54,182 nt of DNA from Myxococcales bacterium (GTDB lineage Bacteria > Myxococcota > Myxococcia > Myxococcales > JAJYLH01), in contig JAJYLH010000040.1 in assembly GCA_021787845.1 (NCBI GenBank), positions 1 through 54,182 on the forward strand, given 5' to 3'. Shown here in pieces: positions 1 to 54,182 of this stretch (its first letter is position 1; each line of letters opens with the position of its first letter). The notes beneath the pieces were generated by a model that was not told where the DNA came from, made no database searches, and saw nothing but the letters and a program-made list of their open reading frames with translations. The translations under genes were made by a program, and so were the position numbers.

Positions 1-9
1 TGCGGCGGG

Positions 10-30
10 GAGGGCAAGCCCCCGCCCAAC
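10..30. repeat. Interspersed repeat family F, partial copy
   Basis: The stretch containing GGGCAAGCCCCCGCCCAAC is the reverse complement of the GGGCGGGGGCTTG core also seen at 5251-5270, 10352-10378 and, degenerate, at 43418-43452. It lies at the window edge, so the full extent is not visible. Confidence 0.5.
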
Positions 31-44
31 GGTTCTTGAAGTCC

Positions 45-80
45 CTGCCTGCACCCGGACACTGGCGTGTCCGGCTCCAA
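45..80. repeat. Interspersed repeat family D, half element
   Basis: Contains CCTGCACCCGGACACTGGCG followed by TGTCCGGCTCCAA. This matches the right arm of the complete elements at 2169-2292 and 44428-44569. No left arm is seen upstream inside the window. Confidence 0.6.
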
Positions 81-548
81 CTCCAATTTCGATTCCCATT
101 CGAAACAGCGCGGAGCCAAGATTCTTCGGGTTAGCAGTACAGGCGTCCCCGCCGTGGAAGGCCAGATGGATCCGCTGGCATGGCAGGTTTCCAGCCGCGG
201 TTGACGAATCTGCGCTGGATGCTTGTCGGGTTGACGCGAGTACCACCGGATCGGCGCGCCGCTCCTCGAGGGTCGCGGCACGGATCAGGCTGCCGCGGGC
301 GCGAGTCAGGAGTCCCTACCGCGATCGTCAGCGAGCGGCGCTCTGGGCACGACTGGACCGGGTGGCGTCCTGCGGATAAGCGCCTTCCGCACGATCCCGT
401 TCAGTGGCGGTACAGATGTTTCCGGGCTCTCCCATGCCTGCCTGCCACTCGGGCAAGGGCCGTGGCGAGAATGTGGCCGGCGTGGCGAAAGCGTCGGACT
501 GGAACGGCGAGGCCGCGCGCAAAGCGGCCTGAAAGACGAATCGGCTCG
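81..548. other. Non-coding leader upstream of the efflux cluster
   Basis: About 470 bases with no recognisable gene. The open frames that cross it give low-complexity Arg/Pro-rich translations typical of chance frames in GC-rich DNA. It should hold the upstream activating sites for the sigma-54 promoter at 549-564, but I could not pick out a convincing palindromic operator. Confidence 0.5.
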
Positions 549-564
549 CGGCACGGCCGTTGCT
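549..564 (+). promoter_or_regulatory. Predicted sigma-54 (-24/-12) promoter of the efflux cluster
   Basis: CGGCACGGCCGTTGCT matches the RpoN consensus TGGCACG-N4-TTGCW at all fixed positions except the first (C for T). The invariant GG (550-551) and GC (562-563) have the required spacing. The cluster it precedes ends in an NtrC-type regulator (8917-10281), the class of activator that sigma-54 needs, so the promoter and regulator fit together. The predicted transcript start near 575 lies only a few bases before the GTG at 578. Confidence 0.6.
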
Positions 565-577
565 CAAGGTCGGCGGC

Positions 578-2065
578 GTGCGTCTGCGACTCGCGATCGC
601 CTGTTTGTTCGTCTGCACGGCGCAACTTGCCCGGGCCACGACCGCCCATCCTGAGCCAGCCACCCGCACTCATCCTGAGCCAGCCACCCGCACTCATCCC
701 GACCGGCCTACCCCCGCTCATCCCGAGCCAGCCACCCGCGCTCATCGCGACCGGCCTATCCCCTCCTATCCCGAGCGGCCTACCCCCGCTCATCCCGAGC
801 GCAGTCGAGGGATGCCTTCGCAGCTCAGCCTGCCGGAGGCCGAGCGGATCTTTCTACAGCGGGGGTTCGACCTGCTGATTGCCGAGTACGGAGCCCAGGG
901 CGCGCAAGGCGACCTGCGGGCGGCGGGCGCTCATCCGAACCCCAACCTGCAGCTCTCGCCGATGTTCACGCCAGCGCTGCACCACGATGTCCTGTATCCC
1001 GTCGGCGCGAGCTCGCCGGTGCCGCTGTGGGGATTCGGCATCACGCTCGACGACAACAACGCCATCGAAGACCAGCTTTCCGGCAAGCGGGCGCTGCGCA
1101 TCGAGGCGGCGTCGAAGGCGCTGGCGGCGGCGCGATGGAACATCGAGGACGTCAAGCGCGTCGAGCTCTCGCAGCTCGAGGAGGCGTACGTCGCGGCGGT
1201 GCTGGCGAAGCTCGACGTCGAGGCCGCGCAGGATTCCTTCCAGACCTACGACCAGCAGCTAAAGCTCAACGAAATCAAGCACGCTCAGGGCGCCATCAAC
1301 GGCCTCGACCTCGCCCGGGTGAAAGAGGCGGAGCTGGAAGCGCTTCAGGCCATCGATCAAGCGCAGGCGGGCTACCGGCAGGCGATGGCGTCACTCCTCT
1401 TTCTCTTGGGCGTGCGCGGGGCGCCGCCGGCGGTCACGTTGACGACCGGCATCGATTTCGCCGCGCTGCCGCCGCTCGCGGATGCGAATGTCGCGTCGCT
1501 CGACGACCTCGCGCTCCAGAACCGAACGGATGTGAAGGTCGCGCAGGCGAACCTGGATGGCGCGCTCGTCGCGGTGCGCCAGGCCAAGCGGTCGAGGCTG
1601 TCGGATATCTCGTTGGGCGCGGGTTACTCGGAGCAGTGCAACGCGGCGTCGTGCTCGTCGGAGCCGGCGTTCACGATCAGCCTGCAAGGGAACCTCCCCG
1701 TCCTGTACCAGCAGCAGGGTGAAATCGAGCGCGCACAGACCAACGCCGTGTCGGCCAAGCTCACGGTGGACAAGACCAAGGCGCAGGCGTTGACAGACGT
1801 CGAGCAGGCCTACGCGGGCTACACGGCGGCGAAGAGTCAGGTTCAACGGATGATGACCGGGCTTCTCGCGGAGGCGAAGAAGTCTCGCGACCTCGCCCAG
1901 ATCATGTACCAGCAAGGAGGCACGCTGATCGATTTCTTGGACGCGCAGCGCGCCTACGTCGCAAGCGAGCTCGAATACCATCAGGACCTCGCGAGCTACT
2001 GGGATGCGATCTTCCAGCTCGAACAAGCCACCGCGACCGATTTCACGAAGACGATGGGAGAGTGA
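578..2065 (+). CDS. TolC-family outer-membrane factor of an RND heavy-metal efflux pump
   Basis: A 495-residue CzcC/CusC-type outer-membrane channel subunit, expected to form the trimeric exit duct of the pump encoded downstream. The GTG at 578 gives a clean signal peptide (RLR, then LAIACLFVC, then an AQLARA cleavage region). The TTG at 560 is in frame but overlaps the sigma-54 -12 element, so I reject it. The body has the two alternating helical repeats of the family (EAYVAAVLAKLDVEAAQDSF; EQAYAGYTAAKSQVQ) and a late LIDFLDAQRAYVASELEY motif typical of OEP proteins. Between the signal peptide and the mature domain lie six 24-bp in-frame repeats (HPEPATRT/HPDRPTPA type, 647-790) and one interspersed-repeat unit; these are not part of the family fold. 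The stop overlaps the next frame (GTGA at 2062). Family call firm; metal unknown. Confidence 0.88.
   Translation: MRLRLAIACLFVCTAQLARATTAHPEPATRTHPEPATRTHPDRPTPAHPEPATRAHRDRPIPSYPERPTPAHPERSRGMPSQLSLPEAERIFLQRGFDLLIAEYGAQGAQGDLRAAGAHPNPNLQLSPMFTPALHHDVLYPVGASSPVPLWGFGITLDDNNAIEDQLSGKRALRIEAASKALAAARWNIEDVKRVELSQLEEAYVAAVLAKLDVEAAQDSFQTYDQQLKLNEIKHAQGAINGLDLARVKEAELEALQAIDQAQAGYRQAMASLLFLLGVRGAPPAVTLTTGIDFAALPPLADANVASLDDLALQNRTDVKVAQANLDGALVAVRQAKRSRLSDISLGAGYSEQCNAASCSSEPAFTISLQGNLPVLYQQQGEIERAQTNAVSAKLTVDKTKAQALTDVEQAYAGYTAAKSQVQRMMTGLLAEAKKSRDLAQIMYQQGGTLIDFLDAQRAYVASELEYHQDLASYWDAIFQLEQATATDFTKTMGE
647..790 (+). repeat. 24-bp tandem array, six degenerate units, inside the TolC gene
   Basis: Units begin CATCCTGAGCCAGCCACC or CATCCCGACCGGCCTACC at 647, 671, 695, 719, 743 and 767. 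The array runs straight into a canonical copy of repeat family C at 788-812. Because 24 is a multiple of 3 the frame is kept, giving a Pro/His-rich octapeptide repeat. A second array with the same layout lies at 51353-51429. Confidence 0.9.
788..812. repeat. Interspersed palindromic repeat family C, copy 1
   Basis: Core CATCCCGAGCGCAGTCGA, translated in frame here as HPERSRG. Other copies: 5003-5027 (opposite orientation, inside the RND permease), 51405-51429 (inside the DUF4175-like gene) and a degenerate one at 28101-28126. Such short REP-like units are common in environmental proteobacterial genomes. Confidence 0.8.
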
Positions 2066-3522
2066 GAATGCCACTGCTTTGGCAAGAGGATTCGACACCA
2101 GTAGTGCCGGCCCTCTGGCCCGGCACCAGAACGTTTTCTTCTGGCTCTGCGCTGTTTCGAATGGGAGTTGGAGCCGGTCACGTCAGTGGCCGGGTTCATG
2201 CTGGGCGTTCGCTCGCTGGCAGCGGCCTGGCGCTGGCTTCCCGAACACGCGTTCGCGGTGCCTGCACCCGGACACTGACGTGTCCGGCTCCAATTCCGGC
2301 CGAGAAAGAGCACGATCATGAACGCCATCTTGCTCCACGCCGCCCACCTGAAACGACGCAGAGCCTTTTCCCTTCGTGCCGGGCCAGAGGGCCGGCACTA
2401 CTACTCGTTTGCGGTCTCGCGTTGATGTCCGCGGCGTGCGCGCGCAGCGACGCCCAGACGCCGGTCGCTCCGACGCCGCCAGAGGGCGAGGTGTGGCTGA
2501 CGAAGACCCAGACGGCGCAGCTCCGGTTCGCCGAGGTACGCCCGCGCCACGTCGATGACGTCCTGCGCCTGGGCGGACGGGTCGCGTTCGACGATCAGAA
2601 GGTGACGCACGTCTACTCGCCGGTGAACGGACAGGTGACGCGGGTCCTGGCGGCGCCCGGCGAGCACGTCGGTCGCGGCCAGGCACTGGCGCTGATCGCG
2701 TCGCCCGACGTGGGCAGCGCGTTTTCCGATCTGCTCAAAGCGAAGGCCGACCTCGTGACGGCGCAGCATCAGGTGACGCGCGAGAAGACGCTACGCGCGG
2801 CGGACGCGGCGTCGGCGGTGGATCTCGAGAACGCGCAAGACAACTTCCTACGCGCGCAGGCGGAGTACGCGCGGGCGAACGAGCGCGCGCGGATGCTCGA
2901 CCGCCAGAAGCTGAACGCCGTCACCCAGGAGCTGACGTTGCGCGCGCCCATCGCGGGGGAGGTCATTTCCCGCGACGTGCATCCGGGCATCGAGGTGCAA
3001 GGGCTCTACGACGGCGGCAACGCGGTGGAGCTCTTCACCGTCGGCGAGCTCGATCCGGTTTTCGTCTACGCGGACCTGCACGAGCAGGACCTCGCCCAGG
3101 CGCACGTGGGAGAGAAAGTTCTGATCAACGTCGTCGCCTATCCGCGCCAGACCTTCGAAGGCACCATCGATCTCGTTTCGGCGACGCTCGACCCGGTGTT
3201 GCGAACGGCGCGCCTTCGCATCCGGCTGCCGAACGCGGAGAGGCTGCTCAAGCCGGGCATGTACGCGACGGTGACGATGCCGCGCGCGGGGCCGCCGGAG
3301 CTCGCGGTTCCGCGGGAGGCGGTGGTTCACCTCGGTCGACAGACCGTAGTCTACGTCGCGCAAGGAACGACGGAGACCGGAGACGCGCGGTTCCTGCGCG
3401 AGCCGGTTGGCGTCGACGAGGACGTGACCGGAGACCTCTGCCCGGTGCTGCGCGGGCTCCAGGCCGGACAGACCGTGGTGACCGACGGCGCCATCCTGTT
3501 GTCGCAGACGGGAGCGTCGTGA
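2062..3522 (+). CDS. RND efflux periplasmic adaptor (membrane fusion protein), CzcB/CusB type
   Basis: The recognisable protein starts near residue 110: a hydrophobic stretch ending in a lipobox-like LMSAAC, then a barrel-sandwich/lipoyl half (HVYSPVNGQVTRVLAAPGEHVGRGQALALI), an alpha-helical hairpin (SDLLKAKADLVTAQHQ to ARMLDRQKL), the second half-motif (LRAPIAGEVISRDVHPG) and a beta-barrel/MP domain. It would link the permease to the TolC channel. The first ~110 codons translate interspersed repeats (families E and D) and are unlikely to be real protein. An alternative ATG at 2425 is in frame but leaves almost no signal sequence. An ATG at 2318, out of frame, starts MNAILLHAAHLKRRRAFSL, which looks like the original signal-peptide n-region displaced by the repeat insertion at 2376-2403. 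The function is clear; the start is not. Confidence 0.8.
   Translation: MRMPLLWQEDSTPVVPALWPGTRTFSSGSALFRMGVGAGHVSGRVHAGRSLAGSGLALASRTRVRGACTRTLTCPAPIPAEKEHDHERHLAPRRPPETTQSLFPSCRARGPALLLVCGLALMSAACARSDAQTPVAPTPPEGEVWLTKTQTAQLRFAEVRPRHVDDVLRLGGRVAFDDQKVTHVYSPVNGQVTRVLAAPGEHVGRGQALALIASPDVGSAFSDLLKAKADLVTAQHQVTREKTLRAADAASAVDLENAQDNFLRAQAEYARANERARMLDRQKLNAVTQELTLRAPIAGEVISRDVHPGIEVQGLYDGGNAVELFTVGELDPVFVYADLHEQDLAQAHVGEKVLINVVAYPRQTFEGTIDLVSATLDPVLRTARLRIRLPNAERLLKPGMYATVTMPRAGPPELAVPREAVVHLGRQTVVYVAQGTTETGDARFLREPVGVDEDVTGDLCPVLRGLQAGQTVVTDGAILLSQTGAS
2100..2127. repeat. Interspersed palindromic repeat family E, copy 1
   Basis: Contains AGTAGTGCCGGCCCTCTGGC and continues CCGGCAC. It is the inverted partner of the copy at 2376-2403; together they bracket about 300 bp between the outer-membrane-factor and adaptor genes. 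Further copies lie at 43351-43377 and, partial, at 45585-45599. Confidence 0.75.
2169..2292. repeat. Interspersed inverted-repeat element family D, complete copy
   Basis: The left arm TGGAGCCGGTCACGTCAGTG and the right arm CACTGACGTGTCCGGCTCCA are imperfect inverted repeats around a ~80-bp core. The same layout recurs at 44428-44569. It carries no gene of its own; it resembles a MITE-like element. Confidence 0.75.
2376..2403. repeat. Interspersed palindromic repeat family E, copy 2
   Basis: GTGCCGGGCCAGAGGGCCGG followed by CACTACT, the inverted form of copy 1. It sits inside the signal-peptide region of the adaptor gene and changes its reading frame. Confidence 0.75.
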
Positions 3523-3549
3523 GCCGTGCGGCATGCCCTTCGACAAGCA

Positions 3550-3726
3550 GTAGGTTGGACAGTCCGGCCGTGCGCCGACCGGCGCGACGGACGGCTGTCC
3601 GACATTCTCAGGCGATCGCTGCGGAACGATCGTCGAACAATCGCTCTGGAACGACGGACAGCCGGTCGCGCGATCGCCAGGATCATCGCAAACGGCTCAG
3701 CGACGCGACCGGACTGTCCATCCTAC
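3550..3726. repeat. Interspersed element family B, copy 1
   Basis: A 177-bp intergenic element bounded by GTAGGTTGGACAGTCCGG and its inverse CCGGACTGTCCATCCTAC. It fills most of the gap between the adaptor and permease genes. Internal GGACGGACAGCC-type words are shared with copies at 6983-7266 and 30416-30560. No coding potential. Confidence 0.8.
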
Positions 3727-3761
3727 TGACCGCGAAGTCCCTTGGCCGTTAGCGAGGTCTC

Positions 3762-6700
3762 ATGATTCAGAAGCTCGTTTCGTTGGCGCTGCGGATGAGC
3801 GTCGTGGTGGCCATCGCCGCCCTCGGCATCGTCGGGCTCGGGCTCTACGCCTACAGCCGGCTGGACATCGAGGCGTACCCGAACCCGGTGCCGCCGATGA
3901 TCGAAGTCATCACGCAGCCGACCGGCTGGAGCGCGCAGGAAGTCGAGCGCTACGTGACGGTGCCGGTGGAGACCGGGCTCTCGGGAATGATCGACCTCGA
4001 CCACATCCGCAGCCAGTCCCTCTTCGGCTTGTCGGACGTCAAGTGCTACTTCGACTGGAACATCAAGTACCGCGAGGCGAAACAGGAAGTCCTCAACCGG
4101 CTCGGCTTCGTCGATCTCCCGCCGGGATTGTCGCCGCAGATTTCGCCGTGGAACGCCATCGGCGAAGTGTTCCGGTATCAGCTCGTCGGCAAGGGCTACA
4201 CGCTCGCGCAGCTCAAGAGCGCGGAGGACTGGATACTCGAACGCCAGTGGCGCCAGGTGCCCGGCGTCATCGACGTCACGAGCTTCGGCGGCGAGACCAA
4301 GCAGTACCACGTGCAGCTCGATCCGTTCCGCCTTCTCGGCCAGAACGTCACGCTGCCACAGGTGACGAGCGCCATCGCCAACGCGAACGCCAACGTCGGC
4401 GGCGGCTACATGAACCTCGGAGAGCAAGCGTTCACCGTCCGCGGCACCGGGCTCATCCGATCGCTCGAGGACATCGGCAACATCGTCGTCACCGAGAAGA
4501 ACGGTGTGCCCATACGCGTCAAGGACCTCGCCGACGTGCTCGTCGGCCACGCGCCGCACCTCGGCGTCGTCGGACGCGACCTGCAGCCGGACATCGTGGA
4601 AGGCATCGTGCTGATGCGCTACAACGGCAACTCGCTGGAGACGATCCAAGGCGTCCACAAGCGACTCGCCTACATCCGCAAGTTCCATCTGCTCCCGCCG
4701 GGCATGAAGATCGTCCCGTACTACGACCGGCTGAGCCTGGTCCACGTCACGACGCACACGGTTCTGGAGAACCTGATTCTCGGGATGCTCCTCGTGAGCC
4801 TCATCCTGTGGGCGTTTCTCGGAAGCCTGCGCGCGGCGCTCGTCTGCGCGGTGAACATCCCGCTGGCGCTGCTACTCGCGTTCATGGGGATGGTGGCCAC
4901 CGCCACGCCGGCGAATCTCATCTCGCTCGGCGCGGTGGACTTCGGCATCGTCATCGATTCCACCGTCATCGTGGTGGAGAACATCTTTCGTCACCTTTCC
5001 GGTCCCTCGACTGCGCTCGGGATGAGCGGGGGCGGAGCGCGCAACCTGAGAATCGTGCTCGCGGCGGGCGAGGTGGCGACGCCGGTGCTCTACTCGACGC
5101 TGATCATCGCGGTCGCGTTCATCCCGCTCTTCGCGATGAACGGCGTCTCGGGCGTCATCTTTTCGCCGATGGCCCACACCTACGCCTTCGCCATCGGCGG
5201 CGCGCTGCTCCTGGCGGTGACGCTGACGCCCGTGTTGGCGAAGAAGTTCGTTGGGCGGGGGCTTGTCCCACGCCGCGGCCAGGGCAATGCGGAAACGCCG
5301 CAACAGGGGGGCGACGCCCACCGCGAAAGCTTCCTCGTGCGTCAGCTTCAACGTCTCTACGCGCCGCTCTTCGGGTTCGCGCTCGCGTGGAAGAAGCTCG
5401 CGCTGGCGATAGCCATCGCTCCGGTCGTTCTGGCGATTCTCGTCGCGCTGCACCTCGGCGGCGAGTTCATGCCGCACCTGGAAGAGGGCAACTTCTGGAT
5501 TCGCGCGACGCTCCCGGTCTCCGTGTCTCTGGAGCAGAGCTCGAAGTACGTCGGCCAGATGCGGCGGATTCTACTCGGCTGTCCCTTGCAAGGACCTTGC
5601 GACCTCGCGCATCGGGGAAACCCGGAAATCACCACGGTCGTCTCGCAGCTCGGCCGGCCGGACGACGGCACGGACACGGTGGGCTATTACAACATCGAGC
5701 TGTTCGCCCCGCTCGCGCCGCGGTCGCGTTGGCCCGCCGGCGTCACCAAGGCATCGCTCACCGAGAAGCTGTCGAAGGAGCTGACGAGCACCTTTCCGGG
5801 CATCGACTTCAACTTCTCGCAGTACATCTCCGACAACGTCGAAGAAGCGATGAGCGGCATCAAGGGCGAGAACGCGGTGAAGGTGGTCGGCCCGAACCTG
5901 GTCGTCGACGAGAAGAAAGCGGACGAGATCGCGGCGGTGATGGCGAAGATCAGAGGCGTCACCGACCTCGGCGTGTTCCGGACGCTCGGGCAGCCGAGCG
6001 TGCGCATCCGGCCGGACCGGGAAGCGTGCGGGCGCTATGGGCTCAACGTCGGCGACGTGGAGGCGGTGGTACAAGCGGCCATCGGCGGGCAGGCGGTGAC
6101 GCAGGTCTACGAAGGCGAGCAGCACTACGACCTGACCGTCCGCTGGGCGCCGAAATACCGGAAGGACCTCGCGTCGTTGCGGGAGATTCCGGTGCCGACG
6201 CCGGATGGCGCGAGCGTGCCCTTGGGCGAGGTCGCGAGCATCGTCGAACAGGAAGGCCCGTCGCTCATCTATCGCGAGGACCTGAACCGTTACGTGCCGG
6301 TGAAGTTCTCGGTCCGCGGGCGCGACCTGACCTCGACCATCGCCGAGGCCAAGCGCGCAATCCGAGCGCAGGTCAAGCTGCCCTACGACACGCACCTCGA
6401 ATGGGCGGGCGAGGCCAACGAGCTGGCGGACACGCTCGGCCGCCTCGGGTTCCTGGTCCCGATGACGCTCCTGCTCATTGCGCTGCTGGTCTTCCTCGGG
6501 GTCGGGACCTGGCGCGACACGCTCATCGTGCTCGCGGGGATTCCGGTCGCGTGCAGCGGCGGCATCTTCGCGCTGTTTCTGACGCGGACGAACTTCTCCA
6601 TCTCCGCCGCGATGGGATTCGTCTCCATCTTCGGCGTCGCGGTGCAGGACGCGCTGTTAGTCGTGACGTACGTGCAACGGCTCTGGAAAGACGGCGCGTC

Positions 6701-6977
6701 CATCCAGGAAGGCGCGCGGCTCGCGGCCGAGCGCGGCTTGCGGCCGGTGCTGATGACGATTTGCGTCGCGACGCTGGGCCTGACGCCGGCGGCGCTGTCG
6801 CATGGCATCGGGAGCGAGACCCAGAAGCCTCTGGCCATCGTGGTCATCGGTGGCGCGCTGATGCTGGCCGTGCTCCCGCGGCTGCTCCAGCCGGCACTGC
6901 TCGTGCTCGCGCACAAGAAAGACGGGGCGAACAGAACCAACGGCGCATCGGACGAGCCGGTGCTGGAGGCGTCGTGA
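3762..6977 (+). CDS. Heavy-metal efflux RND permease (CzcA/CusA, HME family)
   Basis: A 1,071-residue inner-membrane proton/cation antiporter. The TM4 proton-relay motif DFGIVIDSTVIVVEN has the three acidic residues D393, D399 and E406 with the same spacing as the HME family. Twelve hydrophobic segments in two halves and two large periplasmic loops are present (GWSAQEVERYVTVPVE opens the first). Length agrees with the family (about 1,040) plus two foreign in-frame stretches: one after the TM4 motif (PSTALGMSGGGARN, repeat family C) and one near residues 497-527 (VGRGLVPRRGQ, repeat family F). Third gene of the cluster, separated from the adaptor by a B element. The substrate is probably a divalent or monovalent heavy metal; the sequence alone does not say which. 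Confidence 0.92.
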   Translation: MIQKLVSLALRMSVVVAIAALGIVGLGLYAYSRLDIEAYPNPVPPMIEVITQPTGWSAQEVERYVTVPVETGLSGMIDLDHIRSQSLFGLSDVKCYFDWNIKYREAKQEVLNRLGFVDLPPGLSPQISPWNAIGEVFRYQLVGKGYTLAQLKSAEDWILERQWRQVPGVIDVTSFGGETKQYHVQLDPFRLLGQNVTLPQVTSAIANANANVGGGYMNLGEQAFTVRGTGLIRSLEDIGNIVVTEKNGVPIRVKDLADVLVGHAPHLGVVGRDLQPDIVEGIVLMRYNGNSLETIQGVHKRLAYIRKFHLLPPGMKIVPYYDRLSLVHVTTHTVLENLILGMLLVSLILWAFLGSLRAALVCAVNIPLALLLAFMGMVATATPANLISLGAVDFGIVIDSTVIVVENIFRHLSGPSTALGMSGGGARNLRIVLAAGEVATPVLYSTLIIAVAFIPLFAMNGVSGVIFSPMAHTYAFAIGGALLLAVTLTPVLAKKFVGRGLVPRRGQGNAETPQQGGDAHRESFLVRQLQRLYAPLFGFALAWKKLALAIAIAPVVLAILVALHLGGEFMPHLEEGNFWIRATLPVSVSLEQSSKYVGQMRRILLGCPLQGPCDLAHRGNPEITTVVSQLGRPDDGTDTVGYYNIELFAPLAPRSRWPAGVTKASLTEKLSKELTSTFPGIDFNFSQYISDNVEEAMSGIKGENAVKVVGPNLVVDEKKADEIAAVMAKIRGVTDLGVFRTLGQPSVRIRPDREACGRYGLNVGDVEAVVQAAIGGQAVTQVYEGEQHYDLTVRWAPKYRKDLASLREIPVPTPDGASVPLGEVASIVEQEGPSLIYREDLNRYVPVKFSVRGRDLTSTIAEAKRAIRAQVKLPYDTHLEWAGEANELADTLGRLGFLVPMTLLLIALLVFLGVGTWRDTLIVLAGIPVACSGGIFALFLTRTNFSISAAMGFVSIFGVAVQDALLVVTYVQRLWKDGASIQEGARLAAERGLRPVLMTICVATLGLTPAALSHGIGSETQKPLAIVVIGGALMLAVLPRLLQPALLVLAHKKDGANRTNGASDEPVLEAS
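5003..5027. repeat. Repeat family C, copy 2, inside the RND permease gene
   Basis: TCCCTCGACTGCGCTCGGGA then TGAGC, the reverse complement of copy 1. It encodes PSTALGMS just after the TM4 motif, in the cytoplasmic region before TM5. The reading frame is kept. Confidence 0.8.
5251..5270. repeat. Repeat family F, copy inside the RND permease gene
   Basis: TTGGGCGGGGGCTTGTCCCA, translated GRGLVPR; the unusual stretch continues through GRGQGNAETPQQGGDAHRES to about 5325. It lies in the central cytoplasmic linker between the two halves of the permease, a length-tolerant position. Confidence 0.65.
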
Positions 6978-6982
6978 CCACA

Positions 6983-7266
6983 GTAGGATGGGCAGTCCGC
7001 GGAATCGCAACGCGATTCCCGGCTGCCCGTCCTTCCAGAGCGAATGTGTGTAGGGACAGGTCGATGTCGTCCGAGTCGTCTGGAAGATCCAGAACGATCG
7101 CTCTCGGACGGACAGCCCGTCGCCGCGATCGATCGCTCTCGGACGGACAGCCCGTCGCCGCGATCGATCGCTCTCGGACGGACAGCCCGCCGCCGCGATC
7201 GATCGCTCTCGGACGGACAGCCCGCCGAGCGCGAAGAACCGCGCTCGACGGGACTGTCCATCCTAC
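6983..7266. repeat. Interspersed element family B, copy 2, with an internal array
   Basis: Bounded by GTAGGATGGGCAGTCCG and the inverse GGGACTGTCCATCCTAC. It occupies the permease-kinase gap and contains the 35-bp tandem repeat listed separately. No gene. Confidence 0.85.
7096..7228. repeat. 35-bp tandem repeat, four units (last one incomplete)
   Basis: Units start at 7096, 7131, 7166 and 7201, each opening GATCGCTCTCGGACGGACAG and continuing CCCG(T/C)CG. Units are directly abutting with no unique spacers, so this is not a CRISPR array. It is an internal amplification of a word normally present once in family B elements. Confidence 0.95.
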
Positions 7267-7345
7267 TGGTCTCGTCATGCCGGGATGACCCGGCGAGCGG
7301 TTTCCTTCTGGCGCGCGGTCGCCAACGCCCATAGAGGAGCATGCG

Positions 7346-8875
7346 ATGCGCATTCCGAGCAAGATGACGTTGGCTCTGAGCGCGACCGGGCTCGTGCTCT
7401 TCGGCGCGTACGCGGTCTATCTGGTCCACGCCGAGGACGAGGACCTGCGGGCGACCATCGTCCGTGAGGCCCAGATGCTCGGCCACAGCTTGCAGACCGC
7501 GATCGCGGACGCGCTGCGCGACCGGCAGATGGCCGACGTGCAGGAGCTCTTGGTGCGCCTGGACAAGGTCGAGCAATGGGTCGACATCATGGTCTACGAC
7601 CAGGCGGGCGCGCTCCAGGCGCAATCGCCGGGGAGCCTGGCGACGCAGGCGCTCGAAGGCCGGGCCGCGCTCAAGTCCATTCGCACGGGCAAGAGCTTCC
7701 TCACTTACGATCACCCGGCCGATCCCAAGCGGCTCGTGCTGGCGCTGCCGATGCGCCTGGAGCATCGCGGCATCATCGGCGCCATCGTCCTCGCCCGGCC
7801 GCTCGACGACCTGCGCGCGGACATCGCCCGCACCCGGCGCGACGCGGCGACGTCGGTGGCGCTCTTCGTCCTCGCGGCGACGCTCATCGGCCTGATTCTC
7901 GGGCGCGTCTACCTCGGCGCCCCGATGAGCGGGCTCGTCAGCGCCATGCGGCGGGTGCGCGAGGGCGATCTCGCCTCCCATCTGCCGGTGCGGCGCAAGG
8001 ATGAAATCGGAGAGGCGGCGAAGGAATTCAACGTGATGGTGACCGAGCTCCAGGAGGTTCGCCAGCGTCTCGCGGAGGAAGCGAGCCGCCGCCAGGCGCT
8101 GGAGCACGGGCTCCAGGAAGCGGACAAGCTCATCACCATCGGCCAGCTCGCCGCGAGCGTGGCGCACGAAATCGGCTCGCCGCTGCAAGTGCTGGTCGGC
8201 CGCGCGCACGCGCTCGCCGAGCACGATTACGATGTCGAACGCGTGCGCCGGTCGAGCGAGATCATCGCCCGGCAAGGCGAGCGCATCACGGGAATCGTCG
8301 AGCAGCTCATGACGTACGCGCGCCGCCGGCCGCCCAGGACCATCCTCACCGATTTGCGCGAGCCGGTGCGAGCGGTGCTGGATCTGCTCGCCATCGAGGG
8401 CAAGAAGCAGGGCATCGCCATCAGCTTGACGGCGCCGGACGACGTACCGGTGGTGCCCTGCGATTCGAACCGGATCCAGCAGGTGGTCTTCAACCTCCTG
8501 CGTAACGCCCTCAACGCGACGCCGAAAGGCGGGCACGTCAGCGTCGAGCTCGCCCGCGCGCCAATCGACGATCTGCCGGGGCGGACGGGAAAGACGCCCG
8601 GCGTCGTCCTCGCGGTCGAGGACGATGGCAGCGGCATCGCGCCGGAGAACTTGCAGCGGGTGTTCGAGCCGTTCTACACGACGCGGGCGGAGGCCGGCGG
8701 CGTGGGGCTGGGGCTCGCGGTGGTGAAGGCGATCGTCGCCGAGCACGGCGGCCGGGTGTCCGCCACGAGCGACCTCGGGAAAGGGAGCCGGTTCCTGGTC
8801 GAGCTGCCGGTCGGTTCGGAGGGGATCGTCACCGCGACGCAGGCGCCGAAGGCGGTGCAGGAGGGCGCGGCGTGA
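7346..8875 (+). CDS. Sensor histidine kinase partner of the NtrC-type regulator
   Basis: A 509-residue membrane kinase. TM1 spans residues ~8-26, a periplasmic sensing loop follows to ~165, TM2 spans ~168-188, then a HAMP linker (LGAPMSGLVSAMRRVREGDL) and a short coiled coil. The H box SVAHEIGSPLQ puts the phospho-acceptor at H274. N box NLLRNALNAT, G1 DDGSGIA, F box FEPFYTT and G2 GVGLGLAV are all intact, so it should be an active kinase. The start is supported by GAGGAG six bases upstream. The gene follows the permease across a B element and is 41 bases from the regulator gene. It probably senses periplasmic metal or envelope stress and controls the pump, in the manner of ZraS-type systems; the signal is inferred from context only. 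Confidence 0.9.
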   Translation: MRIPSKMTLALSATGLVLFGAYAVYLVHAEDEDLRATIVREAQMLGHSLQTAIADALRDRQMADVQELLVRLDKVEQWVDIMVYDQAGALQAQSPGSLATQALEGRAALKSIRTGKSFLTYDHPADPKRLVLALPMRLEHRGIIGAIVLARPLDDLRADIARTRRDAATSVALFVLAATLIGLILGRVYLGAPMSGLVSAMRRVREGDLASHLPVRRKDEIGEAAKEFNVMVTELQEVRQRLAEEASRRQALEHGLQEADKLITIGQLAASVAHEIGSPLQVLVGRAHALAEHDYDVERVRRSSEIIARQGERITGIVEQLMTYARRRPPRTILTDLREPVRAVLDLLAIEGKKQGIAISLTAPDDVPVVPCDSNRIQQVVFNLLRNALNATPKGGHVSVELARAPIDDLPGRTGKTPGVVLAVEDDGSGIAPENLQRVFEPFYTTRAEAGGVGLGLAVVKAIVAEHGGRVSATSDLGKGSRFLVELPVGSEGIVTATQAPKAVQEGAA

Positions 8876-8916
8876 GGCCGAATCCAGCACCGCGCCAGGT
8901 TTGATCGGAGGTCCTC

Positions 8917-10281
8917 ATGCCACCTCGTCCGCAAGCTCGTGAGCGTCTCCTGGTCGTCGACGACGAGCCGGAGGTCGTGAGCTTTCTACAGGAGATGCTC
9001 ACCGACGAGGGCTACGTCGTCGAGGGCGTCACGTCCCCGGAAGAGGCGTTGGCGCGGGTGACGGCTTCGGACTACGCGCTCGTCATCACCGACGTGGAGA
9101 TGCCGAAGCTGCGCGGCATCGACCTGATGACCGCCATCCACGAGAAGCGGCCGGGGCAGCTCGTCCTCCTCATCACCGCGTTCGGGAGCATCGACCTCGC
9201 GGTGCGGGCGCTGCGCGCGGGCGCGTGTGATTTCGTGACCAAGCCGTTTCGCATCGAGGTGTTGCAGGTCGCCATCGAGCGGGCGCTGCGCGAGCGGCAG
9301 ATGCGGCACGAAATCGTGCGGCTGCGGGCGGCGCTCGGCGGCGGCGAGGAGAAGCCCGGCGAGTTGGTCGCGCGTAGCCCCTCGATGGTGCGGGTCGTCG
9401 ACCTCGCGCGGCGGGCGGCGGGCACCAAGGCGACCGTGCTCTTGACCGGCGAGAGCGGCTGCGGGAAAGGGGCGGTGGCGCGGTTCATCCACGACCACAG
9501 CGACCGCGCGGCGGGCCCGTTCGTGCAGCTCAACTGCGCGGCGCTCCCGGCGACCCTGGCGGAGAGCGAGCTGTTCGGAGTCCGGCGCGGCGCGTTCACC
9601 GACGCGAGGGAGGATCGCGCGGGCTTCTTCGCGCAGGCCGATGGCGGCACGCTCCTCCTCGACGAAATCGCGGAGATGCCGCTCGACCTGCAGCCGAAGC
9701 TCCTCCAAGTGCTGGAGACCGATCGCGTGCGTCCGGTCGGCGCCGTGGCCGACGTTCCGGTCGACGTGCGGCTCCTCGCGGCGACCAATCGGGCTCCCGA
9801 GACCGCGCTCAAGGATCAGAAGCTGCGGGCGGACCTCTTCTATCGGCTGAACGTCGTGCGCATCGAGATTCCGCCGCTGCGCGAGCGGCCCGAGGACGTC
9901 GCACCGCTCATCGACGTGCTGCTCGAACGCGCGTGCAGGAAAGTCGGCCGCCCAGTGCTGGGCCTGACCGCCGACGCGCTGCGCTCTCTCTTGCGCCACG
10001 ACTGGCCGGGCAACGTCCGCGAGCTCGCGAACGTCATCGAGCGCGCGGTGGTCTTGAGCGAGCACGACGCGCTGACCGCCGACGACATCGTGATTTCCAA
10101 AGGCGAGAGCCCCGACGACTCCCTGGAGAGCGCCGCGCGCCGGGGAAAGAGCCTGGACGACGTCGCCAACGCGTATATTGCCAAGGTGATCGAAGTCTGC
10201 GACGGCAACAAGACCGAAGCCGCCCGCATCCTGGGAATCGATCGCCGGACCTTGTACCGGAAAATGGAACTGGAGCCTTAG
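8917..10281 (+). CDS. NtrC-family sigma-54-dependent response regulator
   Basis: 454 residues. Receiver domain: acidic pair D15/D16, phospho-acceptor D59, T87, K109. Central AAA+ activator domain: Walker A GESGCGKG at 178-185, sigma-54 contact loop GAFTDA (a common variant of GAFTGA), Walker B GGTLLLDEIAEMPL, and arginine-finger region FYRLNVVRIEIPPLRERPED. C-terminal Fis-type HTH: NKTEAARILGIDRRTLYRK. It should activate sigma-54 promoters when phosphorylated by the adjacent kinase. The near-consensus promoter at 549-564 is the obvious target. Start ATG 8917 has GGAGG upstream. All functional motifs are present. Confidence 0.95.
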   Translation: MPPRPQARERLLVVDDEPEVVSFLQEMLTDEGYVVEGVTSPEEALARVTASDYALVITDVEMPKLRGIDLMTAIHEKRPGQLVLLITAFGSIDLAVRALRAGACDFVTKPFRIEVLQVAIERALRERQMRHEIVRLRAALGGGEEKPGELVARSPSMVRVVDLARRAAGTKATVLLTGESGCGKGAVARFIHDHSDRAAGPFVQLNCAALPATLAESELFGVRRGAFTDAREDRAGFFAQADGGTLLLDEIAEMPLDLQPKLLQVLETDRVRPVGAVADVPVDVRLLAATNRAPETALKDQKLRADLFYRLNVVRIEIPPLRERPEDVAPLIDVLLERACRKVGRPVLGLTADALRSLLRHDWPGNVRELANVIERAVVLSEHDALTADDIVISKGESPDDSLESAARRGKSLDDVANAYIAKVIEVCDGNKTEAARILGIDRRTLYRKMELEP

Positions 10282-10317
10282 CCCGCCTTCGCCGTGGTTT
10301 TCCTGGCGCTCGGACCC

Positions 10318-10400
10318 ATGCCTATCCGACCGACACACTTGCGGTCGATCGTTGTAGGGCGGGGGCTTGCGGGGCAAGTGCGCCAACCGGATAGGCATGC
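10318..10400. repeat. Inverted-repeat element containing a family F core
   Basis: ATGCCTATCCG near 10319 is mirrored by CGGATAGGCAT ending near 10400, and the family F word TTGTAGGGCGGGGGCTTG (10352-10378) lies between them. It occupies part of the 350-bp gap between the regulator and argS; the rest of that gap shows no gene. Confidence 0.6.
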
Positions 10401-10633
10401 TTGGACCGACGAGCTCGTCGCGAGGACACCCGTGCCAAGGAGACGAATCCGCGCTGAACCTGGACGAAGGCGACCGCCAACGCTGGCGTCCAGGTCTGGC
10501 GCTCCGTGCCCGTCGGCCGCGCCTGCGGCATTGTTGCCGCATCCAGACCAGTTGACGAATCGCTCGCGCGGCTTTTCGGCTTGCGTTATCTTGCGCACCC
10601 TTTACGCGCCGGGGTGGGCGCGCCGGGTTCATC

Positions 10634-12433
10634 ATGAGCGTCAAAGGTCACGTGCTTGCCCGGATTTTCGAGGCTCTCGACGCCTGCGAACGGGAAAACC
10701 TCTGGCCGCGCGTCCTGCACCGGTCGGTTCCGCTGGAGCGGCCGAAGCAGGCGGCGCACGGAGACCTCGCGACCAACGTCGCGATGACGATGGCGCGCAC
10801 GGCGAAGATGAACCCGCGCGACATCGCCCAGGCGATCGTGGACCACCTCGGCGCCTCGCCGGACGACCCGGTGATCACCGCGGCGGAGGTCGCGGGGCCG
10901 GGGTTCATCAACCTCTCGCTCGCGCGCAAGCTCTTCCTTTCGTCGCTCGCGGAGGGGTTCGCGCAGCGCGAACGCTGGGGCAAGAGCCGCGAGCTCGCCG
11001 GCGAGCGCATCCTCGTCGAGTACGTCAGCGCCAACCCGACCGGCCCGATGCACGTCGGGCACGCCCGCGGCGCGGTCACCGGCGACATCATCGCGCGCTT
11101 GCTCAAGGCCGCGGGCGCCGAGGTGCACCGCGAGTACTACGTCAACGACGCCGGGGTCCAGGTCCGGCATCTCGCGCACTCGGTCTATGTCCGGGCGCAG
11201 GAGATGGTGGTCGACACGCTCCCCTACGTCGGCTTCGTGCCGGACCAGCTCGCGCCCGACGACTACCAGGGCGAATACATTATCGACGTCGCCCGGAAGC
11301 TGCTCGAGCCGCTCACCCGCCAGTCGCGCGAGGGGCTGATCACGAGCCCGTTCATCGAGATTCTTTCCTGGCTCCAAGACGCGGTCGTCGACCTCGTCAT
11401 GAAAGAGATGATCGAGCCGGACCTGGCTCTGTTCAACATCAAGTTCGACAAGTTCTTCCGGGAGTCCGAGCTGCACGAGTCGGGGCGGGTCCGGGAAGCC
11501 ATCAACACGCTGCGGGGCAAGGGGCTCGTCGAGAAGCGCGTCCTGCCGCCGCCCAAGGGACAGGAGCGCGCGGACGACGAGATTCCTCCGACCTCGGAGC
11601 CGCTTCTGGTGATGCGGACGACCGAGTTCGGCGACGACGTCGACCGGCCGCTGGTCAAGCCGAACAACCAGTACACCTACTTCGCGGGAGACGTCGCCTA
11701 CCATTGGGACAAGCTCCAGCGCGGGTACACGCGGCTCATCAACGTCTGGGGAGCGGACCACGCAGGCTACGTGCAGCGGGTGCGCGCGGCGATCGCGGCG
11801 CTCGGCTACGACCCCAAGGTGTTCGAGGTGGTGCTGGTGCAGATGGTCAACCTGGTCCGCGATGGCGTGCCGGTGCGGATGGGCAAGCGCAGCGGCAACT
11901 TCGTCACCCTGCGCGAGGTCATCGAGGAGGCCGGCCAGGACGCGACCCGCGTCTTCTTCACCGAGCGCACGAGCACCTCGCAGTTCGACTTCGACCTCGC
12001 GCTCGCGAAGAAGCAGGAGGACATCAACCCGGTCTTCTATCTGCAATACGGACACGCGCGCGCCGCGTCGATTCTACGCAAGGCGAGCGAACGAGGCATC
12101 GAGCTGCCGCAAGTGACCGCCGAGAACCTGCAAGGACTCGCGTTGCCCGAAGAGATGGACCTCGTCCAGCGGCTGCTCGCCTATCCCGAGGTCGTGACCG
12201 GCGCCGCCAAGACGCTGGAACCGCATCGGATCATCGCCTACCTCAAGGAGACCATCGGCGCCTTCCACTCCTACCTGACCAGGTACAAGAGCACCGAGAA
12301 GGTGCTGTCCGACGATCCGGTCAAGACCCGGGCGCGCCTCGCGCTGGTGCTCGCGCTCAAGCTCACCCTCGGGAACGCCCTCGACCTCATCGGCGTCAGC
12401 GCCCCGGAGCAGATGACGAGAACCGACGAATAG
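10634..12433 (+). CDS. argS: Arginyl-tRNA synthetase, intact copy
   Basis: 599 residues, a class I aminoacyl-tRNA synthetase that charges tRNA-Arg with arginine using ATP. An N-terminal additional domain (residues ~1-95, KQAAHGDLATNVAM) precedes the HIGH-type signature (ANPTGPMHVGHARG, H140 and H143), the catalytic core (YYVNDAGVQV; NQYTYFAGDVAYHWDK; WGADHAGYV), a KMSKS-equivalent loop (MGKRSGNFVTL), and the C-terminal anticodon-binding helical domain ending APEQM, as in other ArgRS. Length is normal. From codon 95 on, the gene is duplicated, apparently without change, at 18774-20295. No tightly linked upstream gene; a TATCTT word at 10587 may be its -10 element. Confidence 0.97.
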   Translation: MSVKGHVLARIFEALDACERENLWPRVLHRSVPLERPKQAAHGDLATNVAMTMARTAKMNPRDIAQAIVDHLGASPDDPVITAAEVAGPGFINLSLARKLFLSSLAEGFAQRERWGKSRELAGERILVEYVSANPTGPMHVGHARGAVTGDIIARLLKAAGAEVHREYYVNDAGVQVRHLAHSVYVRAQEMVVDTLPYVGFVPDQLAPDDYQGEYIIDVARKLLEPLTRQSREGLITSPFIEILSWLQDAVVDLVMKEMIEPDLALFNIKFDKFFRESELHESGRVREAINTLRGKGLVEKRVLPPPKGQERADDEIPPTSEPLLVMRTTEFGDDVDRPLVKPNNQYTYFAGDVAYHWDKLQRGYTRLINVWGADHAGYVQRVRAAIAALGYDPKVFEVVLVQMVNLVRDGVPVRMGKRSGNFVTLREVIEEAGQDATRVFFTERTSTSQFDFDLALAKKQEDINPVFYLQYGHARAASILRKASERGIELPQVTAENLQGLALPEEMDLVQRLLAYPEVVTGAAKTLEPHRIIAYLKETIGAFHSYLTRYKSTEKVLSDDPVKTRARLALVLALKLTLGNALDLIGVSAPEQMTRTDE

Positions 12434-12439
12434 CCCGGC
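10918..12439. repeat. Long direct repeat, left copy (1,522 bp)
   Basis: Matches 18774-20295 at a constant offset of 7,856 bp. The forward translation and several translations of the opposite strand are identical in the two copies, and the lines I compared base by base showed no difference. The right edge lies six bases past the argS stop (TAGCCCGGC). Confidence 0.95.
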
Positions 12440-12450
12440 AGCCAAACCAA

Positions 12451-12534
12451 GTAGGATGGGTGAAGCGTCAGCGGAACCCATCGTCCTAAAGCCATCGCCG
12501 CTCGATGGGCTTCGCTTTCGCTCGCCCATCCTAC
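12451..12534. repeat. Short inverted-repeat element, GTAGGATGGG type
   Basis: GTAGGATGGGTGAAGCG at 12451 and CGCTCGCCCATCCTAC ending at 12534 are inverted ends of an 84-bp element just downstream of argS. The ends resemble those of family B. A single half-palindrome of the same type is at 52591-52623. Confidence 0.75.
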
Positions 12535-12541
12535 CGTTGGG

Positions 12542-12607
12542 CGGCTCCCCGACAGAATCTGTACGTGCTCGACGCCGCAGATGGAGCCGGACACGTGAGT
12601 GTCCGGT
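12542..12607. repeat. Family D-associated repeat, partial
   Basis: GGCTCCCCGACAGAATCT at 12543 recurs near 44388, in both cases just before a family D left arm; here that arm is TGGAGCCGGACACGTGAGTG at 12582. No right arm follows, so this is a truncated element. Confidence 0.65.
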
Positions 12608-12749
12608 GGTCTCATGCGCTTGGAGGTGCTCCCAGAAACGCAGGTCAAACCCCCGGCGAGGGCGAAGGGAGGAGAGCGGCCGGCCTTCACGCGCGCTTCA
12701 GGGTGGTCAACCTGGAACGCCGCGGCGGCACTGGCGCTCGCTGACCGGC

Positions 12750-14927
12750 ATGCCCACGTTCGCTCGGATGCGCGGCCCGTGCGCTATCGCCCTCGGCGTT
12801 TTCCTGGCGGCCTGCACCGGCGACGGCGTCCGGCACCAGCCGATGCTAGTGGTCTCGCCGCCGCACCTCGACTTCCCCGACACCTACGTCGGCGCCGAAC
12901 ACCACCTGCGCCTCGCGCTCGGGAACGACTCGGGGATGTCGCTTTCGGCATCGCTCGCCGTGTCCGACCCCTTCTCGGTGGATCGGACCGGGGTCTCTGT
13001 GCCAAACGGAGTCACGGTGGTCAACGTCACGTTCCGACCCACCGCGGCTGGCACGTTTTCGACCGACCTCGTCGTGAGCAATCTTTTCTCGACCAGCCGC
13101 GTGCACGTCACCGGTCGCGGGCTCGCCGACGCCGACTGCACGAGCGTCGATACCTGCACCGGCCGCGCGTTCGATCCGGCCCAAGGCAAGTGCGTCGATC
13201 ATCCGCTGGCCGATGGCACTGCTTGTCACAACGCCTGCGTCCTCGCCGGCAAGTGCTTGGAGGGTGTCTGCCGAGGCCAGGAGATAAGCTGCGACGACGG
13301 CAATCTCTGCACCCACGACTCGTGCGATCCCGACAAGGGGTGCGTCCACACCGACGGCACCAACCTCGCCTGCCCGGTGCCCGCCGATCCCTGCCAGGTC
13401 GCGACCTGCGATCCGGTCAACGGCTGCGGCACTGCTCTCGCGCCCGACGGCACGAGCTGCGACGCCTCCGACTGTACCACGACCTACGCCTGCCAATCCG
13501 GACAATGCGTCGCATCGGCGACCCCCGAGGGCGCGACCTGCCCGGCGACGCCGTGCCAGGACGAAGGCATCTGCCACAACCATCAATGCGTGCGCGCGCC
13601 GCCCGTGATGCTGAAGCCGGAATGGACGCGCAACGCGAAGGCCGGCATGCACGTCAACTTCCGCGGCGTCGCCGACGACGATGGCAACCTCTACTGGTCC
13701 GAATGTACCGAGAGCGATCCCGAGACCGACCGCTGCGACATCCTTTCTGTCGACGCCCATGGCCGCCTGCGCTGGCGCGTCCGCGCCGACGGGACCGCGC
13801 ACTGCGGCTACCAACCGGGCCTGCTGCTCCTCAACGGCGACACGGTGGTCTCGTCCGAGACCAACAACTGGCTCGAAGCCTTCGACGCCCAGACCGGAGC
13901 CCTCAAGTGGAAGCTCGACGTCCTCAACGCCGTGACCGACGGTTCTCTCGCCACCTGGATGCTCGACAAGAGCTACGTCGGCGTCCAGATCGAACCGATC
14001 GTCGACACTGGCAAGGGGGTGATCGTGGGGTTCGTCGAGTCCTACCCGAGCTGCATGAAGACCGGGATTACCGCCGGACCGCCGAACGGCCTGCGACGCA
14101 TCATCACCGGAGAGTGGTTCATCGCGGTCGACCTCGCAACAGGGACGCTACGCTGGAAGGAACCAGTTGATCGAGTGATGAACTGGCCGCCCAGCGTCGT
14201 GTCGGACGAGAACGGGGACATCTTCACGATGATCGTACCGGACGGCTGGTGGCAGTCCAGCGCTCCTCCAGACGCGACTCTCGAGTCGTTCGACGGCCTG
14301 ACGGGCACGCCGAGATGGGCGACCAACAACCTGGAGTGGGCGCTCGCAGCGTACGACGGGCTTCTGCTGACGGAGGATGGCCAGAGCACCGGCATTGGTA
14401 ATGTGAATCTTCGCAGCGCATCAACAGGGGGCTTGCTAGCGACCATGCCGGGGTACTTCGGTTTGGGAACACTCGATGAGCCGTCGCCTGTCTTCGATGG
14501 AGTCCAGATCTACGATTGGGGCAGGGAAACAGTAACGCCGCGCACTCTAACCGGGATGGATCCGAGTTCGTTCGCGACCTGGAGCCTCCGCTATTCGGAC
14601 TCGTGGGAGCAAGACTCCCAAGCCGAGCTGACAAGCCGTGGTGCGGTCTTCGTCTCCTCAACCGGGAAATACGTCGGCGGTAATTGGGAACCGGACTCCC
14701 ACATGTACGAGTTCGATTCGGGGGGCCGGGAGATTTTCGTGTGCCCTGTTGAACCAACTTGCGAGGGCCCGATGTCGCTCTCGGCGAACCACTGGGTTGG
14801 CTCCGACGCTGTCGGTAGCTGGTCCAAGCATGTCCTATCTGTGCATCTTTCGCACATGACGGATAATCTCCCTCCAGGGTGGCTAACTTTCGGCGGCAAC
14901 GGTCGAGGAGGTTTCCGTCCACGTTGA
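12750..14927 (+). CDS. Secreted lipoprotein: ASH-type Ig domain, Cys-rich repeats, PQQ-like propeller
   Basis: 725 residues. I chose ATG 12750 because it gives a lipoprotein signal (ALGVFLAAC) and because the upstream in-frame codons translate repeat DNA. After the lipidated Cys comes an ASH-like beta-sandwich (VVSPPHLDFPDTYVGAEHHLRLALGN to RVHVTGRGLAD, roughly 25-130). Next come Cys-rich repeats (CDDGNLCTHDSCDPDKGCVHT; CQVATCDPVNGCGTAL), then a long C-terminal part with quinoprotein-like blades (TGALKWKLD, TGTLRWKEP, TGTPRWATN). It is probably a surface protein of unknown ligand. First gene of the cargo block between the argS copies. Third-position GC drops visibly after about 14,100, within the gene. 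Confidence 0.75.
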   Translation: MPTFARMRGPCAIALGVFLAACTGDGVRHQPMLVVSPPHLDFPDTYVGAEHHLRLALGNDSGMSLSASLAVSDPFSVDRTGVSVPNGVTVVNVTFRPTAAGTFSTDLVVSNLFSTSRVHVTGRGLADADCTSVDTCTGRAFDPAQGKCVDHPLADGTACHNACVLAGKCLEGVCRGQEISCDDGNLCTHDSCDPDKGCVHTDGTNLACPVPADPCQVATCDPVNGCGTALAPDGTSCDASDCTTTYACQSGQCVASATPEGATCPATPCQDEGICHNHQCVRAPPVMLKPEWTRNAKAGMHVNFRGVADDDGNLYWSECTESDPETDRCDILSVDAHGRLRWRVRADGTAHCGYQPGLLLLNGDTVVSSETNNWLEAFDAQTGALKWKLDVLNAVTDGSLATWMLDKSYVGVQIEPIVDTGKGVIVGFVESYPSCMKTGITAGPPNGLRRIITGEWFIAVDLATGTLRWKEPVDRVMNWPPSVVSDENGDIFTMIVPDGWWQSSAPPDATLESFDGLTGTPRWATNNLEWALAAYDGLLLTEDGQSTGIGNVNLRSASTGGLLATMPGYFGLGTLDEPSPVFDGVQIYDWGRETVTPRTLTGMDPSSFATWSLRYSDSWEQDSQAELTSRGAVFVSSTGKYVGGNWEPDSHMYEFDSGGREIFVCPVEPTCEGPMSLSANHWVGSDAVGSWSKHVLSVHLSHMTDNLPPGWLTFGGNGRGGFRPR

Positions 14928-15002
14928 GTATCTACCAGACAAGGATCGAGGGCTTGCGCCCCTGACGCGCCGTGTTTACCTTTCCGGCCCCAGGAGGTCG
15001 GC

Positions 15003-17057
15003 ATGTCGATCAAGATTGTGGTCGCGTTTGCAGCGCTCACGTTGAGCGCCGGGCTGGCACGAGCTCAGGTGGACGGCGGCTCAACCCCGCCAGTGTACTT
15101 CTTCGTGGACGACTTCGCCCCGAGCGGGACCGGCGGACCAAACACCGGCTGCTCGACCACGTATCCGGCACACGGTCTCAGGCCGGACGACCCACTCAAG
15201 AGCGATGGGACAACCTCGGGCCTCGCCCAGGCGATCGCCTGCGGGAAGGACGGCTCCCCGCTGGCGGGCGACGACATCGTGATCGTCGTGCTGTGCTCGA
15301 ACCCCGAAGGGCCGGGCGACTCCGACCCCGGGTTCTGCGTTTATCAGCCGGACACCGGCACCACCGACCTCGACACGAACTACACGGGGTCAAACACGCG
15401 GTTGGTGACGGCCCAGTACCCGAACACCGTGAAGATCAAGAGCCCGAACACGATTTCGATCCAGGGGAACAACTGGACGTTCTCGAACCTGGTCTTCGAC
15501 GGCACCTGGGGCGAAGAGAACGGCACGTTCATCGTCATCGGCGGGAACAACAACAAGCTCCTGGGGAACATCATCGGGAACACCGAGGGCGGCTGCATCT
15601 TGATCAACGATGGTCTGGACACCCCGACGGACGCGTCGGGTGTACCCGACCACATCACGATCTCTAACAACATCATCCGAGGTTGCTATGATTTGAACCA
15701 AGGCGCACCCCCACTTCCCGACGGCGGAGCAGACAACAACCCCGCCCATAGTCCCGACATCACCAACCCGGACCACAAGAAGGAACCGCTCTGCATTCAC
15801 AACTTTCTCGGCACCAACGTGACCATCGCAGACAACGACATCAGCGACTGCGCCGGCGATGGGTATCAGACCGAGATGTACGAACCCAGTTCCGGCCAAA
15901 CTCCCGACACGACGTACCACTTCGCACAGAACACCACGATCACCGGGAATCGAATCTGGGCGAACCAGTACGAGGTGCTCGACGATGGAGGAACCACGCC
16001 CGACGGCCGCAACGTGCTCGCCCTCGCCGAGCTCGGACCCGGCGGCGTTCGCGACGCCGATCCGGACGCGGGGACGCCGCGGACGATGGGCGAGAACGCC
16101 ATCGACATCAAGAAGAGCGGCAGCGGGCTGTACATTTCGGACAACCTGATGTGGGGTTACCGGGCCACGATGGATCTCCAGAAGAACACCGGAGGGGACG
16201 CCGGGTCGTATCCCTACCTATACGGCGACTGGTCAGGGACCGGAACCGGCGACCCGGCGGGAAGCGCCATCACGCTGCACGGTGACTTCGTGGAAGACGC
16301 CGACGCCGGCTATTCCTGCCCGACCGATGGGACGGGGAACAAGATGTGCGCCCTGGTCGAGGGGAACGACATCTCCGACTGCGGCGGAGGGATCAGCGTG
16401 GGCGAGGATTACGTTTATGGCGGCGGGAATCCGACCGGGGTCACGGTGCGAGGCAACGTCATCCACGACCTGCGCGCCATGGGGTTTGATGGGTCCGACA
16501 ACGACGGAGTCGTTCTCGCCTACAACCGGGGCGTGGGGCTCACGCTGAACGCAGGCGACACCGATGCGGGGACCCTCTACCGCAATCGGGTCTATCGCAA
16601 CACCGTCGTCAATATTCCTGGCGCGCTGATCCGTACGGACACCACGGTGGCCGCCACGGACGTGGTGAACAACCTGTTCGTCAACAGCAGCGCGCACGAT
16701 TCGGCGGATGTCTCCGGTGCGAACTGCAAGCTCGAAGACCGAAACGGCGCCGTTTCGCTCCAGTACAACGCTTTCATCGACACTCGGTCGGGAGACCAAC
16801 AAGGAACCAACGCCACGGTCGATGGCGGCACGGTGGACGAGAACGGCAACCCGGGGCTCGATTTCGTGCGACCGTCGGACCTGCCAGTGACGCCCTACGA
16901 CCCGGTGACGAACGCAGATGGCCAGTATTGTGGCGCCATCGAGGACCGGGAGCATCAGGGGTCGACGACGTTGACCGCGAACGCGTCGGTGGCGCACCTC
17001 GATTCGTCCGTACAGTACAGTACAGCCCGTCGACTCGGCTCGACTACAGCCGCATGA
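15003..17057 (+). CDS. Secreted right-handed beta-helix (pectate-lyase-fold) protein
   Basis: 684 residues with a signal peptide (IKIVVAFAALTLSAGLARAQ). It has many parallel beta-helix turns with Asn ladders (WTFSNLVFDGTW, NNNKLLGNIIGNTEGG, ITISNNIIRGC, VTIADNDISDC, TTITGNRIWANQ, GLYISDNLMWGY, CALVEGNDISDCGGGISV, VTVRGNVIHDLRAMG, LYRNRVYRNTVVNI). This fold binds or cleaves polysaccharide or acts as an adhesin; I see no clear catalytic site. RBS-like GGAGG precedes the ATG. The last 16 residues follow a (TACAG)3 tract and look out of frame: removing one 5-bp unit joins this frame directly to the next gene. Base composition is lower in GC than the flanking genes. Confidence 0.8.
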   Translation: MSIKIVVAFAALTLSAGLARAQVDGGSTPPVYFFVDDFAPSGTGGPNTGCSTTYPAHGLRPDDPLKSDGTTSGLAQAIACGKDGSPLAGDDIVIVVLCSNPEGPGDSDPGFCVYQPDTGTTDLDTNYTGSNTRLVTAQYPNTVKIKSPNTISIQGNNWTFSNLVFDGTWGEENGTFIVIGGNNNKLLGNIIGNTEGGCILINDGLDTPTDASGVPDHITISNNIIRGCYDLNQGAPPLPDGGADNNPAHSPDITNPDHKKEPLCIHNFLGTNVTIADNDISDCAGDGYQTEMYEPSSGQTPDTTYHFAQNTTITGNRIWANQYEVLDDGGTTPDGRNVLALAELGPGGVRDADPDAGTPRTMGENAIDIKKSGSGLYISDNLMWGYRATMDLQKNTGGDAGSYPYLYGDWSGTGTGDPAGSAITLHGDFVEDADAGYSCPTDGTGNKMCALVEGNDISDCGGGISVGEDYVYGGGNPTGVTVRGNVIHDLRAMGFDGSDNDGVVLAYNRGVGLTLNAGDTDAGTLYRNRVYRNTVVNIPGALIRTDTTVAATDVVNNLFVNSSAHDSADVSGANCKLEDRNGAVSLQYNAFIDTRSGDQQGTNATVDGGTVDENGNPGLDFVRPSDLPVTPYDPVTNADGQYCGAIEDREHQGSTTLTANASVAHLDSSVQYSTARRLGSTTAA
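17011..17025. repeat. Pentanucleotide tract (TACAG)3 at the junction of two frames
   Basis: TACAGTACAGTACAG, preceded by G. Loss of one unit moves the frame of the upstream beta-helix gene into the frame of the downstream gene and gives SSVQYSPSTRLDYSRMSED across the junction. It is a candidate slipped-strand (phase-variation) site, or a site of assembly error. Confidence 0.85.
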
Positions 17058-18757
17058 GCGAGGACTCGTCTTGGACGCCCCCGTCCGACAGCGGAACCGA
17101 CAACTCCGCTCCCTTCAACGTTGCGAACGCGAACGTGGCGGGATGTGGGTCAAGCCCTGAGTTCGGGGCAAGCGAGATTTGTAATGATCAAAGATTCTGG
17201 ATTCGCAAGTCGTTGGCGGAGGCAGATGACGCCTCGACGGTCCACCCAGAACCGTTCACGGGCGCAGATTGGTGGAGCAGTCCGGACGTCGGATTCGTCC
17301 CGGCAGGCCGCGTGGTTCCAGGGATCACGACGCCACTCGCGCTGTGGAACGCCGAGCCGGATTGGCACCAGAGTTCGCGGGGAGGTTCGTTCATCATTCG
17401 GGCGGGTTTCCAGTCGGGCTTCTATCTTTGCGGATACCCGCCACCGACAACGCGCATACAAGTCTGGGCGGCTCCCGCTGGTACGGCACCGGTGTTCCCG
17501 CGGGATTACGCGAAGGTGGCAGATGAGAACGTGAGGCTCTGCAACTCATGCGATGAGATCAAATGGTGTCTCTTCGGCGGCAGTTGCTGGATTCAGTGTC
17601 AGGGGTTTGCCTGTTGTGACGGACAGCCTGGCTGGCATCTCGTGAACGACCAAGTGGATGGCGAGACCTATACCTTCGCCCTGGACGCTCCACCGGATTA
17701 CATGCCGGGCGACGGTTCGCTCCGGGCGATCGTGTCGCGACAGGACGATCCGACGCCGTCGCCGTTCACCTCTCCGACGAACTCAAACAACGTGGCACAG
17801 ATGAACGATCTGACGTCCCCAGTGCCGTTGCGCTACTATGCGGTCGACTTCGACGTCGAGCGGGCGCTGCCAGCCGACAGCGCGTCAGATGCAGCGCCAG
17901 CGACGACAACGATCTCCGCCACAGATTTCGCCGGGCGTCCAGCGTGGCTCTACATCCCGCCGGCGAATTCCGCGGTGTGGCGGGACATTGGAGGCAACAC
18001 GTTCCCGCCGAACGACCCCAACGTACCGCCGTCGGCCCTCGTAAGCCTGCCCGTTGGAGGTCCAGCAGGCACCGCGACCGTCACCTTGCCTCCTACCGGC
18101 GTGAAGACGCTCCAGGTGTTGGTCGATGCGTCCAATTCCCCAGCGAACAGTGGTGACCACGTCGACGTTACCGAGACGGAGGATGGTGAGACGAAGGGCG
18201 GCCTCTCGGTGAACCTGCTCCAGCAGGGGACGGTGCTCGACGAGTCGTTCGAGTATGGCATCCCGGCTACATGGACTGCAACCGGGCTTTGGCACGCGGT
18301 CGACCAGTACGGCGACCCATGCGGTGCGGCCGACAGCGGGCGGAGATCGGCCGCGTTCACGTACTTGGATGAGGCGTCGCAGTTCAACACTTGCGACTAC
18401 GGTTGCTCGCAACTTAGTCAGAACTACGTGGTGGACGGAGAACTGGACAGCCCACAGGTGACGCTTGGACAGAACGCGACACTTTCGTTCTCGCAGTTCA
18501 GCCGAACGGGCAATTCTGGTGACACGCTGACCGTGGCGCTGATGGGTGGCTCGACAGATACGCTCGGTACCGTGTCCGGCTCAGGCGCCGACCAAGGCGG
18601 CTTCGACGACTGGGTGACGACCTCGTACGACCTTTCGAACTACGCGGGAAAGACAGTCCAAGTCGCCTTCAGGTTCCACTCCCCCGATTGCCGAGGAAAT
18701 TGGGGCTACCTCAATCAAGGCTGGTGGATCGACGACGTCGTCATCGCCTCCCCGTAG
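17054..18757 (+). CDS. C-terminal half of the beta-helix surface protein, in a different frame
   Basis: 567 residues from an ATG that overlaps the previous stop (ATGA). This ORF lacks a signal peptide and no Shine-Dalgarno is visible before 17054. Both facts suggest that it is the continuation of the upstream gene, not an independent one. Its N-terminal half has a Cys-rich patch (NSCDEIKWCLFGGSCWIQCQ). Its C-terminal ~170 residues form a MAM/choice-of-anchor-J-like beta-sandwich (LDESFEYGIPATWTATGLWH ... LSNYAGKTVQVAFRFHSPDC ... GWWIDDVVI), typical of secreted carbohydrate- or protein-binding modules. If fused, the product would be about 1,250 residues. Part of the cargo between the two argS copies. 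Confidence 0.65.
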   Translation: MSEDSSWTPPSDSGTDNSAPFNVANANVAGCGSSPEFGASEICNDQRFWIRKSLAEADDASTVHPEPFTGADWWSSPDVGFVPAGRVVPGITTPLALWNAEPDWHQSSRGGSFIIRAGFQSGFYLCGYPPPTTRIQVWAAPAGTAPVFPRDYAKVADENVRLCNSCDEIKWCLFGGSCWIQCQGFACCDGQPGWHLVNDQVDGETYTFALDAPPDYMPGDGSLRAIVSRQDDPTPSPFTSPTNSNNVAQMNDLTSPVPLRYYAVDFDVERALPADSASDAAPATTTISATDFAGRPAWLYIPPANSAVWRDIGGNTFPPNDPNVPPSALVSLPVGGPAGTATVTLPPTGVKTLQVLVDASNSPANSGDHVDVTETEDGETKGGLSVNLLQQGTVLDESFEYGIPATWTATGLWHAVDQYGDPCGAADSGRRSAAFTYLDEASQFNTCDYGCSQLSQNYVVDGELDSPQVTLGQNATLSFSQFSRTGNSGDTLTVALMGGSTDTLGTVSGSGADQGGFDDWVTTSYDLSNYAGKTVQVAFRFHSPDCRGNWGYLNQGWWIDDVVIASP

Positions 18758-18773
18758 GGCGCAGGCGGCCGAG

Positions 18774-20289
18774 GCTCGCGCGCAAGCTCTTCCTTTCGTC
18801 GCTCGCGGAGGGGTTCGCGCAGCGCGAACGCTGGGGCAAGAGCCGCGAGCTCGCCGGCGAGCGCATCCTCGTCGAGTACGTCAGCGCCAACCCGACCGGC
18901 CCGATGCACGTCGGGCACGCCCGCGGCGCGGTCACCGGCGACATCATCGCGCGCTTGCTCAAGGCCGCGGGCGCCGAGGTGCACCGCGAGTACTACGTCA
19001 ACGACGCCGGGGTCCAGGTCCGGCATCTCGCGCACTCGGTCTATGTCCGGGCGCAGGAGATGGTGGTCGACACGCTCCCCTACGTCGGCTTCGTGCCGGA
19101 CCAGCTCGCGCCCGACGACTACCAGGGCGAATACATTATCGACGTCGCCCGGAAGCTGCTCGAGCCGCTCACCCGCCAGTCGCGCGAGGGGCTGATCACG
19201 AGCCCGTTCATCGAGATTCTTTCCTGGCTCCAAGACGCGGTCGTCGACCTCGTCATGAAAGAGATGATCGAGCCGGACCTGGCTCTGTTCAACATCAAGT
19301 TCGACAAGTTCTTCCGGGAGTCCGAGCTGCACGAGTCGGGGCGGGTCCGGGAAGCCATCAACACGCTGCGGGGCAAGGGGCTCGTCGAGAAGCGCGTCCT
19401 GCCGCCGCCCAAGGGACAGGAGCGCGCGGACGACGAGATTCCTCCGACCTCGGAGCCGCTTCTGGTGATGCGGACGACCGAGTTCGGCGACGACGTCGAC
19501 CGGCCGCTGGTCAAGCCGAACAACCAGTACACCTACTTCGCGGGAGACGTCGCCTACCATTGGGACAAGCTCCAGCGCGGGTACACGCGGCTCATCAACG
19601 TCTGGGGAGCGGACCACGCAGGCTACGTGCAGCGGGTGCGCGCGGCGATCGCGGCGCTCGGCTACGACCCCAAGGTGTTCGAGGTGGTGCTGGTGCAGAT
19701 GGTCAACCTGGTCCGCGATGGCGTGCCGGTGCGGATGGGCAAGCGCAGCGGCAACTTCGTCACCCTGCGCGAGGTCATCGAGGAGGCCGGCCAGGACGCG
19801 ACCCGCGTCTTCTTCACCGAGCGCACGAGCACCTCGCAGTTCGACTTCGACCTCGCGCTCGCGAAGAAGCAGGAGGACATCAACCCGGTCTTCTATCTGC
19901 AATACGGACACGCGCGCGCCGCGTCGATTCTACGCAAGGCGAGCGAACGAGGCATCGAGCTGCCGCAAGTGACCGCCGAGAACCTGCAAGGACTCGCGTT
20001 GCCCGAAGAGATGGACCTCGTCCAGCGGCTGCTCGCCTATCCCGAGGTCGTGACCGGCGCCGCCAAGACGCTGGAACCGCATCGGATCATCGCCTACCTC
20101 AAGGAGACCATCGGCGCCTTCCACTCCTACCTGACCAGGTACAAGAGCACCGAGAAGGTGCTGTCCGACGATCCGGTCAAGACCCGGGCGCGCCTCGCGC
20201 TGGTGCTCGCGCTCAAGCTCACCCTCGGGAACGCCCTCGACCTCATCGGCGTCAGCGCCCCGGAGCAGATGACGAGAACCGACGAATAG
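18774..20289 (+). pseudogene. argS: argS 3' fragment, apparently identical to the intact gene from codon 96
   Basis: Encodes ArgRS residues 96-599 with no visible change, but lacks the first 95 residues (tRNA D-loop-contacting N-terminal domain) and any native start. The open frame reaches back to 18688 only because it reads through the end of the previous gene in another frame. The HIGH motif is retained, so an internal start could in principle give a truncated protein, but it is unlikely to charge tRNA normally. The perfect match shows the duplication is very recent or is an assembly product. Confidence 0.9.
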
Positions 20290-20295
20290 CCCGGC
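18774..20295. repeat. Long direct repeat, right copy (1,522 bp)
   Basis: Second copy of 10918-12439. The left edge is abrupt: cargo sequence ending GCAGGCGGCCGAG joins argS at GCTCGCGCGCAAG. After the right edge (TAGCCCGGC) the sequence differs from that following the intact argS. Confidence 0.95.
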
Positions 20296-20385
20296 GTTGG
20301 GCGAAGCGGAAGGCGACAGGGCGCGCCGTCCACCCGATGCGACGTGCTCTGGACCGCGCAAGCAGGGTCGTGCTATCTTCCTCGC

Positions 20386-20712
20386 ATGAGCGGCTCCACG
20401 CAGCGCTCGGACGCCCGCAATCTGGCGCTGCACCGCGCGGCGTTGACGAAGCTGCGCGCGAAGCCCGAGCTGCGACGGCCGTGCCTCGACCTCGTCAATC
20501 GCTGGCTCCAATCGCCCGGGATCGAGCCGTCGCAGGTCTACCTCGAGCGCTGGCGTGATCTCCTGATGTCCACCTCCGACGACGATCTCGAACGCACGGT
20601 CCTCGACCCCGAGGCCGGCCAGGCGCTGCGCTCCTGCTCGCCGCTGGGGCCTGTGTTCACGCCGCGGGAGCGATGGGCCGTGCTCGCGCGAGAGGACCGG
20701 GGCGAACCGTGA
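20386..20712 (+). CDS. Small protein, first gene of a nucleotidyltransferase-type pair
   Basis: 108 residues, no signal or membrane segment, mostly helical and charged (RNLALHRAALTKLRAKPELRR; VYLERWRDLLMS). I do not recognise a named family. Its stop overlaps the GTG of the next gene (GTGA at 20709-20712), so the two are translationally coupled. That layout is usual for toxin-antitoxin or AbiE-like pairs, where a small helical partner accompanies a nucleotidyltransferase; the antitoxin role is inference. A TATCTT word at 20374 ends only seven bases before the ATG, hinting at a leaderless or short-leader transcript. Confidence 0.6.
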   Translation: MSGSTQRSDARNLALHRAALTKLRAKPELRRPCLDLVNRWLQSPGIEPSQVYLERWRDLLMSTSDDDLERTVLDPEAGQALRSCSPLGPVFTPRERWAVLAREDRGEP

Positions 20713-21239
20713 CCCGCGCCGAGCTGGAGCACGCGATTCGCGCCGCCGGTGCGATCTGCGGCGACCGCGAGCTGTATGTCGTTGGCAGCCAGGCGATTCT
20801 CGGAGCGTTCCCGGACGCGACCGGCGTGCTCGTGCAGTCGATGGAGGCGAACCTCGCGCCCAAGAACCTGCCGGAGCTGGAGTCCCTCGTCGAGGGCTCC
20901 ATCGGCGAGCTGAGCCCGTTTCATCAGACCTTCGGTTTCTATGTCGATGGGGTCGACGTCAGCTCCGTGGCTCTTCCCGTCGGATGGCGCGAGCGGGTCC
21001 TGGTGATCGACACGCCGAACACCAACGGATACCGGGGCCTGTGCTTGTCGCCCGGCGACCTCGCCGCCAGCAAGCTCGTCGCGGGTCGCGAGAAGGACCT
21101 CGCGTTCGTGCGAGCGATGATGCGCGCCAGGATGGTCGCGCCCGCGCTGGTTCGGGAACGCTTGGTCCAGGTTCCCAACCTGAGCCCGGACCGACTCGCC
21201 ACGCTCGAGGAAATCGTCAGGCGCCTTGCGTCGAGCTGA
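20709..21239 (+). CDS. DUF6036-type nucleotidyltransferase-fold protein
   Basis: 176 residues from GTG 20709. The N-terminal LYVVGSQAILGAFPDAT is the GS-containing helix-turn of minimal nucleotidyltransferases, followed by an acidic strand (VLVQSMEANL) and the conserved block GSIGELSPFHQTFGFYVDGVDVSSVALP. LCLSPGDLAASKLVAGREKDL follows, the helical part seen in DUF6036/AbiEii-like proteins. Metal-binding acidic residues are only partly obvious, so activity is uncertain. Coupled to the preceding small gene. Possible roles are a toxin that nucleotidylates tRNA or protein, or a defence component; neither is shown here. Family recognition from memory, moderately sure. Confidence 0.65.
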   Translation: MTRAELEHAIRAAGAICGDRELYVVGSQAILGAFPDATGVLVQSMEANLAPKNLPELESLVEGSIGELSPFHQTFGFYVDGVDVSSVALPVGWRERVLVIDTPNTNGYRGLCLSPGDLAASKLVAGREKDLAFVRAMMRARMVAPALVRERLVQVPNLSPDRLATLEEIVRRLASS

Positions 21240-21450
21240 GCCTCGGCGCTCGCGCAGCGGAAGTCCTGGACGTCGGTAGTCGACGGGCGGGCCGATCGCG
21301 TTGGACCGCGCTGGGCGGCATCGCGACAAGGTCGCCGGTGACGGTGATCCGGCACGCGACGAGCGCGCTCGAACCCTGTGGTAGAGTGCGGGCATGAACC
21401 TCCTCCCCACCCGTCGGTTCATGCTTCACCGCGGCGGTTCGTTCGACGCG

Positions 21451-23241
21451 ATGAAGATTCGGCTGCTGGCGGCGCTCCTGACGGCGGGCATCGCCTCCGG
21501 GTGTGCCCGGCCGCCTGTGCTGACCGGCGCCGACGCAGGCCGCGCGGACGCGGGTGGGTCGGCATCGGATGCCGGACCGTTCGACGCTGGTGGATCCGTA
21601 TCCGATGCCGGATCGTTCGACGCCGGGGGAGTGCCCGACGCCGGGGTGTCGGTCGATGGCGGCGAGTCGGTCGATGCGGGCACGCAGGAAGACGCGGGCG
21701 TGCCAGCCGATGCCGGAACGAACGGTGCCGACGCCGGCTGCGCCGCCGGATCGACAGCCGCGTGCACGAGCTCCTGCGGTACCTCCGGCGCGTCGGTCTG
21801 CGCGGGCGGGGCCTGGGGCGCCTGCGAGCCGCCGTCGGAAGCCTGCGATCTGGAGGACGACGACTGCGACGGCGCCTGCGACGATCTGATGGGATGTCGA
21901 GTCGGGGTCGACCGGAGCGACAATGCGACTGCGGGTCTGCACTTCTACACGACCGACGACGCCGAGGCGGGATGTTGCGGCTACTCCGTCGAGGGCTACG
22001 ACTACTTCTATCTCTACGCCTCGCAGGAGCCCGGGCTCGTGCCGTTCTATCGCTGCCGGTCGTCGACGGGGGCGCATCGATACACGACCGACCCGTCCTG
22101 CGGGGGCGACATCTCCGAAGGCGTCCTCGGTTTCATCGCGACTCAGGCCGTCTGCGGTGCCATCCCGCTCTACGAGCTTCGAAACCCCTCGAACGGCGAC
22201 GACTTCTTCACGACGAGCTCTGCGGAGCAGGCGGCGGCCCAGGCCGAAGGTCTTACGCCCGCCGGAACCGCCGGCTACGTCTGGCCGGACGCCTGCGCCG
22301 GGCCCGGATGCACCTGGAAGAGCCCGGTGGCGATGAGCGGCGAGGCTCGCACCTCGGTGACGGGGTTCCCCACCGCCTGGTACGGCTTTCCGATCTCGGG
22401 CACCCAGAGCTTCACCTCGCTGTCGGGCACCGTCTCCATCACCCAGTCGGATGATCTGTACAGCGAGGTCCTCTTCATCCTCCAGTACCTCCCGACAGGC
22501 GCGTGTCCGTCCGGGCGCTGGCCGGCGACGACCCCCGAGTTCGGACCGCCGGGCGCCAGAGGCATCGGCCAGGTCATCGTCAAGGCCCCGACGCACGGGA
22601 GCTTCACCCTCCCCATCGACTTCGAGCTGCCCGGAGGGCTACCGATTTCGAATTGCCTCCTGCTCGGCCTGAACGGCGGGCCGGTCTCGACCGGACACGA
22701 CATGGTTTCGTCGGCGAACCTCTCGCTCGGCTTCACCGCGCCCCAGACGCCGCCGCAGCAGGTCATCGGCATGGGCGGCGAGTTCTGTTACGGGCAGGAT
22801 TGGGGCTGCCAGAAGGCGACCACCGTCGACACGCAGTCCTTCGCCGCCGTCACGAAGCTTTCCCAGCCCGTGCGCCTCGTCGCCCTCTACGGCGACATCA
22901 GCGACACGACCTTCGACGGCACGAGCGCCTTCGGGCCGCCTCCCGCGGGCTCCTGGACCGCGACCAACGACTTCTATGTCTATCATGGCGCGGAGTGCGA
23001 CCAGCTCGGCTCCGGCATCCTTGGACCGGGGAACTACTATGCCAACATCCCGCCGGACGCGACCCTCCTCTTGTCGGTCCCGCTTTCCGGACGAGGCATC
23101 GGCGTCGCGACGCAGCCGGTCGACAAGACGTTCCCGAATCTCTCGATTCCCGCGGGCGACTGCCTGGTCACGCTCTGGGGACTGCAGGGAACCGGCGGGT
23201 TCGACAACGAGACCCAGGTGACCGCGCTCGTCACCCCGTAG
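21451..23241 (+). CDS. Lipoprotein with Asp/Ala/Gly linker and DUF5648-like repeats
   Basis: 596 residues. ATG 21451 gives a lipoprotein signal (LLAALLTAGIASGC); a further in-frame ATG at 21394 would only add an atypical extension. After the Cys comes an ~80-residue DAGG/DAGS-rich linker, usual in Myxococcota surface lipoproteins. A Cys-rich spacer follows (CTSSCGTSGASVC; CDLEDDDCDGACDD), then repeats with the aromatic signature GLHFYTTDD ... EGYDYFYLYASQEPGLVPFYRC ... AHRYTTD ... DDFFTTSSAEQ, which resemble DUF5648. The C-terminal ~300 residues are beta-rich and unrecognised. It would be anchored in the outer membrane, function unknown. Confidence 0.7.
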   Translation: MKIRLLAALLTAGIASGCARPPVLTGADAGRADAGGSASDAGPFDAGGSVSDAGSFDAGGVPDAGVSVDGGESVDAGTQEDAGVPADAGTNGADAGCAAGSTAACTSSCGTSGASVCAGGAWGACEPPSEACDLEDDDCDGACDDLMGCRVGVDRSDNATAGLHFYTTDDAEAGCCGYSVEGYDYFYLYASQEPGLVPFYRCRSSTGAHRYTTDPSCGGDISEGVLGFIATQAVCGAIPLYELRNPSNGDDFFTTSSAEQAAAQAEGLTPAGTAGYVWPDACAGPGCTWKSPVAMSGEARTSVTGFPTAWYGFPISGTQSFTSLSGTVSITQSDDLYSEVLFILQYLPTGACPSGRWPATTPEFGPPGARGIGQVIVKAPTHGSFTLPIDFELPGGLPISNCLLLGLNGGPVSTGHDMVSSANLSLGFTAPQTPPQQVIGMGGEFCYGQDWGCQKATTVDTQSFAAVTKLSQPVRLVALYGDISDTTFDGTSAFGPPPAGSWTATNDFYVYHGAECDQLGSGILGPGNYYANIPPDATLLLSVPLSGRGIGVATQPVDKTFPNLSIPAGDCLVTLWGLQGTGGFDNETQVTALVTP

Positions 23242-23537
23242 AAGTCGCGTCGCGGCTCCAGTCCCGAAGCTCGTGTGTCCGACGTCGACGACGCGCAGGA
23301 AGCGAACCTCTCGTCAGCGTCTTCTCGGTATTAATCGTCGCGCAAGTAGCTGCACCGCAGATGGGACTCGGTAGGCGCAAGCACTTTCGAAAAGATTGAT
23401 AACTGCTTGTCCGGTCGACCACGTCTTGACGAGAGCGCCTGCACAAGTCAGTGGTGGTGGGCCGCTGGCTCGCCAGGAATGCACATTTGTCCTCGTCTCG
23501 CGCGCCAGCCAATCCGATGTGACAACTGGCTCCCCTC
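23242..23537. other. Convergent intergenic region
   Basis: 296 bases between convergent genes. No gene, no recognisable repeat copy and no clear terminator hairpin seen. Confidence 0.4.
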
Positions 23538-25181
23538 CTACGGCAAGAGCAGGTCCGCCGGCACCAGCGGCTTGCCGCTCGTGATCCGATCGAGGTGCTC
23601 CTGGAGTACCTTGCGCGTTTGAGGGTCCATGTCGAAGCGCAAGGCGTCCTTGAGCAACTCCGTCGCCCCGGCCTTGTCGCCGGCGCGGTAGCGGGCCACC
23701 GCCAGCGTGTCGAGGATCGTGGGATCCTTGCGCCCGGTCGCGTCCGCCGCCGCCTGGGCGATGCGTCCCGCGTCGACGATGCCTTCCTTCGACAGCTTCG
23801 CCTGCCCCAGCATCTGCCAGGCGACCGTGTTCTGAATCCACGCGTCGAACGCCACCGGCGCGCCGTTCGGGACGGGAACCGCGAGCTTGCCGCCCGCCGC
23901 GCGCTCCATCGCGACATAGGCGGGGCTCTTCGCGAGGTTCACGTACGCGTTCGTCACCGCCTCGTCGTCGCTGGGCAGGGGCGCCTCGAGGTGCCACATC
24001 GCGCCGACGAGGCCGATGGCGAGCGCCACGATGCCAAGGACGGCGAACGGACGCAGCTCGGCGCGCGACGCGGGCGACGGCGGCAGGTCGGTGCCCGCCA
24101 GGGCGAGGGCGCCCATCACGTAGCCGGCCGCGAGCCCAGCCGGACAGCCGAGCACCGGTACGAGGCCGCCGAAGAGGAACACCGGCAGGACGTAGAGCCC
24201 GACCGCGACCCACACCGACGCGTTGGGCAAGAGTGCTCTCGGTAGGCGGCGGCGTCCGAGGGTGGCGAGCGCGGCCAACATCCCGATGAGGCCGACGACG
24301 CCCCCGGTCGCGCCGGTGCTGGTGTACGGGAGCGGGAGGAGGAACTGAGCGGCCACCGAGCCGGCGGCGCCGACCACGAACGCGAGCACCGTCCGCTCCC
24401 ACCCCACCAGCCGCTCGACGAACGGCGCGAACCAGAAGAGCCCGAAGATGGCGAGGGCGAGCTGAATCGGATCGCGGTGGACGAAGACGTAGGAGAACAG
24501 CCGCCAGCTCTCGCCCGCCCGGACCAGCGTCGGGCTGAAGGCGCCGAGCGCGATGTCGGGGTAGGGCCGGGAGGCGACCAGGTGCTGTAGCCACGTCAGC
24601 GAGAGGAGCGAGGCGAGCGCGACCGCCGCCACCAGGATCGGCGCGACCCGCACCGGCTGCTGCACGAGCACGTCGGAGAGCCGCCCGGCCTGCACCGCCC
24701 GCCTCGACCTCTCGCCGGTCGGATCGAGGAGCTGCATCCGCTCGACCAGGAGCTGGCTCAGCGCCTCGTACGCGCGGGGGCTCTGGAGCTGCTCTTGCGC
24801 GAGCGCGAGGGCGCCCTTGTGGTCGGCGAGGAGCAGGACCGGTCCCGTCGTCGTGTGCAGCTCGTTGACCTGGCTCAGGCGTCCGAGCTGCACCCGGCGC
24901 AGCACCTTCTCCCCCAGCGTGAGCTCGACCGTGTCGCGGGTCACCCGCACCCGGTCCGGCTGCCGGCGGCGCGCCAGGGCGTAGACCATCGTCGCCGACA
25001 CCAGCGCCCAGCCGAGCCCGACGCTAACCGCGACCGGTTCCGAGAAGCCGAAGCGCTCCAGTGTCCAGACCAGGGTCATGCCCAACGCGACCCCGAACAC
25101 CAGGGGCAAGGAGAGCCGCGCCGGCTGGACCACCAGCTCGAACTGCTGAACCTCGTTTTCCAGAGCGTGAGCGCCGGGCAA
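23538..25181 (-). CDS. Rhomboid-fold membrane protein with degenerate active site
   Basis: 547 residues. Two TM helices near the N-terminus (~23-65) flank a short loop and precede a PH-like/cytosolic segment. The rhomboid-like six-helix core spans ~190-370 and a helical TPR-like tail (~410-547) includes ARYRAGDKAGATELLKDALRF. The core aligns with rhomboids (WRLFSYVFVHRDPIQLALAIFGLFWFAPF), but the catalytic residues are gone: the GxSG serine is Thr (GATGG), the last-helix His is Cys (CPAGLAAG), and the HxxxxHxxxN residues are mostly replaced. It should be a non-proteolytic pseudo-rhomboid. The TTG start has AGGAG ten bases upstream; a nearby ATG (25193) is in another frame. Confidence 0.75.
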   Translation of the reverse strand: MPGAHALENEVQQFELVVQPARLSLPLVFGVALGMTLVWTLERFGFSEPVAVSVGLGWALVSATMVYALARRRQPDRVRVTRDTVELTLGEKVLRRVQLGRLSQVNELHTTTGPVLLLADHKGALALAQEQLQSPRAYEALSQLLVERMQLLDPTGERSRRAVQAGRLSDVLVQQPVRVAPILVAAVALASLLSLTWLQHLVASRPYPDIALGAFSPTLVRAGESWRLFSYVFVHRDPIQLALAIFGLFWFAPFVERLVGWERTVLAFVVGAAGSVAAQFLLPLPYTSTGATGGVVGLIGMLAALATLGRRRLPRALLPNASVWVAVGLYVLPVFLFGGLVPVLGCPAGLAAGYVMGALALAGTDLPPSPASRAELRPFAVLGIVALAIGLVGAMWHLEAPLPSDDEAVTNAYVNLAKSPAYVAMERAAGGKLAVPVPNGAPVAFDAWIQNTVAWQMLGQAKLSKEGIVDAGRIAQAAADATGRKDPTILDTLAVARYRAGDKAGATELLKDALRFDMDPQTRKVLQEHLDRITSGKPLVPADLLLP

Positions 25182-25268
25182 AGGACATCGACTCCTGCTT
25201 GCCTTTTACGCCGCCTCGGTGGGGCGGCGAGGGCCGGATACTACACAAAGGCGTCTGGCCAAAGCTCT

Positions 25269-26540
25269 TCAGGCCCGAGTGCGGGCGACCCGGATCTCCA
25301 GCACCCGCCGCTGGTCCCGGCGGGCGACCAGGAACTCGAACCCACCCTGGTAGAAGCGGTCGGCCTGGGCCGGGATCGCGCCCGCCAGCGCCGAGAGAAA
25401 CCCGCCCATCGTTTCGTAACCCTGGTCGAACGGCACGGCCGCGGAAAAGAGGCGGTTGAACTCAGCCACTCTCAGGTCGCCGCGGATGAGGCTCGCCCCG
25501 TCGCCCGCGGGGACGACCGGCGGCGGCTCGTCGTCCAGCTCGTCCCGGATGTCGCCGACGATCTGCTCGATGATGTCCTCCAGCGTGACGATGCCGGCCA
25601 TCCCGCCGTACTCGTCGACCACGATCGCGAGGTGCTGCCGCTTCTTCTGCAGCTCGCGCAGGACCTTGGAAACCGGCATGTTCCAAGGCACGAAGAGGGT
25701 CGGCCGGATCAGGTCGGGGACGATGATCAGCTCCGGGCTCTGGAGCAAGGGCAGCACGTCCTTGACCACCAGGATGCCGACGATGGTGTCGAGCGAGCCC
25801 TTGAACACGGGCATCCGGGTGTGGCCTTCCTCGAGCAGGAGCTGCACCACACCCTGCGGCGCGGCGTGGAAGTCGACTGCCACCACGTCGGTGCGCGGAA
25901 TCATGATCTCCTTCGCGGTGCGCTCGGCGAACTCGAAGAGCTGGCGGACGAGCTGCGGCTCCGGCGCGTCCTTGTCCGGGCTCTGCGTGAGCATCCGTTG
26001 GAGCTCGTCGAGGGGCGGCGGCGGTGCCAGGTAGCGTGCCCGCATCCCGAGCGGGTGGAGCACCAGGTTCGTCAGGCCCGAGACCACCCGGGTGAGCGGC
26101 CAGAGCGCGAGGTCGAGCGCGCGCACGAGCCAGGCGGTCGACAGCGCCCACGGCTCCGGATGGCTCGCCGCCACCGACCGCGGCACGACGTCGGTGAAGA
26201 CCGTGACGAGCCAGGTCCCCCCCGCGCCGCAAAGAGCCCACAGCCACGGCAGCCCGCCGGCGCGCTCGCCCAACGCGAGGGCCACGAACGCCGCGAGCGC
26301 CGCCGCCAGGGCGAGCGAGAGCGAAGCCGCCGTCCGGATGCTCGCCGCGGTCCGCTCCGGGTCGCGCCGGACGAGCGCCAACAGCTTCCCCGCCGACGAG
26401 CTCAAGGCGAGCTCGGCCGTCCGTTCGCCGCCGAGCGCCGCGTGCGCCGCTTCCGCCCCGACGATCAGCGCCCGCAGGAAGAGCGCGAGCGCCGCGGGGA
26501 CGAGCGCCACGAGGGGCGGCGCGTGGTCGGACCCGGGCAT
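25269..26540 (-). CDS. CNNM/CorC-HlyC-type membrane protein with CBS pair
   Basis: 423 residues. The N-terminal DUF21-like membrane domain (about four hydrophobic segments, residues ~10-165) is more divergent than usual. It is followed by a Bateman module of two CBS domains (MIPRTDVVAVDF ... HTRMPVFKGSLDTIVGILVVKDVLP; LRELQKKRQHLAIVVDEYGGMAGIVTLEDIIEQIVGDI) and a C-terminal CorC/HlyC domain (IRGDLRVAEFNRLF ... GYETMGGFLSALAG ... GFEFLVARRDQRRVLEIRVA). Members are linked to Mg2+/Co2+ efflux or membrane integrity. Upstream of, and in the same direction as, the pseudo-rhomboid, with an 87-base gap. Confidence 0.9.
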   Translation of the reverse strand: MPGSDHAPPLVALVPAALALFLRALIVGAEAAHAALGGERTAELALSSSAGKLLALVRRDPERTAASIRTAASLSLALAAALAAFVALALGERAGGLPWLWALCGAGGTWLVTVFTDVVPRSVAASHPEPWALSTAWLVRALDLALWPLTRVVSGLTNLVLHPLGMRARYLAPPPPLDELQRMLTQSPDKDAPEPQLVRQLFEFAERTAKEIMIPRTDVVAVDFHAAPQGVVQLLLEEGHTRMPVFKGSLDTIVGILVVKDVLPLLQSPELIIVPDLIRPTLFVPWNMPVSKVLRELQKKRQHLAIVVDEYGGMAGIVTLEDIIEQIVGDIRDELDDEPPPVVPAGDGASLIRGDLRVAEFNRLFSAAVPFDQGYETMGGFLSALAGAIPAQADRFYQGGFEFLVARRDQRRVLEIRVARTRA

Positions 26541-26585
26541 CTGGTGGCGATTCTAGCGAGTGCCTCGCCGGAAAGCGTCTCGGAT

Positions 26586-26657
26586 GAACCGCCAAGACGC
26601 CAGGAGCGCCAAGAGCTACGGTCGGCGAGATGGGCGCCCTTGGCGTCTTGGCGGTTC
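26586..26657. repeat. Inverted-repeat element, family G
   Basis: GAACCGCCAAGACGCCAGGA at the left and CTTGGCGTCTTGGCGGTTC at the right form an imperfect 72-bp hairpin in the divergent gap between the CorC-type gene and the next lipoprotein gene. Related AACCGCCAAGACGCC elements are common in bacterial genomes. Confidence 0.8.
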
Positions 26658-26754
26658 GAGACGAGTCCAGCGTCTTCGTCGACTCGATCGTGAGCCCGGG
26701 CGGCAAGGCGCATGGTACCCTCGCGCGCGGTTTTCTCGCGAGGAGCGACGAGCG

Positions 26755-28008
26755 ATGAGGGTGAGAGCGGTACCGGCGCTGGTACTCATGGTGGGTCTTT
26801 CGGTCGGCTGCGGGCAGGACCTCCTGCAGAAGTCGGAAACCGGCAAGCTCCAAGCCGAGGTGCTCCACACGAGCGCCGACACGAAGGTCGTCGACCTGGA
26901 CCTGACCTGCGGCCAGAACGCCTTCGACAAGCGGGCCGCCGCGACGCCGCCGAAGACCCTGGTGGAAATCGACGACCTGAAGCCGGGCCTCTGCAACGCC
27001 CGGGTGATCGCCCGGACCGGGAACGCCGTCGCGCTCCAGTCGGTGTGGGTGAGCGACGTGCTCATCGTCGCCGGCAAGACCACCGAAATCACCGTCGACA
27101 TGGGGCAGCCGAACGCCTCGGTGCCGCCGGGGTGCCAGGAGACGTGCGGCCAGAAGGTGTGCGGCGACGACGGCTGCGGCGGGAGCTGCGGCTCGTGCGC
27201 GTCGGGAAAGGTCTGCAACTCGTCCGGCCAGTGCGTCGAGAGCTGCGCCCCTGCGTGCTCGGGCAAGGACTGCGGCGACGACGGCTGCGGGGGGAGCTGC
27301 GGCTCCTGCGCCTCGGGCGAGAGCTGCACCGCGCAGGGCACCTGCCAGGCGACGACCCAACCGGCGGTCGGCTGCGCTGACGGTACCCGGGAGGGCTTCC
27401 AGTCCCTGACCGACTACCCGCGCATCGCCGCCTGCTCCGGCGGGTGGACCGTCGGCGGCGTCACCCGTCCCAATCTCGTGCCGACTTGCAACCGCCAGGC
27501 CGGCAACAACGGGGTGAACCAGGAGGGCACCGGCTGCTCGGCAGCGGACCTGTGTGCCAGCGGCTGGCACGTCTGCAACGGGAAGACCGAGGTCCAAGCC
27601 GACACCGGCTCGAAGGGCTGCCAGGATTCCGTTCCAGCCGGCACCCCGGACAAGGCGATGTTCTTCGCGGTCCAGCAGCACAGCGACATGAACAGCGTCT
27701 GCGACGACACGCAGACGACCCGGGACAACGACGTCTTCGGCTGCGGGAACCTCGGCGTCCAGCTCACGAGCGACAAGAACTGCGGGGTCCTCACCCGGGC
27801 GCTCGCGAGCGAACAGCCCGGCAAGTGCGGCTACAACGAAGCGGAGCCGCCGCTCGGCCCCTGGCAGTGCCCGGCGGTGGTCGCGCACAGCGACCTGCAC
27901 GAGGGCGGCATCGTCGTCAAGGACGGCTGCCCGAACACGAGCTGCTCGTGGAACGGCGCGCCGACCGCCAACTGGGATCGCGGCGGCGTCTTGTGCTGCG
28001 AGGATTGA
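26755..28008 (+). CDS. Cys-rich secreted lipoprotein with CGDDGCGGSCG repeats
   Basis: 417 residues. ATG 26755 has AGGAG upstream and gives a lipoprotein signal (LVLMVGLSVGC). A beta-sandwich-like stretch (LHTSADTKVVDLDLTCGQ ... EITVDMGQPN) precedes two copies of a Cys-rich repeat (CGDDGCGGSCGSCASGKVCN and CGDDGCGGSCGSCASGESCT). A ~210-residue Cys-containing domain with conserved Trp and His follows (ASGWHVCNGKTEVQ; MFFAVQQHSDMN; CPAVVAHSDLHEGGIV; DRGGVLCCED). The repeats are of the kind found in myxobacterial extracellular proteins. Function unknown; the pairs of Cys suggest an oxidised, periplasm-exterior protein. Confidence 0.7.
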   Translation: MRVRAVPALVLMVGLSVGCGQDLLQKSETGKLQAEVLHTSADTKVVDLDLTCGQNAFDKRAAATPPKTLVEIDDLKPGLCNARVIARTGNAVALQSVWVSDVLIVAGKTTEITVDMGQPNASVPPGCQETCGQKVCGDDGCGGSCGSCASGKVCNSSGQCVESCAPACSGKDCGDDGCGGSCGSCASGESCTAQGTCQATTQPAVGCADGTREGFQSLTDYPRIAACSGGWTVGGVTRPNLVPTCNRQAGNNGVNQEGTGCSAADLCASGWHVCNGKTEVQADTGSKGCQDSVPAGTPDKAMFFAVQQHSDMNSVCDDTQTTRDNDVFGCGNLGVQLTSDKNCGVLTRALASEQPGKCGYNEAEPPLGPWQCPAVVAHSDLHEGGIVVKDGCPNTSCSWNGAPTANWDRGGVLCCED

Positions 28009-28100
28009 GCGGCAGCGTCTCGGCAGCGAGGTTTGCACTTCCTCGACCGCGCGGCGGCCTCGGGGCCGGGCCGGCGGGTAGGCGTTCTGCCTCGTGGCCG

Positions 28101-28126
28101 ATCCCTCGGCTGCGCCAGGGACGAGC
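28101..28126. repeat. Degenerate copy of repeat family C
   Basis: ATCCCTCGGCTGCGCCAGGG followed by ACGAGC matches the reverse of the family C core at most positions. It is intergenic. Confidence 0.45.
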
Positions 28127-28217
28127 GGATCGTGCCGAAGCCGCCAGCCGCCGCTTTGCGGCTCGAGGCGCCGCTTTTCGTGTTCTCGCGCCGCCCGCGT
28201 GTTATCGCTTTCGACCG

Positions 28218-29222
28218 ATGCGGTGGCTCGCGCTCTGCCTGACGCTCCTGACCGGCTGCTCCTGGATTGCAGAGCGGCTGGGCATCCGCCCTGCGACAGC
28301 GCAGCTCACCCTCGTGCACCGCCTCGCCGGCCGCTGCGACTGGGTCCGGCGCGAGGTGCCCTCGGGCCAGGAGACCCTCCTCGCGAGCCTGCCCGCCCCC
28401 TGCGACGCCGCCGAGGCCGCCTTCAGCCCCGACCTAGCCCGCGGCGTCATCGCCCTGGGCGCGCTCGAGCCCGGCAGCAGCCCTCCTGCCATCGGCGAGG
28501 ACGCGCTCGACTCGGACGCCTATCGCTGGACCCTCTACGACGTGTCTTTCCCGACTCGGTCGGCGCGGCCGCTCGGGGTGCCGGGCCCCGGGAGGCTCGA
28601 CGACTTCGGCATCGACCGGCAGGGCGTGGTCCGGGCGGCGACGGTGGAACCAGTCAAGCCCGACGCGAAGAGCGTTTCCTTCGGCGCAGAGACCTACCCG
28701 GTGCCGGACTACGCCGACGGAGCGGCGGCGCTCCTGCACGGCTTCAGCTCAGGCGCGGCCGGCTGGACGATGGGCGCCTCGCGGGTGGTGGCGCTCGACC
28801 CGGACGGGGACCCGGACGGCGGGTTCGACTGGGAGAGCCGGGTCGGCCCGCGCACGCTCGACGCCGAAGAGCAGCCGGAGGACGACGACCCGAGTTGGGT
28901 GAATTCGCCGGCGCTGACGCGCGCGCTCGACCAAGCCGTCGGACGCACCGACGCCATCGCCGGCACCTGGCGAAAGCTCTCGACGGATCCGCCGCTCTAC
29001 AACTTCGTCGCGCTGGACCGGGGCCAGACCAGAACCCTGGTGCTGGACGACGGCCGCGCGGCGCGGGTCGAAGGGGACTTGAAGCAGCCGAGCCAGGTCG
29101 CTCGGGTCGAGGCCTGGCACGGCTTCGCGCTGGTCGTCGTCGCAGGCCGAGCCTCCGTCCGCGATCCCGACGGCAAGCTCGTCTACTCCGGCGCCGATCC
29201 GCTCGCCGCATTCTGGCCGTAG
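28218..29222 (+). CDS. Putative lipoprotein of unknown function
   Basis: 334 residues. ATG 28218 gives a short lipoprotein signal (MRWLALCLTLLTGC), so it is expected at the outer membrane. The rest has alternating strands with repeated short motifs (DFGIDRQGVVRAATVEP, ALDRGQTRTLVLDDGRAA, HGFALVVVAGRASVRDPDGK) that suggest an irregular beta-propeller. One acidic stretch (LDAEEQPEDDDPSW) lies near the middle. I do not recognise a family. It is separated by ~210 bases from the previous gene and ~160 from the next, so it may be transcribed alone. Confidence 0.6.
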   Translation: MRWLALCLTLLTGCSWIAERLGIRPATAQLTLVHRLAGRCDWVRREVPSGQETLLASLPAPCDAAEAAFSPDLARGVIALGALEPGSSPPAIGEDALDSDAYRWTLYDVSFPTRSARPLGVPGPGRLDDFGIDRQGVVRAATVEPVKPDAKSVSFGAETYPVPDYADGAAALLHGFSSGAAGWTMGASRVVALDPDGDPDGGFDWESRVGPRTLDAEEQPEDDDPSWVNSPALTRALDQAVGRTDAIAGTWRKLSTDPPLYNFVALDRGQTRTLVLDDGRAARVEGDLKQPSQVARVEAWHGFALVVVAGRASVRDPDGKLVYSGADPLAAFWP

Positions 29223-29385
29223 GAGTCCCAAAGCAAGAATGCCGCCGGGGAACGCGCGCGCCGCGCCCCATCGAGCGCCTCGCGCTCCTGGCGCGCCGGC
29301 CCTTCTCGCGCCCGGAACCATCGTCTATCTTCCGGCGCGCCGACGCGTCACGTCCCTCGCGTGGAAAGCCCTTCGGAGGCAAGGC

Positions 29386-30372
29386 ATGTCGCAGTTGTTG
29401 GACGTTCTGCTCCTCACCGCCCTGCCCGCGTCGGGTAAGTCGGAGGTGCGAAAGTACCTGGCCTCGCTCACCGCGGACGAGTGCCGCGACGGCTTCCACC
29501 TGGGGCCGACGGTCCAGCTCGACGACTACCCCTACGTCCACCTGATGCGCTCGGTGAGCCAGGCGCTGCTCTCGCGCGGCGAGGACGGCGTCTTCTTCGA
29601 TTCCGACGAACGGCCGATGAAAGAGCCGCTCGACTGGGGCGCTCTCGTCCACCTCATCAACGAGGACTTCGACGACCTCGTCCTGCACCGCCGCCCGGAG
29701 CCCGCGTCGGCGGCGAACTGGATGCTGGAGCGATTCGACCGCGCGCGCATCCGGGTCGGCGCGCCCCCGGCGTTCCGGCAGATGGCCGGGGAGCTACGCG
29801 CGTTCGTCGCCGAGTCGATCCGCAAGGAGGCAGAAGAGCTCTTGGCCGGCAAGAACGCTGGCGCTCCCGCTTCGCTCGAGGGCAAGACCGTGGTCATCGA
29901 GTTCGCCCGCGGCGGGAAGCAGGGCTCGACGATGCCGCTGGCTCCTCCCTACGGGTACCGGTACGCCTTTTCCCAGCTCAGCGAGGCGCTCCTGTCGCGC
30001 TCGTCGGTCCTCTACGTGTGGGTGACGCCCGAGGAATCGCGGCGCAAGAACGTCGAGCGCGCCGACCCGGGCAAAGCCGAGGCTTCGAACAAGCACCTGT
30101 CGCTCCACCACGGGGTCCCGGAAGCGGTGATGCTCGGCGAGTACGGTTGCGACGACCTGGCCTGGCTAGTCGAGACCTCCGACCGGCCGGACACGGTGCG
30201 CATCGAGGCGCACGGGAAGACCTTCCACGTCCCGGTGGCCCGGTTCGACAACCGCGTCGACAAGACCACCTTCGCCCGCGGCGACCCGGCGACGTGGCGG
30301 CCGGAAGCGGTGCAGCTCCTCCACGACGGTCTCGCCGAGGCCTTCGCCAAGCTCGCGGCGGCGCGAGGGTAG
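29386..30372 (+). CDS. P-loop NTPase/kinase-like protein of unknown function
   Basis: 328 residues, cytosolic. The N-terminus carries a Walker A of the [AG]xxxxGK[ST] type (LLTALPASGKSEV, A12 to S19). A second block KTVVIEFARGGKQGSTM is followed by SSVLYVWVTPEESRRKNVERA, resembling the lid/Walker B part of small-molecule or nucleoside kinases. ATG 29386 is preceded by GGAGG. It reads like an adenylylsulfate- or adenylate-kinase-fold protein, but the substrate is not evident and the family is not one I can name. A TATCTT word at 29326 may be a -10 element. Confidence 0.7.
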   Translation: MSQLLDVLLLTALPASGKSEVRKYLASLTADECRDGFHLGPTVQLDDYPYVHLMRSVSQALLSRGEDGVFFDSDERPMKEPLDWGALVHLINEDFDDLVLHRRPEPASAANWMLERFDRARIRVGAPPAFRQMAGELRAFVAESIRKEAEELLAGKNAGAPASLEGKTVVIEFARGGKQGSTMPLAPPYGYRYAFSQLSEALLSRSSVLYVWVTPEESRRKNVERADPGKAEASNKHLSLHHGVPEAVMLGEYGCDDLAWLVETSDRPDTVRIEAHGKTFHVPVARFDNRVDKTTFARGDPATWRPEAVQLLHDGLAEAFAKLAAARG

Positions 30373-30415
30373 AAGTGCTCGCGGCTCGGCATCGAGTCGG
30401 CGCGAAGTGGAGTCA

Positions 30416-30560
30416 GTGGGATGGACAGTCCGGTCGCGGTGGAGAGGGTCACATCCGCGGGAGGAGCACCAGACCGGCTCTCCGTCCTTGCGCGAGCGAT
30501 CGCTCCGGAGGGTCGGACGGCCGTCCTACGCCTGACGGCGCAGGGCCGGACCATCCAACC
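30416..30560. repeat. Interspersed element family B, copy 3 (divergent right end)
   Basis: Starts GTGGGATGGACAGTCCGG and ends near GGACCATCCAAC. The left end agrees with copies 1 and 2; the right end has several changes. It lies between the P-loop gene and the convergent prepilin peptidase gene. Confidence 0.6.
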
Positions 30561-30604
30561 TGCTGGCATCCGACCAGCGGATGGAAGCGGCGCCACTTGC
30601 GCCG

Positions 30605-31087
30605 TCAGGAGGCGCGCCACCAGACCCAGAAGGCCGCGGTGCCGGCGGCGAGCCCGAGGCCGAGCGGAATCTTCCGGGCGAACTCGGGCTTCTCGGTACC
30701 GCTCATGCCCAGCTTGGCGCAGAGCTGGCGTCCGGGAGGCGTCCGGGCGGCGAGCGCGAAGAGCCCCTGGACGCCGCCGGCGAGGGACCCGGCGACGAGA
30801 GCGCCCACCACCAGCGGATAGCCGACGATGGCGCCGATGGCTCCGGCGAGCTTCAGATCGCCCGCGCCCATCCCCCCCGTCGCCCACATGATGCCGAAGA
30901 TCACGAGGGCGATTCCACACCCGGCAAGAGCGCTCTCGAGGCCCGGCGTGCGCCAGGTCCCGAGACCGCCGCGGGCGAGCTGGAGCGCTACCCCTATCAT
31001 TGCCGCGGGGTAGGTCAGCCAGTCGCGAATCAGCCGCGTGCGCAGGTCCGTCCACGCGGCCACTCCCAGGGTGACCGCGAGGAGCAC
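30605..31087 (-). CDS. A24-family prepilin peptidase-like protein (GxGD aspartic protease)
   Basis: 160 residues with GTG at 31087 as the nearest plausible start. Very hydrophobic, with about five TM segments. The first catalytic Asp lies in AAWTDLRTRLIRDWLTYPA and the second in the family signature GGMGAGDLKLAGAIGA, so both residues needed by GxGD peptidases are present. It is the short, TadV/CpaA-like form without the methyltransferase domain; such enzymes process type IV pilins or Flp pilins. No pilin gene is in the window. It follows the FHA gene by 23 bases, so co-transcription is likely. Confidence 0.8.
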   Translation of the reverse strand: MLLAVTLGVAAWTDLRTRLIRDWLTYPAAMIGVALQLARGGLGTWRTPGLESALAGCGIALVIFGIMWATGGMGAGDLKLAGAIGAIVGYPLVVGALVAGSLAGGVQGLFALAARTPPGRQLCAKLGMSGTEKPEFARKIPLGLGLAAGTAAFWVWWRAS

Positions 31088-31110
31088 GTCGGTGGCGACG
31101 AGCGTCGCCG

Positions 31111-32184
31111 TTACTGGAACCGGCAGGTGATCTTCTCCGAGCAGACGAAGTACTCGTCTCCGTCGTCGATCCGGCGCCGGGTGATGCGCTTCTTGTCGAA
31201 CCAGGTGCCGTTGGAGGAGCCCAGGTCCTCGATGAAGAAGCCGTCGGTCTCCTTGACGATGGCCGCGTGCTCCCGGGAGACCTTGCCGGAGTTGATGATC
31301 AGGTCGCAGTGCTTGCCGCGGCCGATGAGGAACCTCGGGCCGGTCACCCGGTCGACCTCCCGCCCCTCGGCGTACAGCACGAGAACGGGACCGTCGCTGT
31401 GGGCCTCTTCCGGTCCCGGAGTGCTTTCGGAGACCGACCCCATCCCCAAGAGGTCGTCGTCCACCTCGTGGTCGCCGCCGTGCTCGAGGCGTTCGCGTTC
31501 GAGCTCGGCCGCCTTTTGCAAGACGTGCTCGCGGGCGGCGCGGGCCTCGTCGGGCGACATCTTGGTGCCGAGGTCGGGCGCGCCCGGCGCGGGCGCCGAG
31601 GACGGTCCGAACGCCGGCGGCGGGATGACCTGTGGCGGCGGCTGCCCGAATGGCATCGGCGGCGCCGCCGGCAGAGGCGCCGGCGCGGCGGACGGTCGCG
31701 GCGGTCGCAGGGCCGCGGTCGCGCCGACCGGCGGCTCGTCGAGCCCCGGAGGGGGTGGCAGCGGCGCCGGCACCGGGGACGGCGGGGTCAGCTCGTCGAA
31801 CCGGGCGCCGGCGGGCGGCTGCGAGAACGGCTGCGGCGCCGGCGCGACGACCGGCGGCGGCGCGGAGTAGACGGGAGCCGGCGATGGCGCGGGGGGCGGC
31901 GCGGAGTAGATGGGAGCCGGCGGTGGCGCGGGCGCGGGCGGCGGGACGAAGACCGGCGGGGGGACGACCGGCCCGGCGGCGATGGGAGCGGGGGCGCTCG
32001 TGCTGGGCGACTGCGCTCTGGTCGGGCTCGGAGCATAGCCGTTCTGCCGGGCGAAGGCGAAGAGCGCCTGGTTGACCAGGCTCTCGCGGTCGACGCCCAT
32101 GTCTCCGGCCATCGCGGCGAGGGTCTCCCAGAGATGATCGGCAATCGCCACCTGGCGGGGCGTGCGCGCGTGCGGGTCGGACAT
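31111..32184 (-). CDS. FHA-domain protein with N-terminal RHH-like segment and long proline-rich linker
   Basis: 357 residues. ATG 32184 has GAGGTGG upstream and is preferred over the in-frame ATG at 32226. Residues 1-50 (TPRQVAIADHLWETLAAMAG ... RESLVNQALFAFARQNGY) look like a ribbon-helix-helix or similar small helical domain. About 170 residues of Pro/Ala repeats follow (PPPAPAPPPAPIYSAPPP), then a charged helix and a C-terminal FHA domain with its phosphothreonine-binding motifs (FLIGRGKHCDLIINSGKVSREHAAI; DLGSSNGTWFDKKRI). The FHA part should bind phospho-Thr partners of Ser/Thr kinases, abundant in Myxococcota. The neighbouring prepilin peptidase hints at a pilus or secretion role; this is inference. 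Confidence 0.85.
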   Translation of the reverse strand: MSDPHARTPRQVAIADHLWETLAAMAGDMGVDRESLVNQALFAFARQNGYAPSPTRAQSPSTSAPAPIAAGPVVPPPVFVPPPAPAPPPAPIYSAPPPAPSPAPVYSAPPPVVAPAPQPFSQPPAGARFDELTPPSPVPAPLPPPPGLDEPPVGATAALRPPRPSAAPAPLPAAPPMPFGQPPPQVIPPPAFGPSSAPAPGAPDLGTKMSPDEARAAREHVLQKAAELERERLEHGGDHEVDDDLLGMGSVSESTPGPEEAHSDGPVLVLYAEGREVDRVTGPRFLIGRGKHCDLIINSGKVSREHAAIVKETDGFFIEDLGSSNGTWFDKKRITRRRIDDGDEYFVCSEKITCRFQ

Positions 32185-32529
32185 CGTTTCCACCTCGCGT
32201 CTTCGAAAGGGCACTGGCGCCTCCAAGTGGTCGACGCCGGGGCGTGGGAAGACGCGCTCGAACGCGAGCTGAAGCGTTTCCTACCAGAAGCGGGACGGGG
32301 TGACAATCGGGGCGGCCTTGGCAGGCGGGCGGCGCAACGCCGGGCCGGGGCCGTCGCCAGGGCGCCATCGATCGACCGGCGCCTACCCCGTCGGCGCGGT
32401 GGTCCGATGGCGGAGCCCTGGCCGGGTGAGCGCTCGGAAGCGCCCGAGGGCCGGTGGATCATCCGGCGACCGGCGGGTCGAGGCTTAGGCGAGCGCGTCG
32501 GGGGGCCTGGTCGGGCGTGATGGCCGGGC
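32185..32529. other. Intergenic region between thiL and the FHA gene
   Basis: 345 bases. No conserved gene seen on either strand; the translations of open frames are low-complexity Arg/Pro/Ser. The FHA gene's ribosome binding site is at the left edge. Confidence 0.4.
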
Positions 32530-33465
32530 TCACCGGAAGTGGTCGTAGCCGGCGAGTCGGGTGCCGGAGGGCAAGTGCTCGACGGCAACGCCCTCGCCCT
32601 CCTCGACGCGGCCGACGATGGTGGCCCCGAGGACCTGCGCCGCCGACGCCGGTCCCGCGAGGGCGAGGGCGTAGTCCTCGCCGCCGCTGACGAGGAGCGA
32701 GGCGCGTTCGGCTTCGGCCAGGCCGGCCGAGAGCGCCTCGAACCGCGGCGAGACTCTCAGGGCCGAGAAATCGAGCCGCGCGCGCACGCCGCTCGCCTGC
32801 GCCAGGTGCGCGAGATCCTGCACCAGCCCGTCGGAGACGTCGATGCCCGCCCCGAGCCGTTGCCGGGCGGCGAGACCGGTCTCGATGAGCGGGAGCGGCT
32901 CGAGAAGGGCGCTCGGCCCGGCCGGAAGCGGCCGCCCGCGCTCCAACCACAGCAGCTCCGCCGCGGCAACGCCGACATCGCCTGCGAGGAGGAGCCGGTC
33001 GCCCGGCCGCGCCGCGTCGCGGCGCAGGGGGCGCCCATCGAGCTCCCCGAGAGCGGTGATGGTTACCGACAGGTCGCGGCCACGCGCGAGGTTGCCGCCG
33101 ACGAGGGCGACGTTCCACCGGCGGGAGAGGGGGGCCATTCCGCGGGCGATTCCGGCGAGAAAGGCGTCGTCCACGTCGTCCGGGAGGACGAGCGCGCAGG
33201 TGAACGCGGTCGGGCGCGCGCCCATCGCGGCGAGGTCGGAGAGGTTGACCGCGAGCGCCTTGTGACCGATCTGCTCCGAGGTCGCCCACGCCCGGCGAAA
33301 GTGCACCCCGTCGACGACCGCGTCGGTGGTCACCGCCGTCAACCCGCCGGTCTCGAGGACCGCGGCGTCGTCGCCGGGCCCCAAGCGCACCCGGTCGCCC
33401 TCGAGCGCGCCGCCCGCTGCGCGAAAGGCCGCGAGGAACAGGTCGATGCGTTCGAACTCGCCCAC
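32530..33465 (-). CDS. thiL: Thiamine-monophosphate kinase
   Basis: 311 residues. ThiL phosphorylates thiamine monophosphate to thiamine diphosphate, the last step of the cofactor pathway. The GTG at 33465 starts GEFERIDLFLAAF, the normal ThiL N-terminus (longer open frame upstream belongs to the overlapping gene's sequence). Visible family motifs: GPGDDAAVL, TTDAVVDGVHF, GHKALAVNLSDLAAMGA, the loop GGNLARGRDLSVTITALGE, DVSDGLVQDL and SGGEDYALA. Length is typical. The start overlaps the upstream lipoprotein stop by one base (TAGTG), so the two are translationally coupled. Confidence 0.93.
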   Translation of the reverse strand: MGEFERIDLFLAAFRAAGGALEGDRVRLGPGDDAAVLETGGLTAVTTDAVVDGVHFRRAWATSEQIGHKALAVNLSDLAAMGARPTAFTCALVLPDDVDDAFLAGIARGMAPLSRRWNVALVGGNLARGRDLSVTITALGELDGRPLRRDAARPGDRLLLAGDVGVAAAELLWLERGRPLPAGPSALLEPLPLIETGLAARQRLGAGIDVSDGLVQDLAHLAQASGVRARLDFSALRVSPRFEALSAGLAEAERASLLVSGGEDYALALAGPASAAQVLGATIVGRVEEGEGVAVEHLPSGTRLAGYDHFR

Positions 33466-34088
33466 TAGCGCCGGGCCTCGAGAATCAGCGGGCTCGCCTC
33501 GGTCGGCGGCGGGCTCGGCCGGCGGCGGCGGGCGGGCGATTTCCCCGGCGGCGGGGAGGGCGGCTCGGCGACGGGCCATCCGCTCCCAGGACCGAAGAGG
33601 GCTCCCTCGTCGTCCATCAGCCGCGCCAGGGTGAAGACGTCCTCGAGCAGCTCCTCGCGGTCGACCAGCCGGTTGGGGACTTCGAAGGAGGCGAAGACCG
33701 AGTCGTCGGGGTCGACGCTGAGCTTGAGCTGCGCCAGCTCGAAATTGCGCCGGGCGAGAGCCCGGTAGAACGCGGAGCCGGCGCCGGGCGGGACGGTGCC
33801 GAGCCGTCCCATGACGAGCGTGAAGTCCGGCCCGACGATGATGCGAACGAACGAAGGCGGCAGCTCGTCGCGGGCGAAGCCGATGACCCAGGCGTGGCCG
33901 GGGTCGAGGGTGGCGTAGGCGAGGCCGCTGGTGGCGAGAATTTCCTCAACGCTGTGGAGGCCGGGCTTTCGCTCCACGTGAGCGCTGGCGGGTGGCGGCT
34001 GCGGTGCCGGGGTCATCGAGCGGGGGCGCCCGAGGGGCGCGTGCGCGCAGCCCGACGAGATGAGGGCGGCGAGCAGGAGCTGGCGCAT
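33465..34088 (-). CDS. Lipoprotein with YbjN-like domain
   Basis: 207 residues. ATG 34088 has GGAGG seven bases upstream and gives a lipoprotein signal (MRQLLLAALISSGC). The domain from ~35 to ~175 (SVEEILATSGLAYATLDPGHAWVIGF ... FYRALARRNFELAQLKLSVDPDDSVFASFEVPNRLVDREELLEDV) matches the YbjN/type III secretion chaperone-like fold in pattern: a strand-rich first half, then helix and LSVD(P)DxxVF. The tail is Pro/Arg-rich. Role unknown. First gene of the thiL operon, divergent from the six-gene lipoprotein operon. Confidence 0.7.
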   Translation of the reverse strand: MRQLLLAALISSGCAHAPLGRPRSMTPAPQPPPASAHVERKPGLHSVEEILATSGLAYATLDPGHAWVIGFARDELPPSFVRIIVGPDFTLVMGRLGTVPPGAGSAFYRALARRNFELAQLKLSVDPDDSVFASFEVPNRLVDREELLEDVFTLARLMDDEGALFGPGSGWPVAEPPSPPPGKSPARRRRPSPPPTEASPLILEARR

Positions 34089-34477
34089 GTCGCACCTCCA
34101 GGCGGGTCGGGTCGGAGCGAGCCGGCCATCCGCCTCGGCGACCGGGTGTGGAAGAGAAGATTTTCCGCCTGAGCGAAAGTCGCGAGGGCGCGAGGTGAAG
34201 TGTAGCTGGCGGGCCGGCCGCGATGCCATCGGGACCCGAAGGCGAAGAGGGCGCGGGAGAGAAGGCGCGGGGGCTGGCGCGACACTTGCTGGACCTGAGG
34301 GAGCGGGGGCGCCGTCGGGGTGCCCCGCGGCGGCGAGGGGAGCGGCGCCGGTCGAAGCCCCGCGGCGCGAAGGGGAAGCGGAGTTCTTCGAGCACCCGGC
34401 GTGCGTTGACGAAAGCGGGATCGATGGGCAAGATCGATGGTTTGACGTCTTAGCGGCCCCAGGGCGCGAGATCACGG
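34089..34477. promoter_or_regulatory. Divergent intergenic region upstream of the six-gene operon
   Basis: 389 bases between divergent starts. A possible sigma-70 promoter for the operon is TTGACG (34406-34411), 17-base spacing, then CAAGAT (34429-34434); the -10 is weak. No operator palindrome stood out. Confidence 0.3.
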
Positions 34478-35599
34478 ATGCGATGGAAAAACGAGGCGGC
34501 CTGGTGGGCCGGGTGGGTAGTGGCGCTCCTGGTCGGCGGGTGCAGCGACAACGTCAAGACGCGCCAGACCCTGCCGCCGGGCGAGCGGATGGACATCTTC
34601 GACCAGGTGACGGTGGGCAAGGTCGACATCCTCTGGGTGATCGACAATTCGGGTTCCACCGCTGACAAGCAGGCCAACCTCGCGCGCAATTTCCACGCGT
34701 TCTTCGACTATCTGACGCAGGCGAAGGTCGACTACCACCTCGCGGTGACGACGACCGACGTGCAGACGGACGCGCCCTGCGGGACGCCGCCCAACACCGC
34801 GCCCTGTTCCAAGGGGCAGCTCTACGCGGCGCCGGGCGAGCCGACGGTGATCACGCCGGCGACGCCGGACCCGGTGGCGGCGTTCCAGAAGAACGTGGCG
34901 GTCGGGACGAGCGGGAGCGGTAACGAGGAGGGTCTGGAGGGGGCGCGGCTGGCGCTCCTGCTCAAGCCCGCGGGATTCCTCCGTTCCGACGCCTACCTGT
35001 ACCTGATTTTCGTCTCCGACGACGACGACCATTCCGACCCGGGCGAGCCGAAGTACTTCTACCGCTTCTTCGCGAGCGAGAAGGGCAAGGGCAACGAGGG
35101 GATGGTCTCCGCCGGGGCGATCGTGGGCGACGTGCCGAAGGGGTGCTACGAGCCGAACGGGGGCGAGGCGCGGGCGGGCACGCGTTACGTGCAGGTGGTG
35201 GACCTGATGGGCGGCCAGGTGGGGTCGGTCTGCTCGACGGAGTTCGCCGACGCGCTCGAGCAGATGGGCATCGACGCGGTGGGGCTTCGGCGCAAGTTCC
35301 AGCTCGCGAAGACCCCGGACGTTTCCTCGATCCAAGTGACCGTGAAATACCCCTGCGGGACCGCGAAGGTCGATCCCGGCTGCGAGAACAAGAGCTCGGA
35401 TTGCTCGGGCGGTGCGACGGGCGGCATCACCTGCGGGATTCCGGAGCTGGCGAACGCGCCGGACCCGCAGGCGCAGAACGCCGCCGACGGCTGGCTCTAC
35501 GAGCCGAGCTCGAACAGCGTCGTGTTCTATGGCAAGAGCATCCCACCGAAGGGCAGCGAAATCGACGTGCTCTACTGGGAGCAGGGGAAGAAGCCATGA
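34478..35599 (+). CDS. VWA-domain lipoprotein, first gene of a coupled operon
   Basis: 373 residues. Signal WAGWVVALLVGGC with lipidation at C22. A von Willebrand A domain follows: MIDAS motif DILWVIDNSGST (D56, S58, S60), a helix with KQANLARNFHAFFDYL, a central conserved region NEEGLEGARLALLL, and the strand YLYLIFVSDDDDHSDPG, whose acidic run may add metal ligands. VWA domains bind protein partners through a divalent cation; here the partner is likely another surface protein of the operon. The C-terminus (TVKYPCGTAKVDPGCENKSS ... SSNSVVFYGKSIPPKGSEIDVLYW) is a small Cys-containing beta domain. The stop overlaps the next start (ATGA). Confidence 0.85.
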   Translation: MRWKNEAAWWAGWVVALLVGGCSDNVKTRQTLPPGERMDIFDQVTVGKVDILWVIDNSGSTADKQANLARNFHAFFDYLTQAKVDYHLAVTTTDVQTDAPCGTPPNTAPCSKGQLYAAPGEPTVITPATPDPVAAFQKNVAVGTSGSGNEEGLEGARLALLLKPAGFLRSDAYLYLIFVSDDDDHSDPGEPKYFYRFFASEKGKGNEGMVSAGAIVGDVPKGCYEPNGGEARAGTRYVQVVDLMGGQVGSVCSTEFADALEQMGIDAVGLRRKFQLAKTPDVSSIQVTVKYPCGTAKVDPGCENKSSDCSGGATGGITCGIPELANAPDPQAQNAADGWLYEPSSNSVVFYGKSIPPKGSEIDVLYWEQGKKP

Positions 35600-37065
35600 G
35601 GCGGGCGATCATCGCGGCGGCGCTGGCGGTGGCCGCCTGCGGGCCGGGCAAGGTCAACGGCGCGAGCGCGAACCTCGAGCTTGCGCCGGCGTCGCTCGAC
35701 TTCGGCCAGCGCCCGGTGCTCGACGACCTGACGCTCAAGGTCCACCTGACGAACTACGGCCTCGCGCCGGTGAGCCTGACCAAGGTCTCGTTGCAGGGCG
35801 ACAGCGCTTTTACTCTCGTCGCGGCGCCGTCGCAGGTGACGGCGGGCGGCGAGGGCGACATCGCGGTCAACTTCGACCCGCAGAAGGAAGAGGCCTATTC
35901 GGGGACGCTGCTCATCGACACCGACGAGCAGGACAAGCTGCACGTCGAGGTGCCGCTGAAAGGGGCCGGGTCGACCGCCGGTTGCGCGACGGTGACGCCG
36001 GCGAGCCTCGACTTCGGGGTCGTCGGCGAGGGGCGCAGCAAGGTCCTGCGCGTGACGGTGACCTCTTGCGGTACCGCTGACCTGGTGATCAAGCACCTCG
36101 CTTTCGTGGAGCCGGGGACGAACGCGGCCTATGGCTTCGTCGGGTCGACGAGGACGCCGGTGACGCTCGCCGCCCACGCCACGGGCCAGAACGACGCCTC
36201 GGCGGACATCAACGTCGTCTTCCAGCCGACCCAAGCGACCGTCGGGACCGACATGACGGGCACCCTGGAAATCGACACGACCGATCCGGAGAACCAGGTG
36301 GTGAAGATTCCGATGACCGCGACCTTGAACCAGAAGCCCATCGCGGTCTGCGGCCAGGACCGGCAGGTCGCGCCGGGCACCACGGTGACGCTCGACGGAT
36401 CGAAATCGCACGACCCCGACGGGACCATCGCGAGCTATCTGTGGACGCTCAAGGTGCCGCAGGGAAGCGCCGCCAAGCTCGACAAGCCGACGGATGTGAA
36501 GCCCTCCTTCACCACCGACCAGCCGGGCGACTACGACGCGCAGCTCGTCGTCGTCGACAACGAGGGGCTCTCGAGCGACCCGGTGACCTGCACCGTCACC
36601 GCGGTCACCGCGCAGAAGCTCGTGATCGAGCTGATCTGGGATTCGCCGCTGGCGGACCTCGACCTGCACTTCCTCGAGCACCAGAGCGACTTCGACACGC
36701 CGATGGACTGCTTCTGGGCCTACCCGCACCCGGCCTGGTCGAGCGACCCCAGCCAGGACCCGGTCGACCTGGGCGACAAGCTCGCCGGCTTCGGGCCGGA
36801 GTACGTCGTCTGGGACCATCCGCTCGACGGCAGCTACCTCATCGACGTCGACTACGTCTCCCCCAACGGCGACCAGAACACCAAGGTGAACGCGACCATT
36901 CGCATCTACATGTACGGCGTCCTCGTGCAGGAGCTCGACCACGAGATGGACAAGTCGGACCAGAGCTGTCCGGCGAGCGACCCGCACTGCGCGGTGTGGA
37001 CGGCGGGCACCATCGCGTGGCCGACCGGCGTCGTCACGCCGGGGAGCGCCGGGAGCGCGCCCTGA
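35596..37065 (+). CDS. Lipoprotein with two ASH-type Ig domains and a PKD domain
   Basis: 489 residues. Signal RRAIIAAALAVAAC. Two tandem ASH/choice-of-anchor-D beta-sandwiches follow: LELAPASLDFGQRPVLDDLTLK ... LLIDTDEQDKLHVEVPLKGAG and ATVTPASLDFGVVGEGRSKVLRV ... LEIDTTDPENQVVKIPMTATL. Next is a PKD domain (VTLDGSKSHDPDGTIASYLW ... GDYDAQLVVVDNEGLSSDP). A C-terminal domain has LVIELIWDSPLADLDLHFLEH ... DGSYLIDVDY, a YfaP-like fold seen in bacterial surface proteins. All are protein- or glycan-binding modules with no catalytic site. Coupled at both ends: ATG in the previous TGA, and its TGA overlaps the next ATG (TGATG). Confidence 0.82.
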   Translation: MRRAIIAAALAVAACGPGKVNGASANLELAPASLDFGQRPVLDDLTLKVHLTNYGLAPVSLTKVSLQGDSAFTLVAAPSQVTAGGEGDIAVNFDPQKEEAYSGTLLIDTDEQDKLHVEVPLKGAGSTAGCATVTPASLDFGVVGEGRSKVLRVTVTSCGTADLVIKHLAFVEPGTNAAYGFVGSTRTPVTLAAHATGQNDASADINVVFQPTQATVGTDMTGTLEIDTTDPENQVVKIPMTATLNQKPIAVCGQDRQVAPGTTVTLDGSKSHDPDGTIASYLWTLKVPQGSAAKLDKPTDVKPSFTTDQPGDYDAQLVVVDNEGLSSDPVTCTVTAVTAQKLVIELIWDSPLADLDLHFLEHQSDFDTPMDCFWAYPHPAWSSDPSQDPVDLGDKLAGFGPEYVVWDHPLDGSYLIDVDYVSPNGDQNTKVNATIRIYMYGVLVQELDHEMDKSDQSCPASDPHCAVWTAGTIAWPTGVVTPGSAGSAP

Positions 37066-38528
37066 TGCTCCGCTCTTCACGCGCGCTCTTCGTCGCGACC
37101 GCCCTGGTCGCCACCGGGTGCAAGCCGGCGAAGAAGCCGCCGCCGGTGCCGGAGTGCTCGGCGAAGAAAGCCTGCACCGGCGGCCTCGTCTGCGTCGCGG
37201 GCTCTTGCGAGCCGTGCAGCCGCGACAACCAGTGCGCGCGCGACGAGATGTGCCATCCGATCAAGCGCCGCTGCGTCCTCCGGCCCTGCTTCGGCCACGA
37301 GTGCAAGGTCCACGACGACTGCCCGCTCGGCGAATACTGCGTCCAAGGCTTGTGCCTCGAGCCCGACGTGGTCACCCCCGACGGCTGCCAGGTGGTGAGC
37401 TGCGCCAACGGCGAGAGCTGCAACACCGGCCAGAAGTGCAACCCGGTCAATCTGGTGTGCGAGGAGGACTTGGGCTGCCAAGAGGACAGCGACTGCCCGA
37501 CCGGCGAGAAGTGCAACGTCGCCGCCGGCGAGTGCGAAGCCGGCTGCACCGCCCAGAACGCGGCGACCGTCTGCGGCGTGAAGAAGGTCTGCTACGAGAG
37601 CCGGTGCGTCGACTGCGTCAAGCCCTCCGACTGCGGTCCTGGTCTCTCCTGCGACGCCACGACCAACCTCTGTGTCAGCCAGACCTCCTGCATCTCCAAC
37701 CGCGACTGCGCGCCGCCGCTCGTGTGCAACCAGGTCACCAAGGAGTGCACGGTCGACCCGGGGCCATGCCTGTCGGCGGAGGACTGCGGGCAGAACGAGA
37801 CCTGCGAATTGTCCACCGGCCAGTGCGTGCCGGCGACCTGCCAGCCGGACCGCTGCGACCCGAACCAGACGATGGCGACCGCGGCGCCGCTCGCGCAGGG
37901 CCTGACGCCGAACCTGACCCTCTGCCAGAACGAAGCCGACTACTTCAAGATCGCGCTGGAGAACGGGGACGAGCTGAGCGTCATCATCGACGTCGACCCG
38001 CTGCTCTCCTTCCACGTGGACATCCTCGACGGCGCCGGCGACGTGGTCGGCTCGGGCGACCTGGCGGCGGACATCGTCGCGTCGGTCGCCGGCGACTACT
38101 ACGTCGAGCTCACCTCGCAGGACGCCTACGTCGCCTATGGCATCCACGCGACGGTCGCCCGCAGCATCCCCTGCCCGGCCGACCCGGGCGAGCCGAACGA
38201 GGATTTCCAGCACGCGACGGCGCTGCCGGTGGGCGACAGCTACGGGTTCACCATCTGCCCCGGGGACGTCGATTACTACGCGGTAGCGGTCCAGCCTGGC
38301 GACACCGTACAAGTGGAGCTTTCGAGCACCCCGGACAACGGGCTCTTGACGCTGACGATGTACGACTCGACCGGCACCCATGAAATCGCGCAGAGCTCCA
38401 CCACCGACCCGGTGCAGACGGTCCAGGCGACGGTGGTGACCGGCAATCGGGTGTACGTCGAGGTCGCGGGGAGCGATCCGACGGTGCAGAACAGCTACGA
38501 CCTGCACGTCGCGGTGTCGGCGCCGTGA
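37065..38528 (+). CDS. Cys-rich lipoprotein with C-terminal PPC domains
   Basis: 487 residues. Signal SSRALFVATALVATGC. Residues ~30-260 are about ten short Cys-rich repeats (CTGGLVCVAGSCEPC; CPLGEYCVQGLCLE; CPTGEKCNVAAGECEAGC; CGPGLSCDATTNLCV), which should be disulfide-bonded outside the cytoplasm. Residues ~275-487 hold two pre-peptidase C-terminal-like beta domains (ADYFKIALENGDELSVIIDV; GEPNEDFQHATALPVGDSYG ... GDVDYYAVAVQPGDTVQVEL). PPC domains usually accompany secreted proteases, but there is no protease part here. Middle gene of the coupled operon; its TGA overlaps an in-frame GTG of the next gene. Confidence 0.8.
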   Translation: MLRSSRALFVATALVATGCKPAKKPPPVPECSAKKACTGGLVCVAGSCEPCSRDNQCARDEMCHPIKRRCVLRPCFGHECKVHDDCPLGEYCVQGLCLEPDVVTPDGCQVVSCANGESCNTGQKCNPVNLVCEEDLGCQEDSDCPTGEKCNVAAGECEAGCTAQNAATVCGVKKVCYESRCVDCVKPSDCGPGLSCDATTNLCVSQTSCISNRDCAPPLVCNQVTKECTVDPGPCLSAEDCGQNETCELSTGQCVPATCQPDRCDPNQTMATAAPLAQGLTPNLTLCQNEADYFKIALENGDELSVIIDVDPLLSFHVDILDGAGDVVGSGDLAADIVASVAGDYYVELTSQDAYVAYGIHATVARSIPCPADPGEPNEDFQHATALPVGDSYGFTICPGDVDYYAVAVQPGDTVQVELSSTPDNGLLTLTMYDSTGTHEIAQSSTTDPVQTVQATVVTGNRVYVEVAGSDPTVQNSYDLHVAVSAP

Positions 38529-38542
38529 GGAAGGAGATGGCC

Positions 38543-41500
38543 ATGCGCGAGGGCGTCGGCGATCGGTTGGCGCGAGGGACGGTCCTCGTCTGGCTGGCGG
38601 CAGCGCTCCTCACTGCCTGCGGGCCGTCGAGCTCCGGCCACCCCGACAGCGGACCGAACGTCCCCGATGGATCGGTGCAGCCCGACGGGGGGACCCCGGA
38701 CGGGGGCGGCGATGGCGGCGCCGACGCGGGCGACGGGGGCGCCGACGGCGGCTCGGTCCCGGTGGTGCTCGGTTCGCTGACGCCCCCCCGCGGCGCTCTC
38801 GAGGGGGGCACGCTGGTCGTGCTCCGGGGCTCGGGCTTCGTCAACGGCTTCGCGCAGAACGGCGGGCTCGAGGCGTCCGCGCAGACCACGGTCACCTTCG
38901 GTGGGAACGCCGCGGTGAGCGTCAACGTCATCGACGACGTGGTGATGGAAGTGAAGACCCCGCCGGGCACCGCGGGCGAGGCCGACGTCACCGTCACCAA
39001 TCCGAACGGCTCGGCCTCCTGCTCGAAGTGCTTCCGATATTTCCAGGCGATTTCGCTGACCCGCCTGAGCCCGGCGCAGGGCTCGACCCGGGGCGGCGAC
39101 ACCCTGACGCTGACCGGGAAGGGGTTCGTTCCCAGCGTGATGGTGCTGGTCGGCGGGAACGCGGCGACGAGCGTGCAGGTGGCGCCGGACGGCACGAGCC
39201 TGACCGCGGTGACGCCGCCGGGAACCGCGGGCAGCGCCGACGTGGGGGTCATCGGCAAGGACAGCTCGGCGTTCCTCTACCGCGCGTTCGTCTACGTCGC
39301 GCCGATGGAGGTGACGAGCGTGTCGCCGCCGGACGGACCGGTCGCGGGCGGCACCAGCGTCACGCTCTCGGGCGGCGGATTCACCTCCGACGCGGGCGTT
39401 TCGTTCGGCGGCGTCGCGGCGACGACGGTCCAAGTCCAGAGCGCGACCACCCTCGTGGCGACGGCGCCGGTGGCGACGCAGGCGGGCGCAGTCGACGTCA
39501 CGGTGACCACCCGGCGGGCGACGGCGACGCTCCCGGGCGCGTTCGCCTACACCGACGATTCCCGGACCCTCGCGCTGTACACGGTGGCGCCCAGGCAGGG
39601 GCCGACGGCCGGGGGCACCTGCGCGCAAGGGCCGTCGACCTGCGTCGCGCTCACCGGAGCGGGCTTCTCGAGCGCTTCCGGGCTCCAGGTGCGCATCGGC
39701 AGCTCGGACGTGGCGAGCCCGACCGTGGTGGACGATCACCTGATCGACGCCGACCTGCCGCCGGGCCCGCCGGGGGTCGTCGATGTCCAGGTGCGCTCCA
39801 CCTCCGGAGCGGCGGTCTTGACGGGCGCCTTCGCCTACGTCGACCCGCTCTCGCTCAGCGGCATCGCTCCCGCCGAGGCGGACGCGAGCGCCAGCCCGCC
39901 GGTGACCGCGACGATTCAGGGCACCGGGCTTTCCAGCTCCTGCGAGGTGTGGATCGGCGGCGAGCCGGCGACCGTCACCCAAGCGGCGAGCGATGGGACG
40001 AGCTTGACGGTAACGGTGCCGCTCGGCAGCCCCGGCGCCCGCGACGTGCGCGTCACCTGCGGCGATCCGGCCTCGCCCACCTATCAGGAGGCGACCTTGG
40101 CGGGCGCCTTCACCTACACCTCGCTCCTCTCGATTCTGCAGGTCGATCCGGATGTCGGCGCCATCGCCGGGAACACCCCGGTGACGGTCTACGGCTCCGG
40201 GTTTCAGACGAGCCTGCAGGTCCTCTTCGGCCCGAATCCGGCGACGAAAGTGACCGTGGTCAGTCCGGTGATCGCCCAGGTTTCGACCCCGCGCGGGAAC
40301 GTGGGAATGGTCGACGTGACGGCCCAGAACGACGCCACCCACCAGGCGGTGCTGAAGGCGGGGTACGGCTACTACGACCCGACCAACATCAACGGCGGCG
40401 GCTCGGACGGCGAGATGCGGGGAATCCTCAACGTGACCGTGCTCAACTCGACGCCGGGCATGAGCGGTCCCGTTCCCGGGGCGACCATCGTCGTCAACGA
40501 CGATCAGCTCACCGGCCTCACCGACGACCGGGGGCAGGTCGACTTCGCCGACCCGGCGCTGTTGAAGCCGGTCACCATCACCGGGACCAAGCCGAAGTTC
40601 GCGGCCTCGACCATCGCGCACATCGACGCGCGCGACGTGACGCTCTACATGCAGATGAACGACGGCGGCCCACCGAGCCCGCCCCAGCCGGGACAGCCGC
40701 CGGCGACCTTCACCGGCACCGTCTGCGGTTTCAAGGTCGCGCCGGATTTCCAGCTCCAGAGCGGGCAGGACCTGGAGGCGCGGGTCTTCATCTCCTATCC
40801 GTACGTCTACGCGGCGCCGCCGTTCGGCTTCCCCGAGACCGGCGCCAAGGTGGCGAGCGACTGCGGCAGCTTCGACATCAGCACCACCCAGTTCGGGCCG
40901 CTCGCGCTCTACGCGCAGTTCGGGGTTGCCGACAACGTGAATTCGACCTTCACCCCGCTGCTGATGGGCGTCACGCGGGGCCTGACCGCTTCGCCCGGGG
41001 CGACGACGACTGCCAACATCGTTCTCGACATGCACCTCGACATGTCGATTCCGATCACGGTGGTGCCGGCCGACGCGCCGCCGGGACAGATGGTCGTCAA
41101 CGCGGTCTACAGCTATCTCGACCTCGGCGGGGAGGGCGTGGTGCCGCTCGCCGAGACCGAAAGCACTGACAACACCTTCGTCTTCGCGAACCACCCGCGG
41201 GTCGATGGCGATGGGCTCTTGTTCCTGAACCTCGCCGGCGTGCTCGACCCGGCGAGCGGGAGCGTCAGCGCGCCGTATTCGTTCTTCTACCGGCGGCAGT
41301 ACGGCGATCCGGAAGCGGGGGTGACGATCGGGCCGATGCTCGCGTTCAGCCAACTCACGAGCCCGCCGGAGGGCGGCACCTTCGCGGGGAACCTCGCCTG
41401 GACCTTCCTCGGCGGCCAACAGGCGGACGTGGCGCAGGTGAGCGTCGAGGAGCCGGCCGGGCTGTCGATGAAGCCGATCTGGGACGTGGTGGTTCCGGGA

Positions 41501-41686
41501 AGCGACCTCTCGGTCGCGCTGCCGCAGAGCGCGCTCGGGAGCATCGACCCCGGCCAGACGATGTTCTGGACTCTGACCACCGCGGACACCCCACGGTTCG
41601 ACTTCAATGATTTCGGCTACCAGCAGCTCTACGTGAACTCCTGGACCAGCTTCACCCAGAACTACGCGTCCTTCAACACGCCATGA
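38543..41686 (+). CDS. Large lipoprotein with about six IPT/TIG repeats
   Basis: 1,047 residues. I place the start at ATG 38543 because AAGGAG ends six bases before it; the open frame reaches GTG 38525. Signal VLVWLAAALLTAC, then a ~40-residue PDGG/DGGADAG linker, then tandem IPT/TIG Ig-like repeats opening LGSLTPPRGALEGGTLVVLR, LTRLSPAQGSTRGGDTLTLT, VTSVSPPDGPVAGGTSVTLS, LYTVAPRQGPTAGGTC, SGIAPAEADAS and ILQVDPDVGAIAGNTPVTVY, each ~90 residues. A carboxypeptidase-regulatory-like domain (VPGATIVVNDDQLTGLTDDR) and a ~400-residue beta-rich C-terminus follow. It is likely a rod-like surface adhesin or scaffold. Largest member of the operon; ATGA overlap with the next gene. Confidence 0.85.
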   Translation: MREGVGDRLARGTVLVWLAAALLTACGPSSSGHPDSGPNVPDGSVQPDGGTPDGGGDGGADAGDGGADGGSVPVVLGSLTPPRGALEGGTLVVLRGSGFVNGFAQNGGLEASAQTTVTFGGNAAVSVNVIDDVVMEVKTPPGTAGEADVTVTNPNGSASCSKCFRYFQAISLTRLSPAQGSTRGGDTLTLTGKGFVPSVMVLVGGNAATSVQVAPDGTSLTAVTPPGTAGSADVGVIGKDSSAFLYRAFVYVAPMEVTSVSPPDGPVAGGTSVTLSGGGFTSDAGVSFGGVAATTVQVQSATTLVATAPVATQAGAVDVTVTTRRATATLPGAFAYTDDSRTLALYTVAPRQGPTAGGTCAQGPSTCVALTGAGFSSASGLQVRIGSSDVASPTVVDDHLIDADLPPGPPGVVDVQVRSTSGAAVLTGAFAYVDPLSLSGIAPAEADASASPPVTATIQGTGLSSSCEVWIGGEPATVTQAASDGTSLTVTVPLGSPGARDVRVTCGDPASPTYQEATLAGAFTYTSLLSILQVDPDVGAIAGNTPVTVYGSGFQTSLQVLFGPNPATKVTVVSPVIAQVSTPRGNVGMVDVTAQNDATHQAVLKAGYGYYDPTNINGGGSDGEMRGILNVTVLNSTPGMSGPVPGATIVVNDDQLTGLTDDRGQVDFADPALLKPVTITGTKPKFAASTIAHIDARDVTLYMQMNDGGPPSPPQPGQPPATFTGTVCGFKVAPDFQLQSGQDLEARVFISYPYVYAAPPFGFPETGAKVASDCGSFDISTTQFGPLALYAQFGVADNVNSTFTPLLMGVTRGLTASPGATTTANIVLDMHLDMSIPITVVPADAPPGQMVVNAVYSYLDLGGEGVVPLAETESTDNTFVFANHPRVDGDGLLFLNLAGVLDPASGSVSAPYSFFYRRQYGDPEAGVTIGPMLAFSQLTSPPEGGTFAGNLAWTFLGGQQADVAQVSVEEPAGLSMKPIWDVVVPGSDLSVALPQSALGSIDPGQTMFWTLTTADTPRFDFNDFGYQQLYVNSWTSFTQNYASFNTP

Positions 41687-42840
41687 AGAGATCTTCGACC
41701 CCCGCGATGCGCGCGCTCGGATGGCTGGCGGCGGCGCTCTCGGCCCTCGCGGGCGCCGGGTGCAGCGGCAACACCAAGACCCATGCGGCCTGCCAGTCGG
41801 ACGCCGATTGCGGCAAGTTCTCTTGCGTCCAGGGCACCTGCATGTGCACCGCCGACGTCCAGTGCGGCGCGGGCCAAATGTGCAACTCGGCCGGCTATTG
41901 CCAGCAGGTCCGCGGGTGCCAGTCCACCCTCGATTGTCCGAAAGGACAGTTCTGCGACATCACCACCGGCAACTGCCTGGACGAGAACCGCTGCACCGTG
42001 GACGTCCAGTGCCCCTTCGGTCAGGTGTGCGATCAGATCCGCTTCGAGTGCGTGGACGGTTGTCGGGACAGTGGCGATTGCAATCTCGGCTCGGTCTGCG
42101 AGTGCCCCGACGGGCAGCCGCGCTGCGCCGATCCAAAGAACTGCCCGACGGGCTTCGAAGGTTGCTCGCAGCTCGGAACCTGCGCGTCCGGCCCCTGCGC
42201 CGACAACTCCTATTGCAAGTACGGCCAGATCTGCCAGTCGCAGGGCCAGGGCGCGCCGGACCGGTGCGTCAACGACACCTCGGGGCCGTTCTGCCAGCCG
42301 TGCACCATCGGCCCCGGCCAGGACTACTGCCCGGGCGACGCGGCGAACTTCTGCCTCGTCGACACGAGCAAGGCCTATGGCTCCTACTTCTGCGGCGTCC
42401 AGTGCCAGCAGGATACGGACTGCCCCTGGGGCTACGGCTGCGACGACGTGCTGATTCTCACCCAGCAGACCTGCGGTTCGGCCAATCAGTGCCAGACCCA
42501 CGACGACATGCCTTGCCAGACTGACCAGGACTGCCCGGGCGGCGAATGCGACACCTCGACCCATCTGTGCCGGAGCATCTGCATTGCCAACGAAGGCGAC
42601 GTGCAGGGGTTCTGCACCTGCTTGGAGGACAGCGACTGCCCGATCGACACCTGCGGGAGCGACGGCCACTGCACCATCTCCCGCAAGATGTGCGACGCGA
42701 ACAACCCCTGCCCGAACATCTACTGCAAGACCTCGACCGATCCCCAGACCAAGAAGACCGTCGGATACTGCTTCATCGGTCGCAACTGCGCGCCGTCCGA
42801 GGGTCTGAGCTGCGATCAGATCACCAACCAGAGCCCATGA
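41683..42840 (+). CDS. Cys-rich repeat lipoprotein
   Basis: 385 residues. Signal LGWLAAALSALAGAGC with a lipobox. Nearly the entire mature protein consists of short Cys-rich repeats of the form CxSDADCGxxxC ... CxxGxC (CQSDADCGKFSCVQGTCMC; CQSTLDCPKGQFCDITTGNC; CTVDVQCPFGQVCDQIRFEC; CQQDTDCPWGYGC; CLEDSDCPIDTC), about ten in all. Similar repeats form the first half of the third gene of the operon. The dense disulfides suggest a stiff extracellular module. No enzymatic motif. ATG lies in the previous gene's ATGA and its own TGA overlaps the next ATG. Confidence 0.8.
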   Translation: MKRSSTPAMRALGWLAAALSALAGAGCSGNTKTHAACQSDADCGKFSCVQGTCMCTADVQCGAGQMCNSAGYCQQVRGCQSTLDCPKGQFCDITTGNCLDENRCTVDVQCPFGQVCDQIRFECVDGCRDSGDCNLGSVCECPDGQPRCADPKNCPTGFEGCSQLGTCASGPCADNSYCKYGQICQSQGQGAPDRCVNDTSGPFCQPCTIGPGQDYCPGDAANFCLVDTSKAYGSYFCGVQCQQDTDCPWGYGCDDVLILTQQTCGSANQCQTHDDMPCQTDQDCPGGECDTSTHLCRSICIANEGDVQGFCTCLEDSDCPIDTCGSDGHCTISRKMCDANNPCPNIYCKTSTDPQTKKTVGYCFIGRNCAPSEGLSCDQITNQSP

Positions 42841-43274
42841 GAGTCGCCATCCTGTTGATCGTCGCCGCGCTCTGGCCGGCAAGTGCGAAGGCGCAGGCCG
42901 TCCCGCGAACGCTCCTGCCGAGCGATGGCGCCGCCGTTCGGCTGATCTCTCCCGGCGCCGGCGCGGGCGTGGCGCACGGGTCGAATCCGACACCAGTCCA
43001 GACAGGCAAGCAAGACGGGGTTCGGACTCCCTGGATCGGACTGGGCGGGTTGTGGCTGGGCGCGTTGGCGCTCGGCGTGACCGCGGGCGTTCTGGCTTAC
43101 CAGGTCAACAGCGGCATCGGGCAGCTCGACGCCCGCTACGCCGCGGTGGGCTTCGCGCCATCGGATTTCCAGGCGGCGCGGGACCTCCACACCAAGCGCG
43201 ACGTCGCCTGGGGACTCGCCGGAGGCTCGGCCGCATTGGCCATCACCAGCGTGGTGCTCGTCATCCGGTTCTGA
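42837..43274 (+). CDS. Small exported membrane protein, last gene of the coupled operon
   Basis: 145 residues. An N-terminal signal peptide (RVAILLIVAALWPASAKAQA) is followed by a flexible Gly/Pro segment and two hydrophobic helices (WIGLGGLWLGALALGVTAGVLAY and WGLAGGSAALAITSVVLVI) separated by ~45 residues (QVNSGIGQLDARYAAVGFAP). I do not recognise a family. Position at the end of a coupled run of lipoprotein genes suggests a membrane anchor or assembly factor for that group. It overlaps the previous stop by four bases. Confidence 0.7.
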   Translation: MRVAILLIVAALWPASAKAQAVPRTLLPSDGAAVRLISPGAGAGVAHGSNPTPVQTGKQDGVRTPWIGLGGLWLGALALGVTAGVLAYQVNSGIGQLDARYAAVGFAPSDFQAARDLHTKRDVAWGLAGGSAALAITSVVLVIRF

Positions 43275-43492
43275 TGGTGCCTGTCCGCTCGACCCGACGA
43301 GACTCAGAAGTGCCTGGCCCGCTGGCCCAGCATGACGGCGAAGTTTTTCGGCGCCGGGCCGGAGGGCCGGCACTACTGGAAACGATGCAAGCACTTACGT
43401 AACGATGAATAGCACCGTCGGGCGGAGGCTTGTCCCCTGTCCTACGACGATCGACCGAGTGCAAGCGTGTCGACCGGATCGGCGCACAACGA
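43275..43492. other. Intergenic region with repeat remnants
   Basis: Holds a family E copy (43351-43377, GCGCCGGGCCGGAGGGCCGG then CACTACT) and a degenerate family F end (43418-43452, GGGCGGAGGCTTGTCCCC then TGTCCTACGACGATCG). It separates the convergent lipoprotein operon and hydrolase gene; no gene seen. Confidence 0.65.
43351..43377. repeat. Interspersed palindromic repeat family E, copy 3
   Basis: GCGCCGGGCCGGAGGGCCGG followed by CACTACT; differs from the copy at 2376-2403 at only a few positions. It is a near-perfect palindrome around the GGGCC-GGAG-GGCC centre. Confidence 0.75.
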
Positions 43493-44308
43493 TCAAGACG
43501 CGAGCTGGCGCTGGAAGAAGTCGAGCGTCCGAACGAATGCGTCTCGCGCGGCGCGGACGTGATAGGACTCTCGCCCGTCGTTGAAGAAGCCGTGCGACGC
43601 GCCCTCGTAGGTGTGAAATTCGAAGCTCTTTCCCGCGCCCTTCATCGCCTGGGCGAACGCGGGAACGCCGCCGTTGATGCGCTCGTCGAGGCCGGCGTAG
43701 AGCCCGAGCACCGGGCAGGCGACATGCGGCACCAGCTCCAGCGCGGGGGAGCTGCCATAGAAGACGACCGCGCCGGACACCGCCGGCTCCTCGCACGCGA
43801 GAAGCGCCGAAAGCGCGCCGCCCATGCAGAAGCCGACCGACGCCACCTTCTGGCCCTGGCTCTGCGGCGCGCTCGTTCGCAGGTAGCGCACGCCCGCGCG
43901 AAGGGTCTCGACGAACTCCGCGCTGCGCCTGCCCATGCCGCCCCAGAGCATGCCCATCGTCTCGCCGATGCGCGCCGCCTTCTCCGGACCTTGCGCCTGC
44001 AGCGCGAGCCCGCGCGCCTGCTCGTCCATCCAGGCGTTTCGCGGCAGCGAGCCCATGAAGCCTTGCATCTCGGCGATGCGCGCCAGGGAGAGCGCCTCGG
44101 GGCGGACACCGCCGGGCGCGTAGATGTCCGGCGCCAGCGCGGCATAGCCAGCGGCGGCGATGCGCCGGGTGACGTCCTCGATGTGCCCGTCCACGCCCCA
44201 GACTTCTGGGATGACAACGACGCCGGGCAGCGGAAGCTGCGCCCGCTCCGGCCAGGCGAGAGTGCCGACGTGATCTTCGAACCTCACGTGCTCGGTCAGG
44301 ATGGACAT
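43493..44308 (-). CDS. Dienelactone hydrolase-family protein
   Basis: 271 residues. ATG 44308 has GGGAG seven bases upstream. An alpha/beta-hydrolase of the DLH type: PEVWGVDGHIEDVTRRIAAAGYAALAPDIY is the family N-terminal signature. The nucleophile elbow GFCMGG holds the catalytic Cys (near residue 159), and Asp (GLYAGLDERI) and His (EGASHGFF) complete the triad. DLHs open lactone rings in aromatic catabolism or hydrolyse small esters; no catabolic neighbours are here, so the substrate is unknown. No signal peptide. Stands alone between repeat-rich gaps. Confidence 0.9.
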   Translation of the reverse strand: MSILTEHVRFEDHVGTLAWPERAQLPLPGVVVIPEVWGVDGHIEDVTRRIAAAGYAALAPDIYAPGGVRPEALSLARIAEMQGFMGSLPRNAWMDEQARGLALQAQGPEKAARIGETMGMLWGGMGRRSAEFVETLRAGVRYLRTSAPQSQGQKVASVGFCMGGALSALLACEEPAVSGAVVFYGSSPALELVPHVACPVLGLYAGLDERINGGVPAFAQAMKGAGKSFEFHTYEGASHGFFNDGRESYHVRAARDAFVRTLDFFQRQLAS

Positions 44309-44706
44309 CGCTTCGCTCCCGCGGATGGGGGAAAACCGCGCGGGCGAAGACTCGCGCAATCCGTCCGAGCGGTCAAGCTGAATTCGGGCTCCCCGACAGA
44401 ATCTATGCGGGCGACACCCGCCACACCTGGAGCCGGCACGTCAGTGTCCGGGTTGGGAGGCATCTTGCCGCACTTCGAGTCTTGTTGCGTCCGATCCGGA
44501 GATCTGAACGCAGTCGTTCCGCCCAATGAACGAGCTGCCTGTACCCGGACACTCGCGTGTCCGGCTCCACTTCTCTCGGCCACAGCCCGCACAGATTCAT
44601 TTGGAGAGCCCAAGATCGAGGCAGGCCCCTAGTGGACATCGCCCGGCGCTTCGGAGAATGGAGCGTTGCAGGCTTGCGCCGTGCTCAGCGCTTTGGTCAC
44701 ACCCTC
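44309..44706. other. Repeat-filled intergenic region
   Basis: 398 bases between the hydrolase and FkbM genes. It contains GGCTCCCCGACAGAATCT at ~44388 and a complete family D element at 44428-44569. The remaining sequence shows no gene. Confidence 0.6.
44428..44569. repeat. Interspersed inverted-repeat element family D, complete copy 2
   Basis: Left arm TGGAGCCGGCACGTCAGTGT and right arm ACACTCGCGTGTCCGGCTCC enclose a ~90-bp core. Same arrangement as 2169-2292, and also preceded by the GACAGAATCT word seen at 12543. Confidence 0.75.
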
Positions 44707-45459
44707 TTATCTCGGTCGCGCGATGACGTTGCCGCTCGTGAGCTCGGGCCGGCCGGGCGGGCCGCCGTCGGCGTCGGCCAAGAGGTAGCGGTGCTCCGCG
44801 AAGAGCTTCAGCACCTCGTCCCTCTTCCGGCTGATTTCACAGAGGAACGTCGGTCGCACCTCGTCCAGGAGTCGGGTGGCGCCGCCGAGCGCTTCGAGCT
44901 CGGCTCCCTCGATGTCCATCTTGACGACCTGCGGGGCCGGAAGGCGTTCGAGGAGCCAATCGAGCGTGACGGTGACGACCGTGACCGTATCCCGCGCGCC
45001 GCCCGCCTGGCTCGAGCCCTCCACCGCCTCGAGGTAGTTCGAGCAGCGGCCGCGCGCGGCGATGGCAAAGCGCGCGAGCCCGACGGTGTCGCTGACCGCG
45101 ACGGGCACCACCTCGACCGGCGCGTGTCCCGGCATCTGCCCGAAGGCCGATCGGCGAAGGAGCGACGCGAGAAAGATGTCGGCCTCGACCGCGAGCACGC
45201 GCCCGGTCGGGCCCGCCAGCGCCGCGGCCGAGAACGAGAAGAGCCCGACGTTCGCGCCGATGTCCCAGACGACGTGGCCCTGGCGCACCAGCTCGGGCGT
45301 CCAGGCGAAGAGCATCGGGTCGGCGCGGTCGAGCGACGGTCGCCAGAAGCGCAGGCCGGCGTCGGGCGAGACGAAGAGCGTGGCTCCGCCGAGGCTCGCC
45401 GGCAGCCGGCGTCGGAGCACCACCCCGCGGCTGAGTCGCTCGGCAAGAGTGCGCAGCAT
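44707..45459 (-). CDS. FkbM-family methyltransferase
   Basis: 250 residues from ATG 45459 (GGAGG a few bases upstream); an in-frame ATG at 45510 would add a Gly/Arg-rich extension. The SAM-binding motif I is VVWDIGANVGLFSFSAAALAG, motif II GRVLAVEAD, and the FkbM-type block VVKMDIEGAELEALGG is present. FkbM-type enzymes O-methylate sugars or polyketides, often in surface polysaccharide loci; no such genes are adjacent, so the substrate is open. Confidence 0.88.
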   Translation of the reverse strand: MLRTLAERLSRGVVLRRRLPASLGGATLFVSPDAGLRFWRPSLDRADPMLFAWTPELVRQGHVVWDIGANVGLFSFSAAALAGPTGRVLAVEADIFLASLLRRSAFGQMPGHAPVEVVPVAVSDTVGLARFAIAARGRCSNYLEAVEGSSQAGGARDTVTVVTVTLDWLLERLPAPQVVKMDIEGAELEALGGATRLLDEVRPTFLCEISRKRDEVLKLFAEHRYLLADADGGPPGRPELTSGNVIARPR

Positions 45460-45584
45460 TCCGCCTCCGTGCAGAGGCGAGCGCCCACCGCCGCCTCGTC
45501 GCGCCGACACGATAGCGCGCTCAACGGCCGTCCGAGATACAAAGGGCCCCGGGCGCGCAGATTCTCGGCGCGGTGCAACAAGTC

Positions 45585-45599
45585 AGTAGTGCCGGCCCG
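45585..45599. repeat. Interspersed repeat family E, partial copy 4
   Basis: AGTAGTGCCGGCCCG, the left third of the family E palindrome, within the ~230-bp gap between the FkbM and MoxR genes. No other feature seen in this gap. Confidence 0.5.
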
Positions 45600-45691
45600 A
45601 GTCCGATCGATCGGATCGCGGGCGTCAGCCGCACGCGAAGCGGAAAGCCCGAAACAGGTGGTATTGGCCGTCGGTCCGGGGCCGAGCCTCG

Positions 45692-46702
45692 TCAGTCGGT
45701 GCGGACTCCCTTCACCAGCTCGTCGACGACGGTCACCGCGTTGACGCCTTCGCTCTCAGCGTGGAAGTTGGTGACGATGCGGTGGCGGAGGATCGGCTTC
45801 GCGAGCGCCTTCAAGTCTTCGAGAGAGGCGGCGGTGCGGCCGTGCAGGACCGCCCTCGCCTTGCCCGCGAGCACCAGCGCCTGGCTCGCGCGGGGGCCGG
45901 CGCCCCACTGGACGAACTCGCGGACGATCGACGGCGCCGAGGCTTCCGCGGGCCGGGTGCGGCGAACGAGGTCGACCGCCGCGCGCACCACGTGGTCCGC
46001 CGCCGGCACCCGCAAGACCAGGTCCTGCAGCTCGCGAATCGCCTCGGGCGAGAGCACTTTCGACAGCGGCGCCCGACTGCCCCCGGTGGTCGCCTTCACG
46101 ATCGCCACCTCCTCGTCGTGCGACGGATAGCCGACGTCGATCATGAACATGAAGCGGTCGAGCTGCGCCTCGGGAAGGGGGTAGGTGCCCTCCTGCTCGA
46201 TGGGATTCTGGGTCGCGAAGACGAGGTACGGCATGTCCAGCGGATAGGTCTGGCCGCTCGCGGTGACCCGGTACTCGGCCATCGACTGGAGGAGCGCCGC
46301 CTGCGTCTTCGGCGGGGTGCGGTTGATTTCGTCGGCGAGGATGATGTTCGCGAAGACCGGCCCGCGCACGAAGCGGAAGGTACGCTTCCCGGTCGTCACG
46401 TCCTCCTCGAGGATGTCGGTGCCGGTGATGTCGCTCGGCATCAGGTCGGGCGTGAACTGGATGCGGTTGAAGGTGAGGTTCAGCACGTCGGCGAGCGTCG
46501 AGATGAGCAACGTCTTCGCGAGCCCCGGGACGCCGACGAACAGCCCGTGGCCGCGGGAAAAAAGCGCGATCAGCAGGTGGTCGACCACCTCGCTCTGCCC
46601 GATGATGCGCTTGCCGATTTCGCCGACGATCTGATCGCGCGCGCGCGCGAGCGCCTGCGCCTGCGCGAGGTCGCGTTCTTGTTCTTGCGTTTCGATGGCC
46701 AC
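45692..46702 (-). CDS. MoxR-family AAA+ ATPase
   Basis: 336 residues. Walker [11 protein letters not shown] (~57-66), Walker [24 protein letters not shown], sensor region [25 protein letters not shown] and lid domain all fit MoxR ATPases, which act as chaperones in maturation of VWA-containing or other protein complexes. Usually MoxR is followed by DUF58 and VWA genes; here it is instead preceded by a gluzincin/PEGA gene (51-base gap) and a DUF4175-like gene. The VWA lipoprotein operon lies about 11 kb away on the other strand; a link would be speculation. Confidence 0.95.
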
Positions 46703-46753
46703 TCTGGTCCTCGTCCTTCCCGCGGGCGGTCGTGCCCGCGCCGGTTCATCGCT

Positions 46754-48616
46754 TCACTTGTGAAAGAGCGTCACCTCGTCGGCCGCGAAGTCGAGGGTGT
46801 GCTCGATGGTCTGGCCGCCGGGCAGCACCAGCTTCACGTCGTGCTTTCCCGCCGGCAACGGATGGTCGAACACCGGCGAGGTCAGGTGGGTGTCGGCGCC
46901 GTCGACGAACACCTCGCCCCCCGCCGGCGCCTCGATGCGCAGGTACGACCGCGCGACGGAGAGCGGCGGCGCTGGCGCACTCCAGGTGGGCTTCCCGCGT
47001 ACGATGATCTCGATCTCTTCCGATTCCTGGGCTTGGAGCGCCTCGTTCTGCGTCGCTTGGGCCGCGGCGAAGAGACCGGCGTGGATCTCGCGGTCGAACG
47101 GGTCGCGCCGGTTCGCGATCAACAGATGCTTGATCGCCTGCGCGTACTGTCCGCTGCGGACGAGCAGGAGCCCGTAGAGCAGGTGGTTCGTCTCGTCCTC
47201 GGGGAAAGCGGCAAGGCTCTCGCCCAGCACCTGTGCCGCCTGACCGTCGAGGTGGAGGTCCTCCAGCGTCAGCGCGTACTTGCGCGCCAGAGGCGGATAG
47301 GTGTCGCCGACCAGCGCCACCGCCTTCTCGTATTCGACCTTCGCGGCATGGAGGCGACGGTGCGCGCGCAAGAGCTCGCCCAGGTGCGCGTGCTTGCGCG
47401 CGTCTTCGTTCGGCAAGAGCCCGAGCTCGCCGCGATCGTAATCCTTCACCCGCTGCGCCTGCGTCCGCTGCTCGCTCGGGTCGTCGAGGAAGACGAGCTT
47501 CTCCACCGCCGGCGCAAGCTTGGGCGGCCCTTGCGCGGCGAGGTGCGCCTTCCAGTCCCGCACGAACTTCGAGAACGGCTCGCCCATCGCCCGCGCAATC
47601 GCCTCGTGGTCGGTGTCGCCCTTCTCGAAGCCGTCGAGCACCGCGCGGATGCCCGCCATCCCCTTCTTCTGGCGGATGAACAGCATCGCGGTCACCACTT
47701 CGGCGTACGCGATCGCCGCCTCCTCCTGGGAGGGCAGGAGCGCCATCGAAGGGCTCATCGCCTTGAAGGTCACCAGCTTGTGCGCCTTCAACGCCTTCCA
47801 CAAGAGCAGCCGCTGAGCAGGACCGTAGGAGAGCCCCGCGGCGCCCCGCCAGCGCGTCTCCTCGAGCTTCGCGATGCCCTCGTGCACCCAGATGGGCACC
47901 CGGTTCCCGGTCTTGTGCATGATGAAGTAGTGCGTCAGCTCGTGGTTGAGCGTGTCCTGCCAGTCGTAGCCGCGGAGGAGCGCGCGCGGGGTGGTGACGA
48001 GCAGCCGGTTATATTTGCACAGGGCGATGGTGCCGGTCGTGTGCACCGCCTCGTCGCTCAAGCTCGAGACGCGGGCGAGCGCGCCGGGGCTGGAGAGGAA
48101 TTCGACCCGAATCTTCTCCTTCGGCGTGTAACGCAGGTCGCGCGAGAGAGCCGAGTAGGAGCGCTCCAGAGTGTCGAGCGCGTAGGGCACGAGCGCCGCG
48201 TCCTTGCCGGGGTGGTAGCGGACGACGAAGTGCGCGCTCTCTTCGGCGACGCTGCCCTCCATCTCGCTGCGCGCGGCGAGGGCGAGCTGGTAGTCCTCGC
48301 TGTTCTCCGCGCCCGACCCGAGCGCCTGCGAATAGAGCTTGACCGCGCGGCCGTAGTGCCCTTCGAGGAACGCGACCCGCGCCTCGAGGTAGATCGTCCC
48401 CGGATCGTCCGGCTCGGTCTTCTCCAGGTCGCGCACCAGCTTCTCGGCGCCGAGGACGTTCCATTGCTGGAGGTCCTCGAGAATCGCGCCCTGGGTGCTG
48501 GAAAATCGCGGCGCGTTCTCGTCCGCGTGCGCGCCGCCGATGTCGTCCACCTGCGCCCGCGCGGCCGGCGCCGAGGCGACGAGGAGCGCAGTCGCCATCC
48601 ACCCGGCGCGCCTCAC
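46754..48616 (-). CDS. Secreted gluzincin-like peptidase with TPR and PEGA parts
   Basis: 620 residues. Signal peptide (MATALLVASAPAARAQ). Residues ~40-120 are TPR-like helices. The zinc site HELTH in DTLNHELTHYFIMHKTG (~225) is followed by WVHEGIAKLEE, whose Glu is the third ligand of gluzincins; this fits the peptidase MA-like family. A second TPR-like region (~430-540, HLGELLRAHRRLHAAKVEYEKAV; HLLYGLLLVRSGQYAQAIKHL) leads to a C-terminal PEGA domain (LRIEAPAGGEVFVDGADTHL ... LPAGKHDVKLVLPGG). It likely acts in the periplasm on envelope proteins. The ATG overlaps the stop of the DUF4175-like gene (ATGA). Confidence 0.82.
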   Translation of the reverse strand: MRRAGWMATALLVASAPAARAQVDDIGGAHADENAPRFSSTQGAILEDLQQWNVLGAEKLVRDLEKTEPDDPGTIYLEARVAFLEGHYGRAVKLYSQALGSGAENSEDYQLALAARSEMEGSVAEESAHFVVRYHPGKDAALVPYALDTLERSYSALSRDLRYTPKEKIRVEFLSSPGALARVSSLSDEAVHTTGTIALCKYNRLLVTTPRALLRGYDWQDTLNHELTHYFIMHKTGNRVPIWVHEGIAKLEETRWRGAAGLSYGPAQRLLLWKALKAHKLVTFKAMSPSMALLPSQEEAAIAYAEVVTAMLFIRQKKGMAGIRAVLDGFEKGDTDHEAIARAMGEPFSKFVRDWKAHLAAQGPPKLAPAVEKLVFLDDPSEQRTQAQRVKDYDRGELGLLPNEDARKHAHLGELLRAHRRLHAAKVEYEKAVALVGDTYPPLARKYALTLEDLHLDGQAAQVLGESLAAFPEDETNHLLYGLLLVRSGQYAQAIKHLLIANRRDPFDREIHAGLFAAAQATQNEALQAQESEEIEIIVRGKPTWSAPAPPLSVARSYLRIEAPAGGEVFVDGADTHLTSPVFDHPLPAGKHDVKLVLPGGQTIEHTLDFAADEVTLFHK

Positions 48617-51600
48617 TTGACGAGCTCCTCGTAGTACTGCCGCACGCGCTGCTTGTAGGGGCCGGGCGTCCGGTCGCGCATCGCCTTCAGGAGCTCCTCG
48701 CGGAATTCCGCCGGCGCCTTGCTCTGGTCCGCGCCGGGAATCTCGACCTTTTCCTGCTCACCGGCACCGCTGCCGTCGGTCCCGCCGCTCGAGCCGCCGC
48801 CGCCTTCGCTGCCGAACGGCATCGGAATCCCCCCGGAACCGCTGCCGCCCTTCTGCGAGCGCATCGCCTGCTCGAACGAATGGAGCTGGTCGAGCGCCTG
48901 CTGCTCCCGCCCCGAAGCGCCGCGGGGGTTCGCCTGCCCGAGCTGGCCTTTCGCCGCCTGCATCCGCTGCGCCGCCTGCCGGAGCATCTGCCCCTGCTGC
49001 GGCCCGAAAATCGGCACCTCGCGCCCGATGGCCTCCATCTGCTGCTGGAGGTCCTGGGTGCGCTTCTGGACGGCGCCCTGCTCCTTCGCGAGCTGGCTCA
49101 TCTTCTGTCGCTCGGCGGCGGTCGGCGGCTGGCGCGCCTGGTCGAGCAGCTTCTTCAAATCGCGCACCACGTTCTGGGTCGGCTGGTGCGCGCCCTTCGC
49201 GTGGTTCGAGTCCGCCACCAGCTCCTGATCGTCCGGCAGGTACCGGAACTGCGGCGGGATGTTGCGCTCCGAATCGAGCTCGTCCTCGATCGCCTCCTCC
49301 TTCGACAACGCCTGCTGCGCCGAGTCGAGCGCGCCCTCGAAGTCGTGCGCGTCGAGCGCCTGCTTCGCCTCCTCGAGCCGCTGCTCCGCGTAGCGCAGGT
49401 CGGTCGCGAGCTGGAGCTGCTGGACGGTGCCCCCTTGAACGCTCTTGAGCTGCGCTTGCGCTCTCGCCAGGCGTTGCTCCTGCTTCTGGATGAACTGCTG
49501 CCCGAGCTTCTGCACCTCCTTCTGCGCCGCCTGCTCCTCGCGAGCCCGCATCGCCCGGGTCTTCTCTTTGAGCCGCCTCTCGTCGCGCTCGACGTCCAGG
49601 AGGTTGCTCGCGAGCTTCTGGAGCTCGAGGCCGATCCGCTGGTTGCGTGCGCTCTGCTCCCCGGCAGCGCCCTCGAGCTGCTTCTGCATCTGGGCGAGGT
49701 CCTTCTGCATCTTCTCGAGGTCGCTGAGCGCCTTCTTGGTCTTCCCTTGCGCGAGCTCCTGTTGAATCTCGTCGAGCTCGTCCATCAGGTCGTGCCCGGC
49801 GCTCATCTGCCGGAGCGCTTCCAGGTTCAGGTGCTGGTCCTGGATGCCGCGCTGGAGCTTGCGCATCTGTTGGAAGATCGCGGCGAGCCGCTCCTTCAAG
49901 CGCGCGATCTCGCCCAGGATTTCGTTCCGGACCGCGTCGCTCGGCGCCTTCTCGTACCGCTCGATCAACCGCGCGAGCTCGGCGCGCCCTTCCTCGAGCT
50001 GCTTCGCGAGCTGGGCGAGGTCCAACAGCTTGCGCCGATCGATCAGGTCCTCCAAATAGAGCACGTCGTTCTCTTCTTCCGCGACCTCGCGCCCGAGCAC
50101 CACCGCGAACGTCCGCGCGAGATTCGCCCCTCGCCGCCGCACCAGCACCTGCCGCATCGCCGTCGTGTGCTCGACGACCACCCGCAGCCGGCGCCCGACG
50201 TGCTCCAGCGCCCGGCCGATCTCCTTCGGCGCCCGCTTGTCCTTCAAGAGCTCCTGCGCGAGCACCAGCATTCCCGTCGACACGTCCTGCATCCGCCCGT
50301 CAGTCGCGCCCGTCGCGGTCGCCCACGCGCTCGACACGTTCTCTCCGGACGCGCCCGGCGGCGGCTCGTCCAGACGGTCAGCAAGACCGCTCAAGAGCTT
50401 CTTCCACTGCTCCTCGGCCTTCTGGAGCACCTCCTGGTCGTGCTCGACCTGGCTGAAGACTTTGAGCTCGTGGGAAGCGGAGACGCCCACCTTCGGCCCG
50501 CTGACGTCGTCGTTGTCCGTCGCCTCGATCCGGTAGATCACCCGGTCGCCGGGCTTCAGGTTCAAGGCCGACAGATCCCAATCGACCGCGCCACGCTGGA
50601 ACCTCGACATCCCGACGAAGGAGGCGATGCGCTTGTGCACCTCGGGAGTGCCCCTGCCCAGCGAGTAGACCAGCTCGAGCTTCGTCAGCCCGTAGTCGTC
50701 GCTCGCCGCGTAGCCGACGGTGATCGTTTCCTTTCCCTCGATCACCAGCTTCGCCTTCGGCTGGGTGATTCTCACCTCCGGCGGCTCGTCCGGCTCGATC
50801 GCGATCGGCCGCGCGGGACCCTCCGCCACCGTCTTCCCGGTCGGCGTCGCGTAGCGAAAACGCCACTCGCCCGGCCCCTGGACGAGGAAGGTCCCGGACA
50901 GAGCGCGACCGCTCACGGTCAGCGGCACCGCCGTCGCCCCCAGCATCGCGAACGCCCGCGCGACGTCGCGGTCGGCCACCGCTTTCACCGTGACGAGCGT
51001 TCCCTTCGGCGCCCGGATGTCGCCGCCGGTCTCCGCGATGGTCTTGTCCGGCCGGTGCATGTGCGCCGGGTAGCGGTAGGTCAAGCTGATGTCGCCGGCG
51101 ATGGGCTCGGTCGCGAAGAGCGTCGCCGCTTTCGCCTGCGGACGGAACGCGAGGTACCGGTAGGCGTCGCGCACCCGCTCGCCACCGAAGAGCCAGAAGA
51201 GCCCGTGGAGCAGGAGCGCCGCCGCCAAGCCGAGGGCCGCCGCCCGCACCGGCCTCGCGCTCAGCGCCGGCCGATGGTCGACCGCCGCGGCGACGACCCC
51301 CATCCGCGCGACGTGCGCCCGGACGAACGCGGCCGATATCGGCGCCACGAGCCCCCGCTCATCCCGCGCGGCCTTACCCCGCTCATCCCGCGCGGCCTTA
51401 CCCCGCTCATCCTGAGCGGAGTCGAAGGAGAGCGCCCGCGAAAGCTCCACCGCGGAGACGAAGTCGCTCGCGTCCTGCGGCGAAGCCCTTCCCAGCGCCC
51501 GCGCCGCCTGGACCTCGTCCGCGAGCGTCCGATGGCCCAGAACGAGCGCGAAGACGAAGCCGACGAGCAGCGCGACCCCCGCGGCGACGAACCCGGCCGG

Positions 51601-52065
51601 CCGCGCCCACTGCGCCTGGAGCGCGGTCAGCGCCGTCGCCACCAAGAGGAGCAGCACCGCCGCCGTCAGCCCGAAGAGCACCTGGCGGGCGCGCTCGACG
51701 CGGGCCGCCCGCTTGCGCAGCCGGTCGAGCAGCGTCGCGAGCGGCAGCGCCAGCTCCCGGACGAGAGCGGTGCCGGGAGTCGAAGTGGGCGCGGGCGCGG
51801 GCAGGGGCCGGGGCGCTGGCTGGGGTTCGGTCTGAATCGGCGAAGCTCCGTTCCCGAAGATAGCGAAGCCCGGGCGGCCTCCGGCGCGAAAAACGAGCGA
51901 GCCGCCGCCCGGATTCCGGCCAGAGGCGGGCCGGCCGATTCTAGGGTTGGCCCGGCGAACGCGCACCGTTTCGGCGAGGCCGTGCCAGCCGCGGTGGGCG
52001 CCTCGTGGCCGCCGTCGGCGCCTGGAAGGCGAGCGTCTGCCATCCAGCGGCGCCACCGCCCGCAC
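48613..52065 (-). CDS. Large DUF4175-like coiled-coil membrane protein
   Basis: The open frame gives 1,150 residues, but the first ~100 (Arg/Pro-rich) are probably not translated; a GTG at 51966 is an alternative and the true start is unsettled. TM helices follow (QVLFGLTAAVLLLLVATALT; FVAAGVALLVGFVFALVLG; AALGLAAALLLHGLFWLFG). Next is a beta-rich region (ISLTYRYPAHMHRPDKTIAE ... VRITQPKAKLVIEGKETITV), then ~500 residues of Gln/Glu/Lys-rich coiled coil (EEGRAELARLIERYEKAPSD; DLEKMQKDLAQMQKQLEGAA) and a Gly-rich tail. DUF4175 proteins are often next to MoxR, as here. Residues ~213-235 (SFDSAQDERGKAARDERGK) come from a repeat array inserted in frame. Confidence 0.78.
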   Translation of the reverse strand: MRAVAPLDGRRSPSRRRRRPRGAHRGWHGLAETVRVRRANPRIGRPASGRNPGGGSLVFRAGGRPGFAIFGNGASPIQTEPQPAPRPLPAPAPTSTPGTALVRELALPLATLLDRLRKRAARVERARQVLFGLTAAVLLLLVATALTALQAQWARPAGFVAAGVALLVGFVFALVLGHRTLADEVQAARALGRASPQDASDFVSAVELSRALSFDSAQDERGKAARDERGKAARDERGLVAPISAAFVRAHVARMGVVAAAVDHRPALSARPVRAAALGLAAALLLHGLFWLFGGERVRDAYRYLAFRPQAKAATLFATEPIAGDISLTYRYPAHMHRPDKTIAETGGDIRAPKGTLVTVKAVADRDVARAFAMLGATAVPLTVSGRALSGTFLVQGPGEWRFRYATPTGKTVAEGPARPIAIEPDEPPEVRITQPKAKLVIEGKETITVGYAASDDYGLTKLELVYSLGRGTPEVHKRIASFVGMSRFQRGAVDWDLSALNLKPGDRVIYRIEATDNDDVSGPKVGVSASHELKVFSQVEHDQEVLQKAEEQWKKLLSGLADRLDEPPPGASGENVSSAWATATGATDGRMQDVSTGMLVLAQELLKDKRAPKEIGRALEHVGRRLRVVVEHTTAMRQVLVRRRGANLARTFAVVLGREVAEEENDVLYLEDLIDRRKLLDLAQLAKQLEEGRAELARLIERYEKAPSDAVRNEILGEIARLKERLAAIFQQMRKLQRGIQDQHLNLEALRQMSAGHDLMDELDEIQQELAQGKTKKALSDLEKMQKDLAQMQKQLEGAAGEQSARNQRIGLELQKLASNLLDVERDERRLKEKTRAMRAREEQAAQKEVQKLGQQFIQKQEQRLARAQAQLKSVQGGTVQQLQLATDLRYAEQRLEEAKQALDAHDFEGALDSAQQALSKEEAIEDELDSERNIPPQFRYLPDDQELVADSNHAKGAHQPTQNVVRDLKKLLDQARQPPTAAERQKMSQLAKEQGAVQKRTQDLQQQMEAIGREVPIFGPQQGQMLRQAAQRMQAAKGQLGQANPRGASGREQQALDQLHSFEQAMRSQKGGSGSGGIPMPFGSEGGGGSSGGTDGSGAGEQEKVEIPGADQSKAPAEFREELLKAMRDRTPGPYKQRVRQYYEELVK
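51353..51429. repeat. 24-bp tandem array joined to repeat family C copy 3, inside the DUF4175-like gene
   Basis: Two identical 24-bp units (CCCCGCTCATCCCGCGCGGC then CTTA) at 51353 and 51377 lead into a canonical family C unit at 51405-51429 (CATCCTGAGCGGAGTCGA). On the coding strand this reads SAQDERGKAARDERGKAARDERG. Same architecture as 647-812. Confidence 0.9.
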
Positions 52066-52123
52066 GCCACGTCAACATTTTCAGCGTTGCGTCCGGCGGG
52101 CTTCTCGCATAAGTGGCGAAGGT

Positions 52124-52543
52124 GTGAGCGACGCCACCGCGACGAGACAGCCGACGACGACTCCCGATCCCGCGCCGACGATGCTCCTGGTCGAGGACGA
52201 CCCCGACATCCGCGAGGCGATCACCGAAATCCTGCGCGACGAGGGCTATCGCGTCCTCGGCGCCGAGCACGGGCGCCAGGCCCTCGACCTCTTGCGCGAG
52301 GGCGCGAGGCCAGCGCTGATCCTCCTCGACCTGATGATGCCGGTGATGAACGGCTGGCAGTTTCGGGAGGCGCAGAAGGCGGACGCGAGCCTGGCGCCGA
52401 TTCCGGTGGTGGTGATCTCGGCCGACGCGGCCGCCGCGCGCGAGGCGGTGCACATCGGCGCTTCTGCTTTCCTGCAGAAGCCCATCGACCTGGACGAGCT
52501 GCTCGGGACCGTCGCGCGCTACTGTCCGCCGCCGGTGGGCTAG
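52124..52543 (+). CDS. Single-domain response regulator (CheY-like)
   Basis: 139 residues from GTG 52124; an in-frame ATG at 52181 gives the bare receiver domain. Receiver features: acidic pair D25/D26 (LLVEDDPDIREAI), phospho-acceptor D69 (LILLDLMMPVMNGWQF), Ser in VVVISADAAA, and Lys in AFLQKPIDLDEL. There is no output domain, so it probably acts by protein contact or in a phosphorelay. Divergent from the DUF4175-like gene, ~100 bases ahead of tolB; no cognate kinase in view. Confidence 0.88.
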   Translation: MSDATATRQPTTTPDPAPTMLLVEDDPDIREAITEILRDEGYRVLGAEHGRQALDLLREGARPALILLDLMMPVMNGWQFREAQKADASLAPIPVVVISADAAAAREAVHIGASAFLQKPIDLDELLGTVARYCPPPVG

Positions 52544-52590
52544 AACCAAAGGACGCCGGCCGGTTTCATGCGCTGGCGGTCGAGAGCCCG

Positions 52591-52623
52591 TAGGATGGGC
52601 GGAGCGTGAGCGCAGCCCATCGC
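52591..52623. repeat. Short palindromic repeat, GTAGGATGGGC type
   Basis: GATGGGCGGAGCGTGAGCGC followed by AGCCCATC is a self-complementary unit related to the ends of the element at 12451-12534. It lies between the response regulator and tolB, 30 bases before the tolB start. Confidence 0.65.
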
Positions 52624-52649
52624 GTGCGCCCGATCCACGAGGAACGCCG

Positions 52650-53957
52650 ATGTCCGTCCGCAACCTTCGTCCCTGCCTCTTCGCCCTCCTCGCCGCCCTG
52701 CTCGTCTTGTCGCCACTCGTCGCGCGCGCCGGCGGCCGGGCGATCATCGACGTCACCGGCGCGCAGTTCCAGCCGCTGCCGCTCGCGGTGGCGCCGGTCA
52801 AAGGCCCCGCGCAAGCGGTCAAGCCCCTCGCGGGCACCCTCCAGAACGACCTCGACCTGAGCGGCCTCTTCCAGCTCCTCGACCCGCGCTCGTTTCTCGC
52901 GAGCCCGAGCGAGGGGCTGAGCGCGTCGGAAATCGACTTCACCAAGTGGACCGCGGTCGGCGCGAGCGCGCTCGTCAAGGGGCAGGTCCTGGCCACCTCG
53001 AGCGGCTACGACGTGGAGCTGCGGCTCTTCGACGTCAACCGCGGGACGCAGTCGCTCACCGGGAGCTACTCGACGAGCAAGATGAGCCTCGGCCACATCG
53101 CCCACGACTTCGCGAACCGCATCTACCAGTACTTCACCGGCGAGAAGGGCGTCTTCGACACCCGGATCGCGTTCGTCAAGCGCTACGGCGACAGCAAGGA
53201 GCTCTTCGTCTCCGACTTCGACGGCCACAACCAGGTGGCGCTCACCGGCGGCAAGGGTCTGAACCTCCTGCCCGCCTGGAGCGCTGACGGCCGGCGGATC
53301 GTCTTCACCTCGTTTCGCAACGGCTCGCCGATGCTCTATCTCGTCAACGTCGAGACCAAGAAGGTGCACGCGCTCCACCCGGCCGGGGACCTGCAGACGG
53401 GCGCCTCCTTCAGCCCCGACGGCCGGCGCATCGCCTTCACCATGGCGGTCCACGGCAACTCGAACATCTGGGTCGTCAACGCCGACGGCACGGGCTTGAA
53501 GCAGCTCACCGACACCCGCGAGATCAACTCGAGCCCGATCTGGAGCCCGGACGGCAAGCGCATCGCCTTCGTCTCCAAGCGCGCCGGCGACCCGCAGATC
53601 TACGTGATGAACGAGGACGGCAGCGGCGTGCGGCGCCTGACCTTCCAGGGCAACTACAACCAGACGCCGGACTGGAGCCCGCGCGGCGACGTCATCGCGT
53701 TCACCGCCCGCGACGAGCGCAACGACTTCGACATCTTCACCGTCAACGTGCAGACGACGGAGATCAAGCGGCTGACGCAGGACGAGGGAACGCGCAACGA
53801 CGAGCCGAGCTTCTCCCCCAACGGCCGGTCGATCGTCTTCACCTCGAACCGCAACGGACCGACCGAGCTGTTCATCATGCGCGCCGACGGCACCGACCAG
53901 AAGCCGCTCGGGGTGATGAACGCCTCGACGCCGGCCTGGGGTCCCTGGACGGACTGA
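52650..53957 (+). CDS. tolB: TolB periplasmic beta-propeller protein
   Basis: 435 residues, normal length. Signal peptide (PCLFALLAALLVLSPLVARAGG). The N-terminal TolB domain (VKPLAGTLQNDLDLSGLFQLLDP ... YDVELRLFDVNRG ... FANRIYQYFTGEKGVFDTRI) is followed by WD40-like/PD40 propeller repeats (NLLPAWSADGRRIVFTSFRN; GASFSPDGRRIAFTMA; SPIWSPDGKRIAFVSKRAGD; TPDWSPRGDVIAFTARDER; EPSFSPNGRSIVFTSNRNG). TolB works with Pal and TolQRA in outer-membrane constriction and integrity; none of the other Tol genes lies within the window. Confidence 0.93.
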   Translation: MSVRNLRPCLFALLAALLVLSPLVARAGGRAIIDVTGAQFQPLPLAVAPVKGPAQAVKPLAGTLQNDLDLSGLFQLLDPRSFLASPSEGLSASEIDFTKWTAVGASALVKGQVLATSSGYDVELRLFDVNRGTQSLTGSYSTSKMSLGHIAHDFANRIYQYFTGEKGVFDTRIAFVKRYGDSKELFVSDFDGHNQVALTGGKGLNLLPAWSADGRRIVFTSFRNGSPMLYLVNVETKKVHALHPAGDLQTGASFSPDGRRIAFTMAVHGNSNIWVVNADGTGLKQLTDTREINSSPIWSPDGKRIAFVSKRAGDPQIYVMNEDGSGVRRLTFQGNYNQTPDWSPRGDVIAFTARDERNDFDIFTVNVQTTEIKRLTQDEGTRNDEPSFSPNGRSIVFTSNRNGPTELFIMRADGTDQKPLGVMNASTPAWGPWTD

Positions 53958-53973
53958 CGCCCGCGAGGGCGCC

Positions 53974-53992
53974 CCGGCTCCTGGTGAGCCGG
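53974..53992 (+). terminator. Possible hairpin terminator after tolB
   Basis: CCGGCTC-CTGGT-GAGCCGG forms a 7-bp stem with a 5-base loop 17 bases past the tolB stop. No T-run follows, so it may stop transcription poorly or act as a 3' stabiliser. Confidence 0.35.
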
Positions 53993-54065
53993 TCGAGCCG
54001 CGACCTCGGGACGAGCCCGGAGCTCCTGCTGGTCGCCGCGCGGCAGGAGAATGGAATGGGTGCGG

Positions 54066-54182
54066 CTATTCTGAAACCACATGGAGATGAGCCTTCTGGT
54101 GGGCTGGGGCGGAGCGTAGGATGACGTTGCGTGGGTTGCCGTCGGCGTAGCGGGAGAGGTGGTTGCGCGCCTGTTCGCGGGC
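54066..54182 (-). CDS. C-terminal end of an unidentified gene, cut by the window edge
   Basis: A minus-strand frame enters from the window end and stops at TAG 54066-54068. It reads AREQARNHLSRYADGNPRNV then ILRSAPAHQKAHLHVVSE. Only 38 residues are visible; the codon choice is consistent with a real gene, but I cannot assign it. Confidence 0.35.
   Translation of the reverse strand, partial: AREQARNHLSRYADGNPRNVILRSAPAHQKAHLHVVSE

Follow-up and report, generated by a model that had tools for sequence, protein, structure and literature searches.

A lipoprotein gene cluster kept or lost almost as one block in myxobacteria and headed by a predicted integrin-like VWA protein

Introduction

Bd0875 of Bdellovibrio is a lipobox-bearing protein whose VWA domain sits within a small domain, and its MIDAS aspartate is required for prey entry (PMC11003981). 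CglD and CglB of Myxococcus are outer-membrane gliding lipoproteins that likewise bear a VWA domain. A VWA/I-like domain inserted in a beta-sandwich is also the layout of the integrin beta headpiece (PDB 9p95, 3ze2, and 6om1).

Here we analyze a locus in which a lipoprotein with this type of layout is encoded at the head of a run of five lipoprotein genes. The locus lies in the window, the whole 54,182-nucleotide stretch of contig JAJYLH010000040.1 from a Myxococcales bacterium. We found no description of such a cluster in open-access papers.

Results

Gene organization

Six genes, all on the plus strand, occupy positions 34478-43274. The first, g1 (34478..35599), encodes a VWA (integrin I-like) lipoprotein of 373 aa. 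Its VWA domain (residues ~45-280) lies within a small beta-rich domain formed by the N- and C-terminal parts, and the MIDAS motif DNSGS occupies residues 56-60. Gene g2 (35596..37065, 489 aa) encodes an ASH-ASH-PKD lipoprotein with a conserved C-terminal domain (~340-480), and g3 (37065..38528, 487 aa) encodes a Cys-rich lipoprotein with 41-44 conserved Cys and a PPC-like C-terminal part. The product of g4 (38543..41686, 1047 aa) is a lipoprotein in which six IPT/TIG domains are followed by a transthyretin/CnaB-like domain and then by Ig/MG-like beta domains. Another Cys-rich lipoprotein, with 53-59 Cys at mostly invariant positions, is encoded by g5 (41683..42840, 385 aa). It is overlapped by g6 (42837..43274), the gene for a small protein with a signal peptide, two further hydrophobic segments, and no Cys.

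Read directly, the junction overlaps are ATGA (g1/g2, g4/g5, and g5/g6) and TGATG (g2/g3), and g3 and g4 overlap only if g4 starts at GTG 38525. ATG 38543 is the better start for g4, because AAGGAG, a better ribosome site, is positioned six bases upstream. The frames and overlaps are as given in the preliminary description, including the dependence of the g3/g4 overlap on the GTG start. The five lipoboxes described there are also found, each of g1-g5 having a signal peptide and a lipobox Cys, and the reported lack of a catalytic motif agrees with searches by domain models, which found no enzyme domain in the proteins of the set.

Of 67 junctions in 20 orthologous loci (~31-45% protein identity), 52 overlap, counted with a start choice that favours overlaps (among lipobox-compatible starts in other genomes, the one nearest the upstream stop). 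Therefore, the overlaps within g1-g5 exceed chance expectation. Co-expression of g1-g5 from overlapping genes is likely. A fixed stoichiometry had also been deduced from the coupling, and this step does not hold; overlaps favour co-expression and do not set stoichiometry. Promoter and terminator scans gave signals at or below chance.

Third-position GC backs the coding status of g1, g2, g4, and g5, and the predicted coding status of g3 rests on conserved orthologues. Domain models identify six TIG repeats in g4 (E 5e-53), PKD and ASH/choice-of-anchor-D above cut-off in g2, and weak matches to PPC in g3 (2e-3) and to Cys-rich repeats. None of the Pfam VWA models matches g1, which is assigned as a VWA protein by NCBIfam matches (the MIDAS-adhesin and CglD models) together with its predicted structure.

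Lipoprotein sorting rules come from M. xanthus, another genus than that of the window organism: Lys at +2 is favoured by inner-membrane lipoproteins and Ala at +7 by matrix lipoproteins (PMC3222651). The mature N-termini of g1-g5, as read from the window sequence, have no Ala at +7 and have Lys at +2 only in g3, and this Lys is missing from most g3 orthologues. In our reading, the products of g1-g5 are probably located on the outer-membrane surface.

Conservation across Myxococcota

We searched g2 in 79 genomes of the order. Each carrier has one full-length orthologue, separated from domain-only matches by an E-value gap of ~40 orders of magnitude. In 20 loci read from this survey, the order g1-g2-g3-g4-g5 is found wherever the contig permits, except in two genomes, one with g4 and g5 relocated (G015) and one with g1 inverted (G020).

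We then screened 195 genomes of the phylum with a separate profile for each gene, independently of the others. Strong full-length matches to g1-g4 are present in 66 of the 195, and 60 of these 66 have all four genes; the missing members are mostly in fragmented assemblies. Same-strand adjacency holds for g1-g2 in 60/64 genomes, for g2-g3 in 64/65, and for g3-g4 in 57/62. Where adjacency fails, the cause is mostly a contig end or a broken frame, and in two cases a true rearrangement. Nearly every carrier in the order has just one full-length copy each of g2, g3, and g4. The same g1-g5 order is found in Archangium and Myxococcaceae assemblies, in Hyalangium versicolor, and in family f11, which belongs to another class, so the order is kept across two classes. 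The unit is absent from family f6 and from many f4 genomes. In dozens of myxobacteria, g1-g5 are kept or lost almost as one block, with presence and absence calls that hinge on score thresholds and draft assemblies. Although cluster members were the source of the profiles, these also recovered non-cluster copies (a second g5, and the relocated genes of G015). Therefore, the searches are not circular.

On a tree of g2 and g3, families f3, f4, f7, f8, f9, and f10 are each monophyletic, with f11 used as the root. Because the families are monophyletic, the unit looks old and mostly vertically inherited, with losses. The preliminary description had named neighbourhood conservation as a check on its proposed complex, scattered genes in related genomes counting against it; g1-g5 stand together and in order in almost every carrier.

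The proposed complex had six members, and the conserved, co-inherited part of it is g1-g5. At related loci no counterpart of g6 lies beside g5, and across the 79 genomes g6 has two weak matches only. By this comparison, g6 is outside the conserved unit, which comprises the five genes g1-g5. As a sixth member, g6 is ruled out, being no conserved neighbour of g5 and having only the two weak matches.

In deeper lineages, parts of the set occur as recurring pairs: one to three g5-like genes after g1 (L101-L103, L107, and L108), g3 after g2 (L153-L155 and L160), and g5 after g4 (L137). Recurring pairs, and later a five-gene run, are the pattern that would be expected of a growing complex whose partners bind. 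In such a complex, g1 and g5 would be the old core pair, and g2-g3 and g4 would be modules added later.

Several f4 genomes carry a paralogous VWA gene near a g5-like Cys-rich gene (G123:C12:294893-296812, G161:C207:2511-4726, and G162:C15:28469-30600). Because the paralogous pair recurs in f4 genomes, VWA plus Cys-rich protein is a recurrent module. Other paralogues and variants are also seen. Several f4 genomes have a second full-length, solitary g5 paralogue without adjoining g1-g4 (L089 9600-10733, L091 9434-10681, L105 9053-10198, and L106 9248-10396), G012 has a second full-length g4 immediately after g5 (L057 16451-19783), and two f9 members have a Cys-rich insertion within g4.

Structural comparison with described systems

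The AlphaFold2 model of g1 (mean pLDDT 82.6) has the VWA domain inserted in a small beta domain that is contributed by both chain ends. Among solved structures, the model is most similar to integrin I domains (Z 16.3, 3.1 Å over 187 residues), and along residues 31-370 it aligns with integrin beta headpieces. The predicted topology of g1, a VWA/I-like domain inserted in a beta-sandwich, is thus like that of the headpiece, with ~13-15% identity and an rmsd of 6-7 Å over two domains, a match at the level of the fold that does not imply common descent or function. A sequence search of solved structures gave no match.

Compared with the published description of Bd0875, the g1 model resembles the MIDAS-family lipoprotein adhesins Bd0875 and Bd1483 in its lipobox, its VWA domain inserted in a small beta domain, its length (~375 aa), its DxSxS motif, and its several Cys (PMC11003981). 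In particular, the lipobox Cys22 of g1 is invariant among orthologues. The Bd0875-type model NF052240 gives 67.5 bits (E 1e-18), which does not reach the equivalog cut-off of 700 bits. At most, g1 would belong to the wider MIDAS-adhesin family, and it is not an equivalog of Bd0875 or of CglD. Unlike Bd0875 and Bd1483, g1 is located in a five-lipoprotein cluster, and some of its orthologues have no MIDAS.

The model of the g4 tail (pLDDT 83.8) has a transthyretin/CnaB-like domain followed by Ig- or MG-like beta domains. The first tail domain matches transthyretin-like domains and the NTE domains of SusC levan/dextran transporters (Z ~10-12 over ~80 residues, 77 for Z ~12).

Loss of the metal site

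The MIDAS of the VWA protein had been called intact. This is correct for the window, and DxSxS is intact in 36 of 43 distinct g1 proteins and lost in the other 7. All five f8 genomes that we examined, f5, and one f9 genome lack the motif, and the cluster is retained in each case. Because the motif is lost while the cluster stays, metal binding is not what holds the set together. As judged from these sequences, the metal site would be dispensable for whatever keeps the cluster, and metal-dependent binding could not be the common function.

A few conserved positions in the other proteins change together with the motif. With 20 orthologues, g3 E148 and g5 D117 seemed to be lost alongside the MIDAS. 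With ~40 orthologues, three of ~550 conserved g2-g5 columns follow its loss, two of them acidic positions in g3 (148 and 379), in a sample that holds only about three independent MIDAS losses. Most lineages with the MIDAS have acidic residues at g3 positions 148 and 379 (window 37506-37508 and 38199-38201), and every lineage without it differs there; G008, whose MIDAS is intact, nevertheless carries Gln at 148. The two positions are a weak lead to a candidate ligand of the MIDAS.

Flanking genes

The flanks of the cluster vary, and no flanking gene is conserved throughout. In families f3, f5, f8, f9, and f10, a convergent gene for a TadA/CpaF-family ATPase lies just downstream of g5 (L041 17895-19898, L053 497-2035, L039 1016-2206, and L099 7543-9270). 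Three of these loci were read further out; the neighbours of the ATPase gene, named from sequence, are gyrase- and ATP synthase-like genes, and no further Tad genes are seen. No such ATPase gene lies near the cluster in the window. Given the gyrase- and ATP synthase-like genes around it, rather than Tad genes, we read the ATPase gene as a probable shared ancestral address and not as a partner. The cluster has no firm link to any gene for an outer-membrane channel or a motor.

Elsewhere in the window, the minus strand at 45692-52065 encodes a MoxR ATPase, a TPR/peptidase-MA-like protein, and a DUF4175 protein, the last two overlapping briefly. An exact direct repeat of 1,522 bases in argS is present at 10918-12439 and 18774-20295, with unrelated flanks. 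The first copy belongs to a complete arginyl-tRNA synthetase gene (10634-12433), and the second is without the first 95 codons. A recent duplication or an error of assembly would explain the repeat.

Discussion

Because this lipid-anchored set is kept or lost almost as a block, the products of g1-g5 very probably work jointly on the cell surface. That they form one multi-subunit lipoprotein assembly on the outer-membrane surface, contacting another cell, a matrix, or a substrate, has in our estimate about an even chance of being right. We infer physical association, surface exposure, and adhesion, the last by analogy from the domain type and one distant precedent.

In such an assembly, the five genes would probably be translated together, and each product would pass through Sec export and lipidation to the outer membrane. 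Contact would be made by g1 as the head subunit, whose VWA domain is set into a small beta domain in the manner of integrin beta chains and Bd0875. The g4 protein, with six IPT and further beta domains, and the ASH-ASH-PKD protein g2 would serve as stalk subunits, and g3 and g5 would be disulphide-rich rods. More specifically, and only tentatively, the cluster may encode an unnamed outer-membrane surface machine of Myxococcota, with five lipoproteins around an integrin-like head, that is ancestral and has been lost in many larger-genome lineages of Myxococcaceae.

The likeliest explanation is a complex for contact or adhesion, with binding of matrix or glycan as its main rival. According to this rival, the surface assembly would bind or take up a polymer or glycan, or build extracellular matrix, instead of mediating adhesion. 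The beta-sandwich rods g2, g3, and g4 are of types common among glycan-binding and matrix proteins, and the first tail domain of g4 resembles transthyretin-like and SusC NTE domains. However, the latter resemblance is generic, and genes for TonB-dependent receptors, SusD, hydrolases, or polysaccharide functions are not seen recurring beside the cluster. We regard this rival as unlikely.

An accessory role for a type IVa or Tad/FlaI-like pilus, with the lipoproteins at or beyond the pilus port, appears improbable. It would account for the ATPase gene next to g5 in several families, and PilQ is found in nearly all cluster carriers. However, PilQ is equally common in genomes without the cluster and is therefore uninformative about a pilus link, and the ATPase gene is convergent, has gyrase- and ATP synthase-like neighbours, and has no counterpart beside the window cluster.

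The five lipoproteins could also act independently under a shared promoter, as a regulon and not a complex. Co-inheritance could also reflect shared regulation, and these genomes are rich in such domains, with 30 matches to g2 domains in that of the window alone. Against this, g2-g4 are full-length, near single-copy, gained and lost together, and kept in order over two classes, and we consider independent action quite improbable.

It is very improbable that the cluster is an alternative outer-membrane component of the Glt/Agl gliding machinery, comparable to CglB and CglD. In favour of this idea, CglB and CglD are also outer-membrane lipoproteins, and g1 matches the VWA part of the CglD model NF033765 (E 2e-10), but with 38.9 bits against a cut-off of 400 bits. 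In six cluster carriers of 91-98% completeness (G000, G004, G007, G029, G035, and G044), GltJ (NF033761) has weak, partial matches that do not convince (best E 1e-10 to 1e-27). Conversely, more than 50 genomes, among them every member of genera g21 and g32, exceed the cut-off for GltJ and have no g2 orthologue. This distribution of GltJ rejects identity with the Glt gliding machine and disfavours the gliding role that had been among the earlier suggestions.

Our preferred reading remains the contact or adhesion complex. The lineages in which the set is kept and the MIDAS metal site is lost are a natural experiment. Myxobacterial genomes contain very many VWA, IPT, PKD, and Cys-rich lipoproteins, few of which have a known role. 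Near block-wise inheritance over two classes turns such common domains into one testable apparatus, and its absence from many lineages with the Glt gliding marker suggests that studies of one model species may have missed it.
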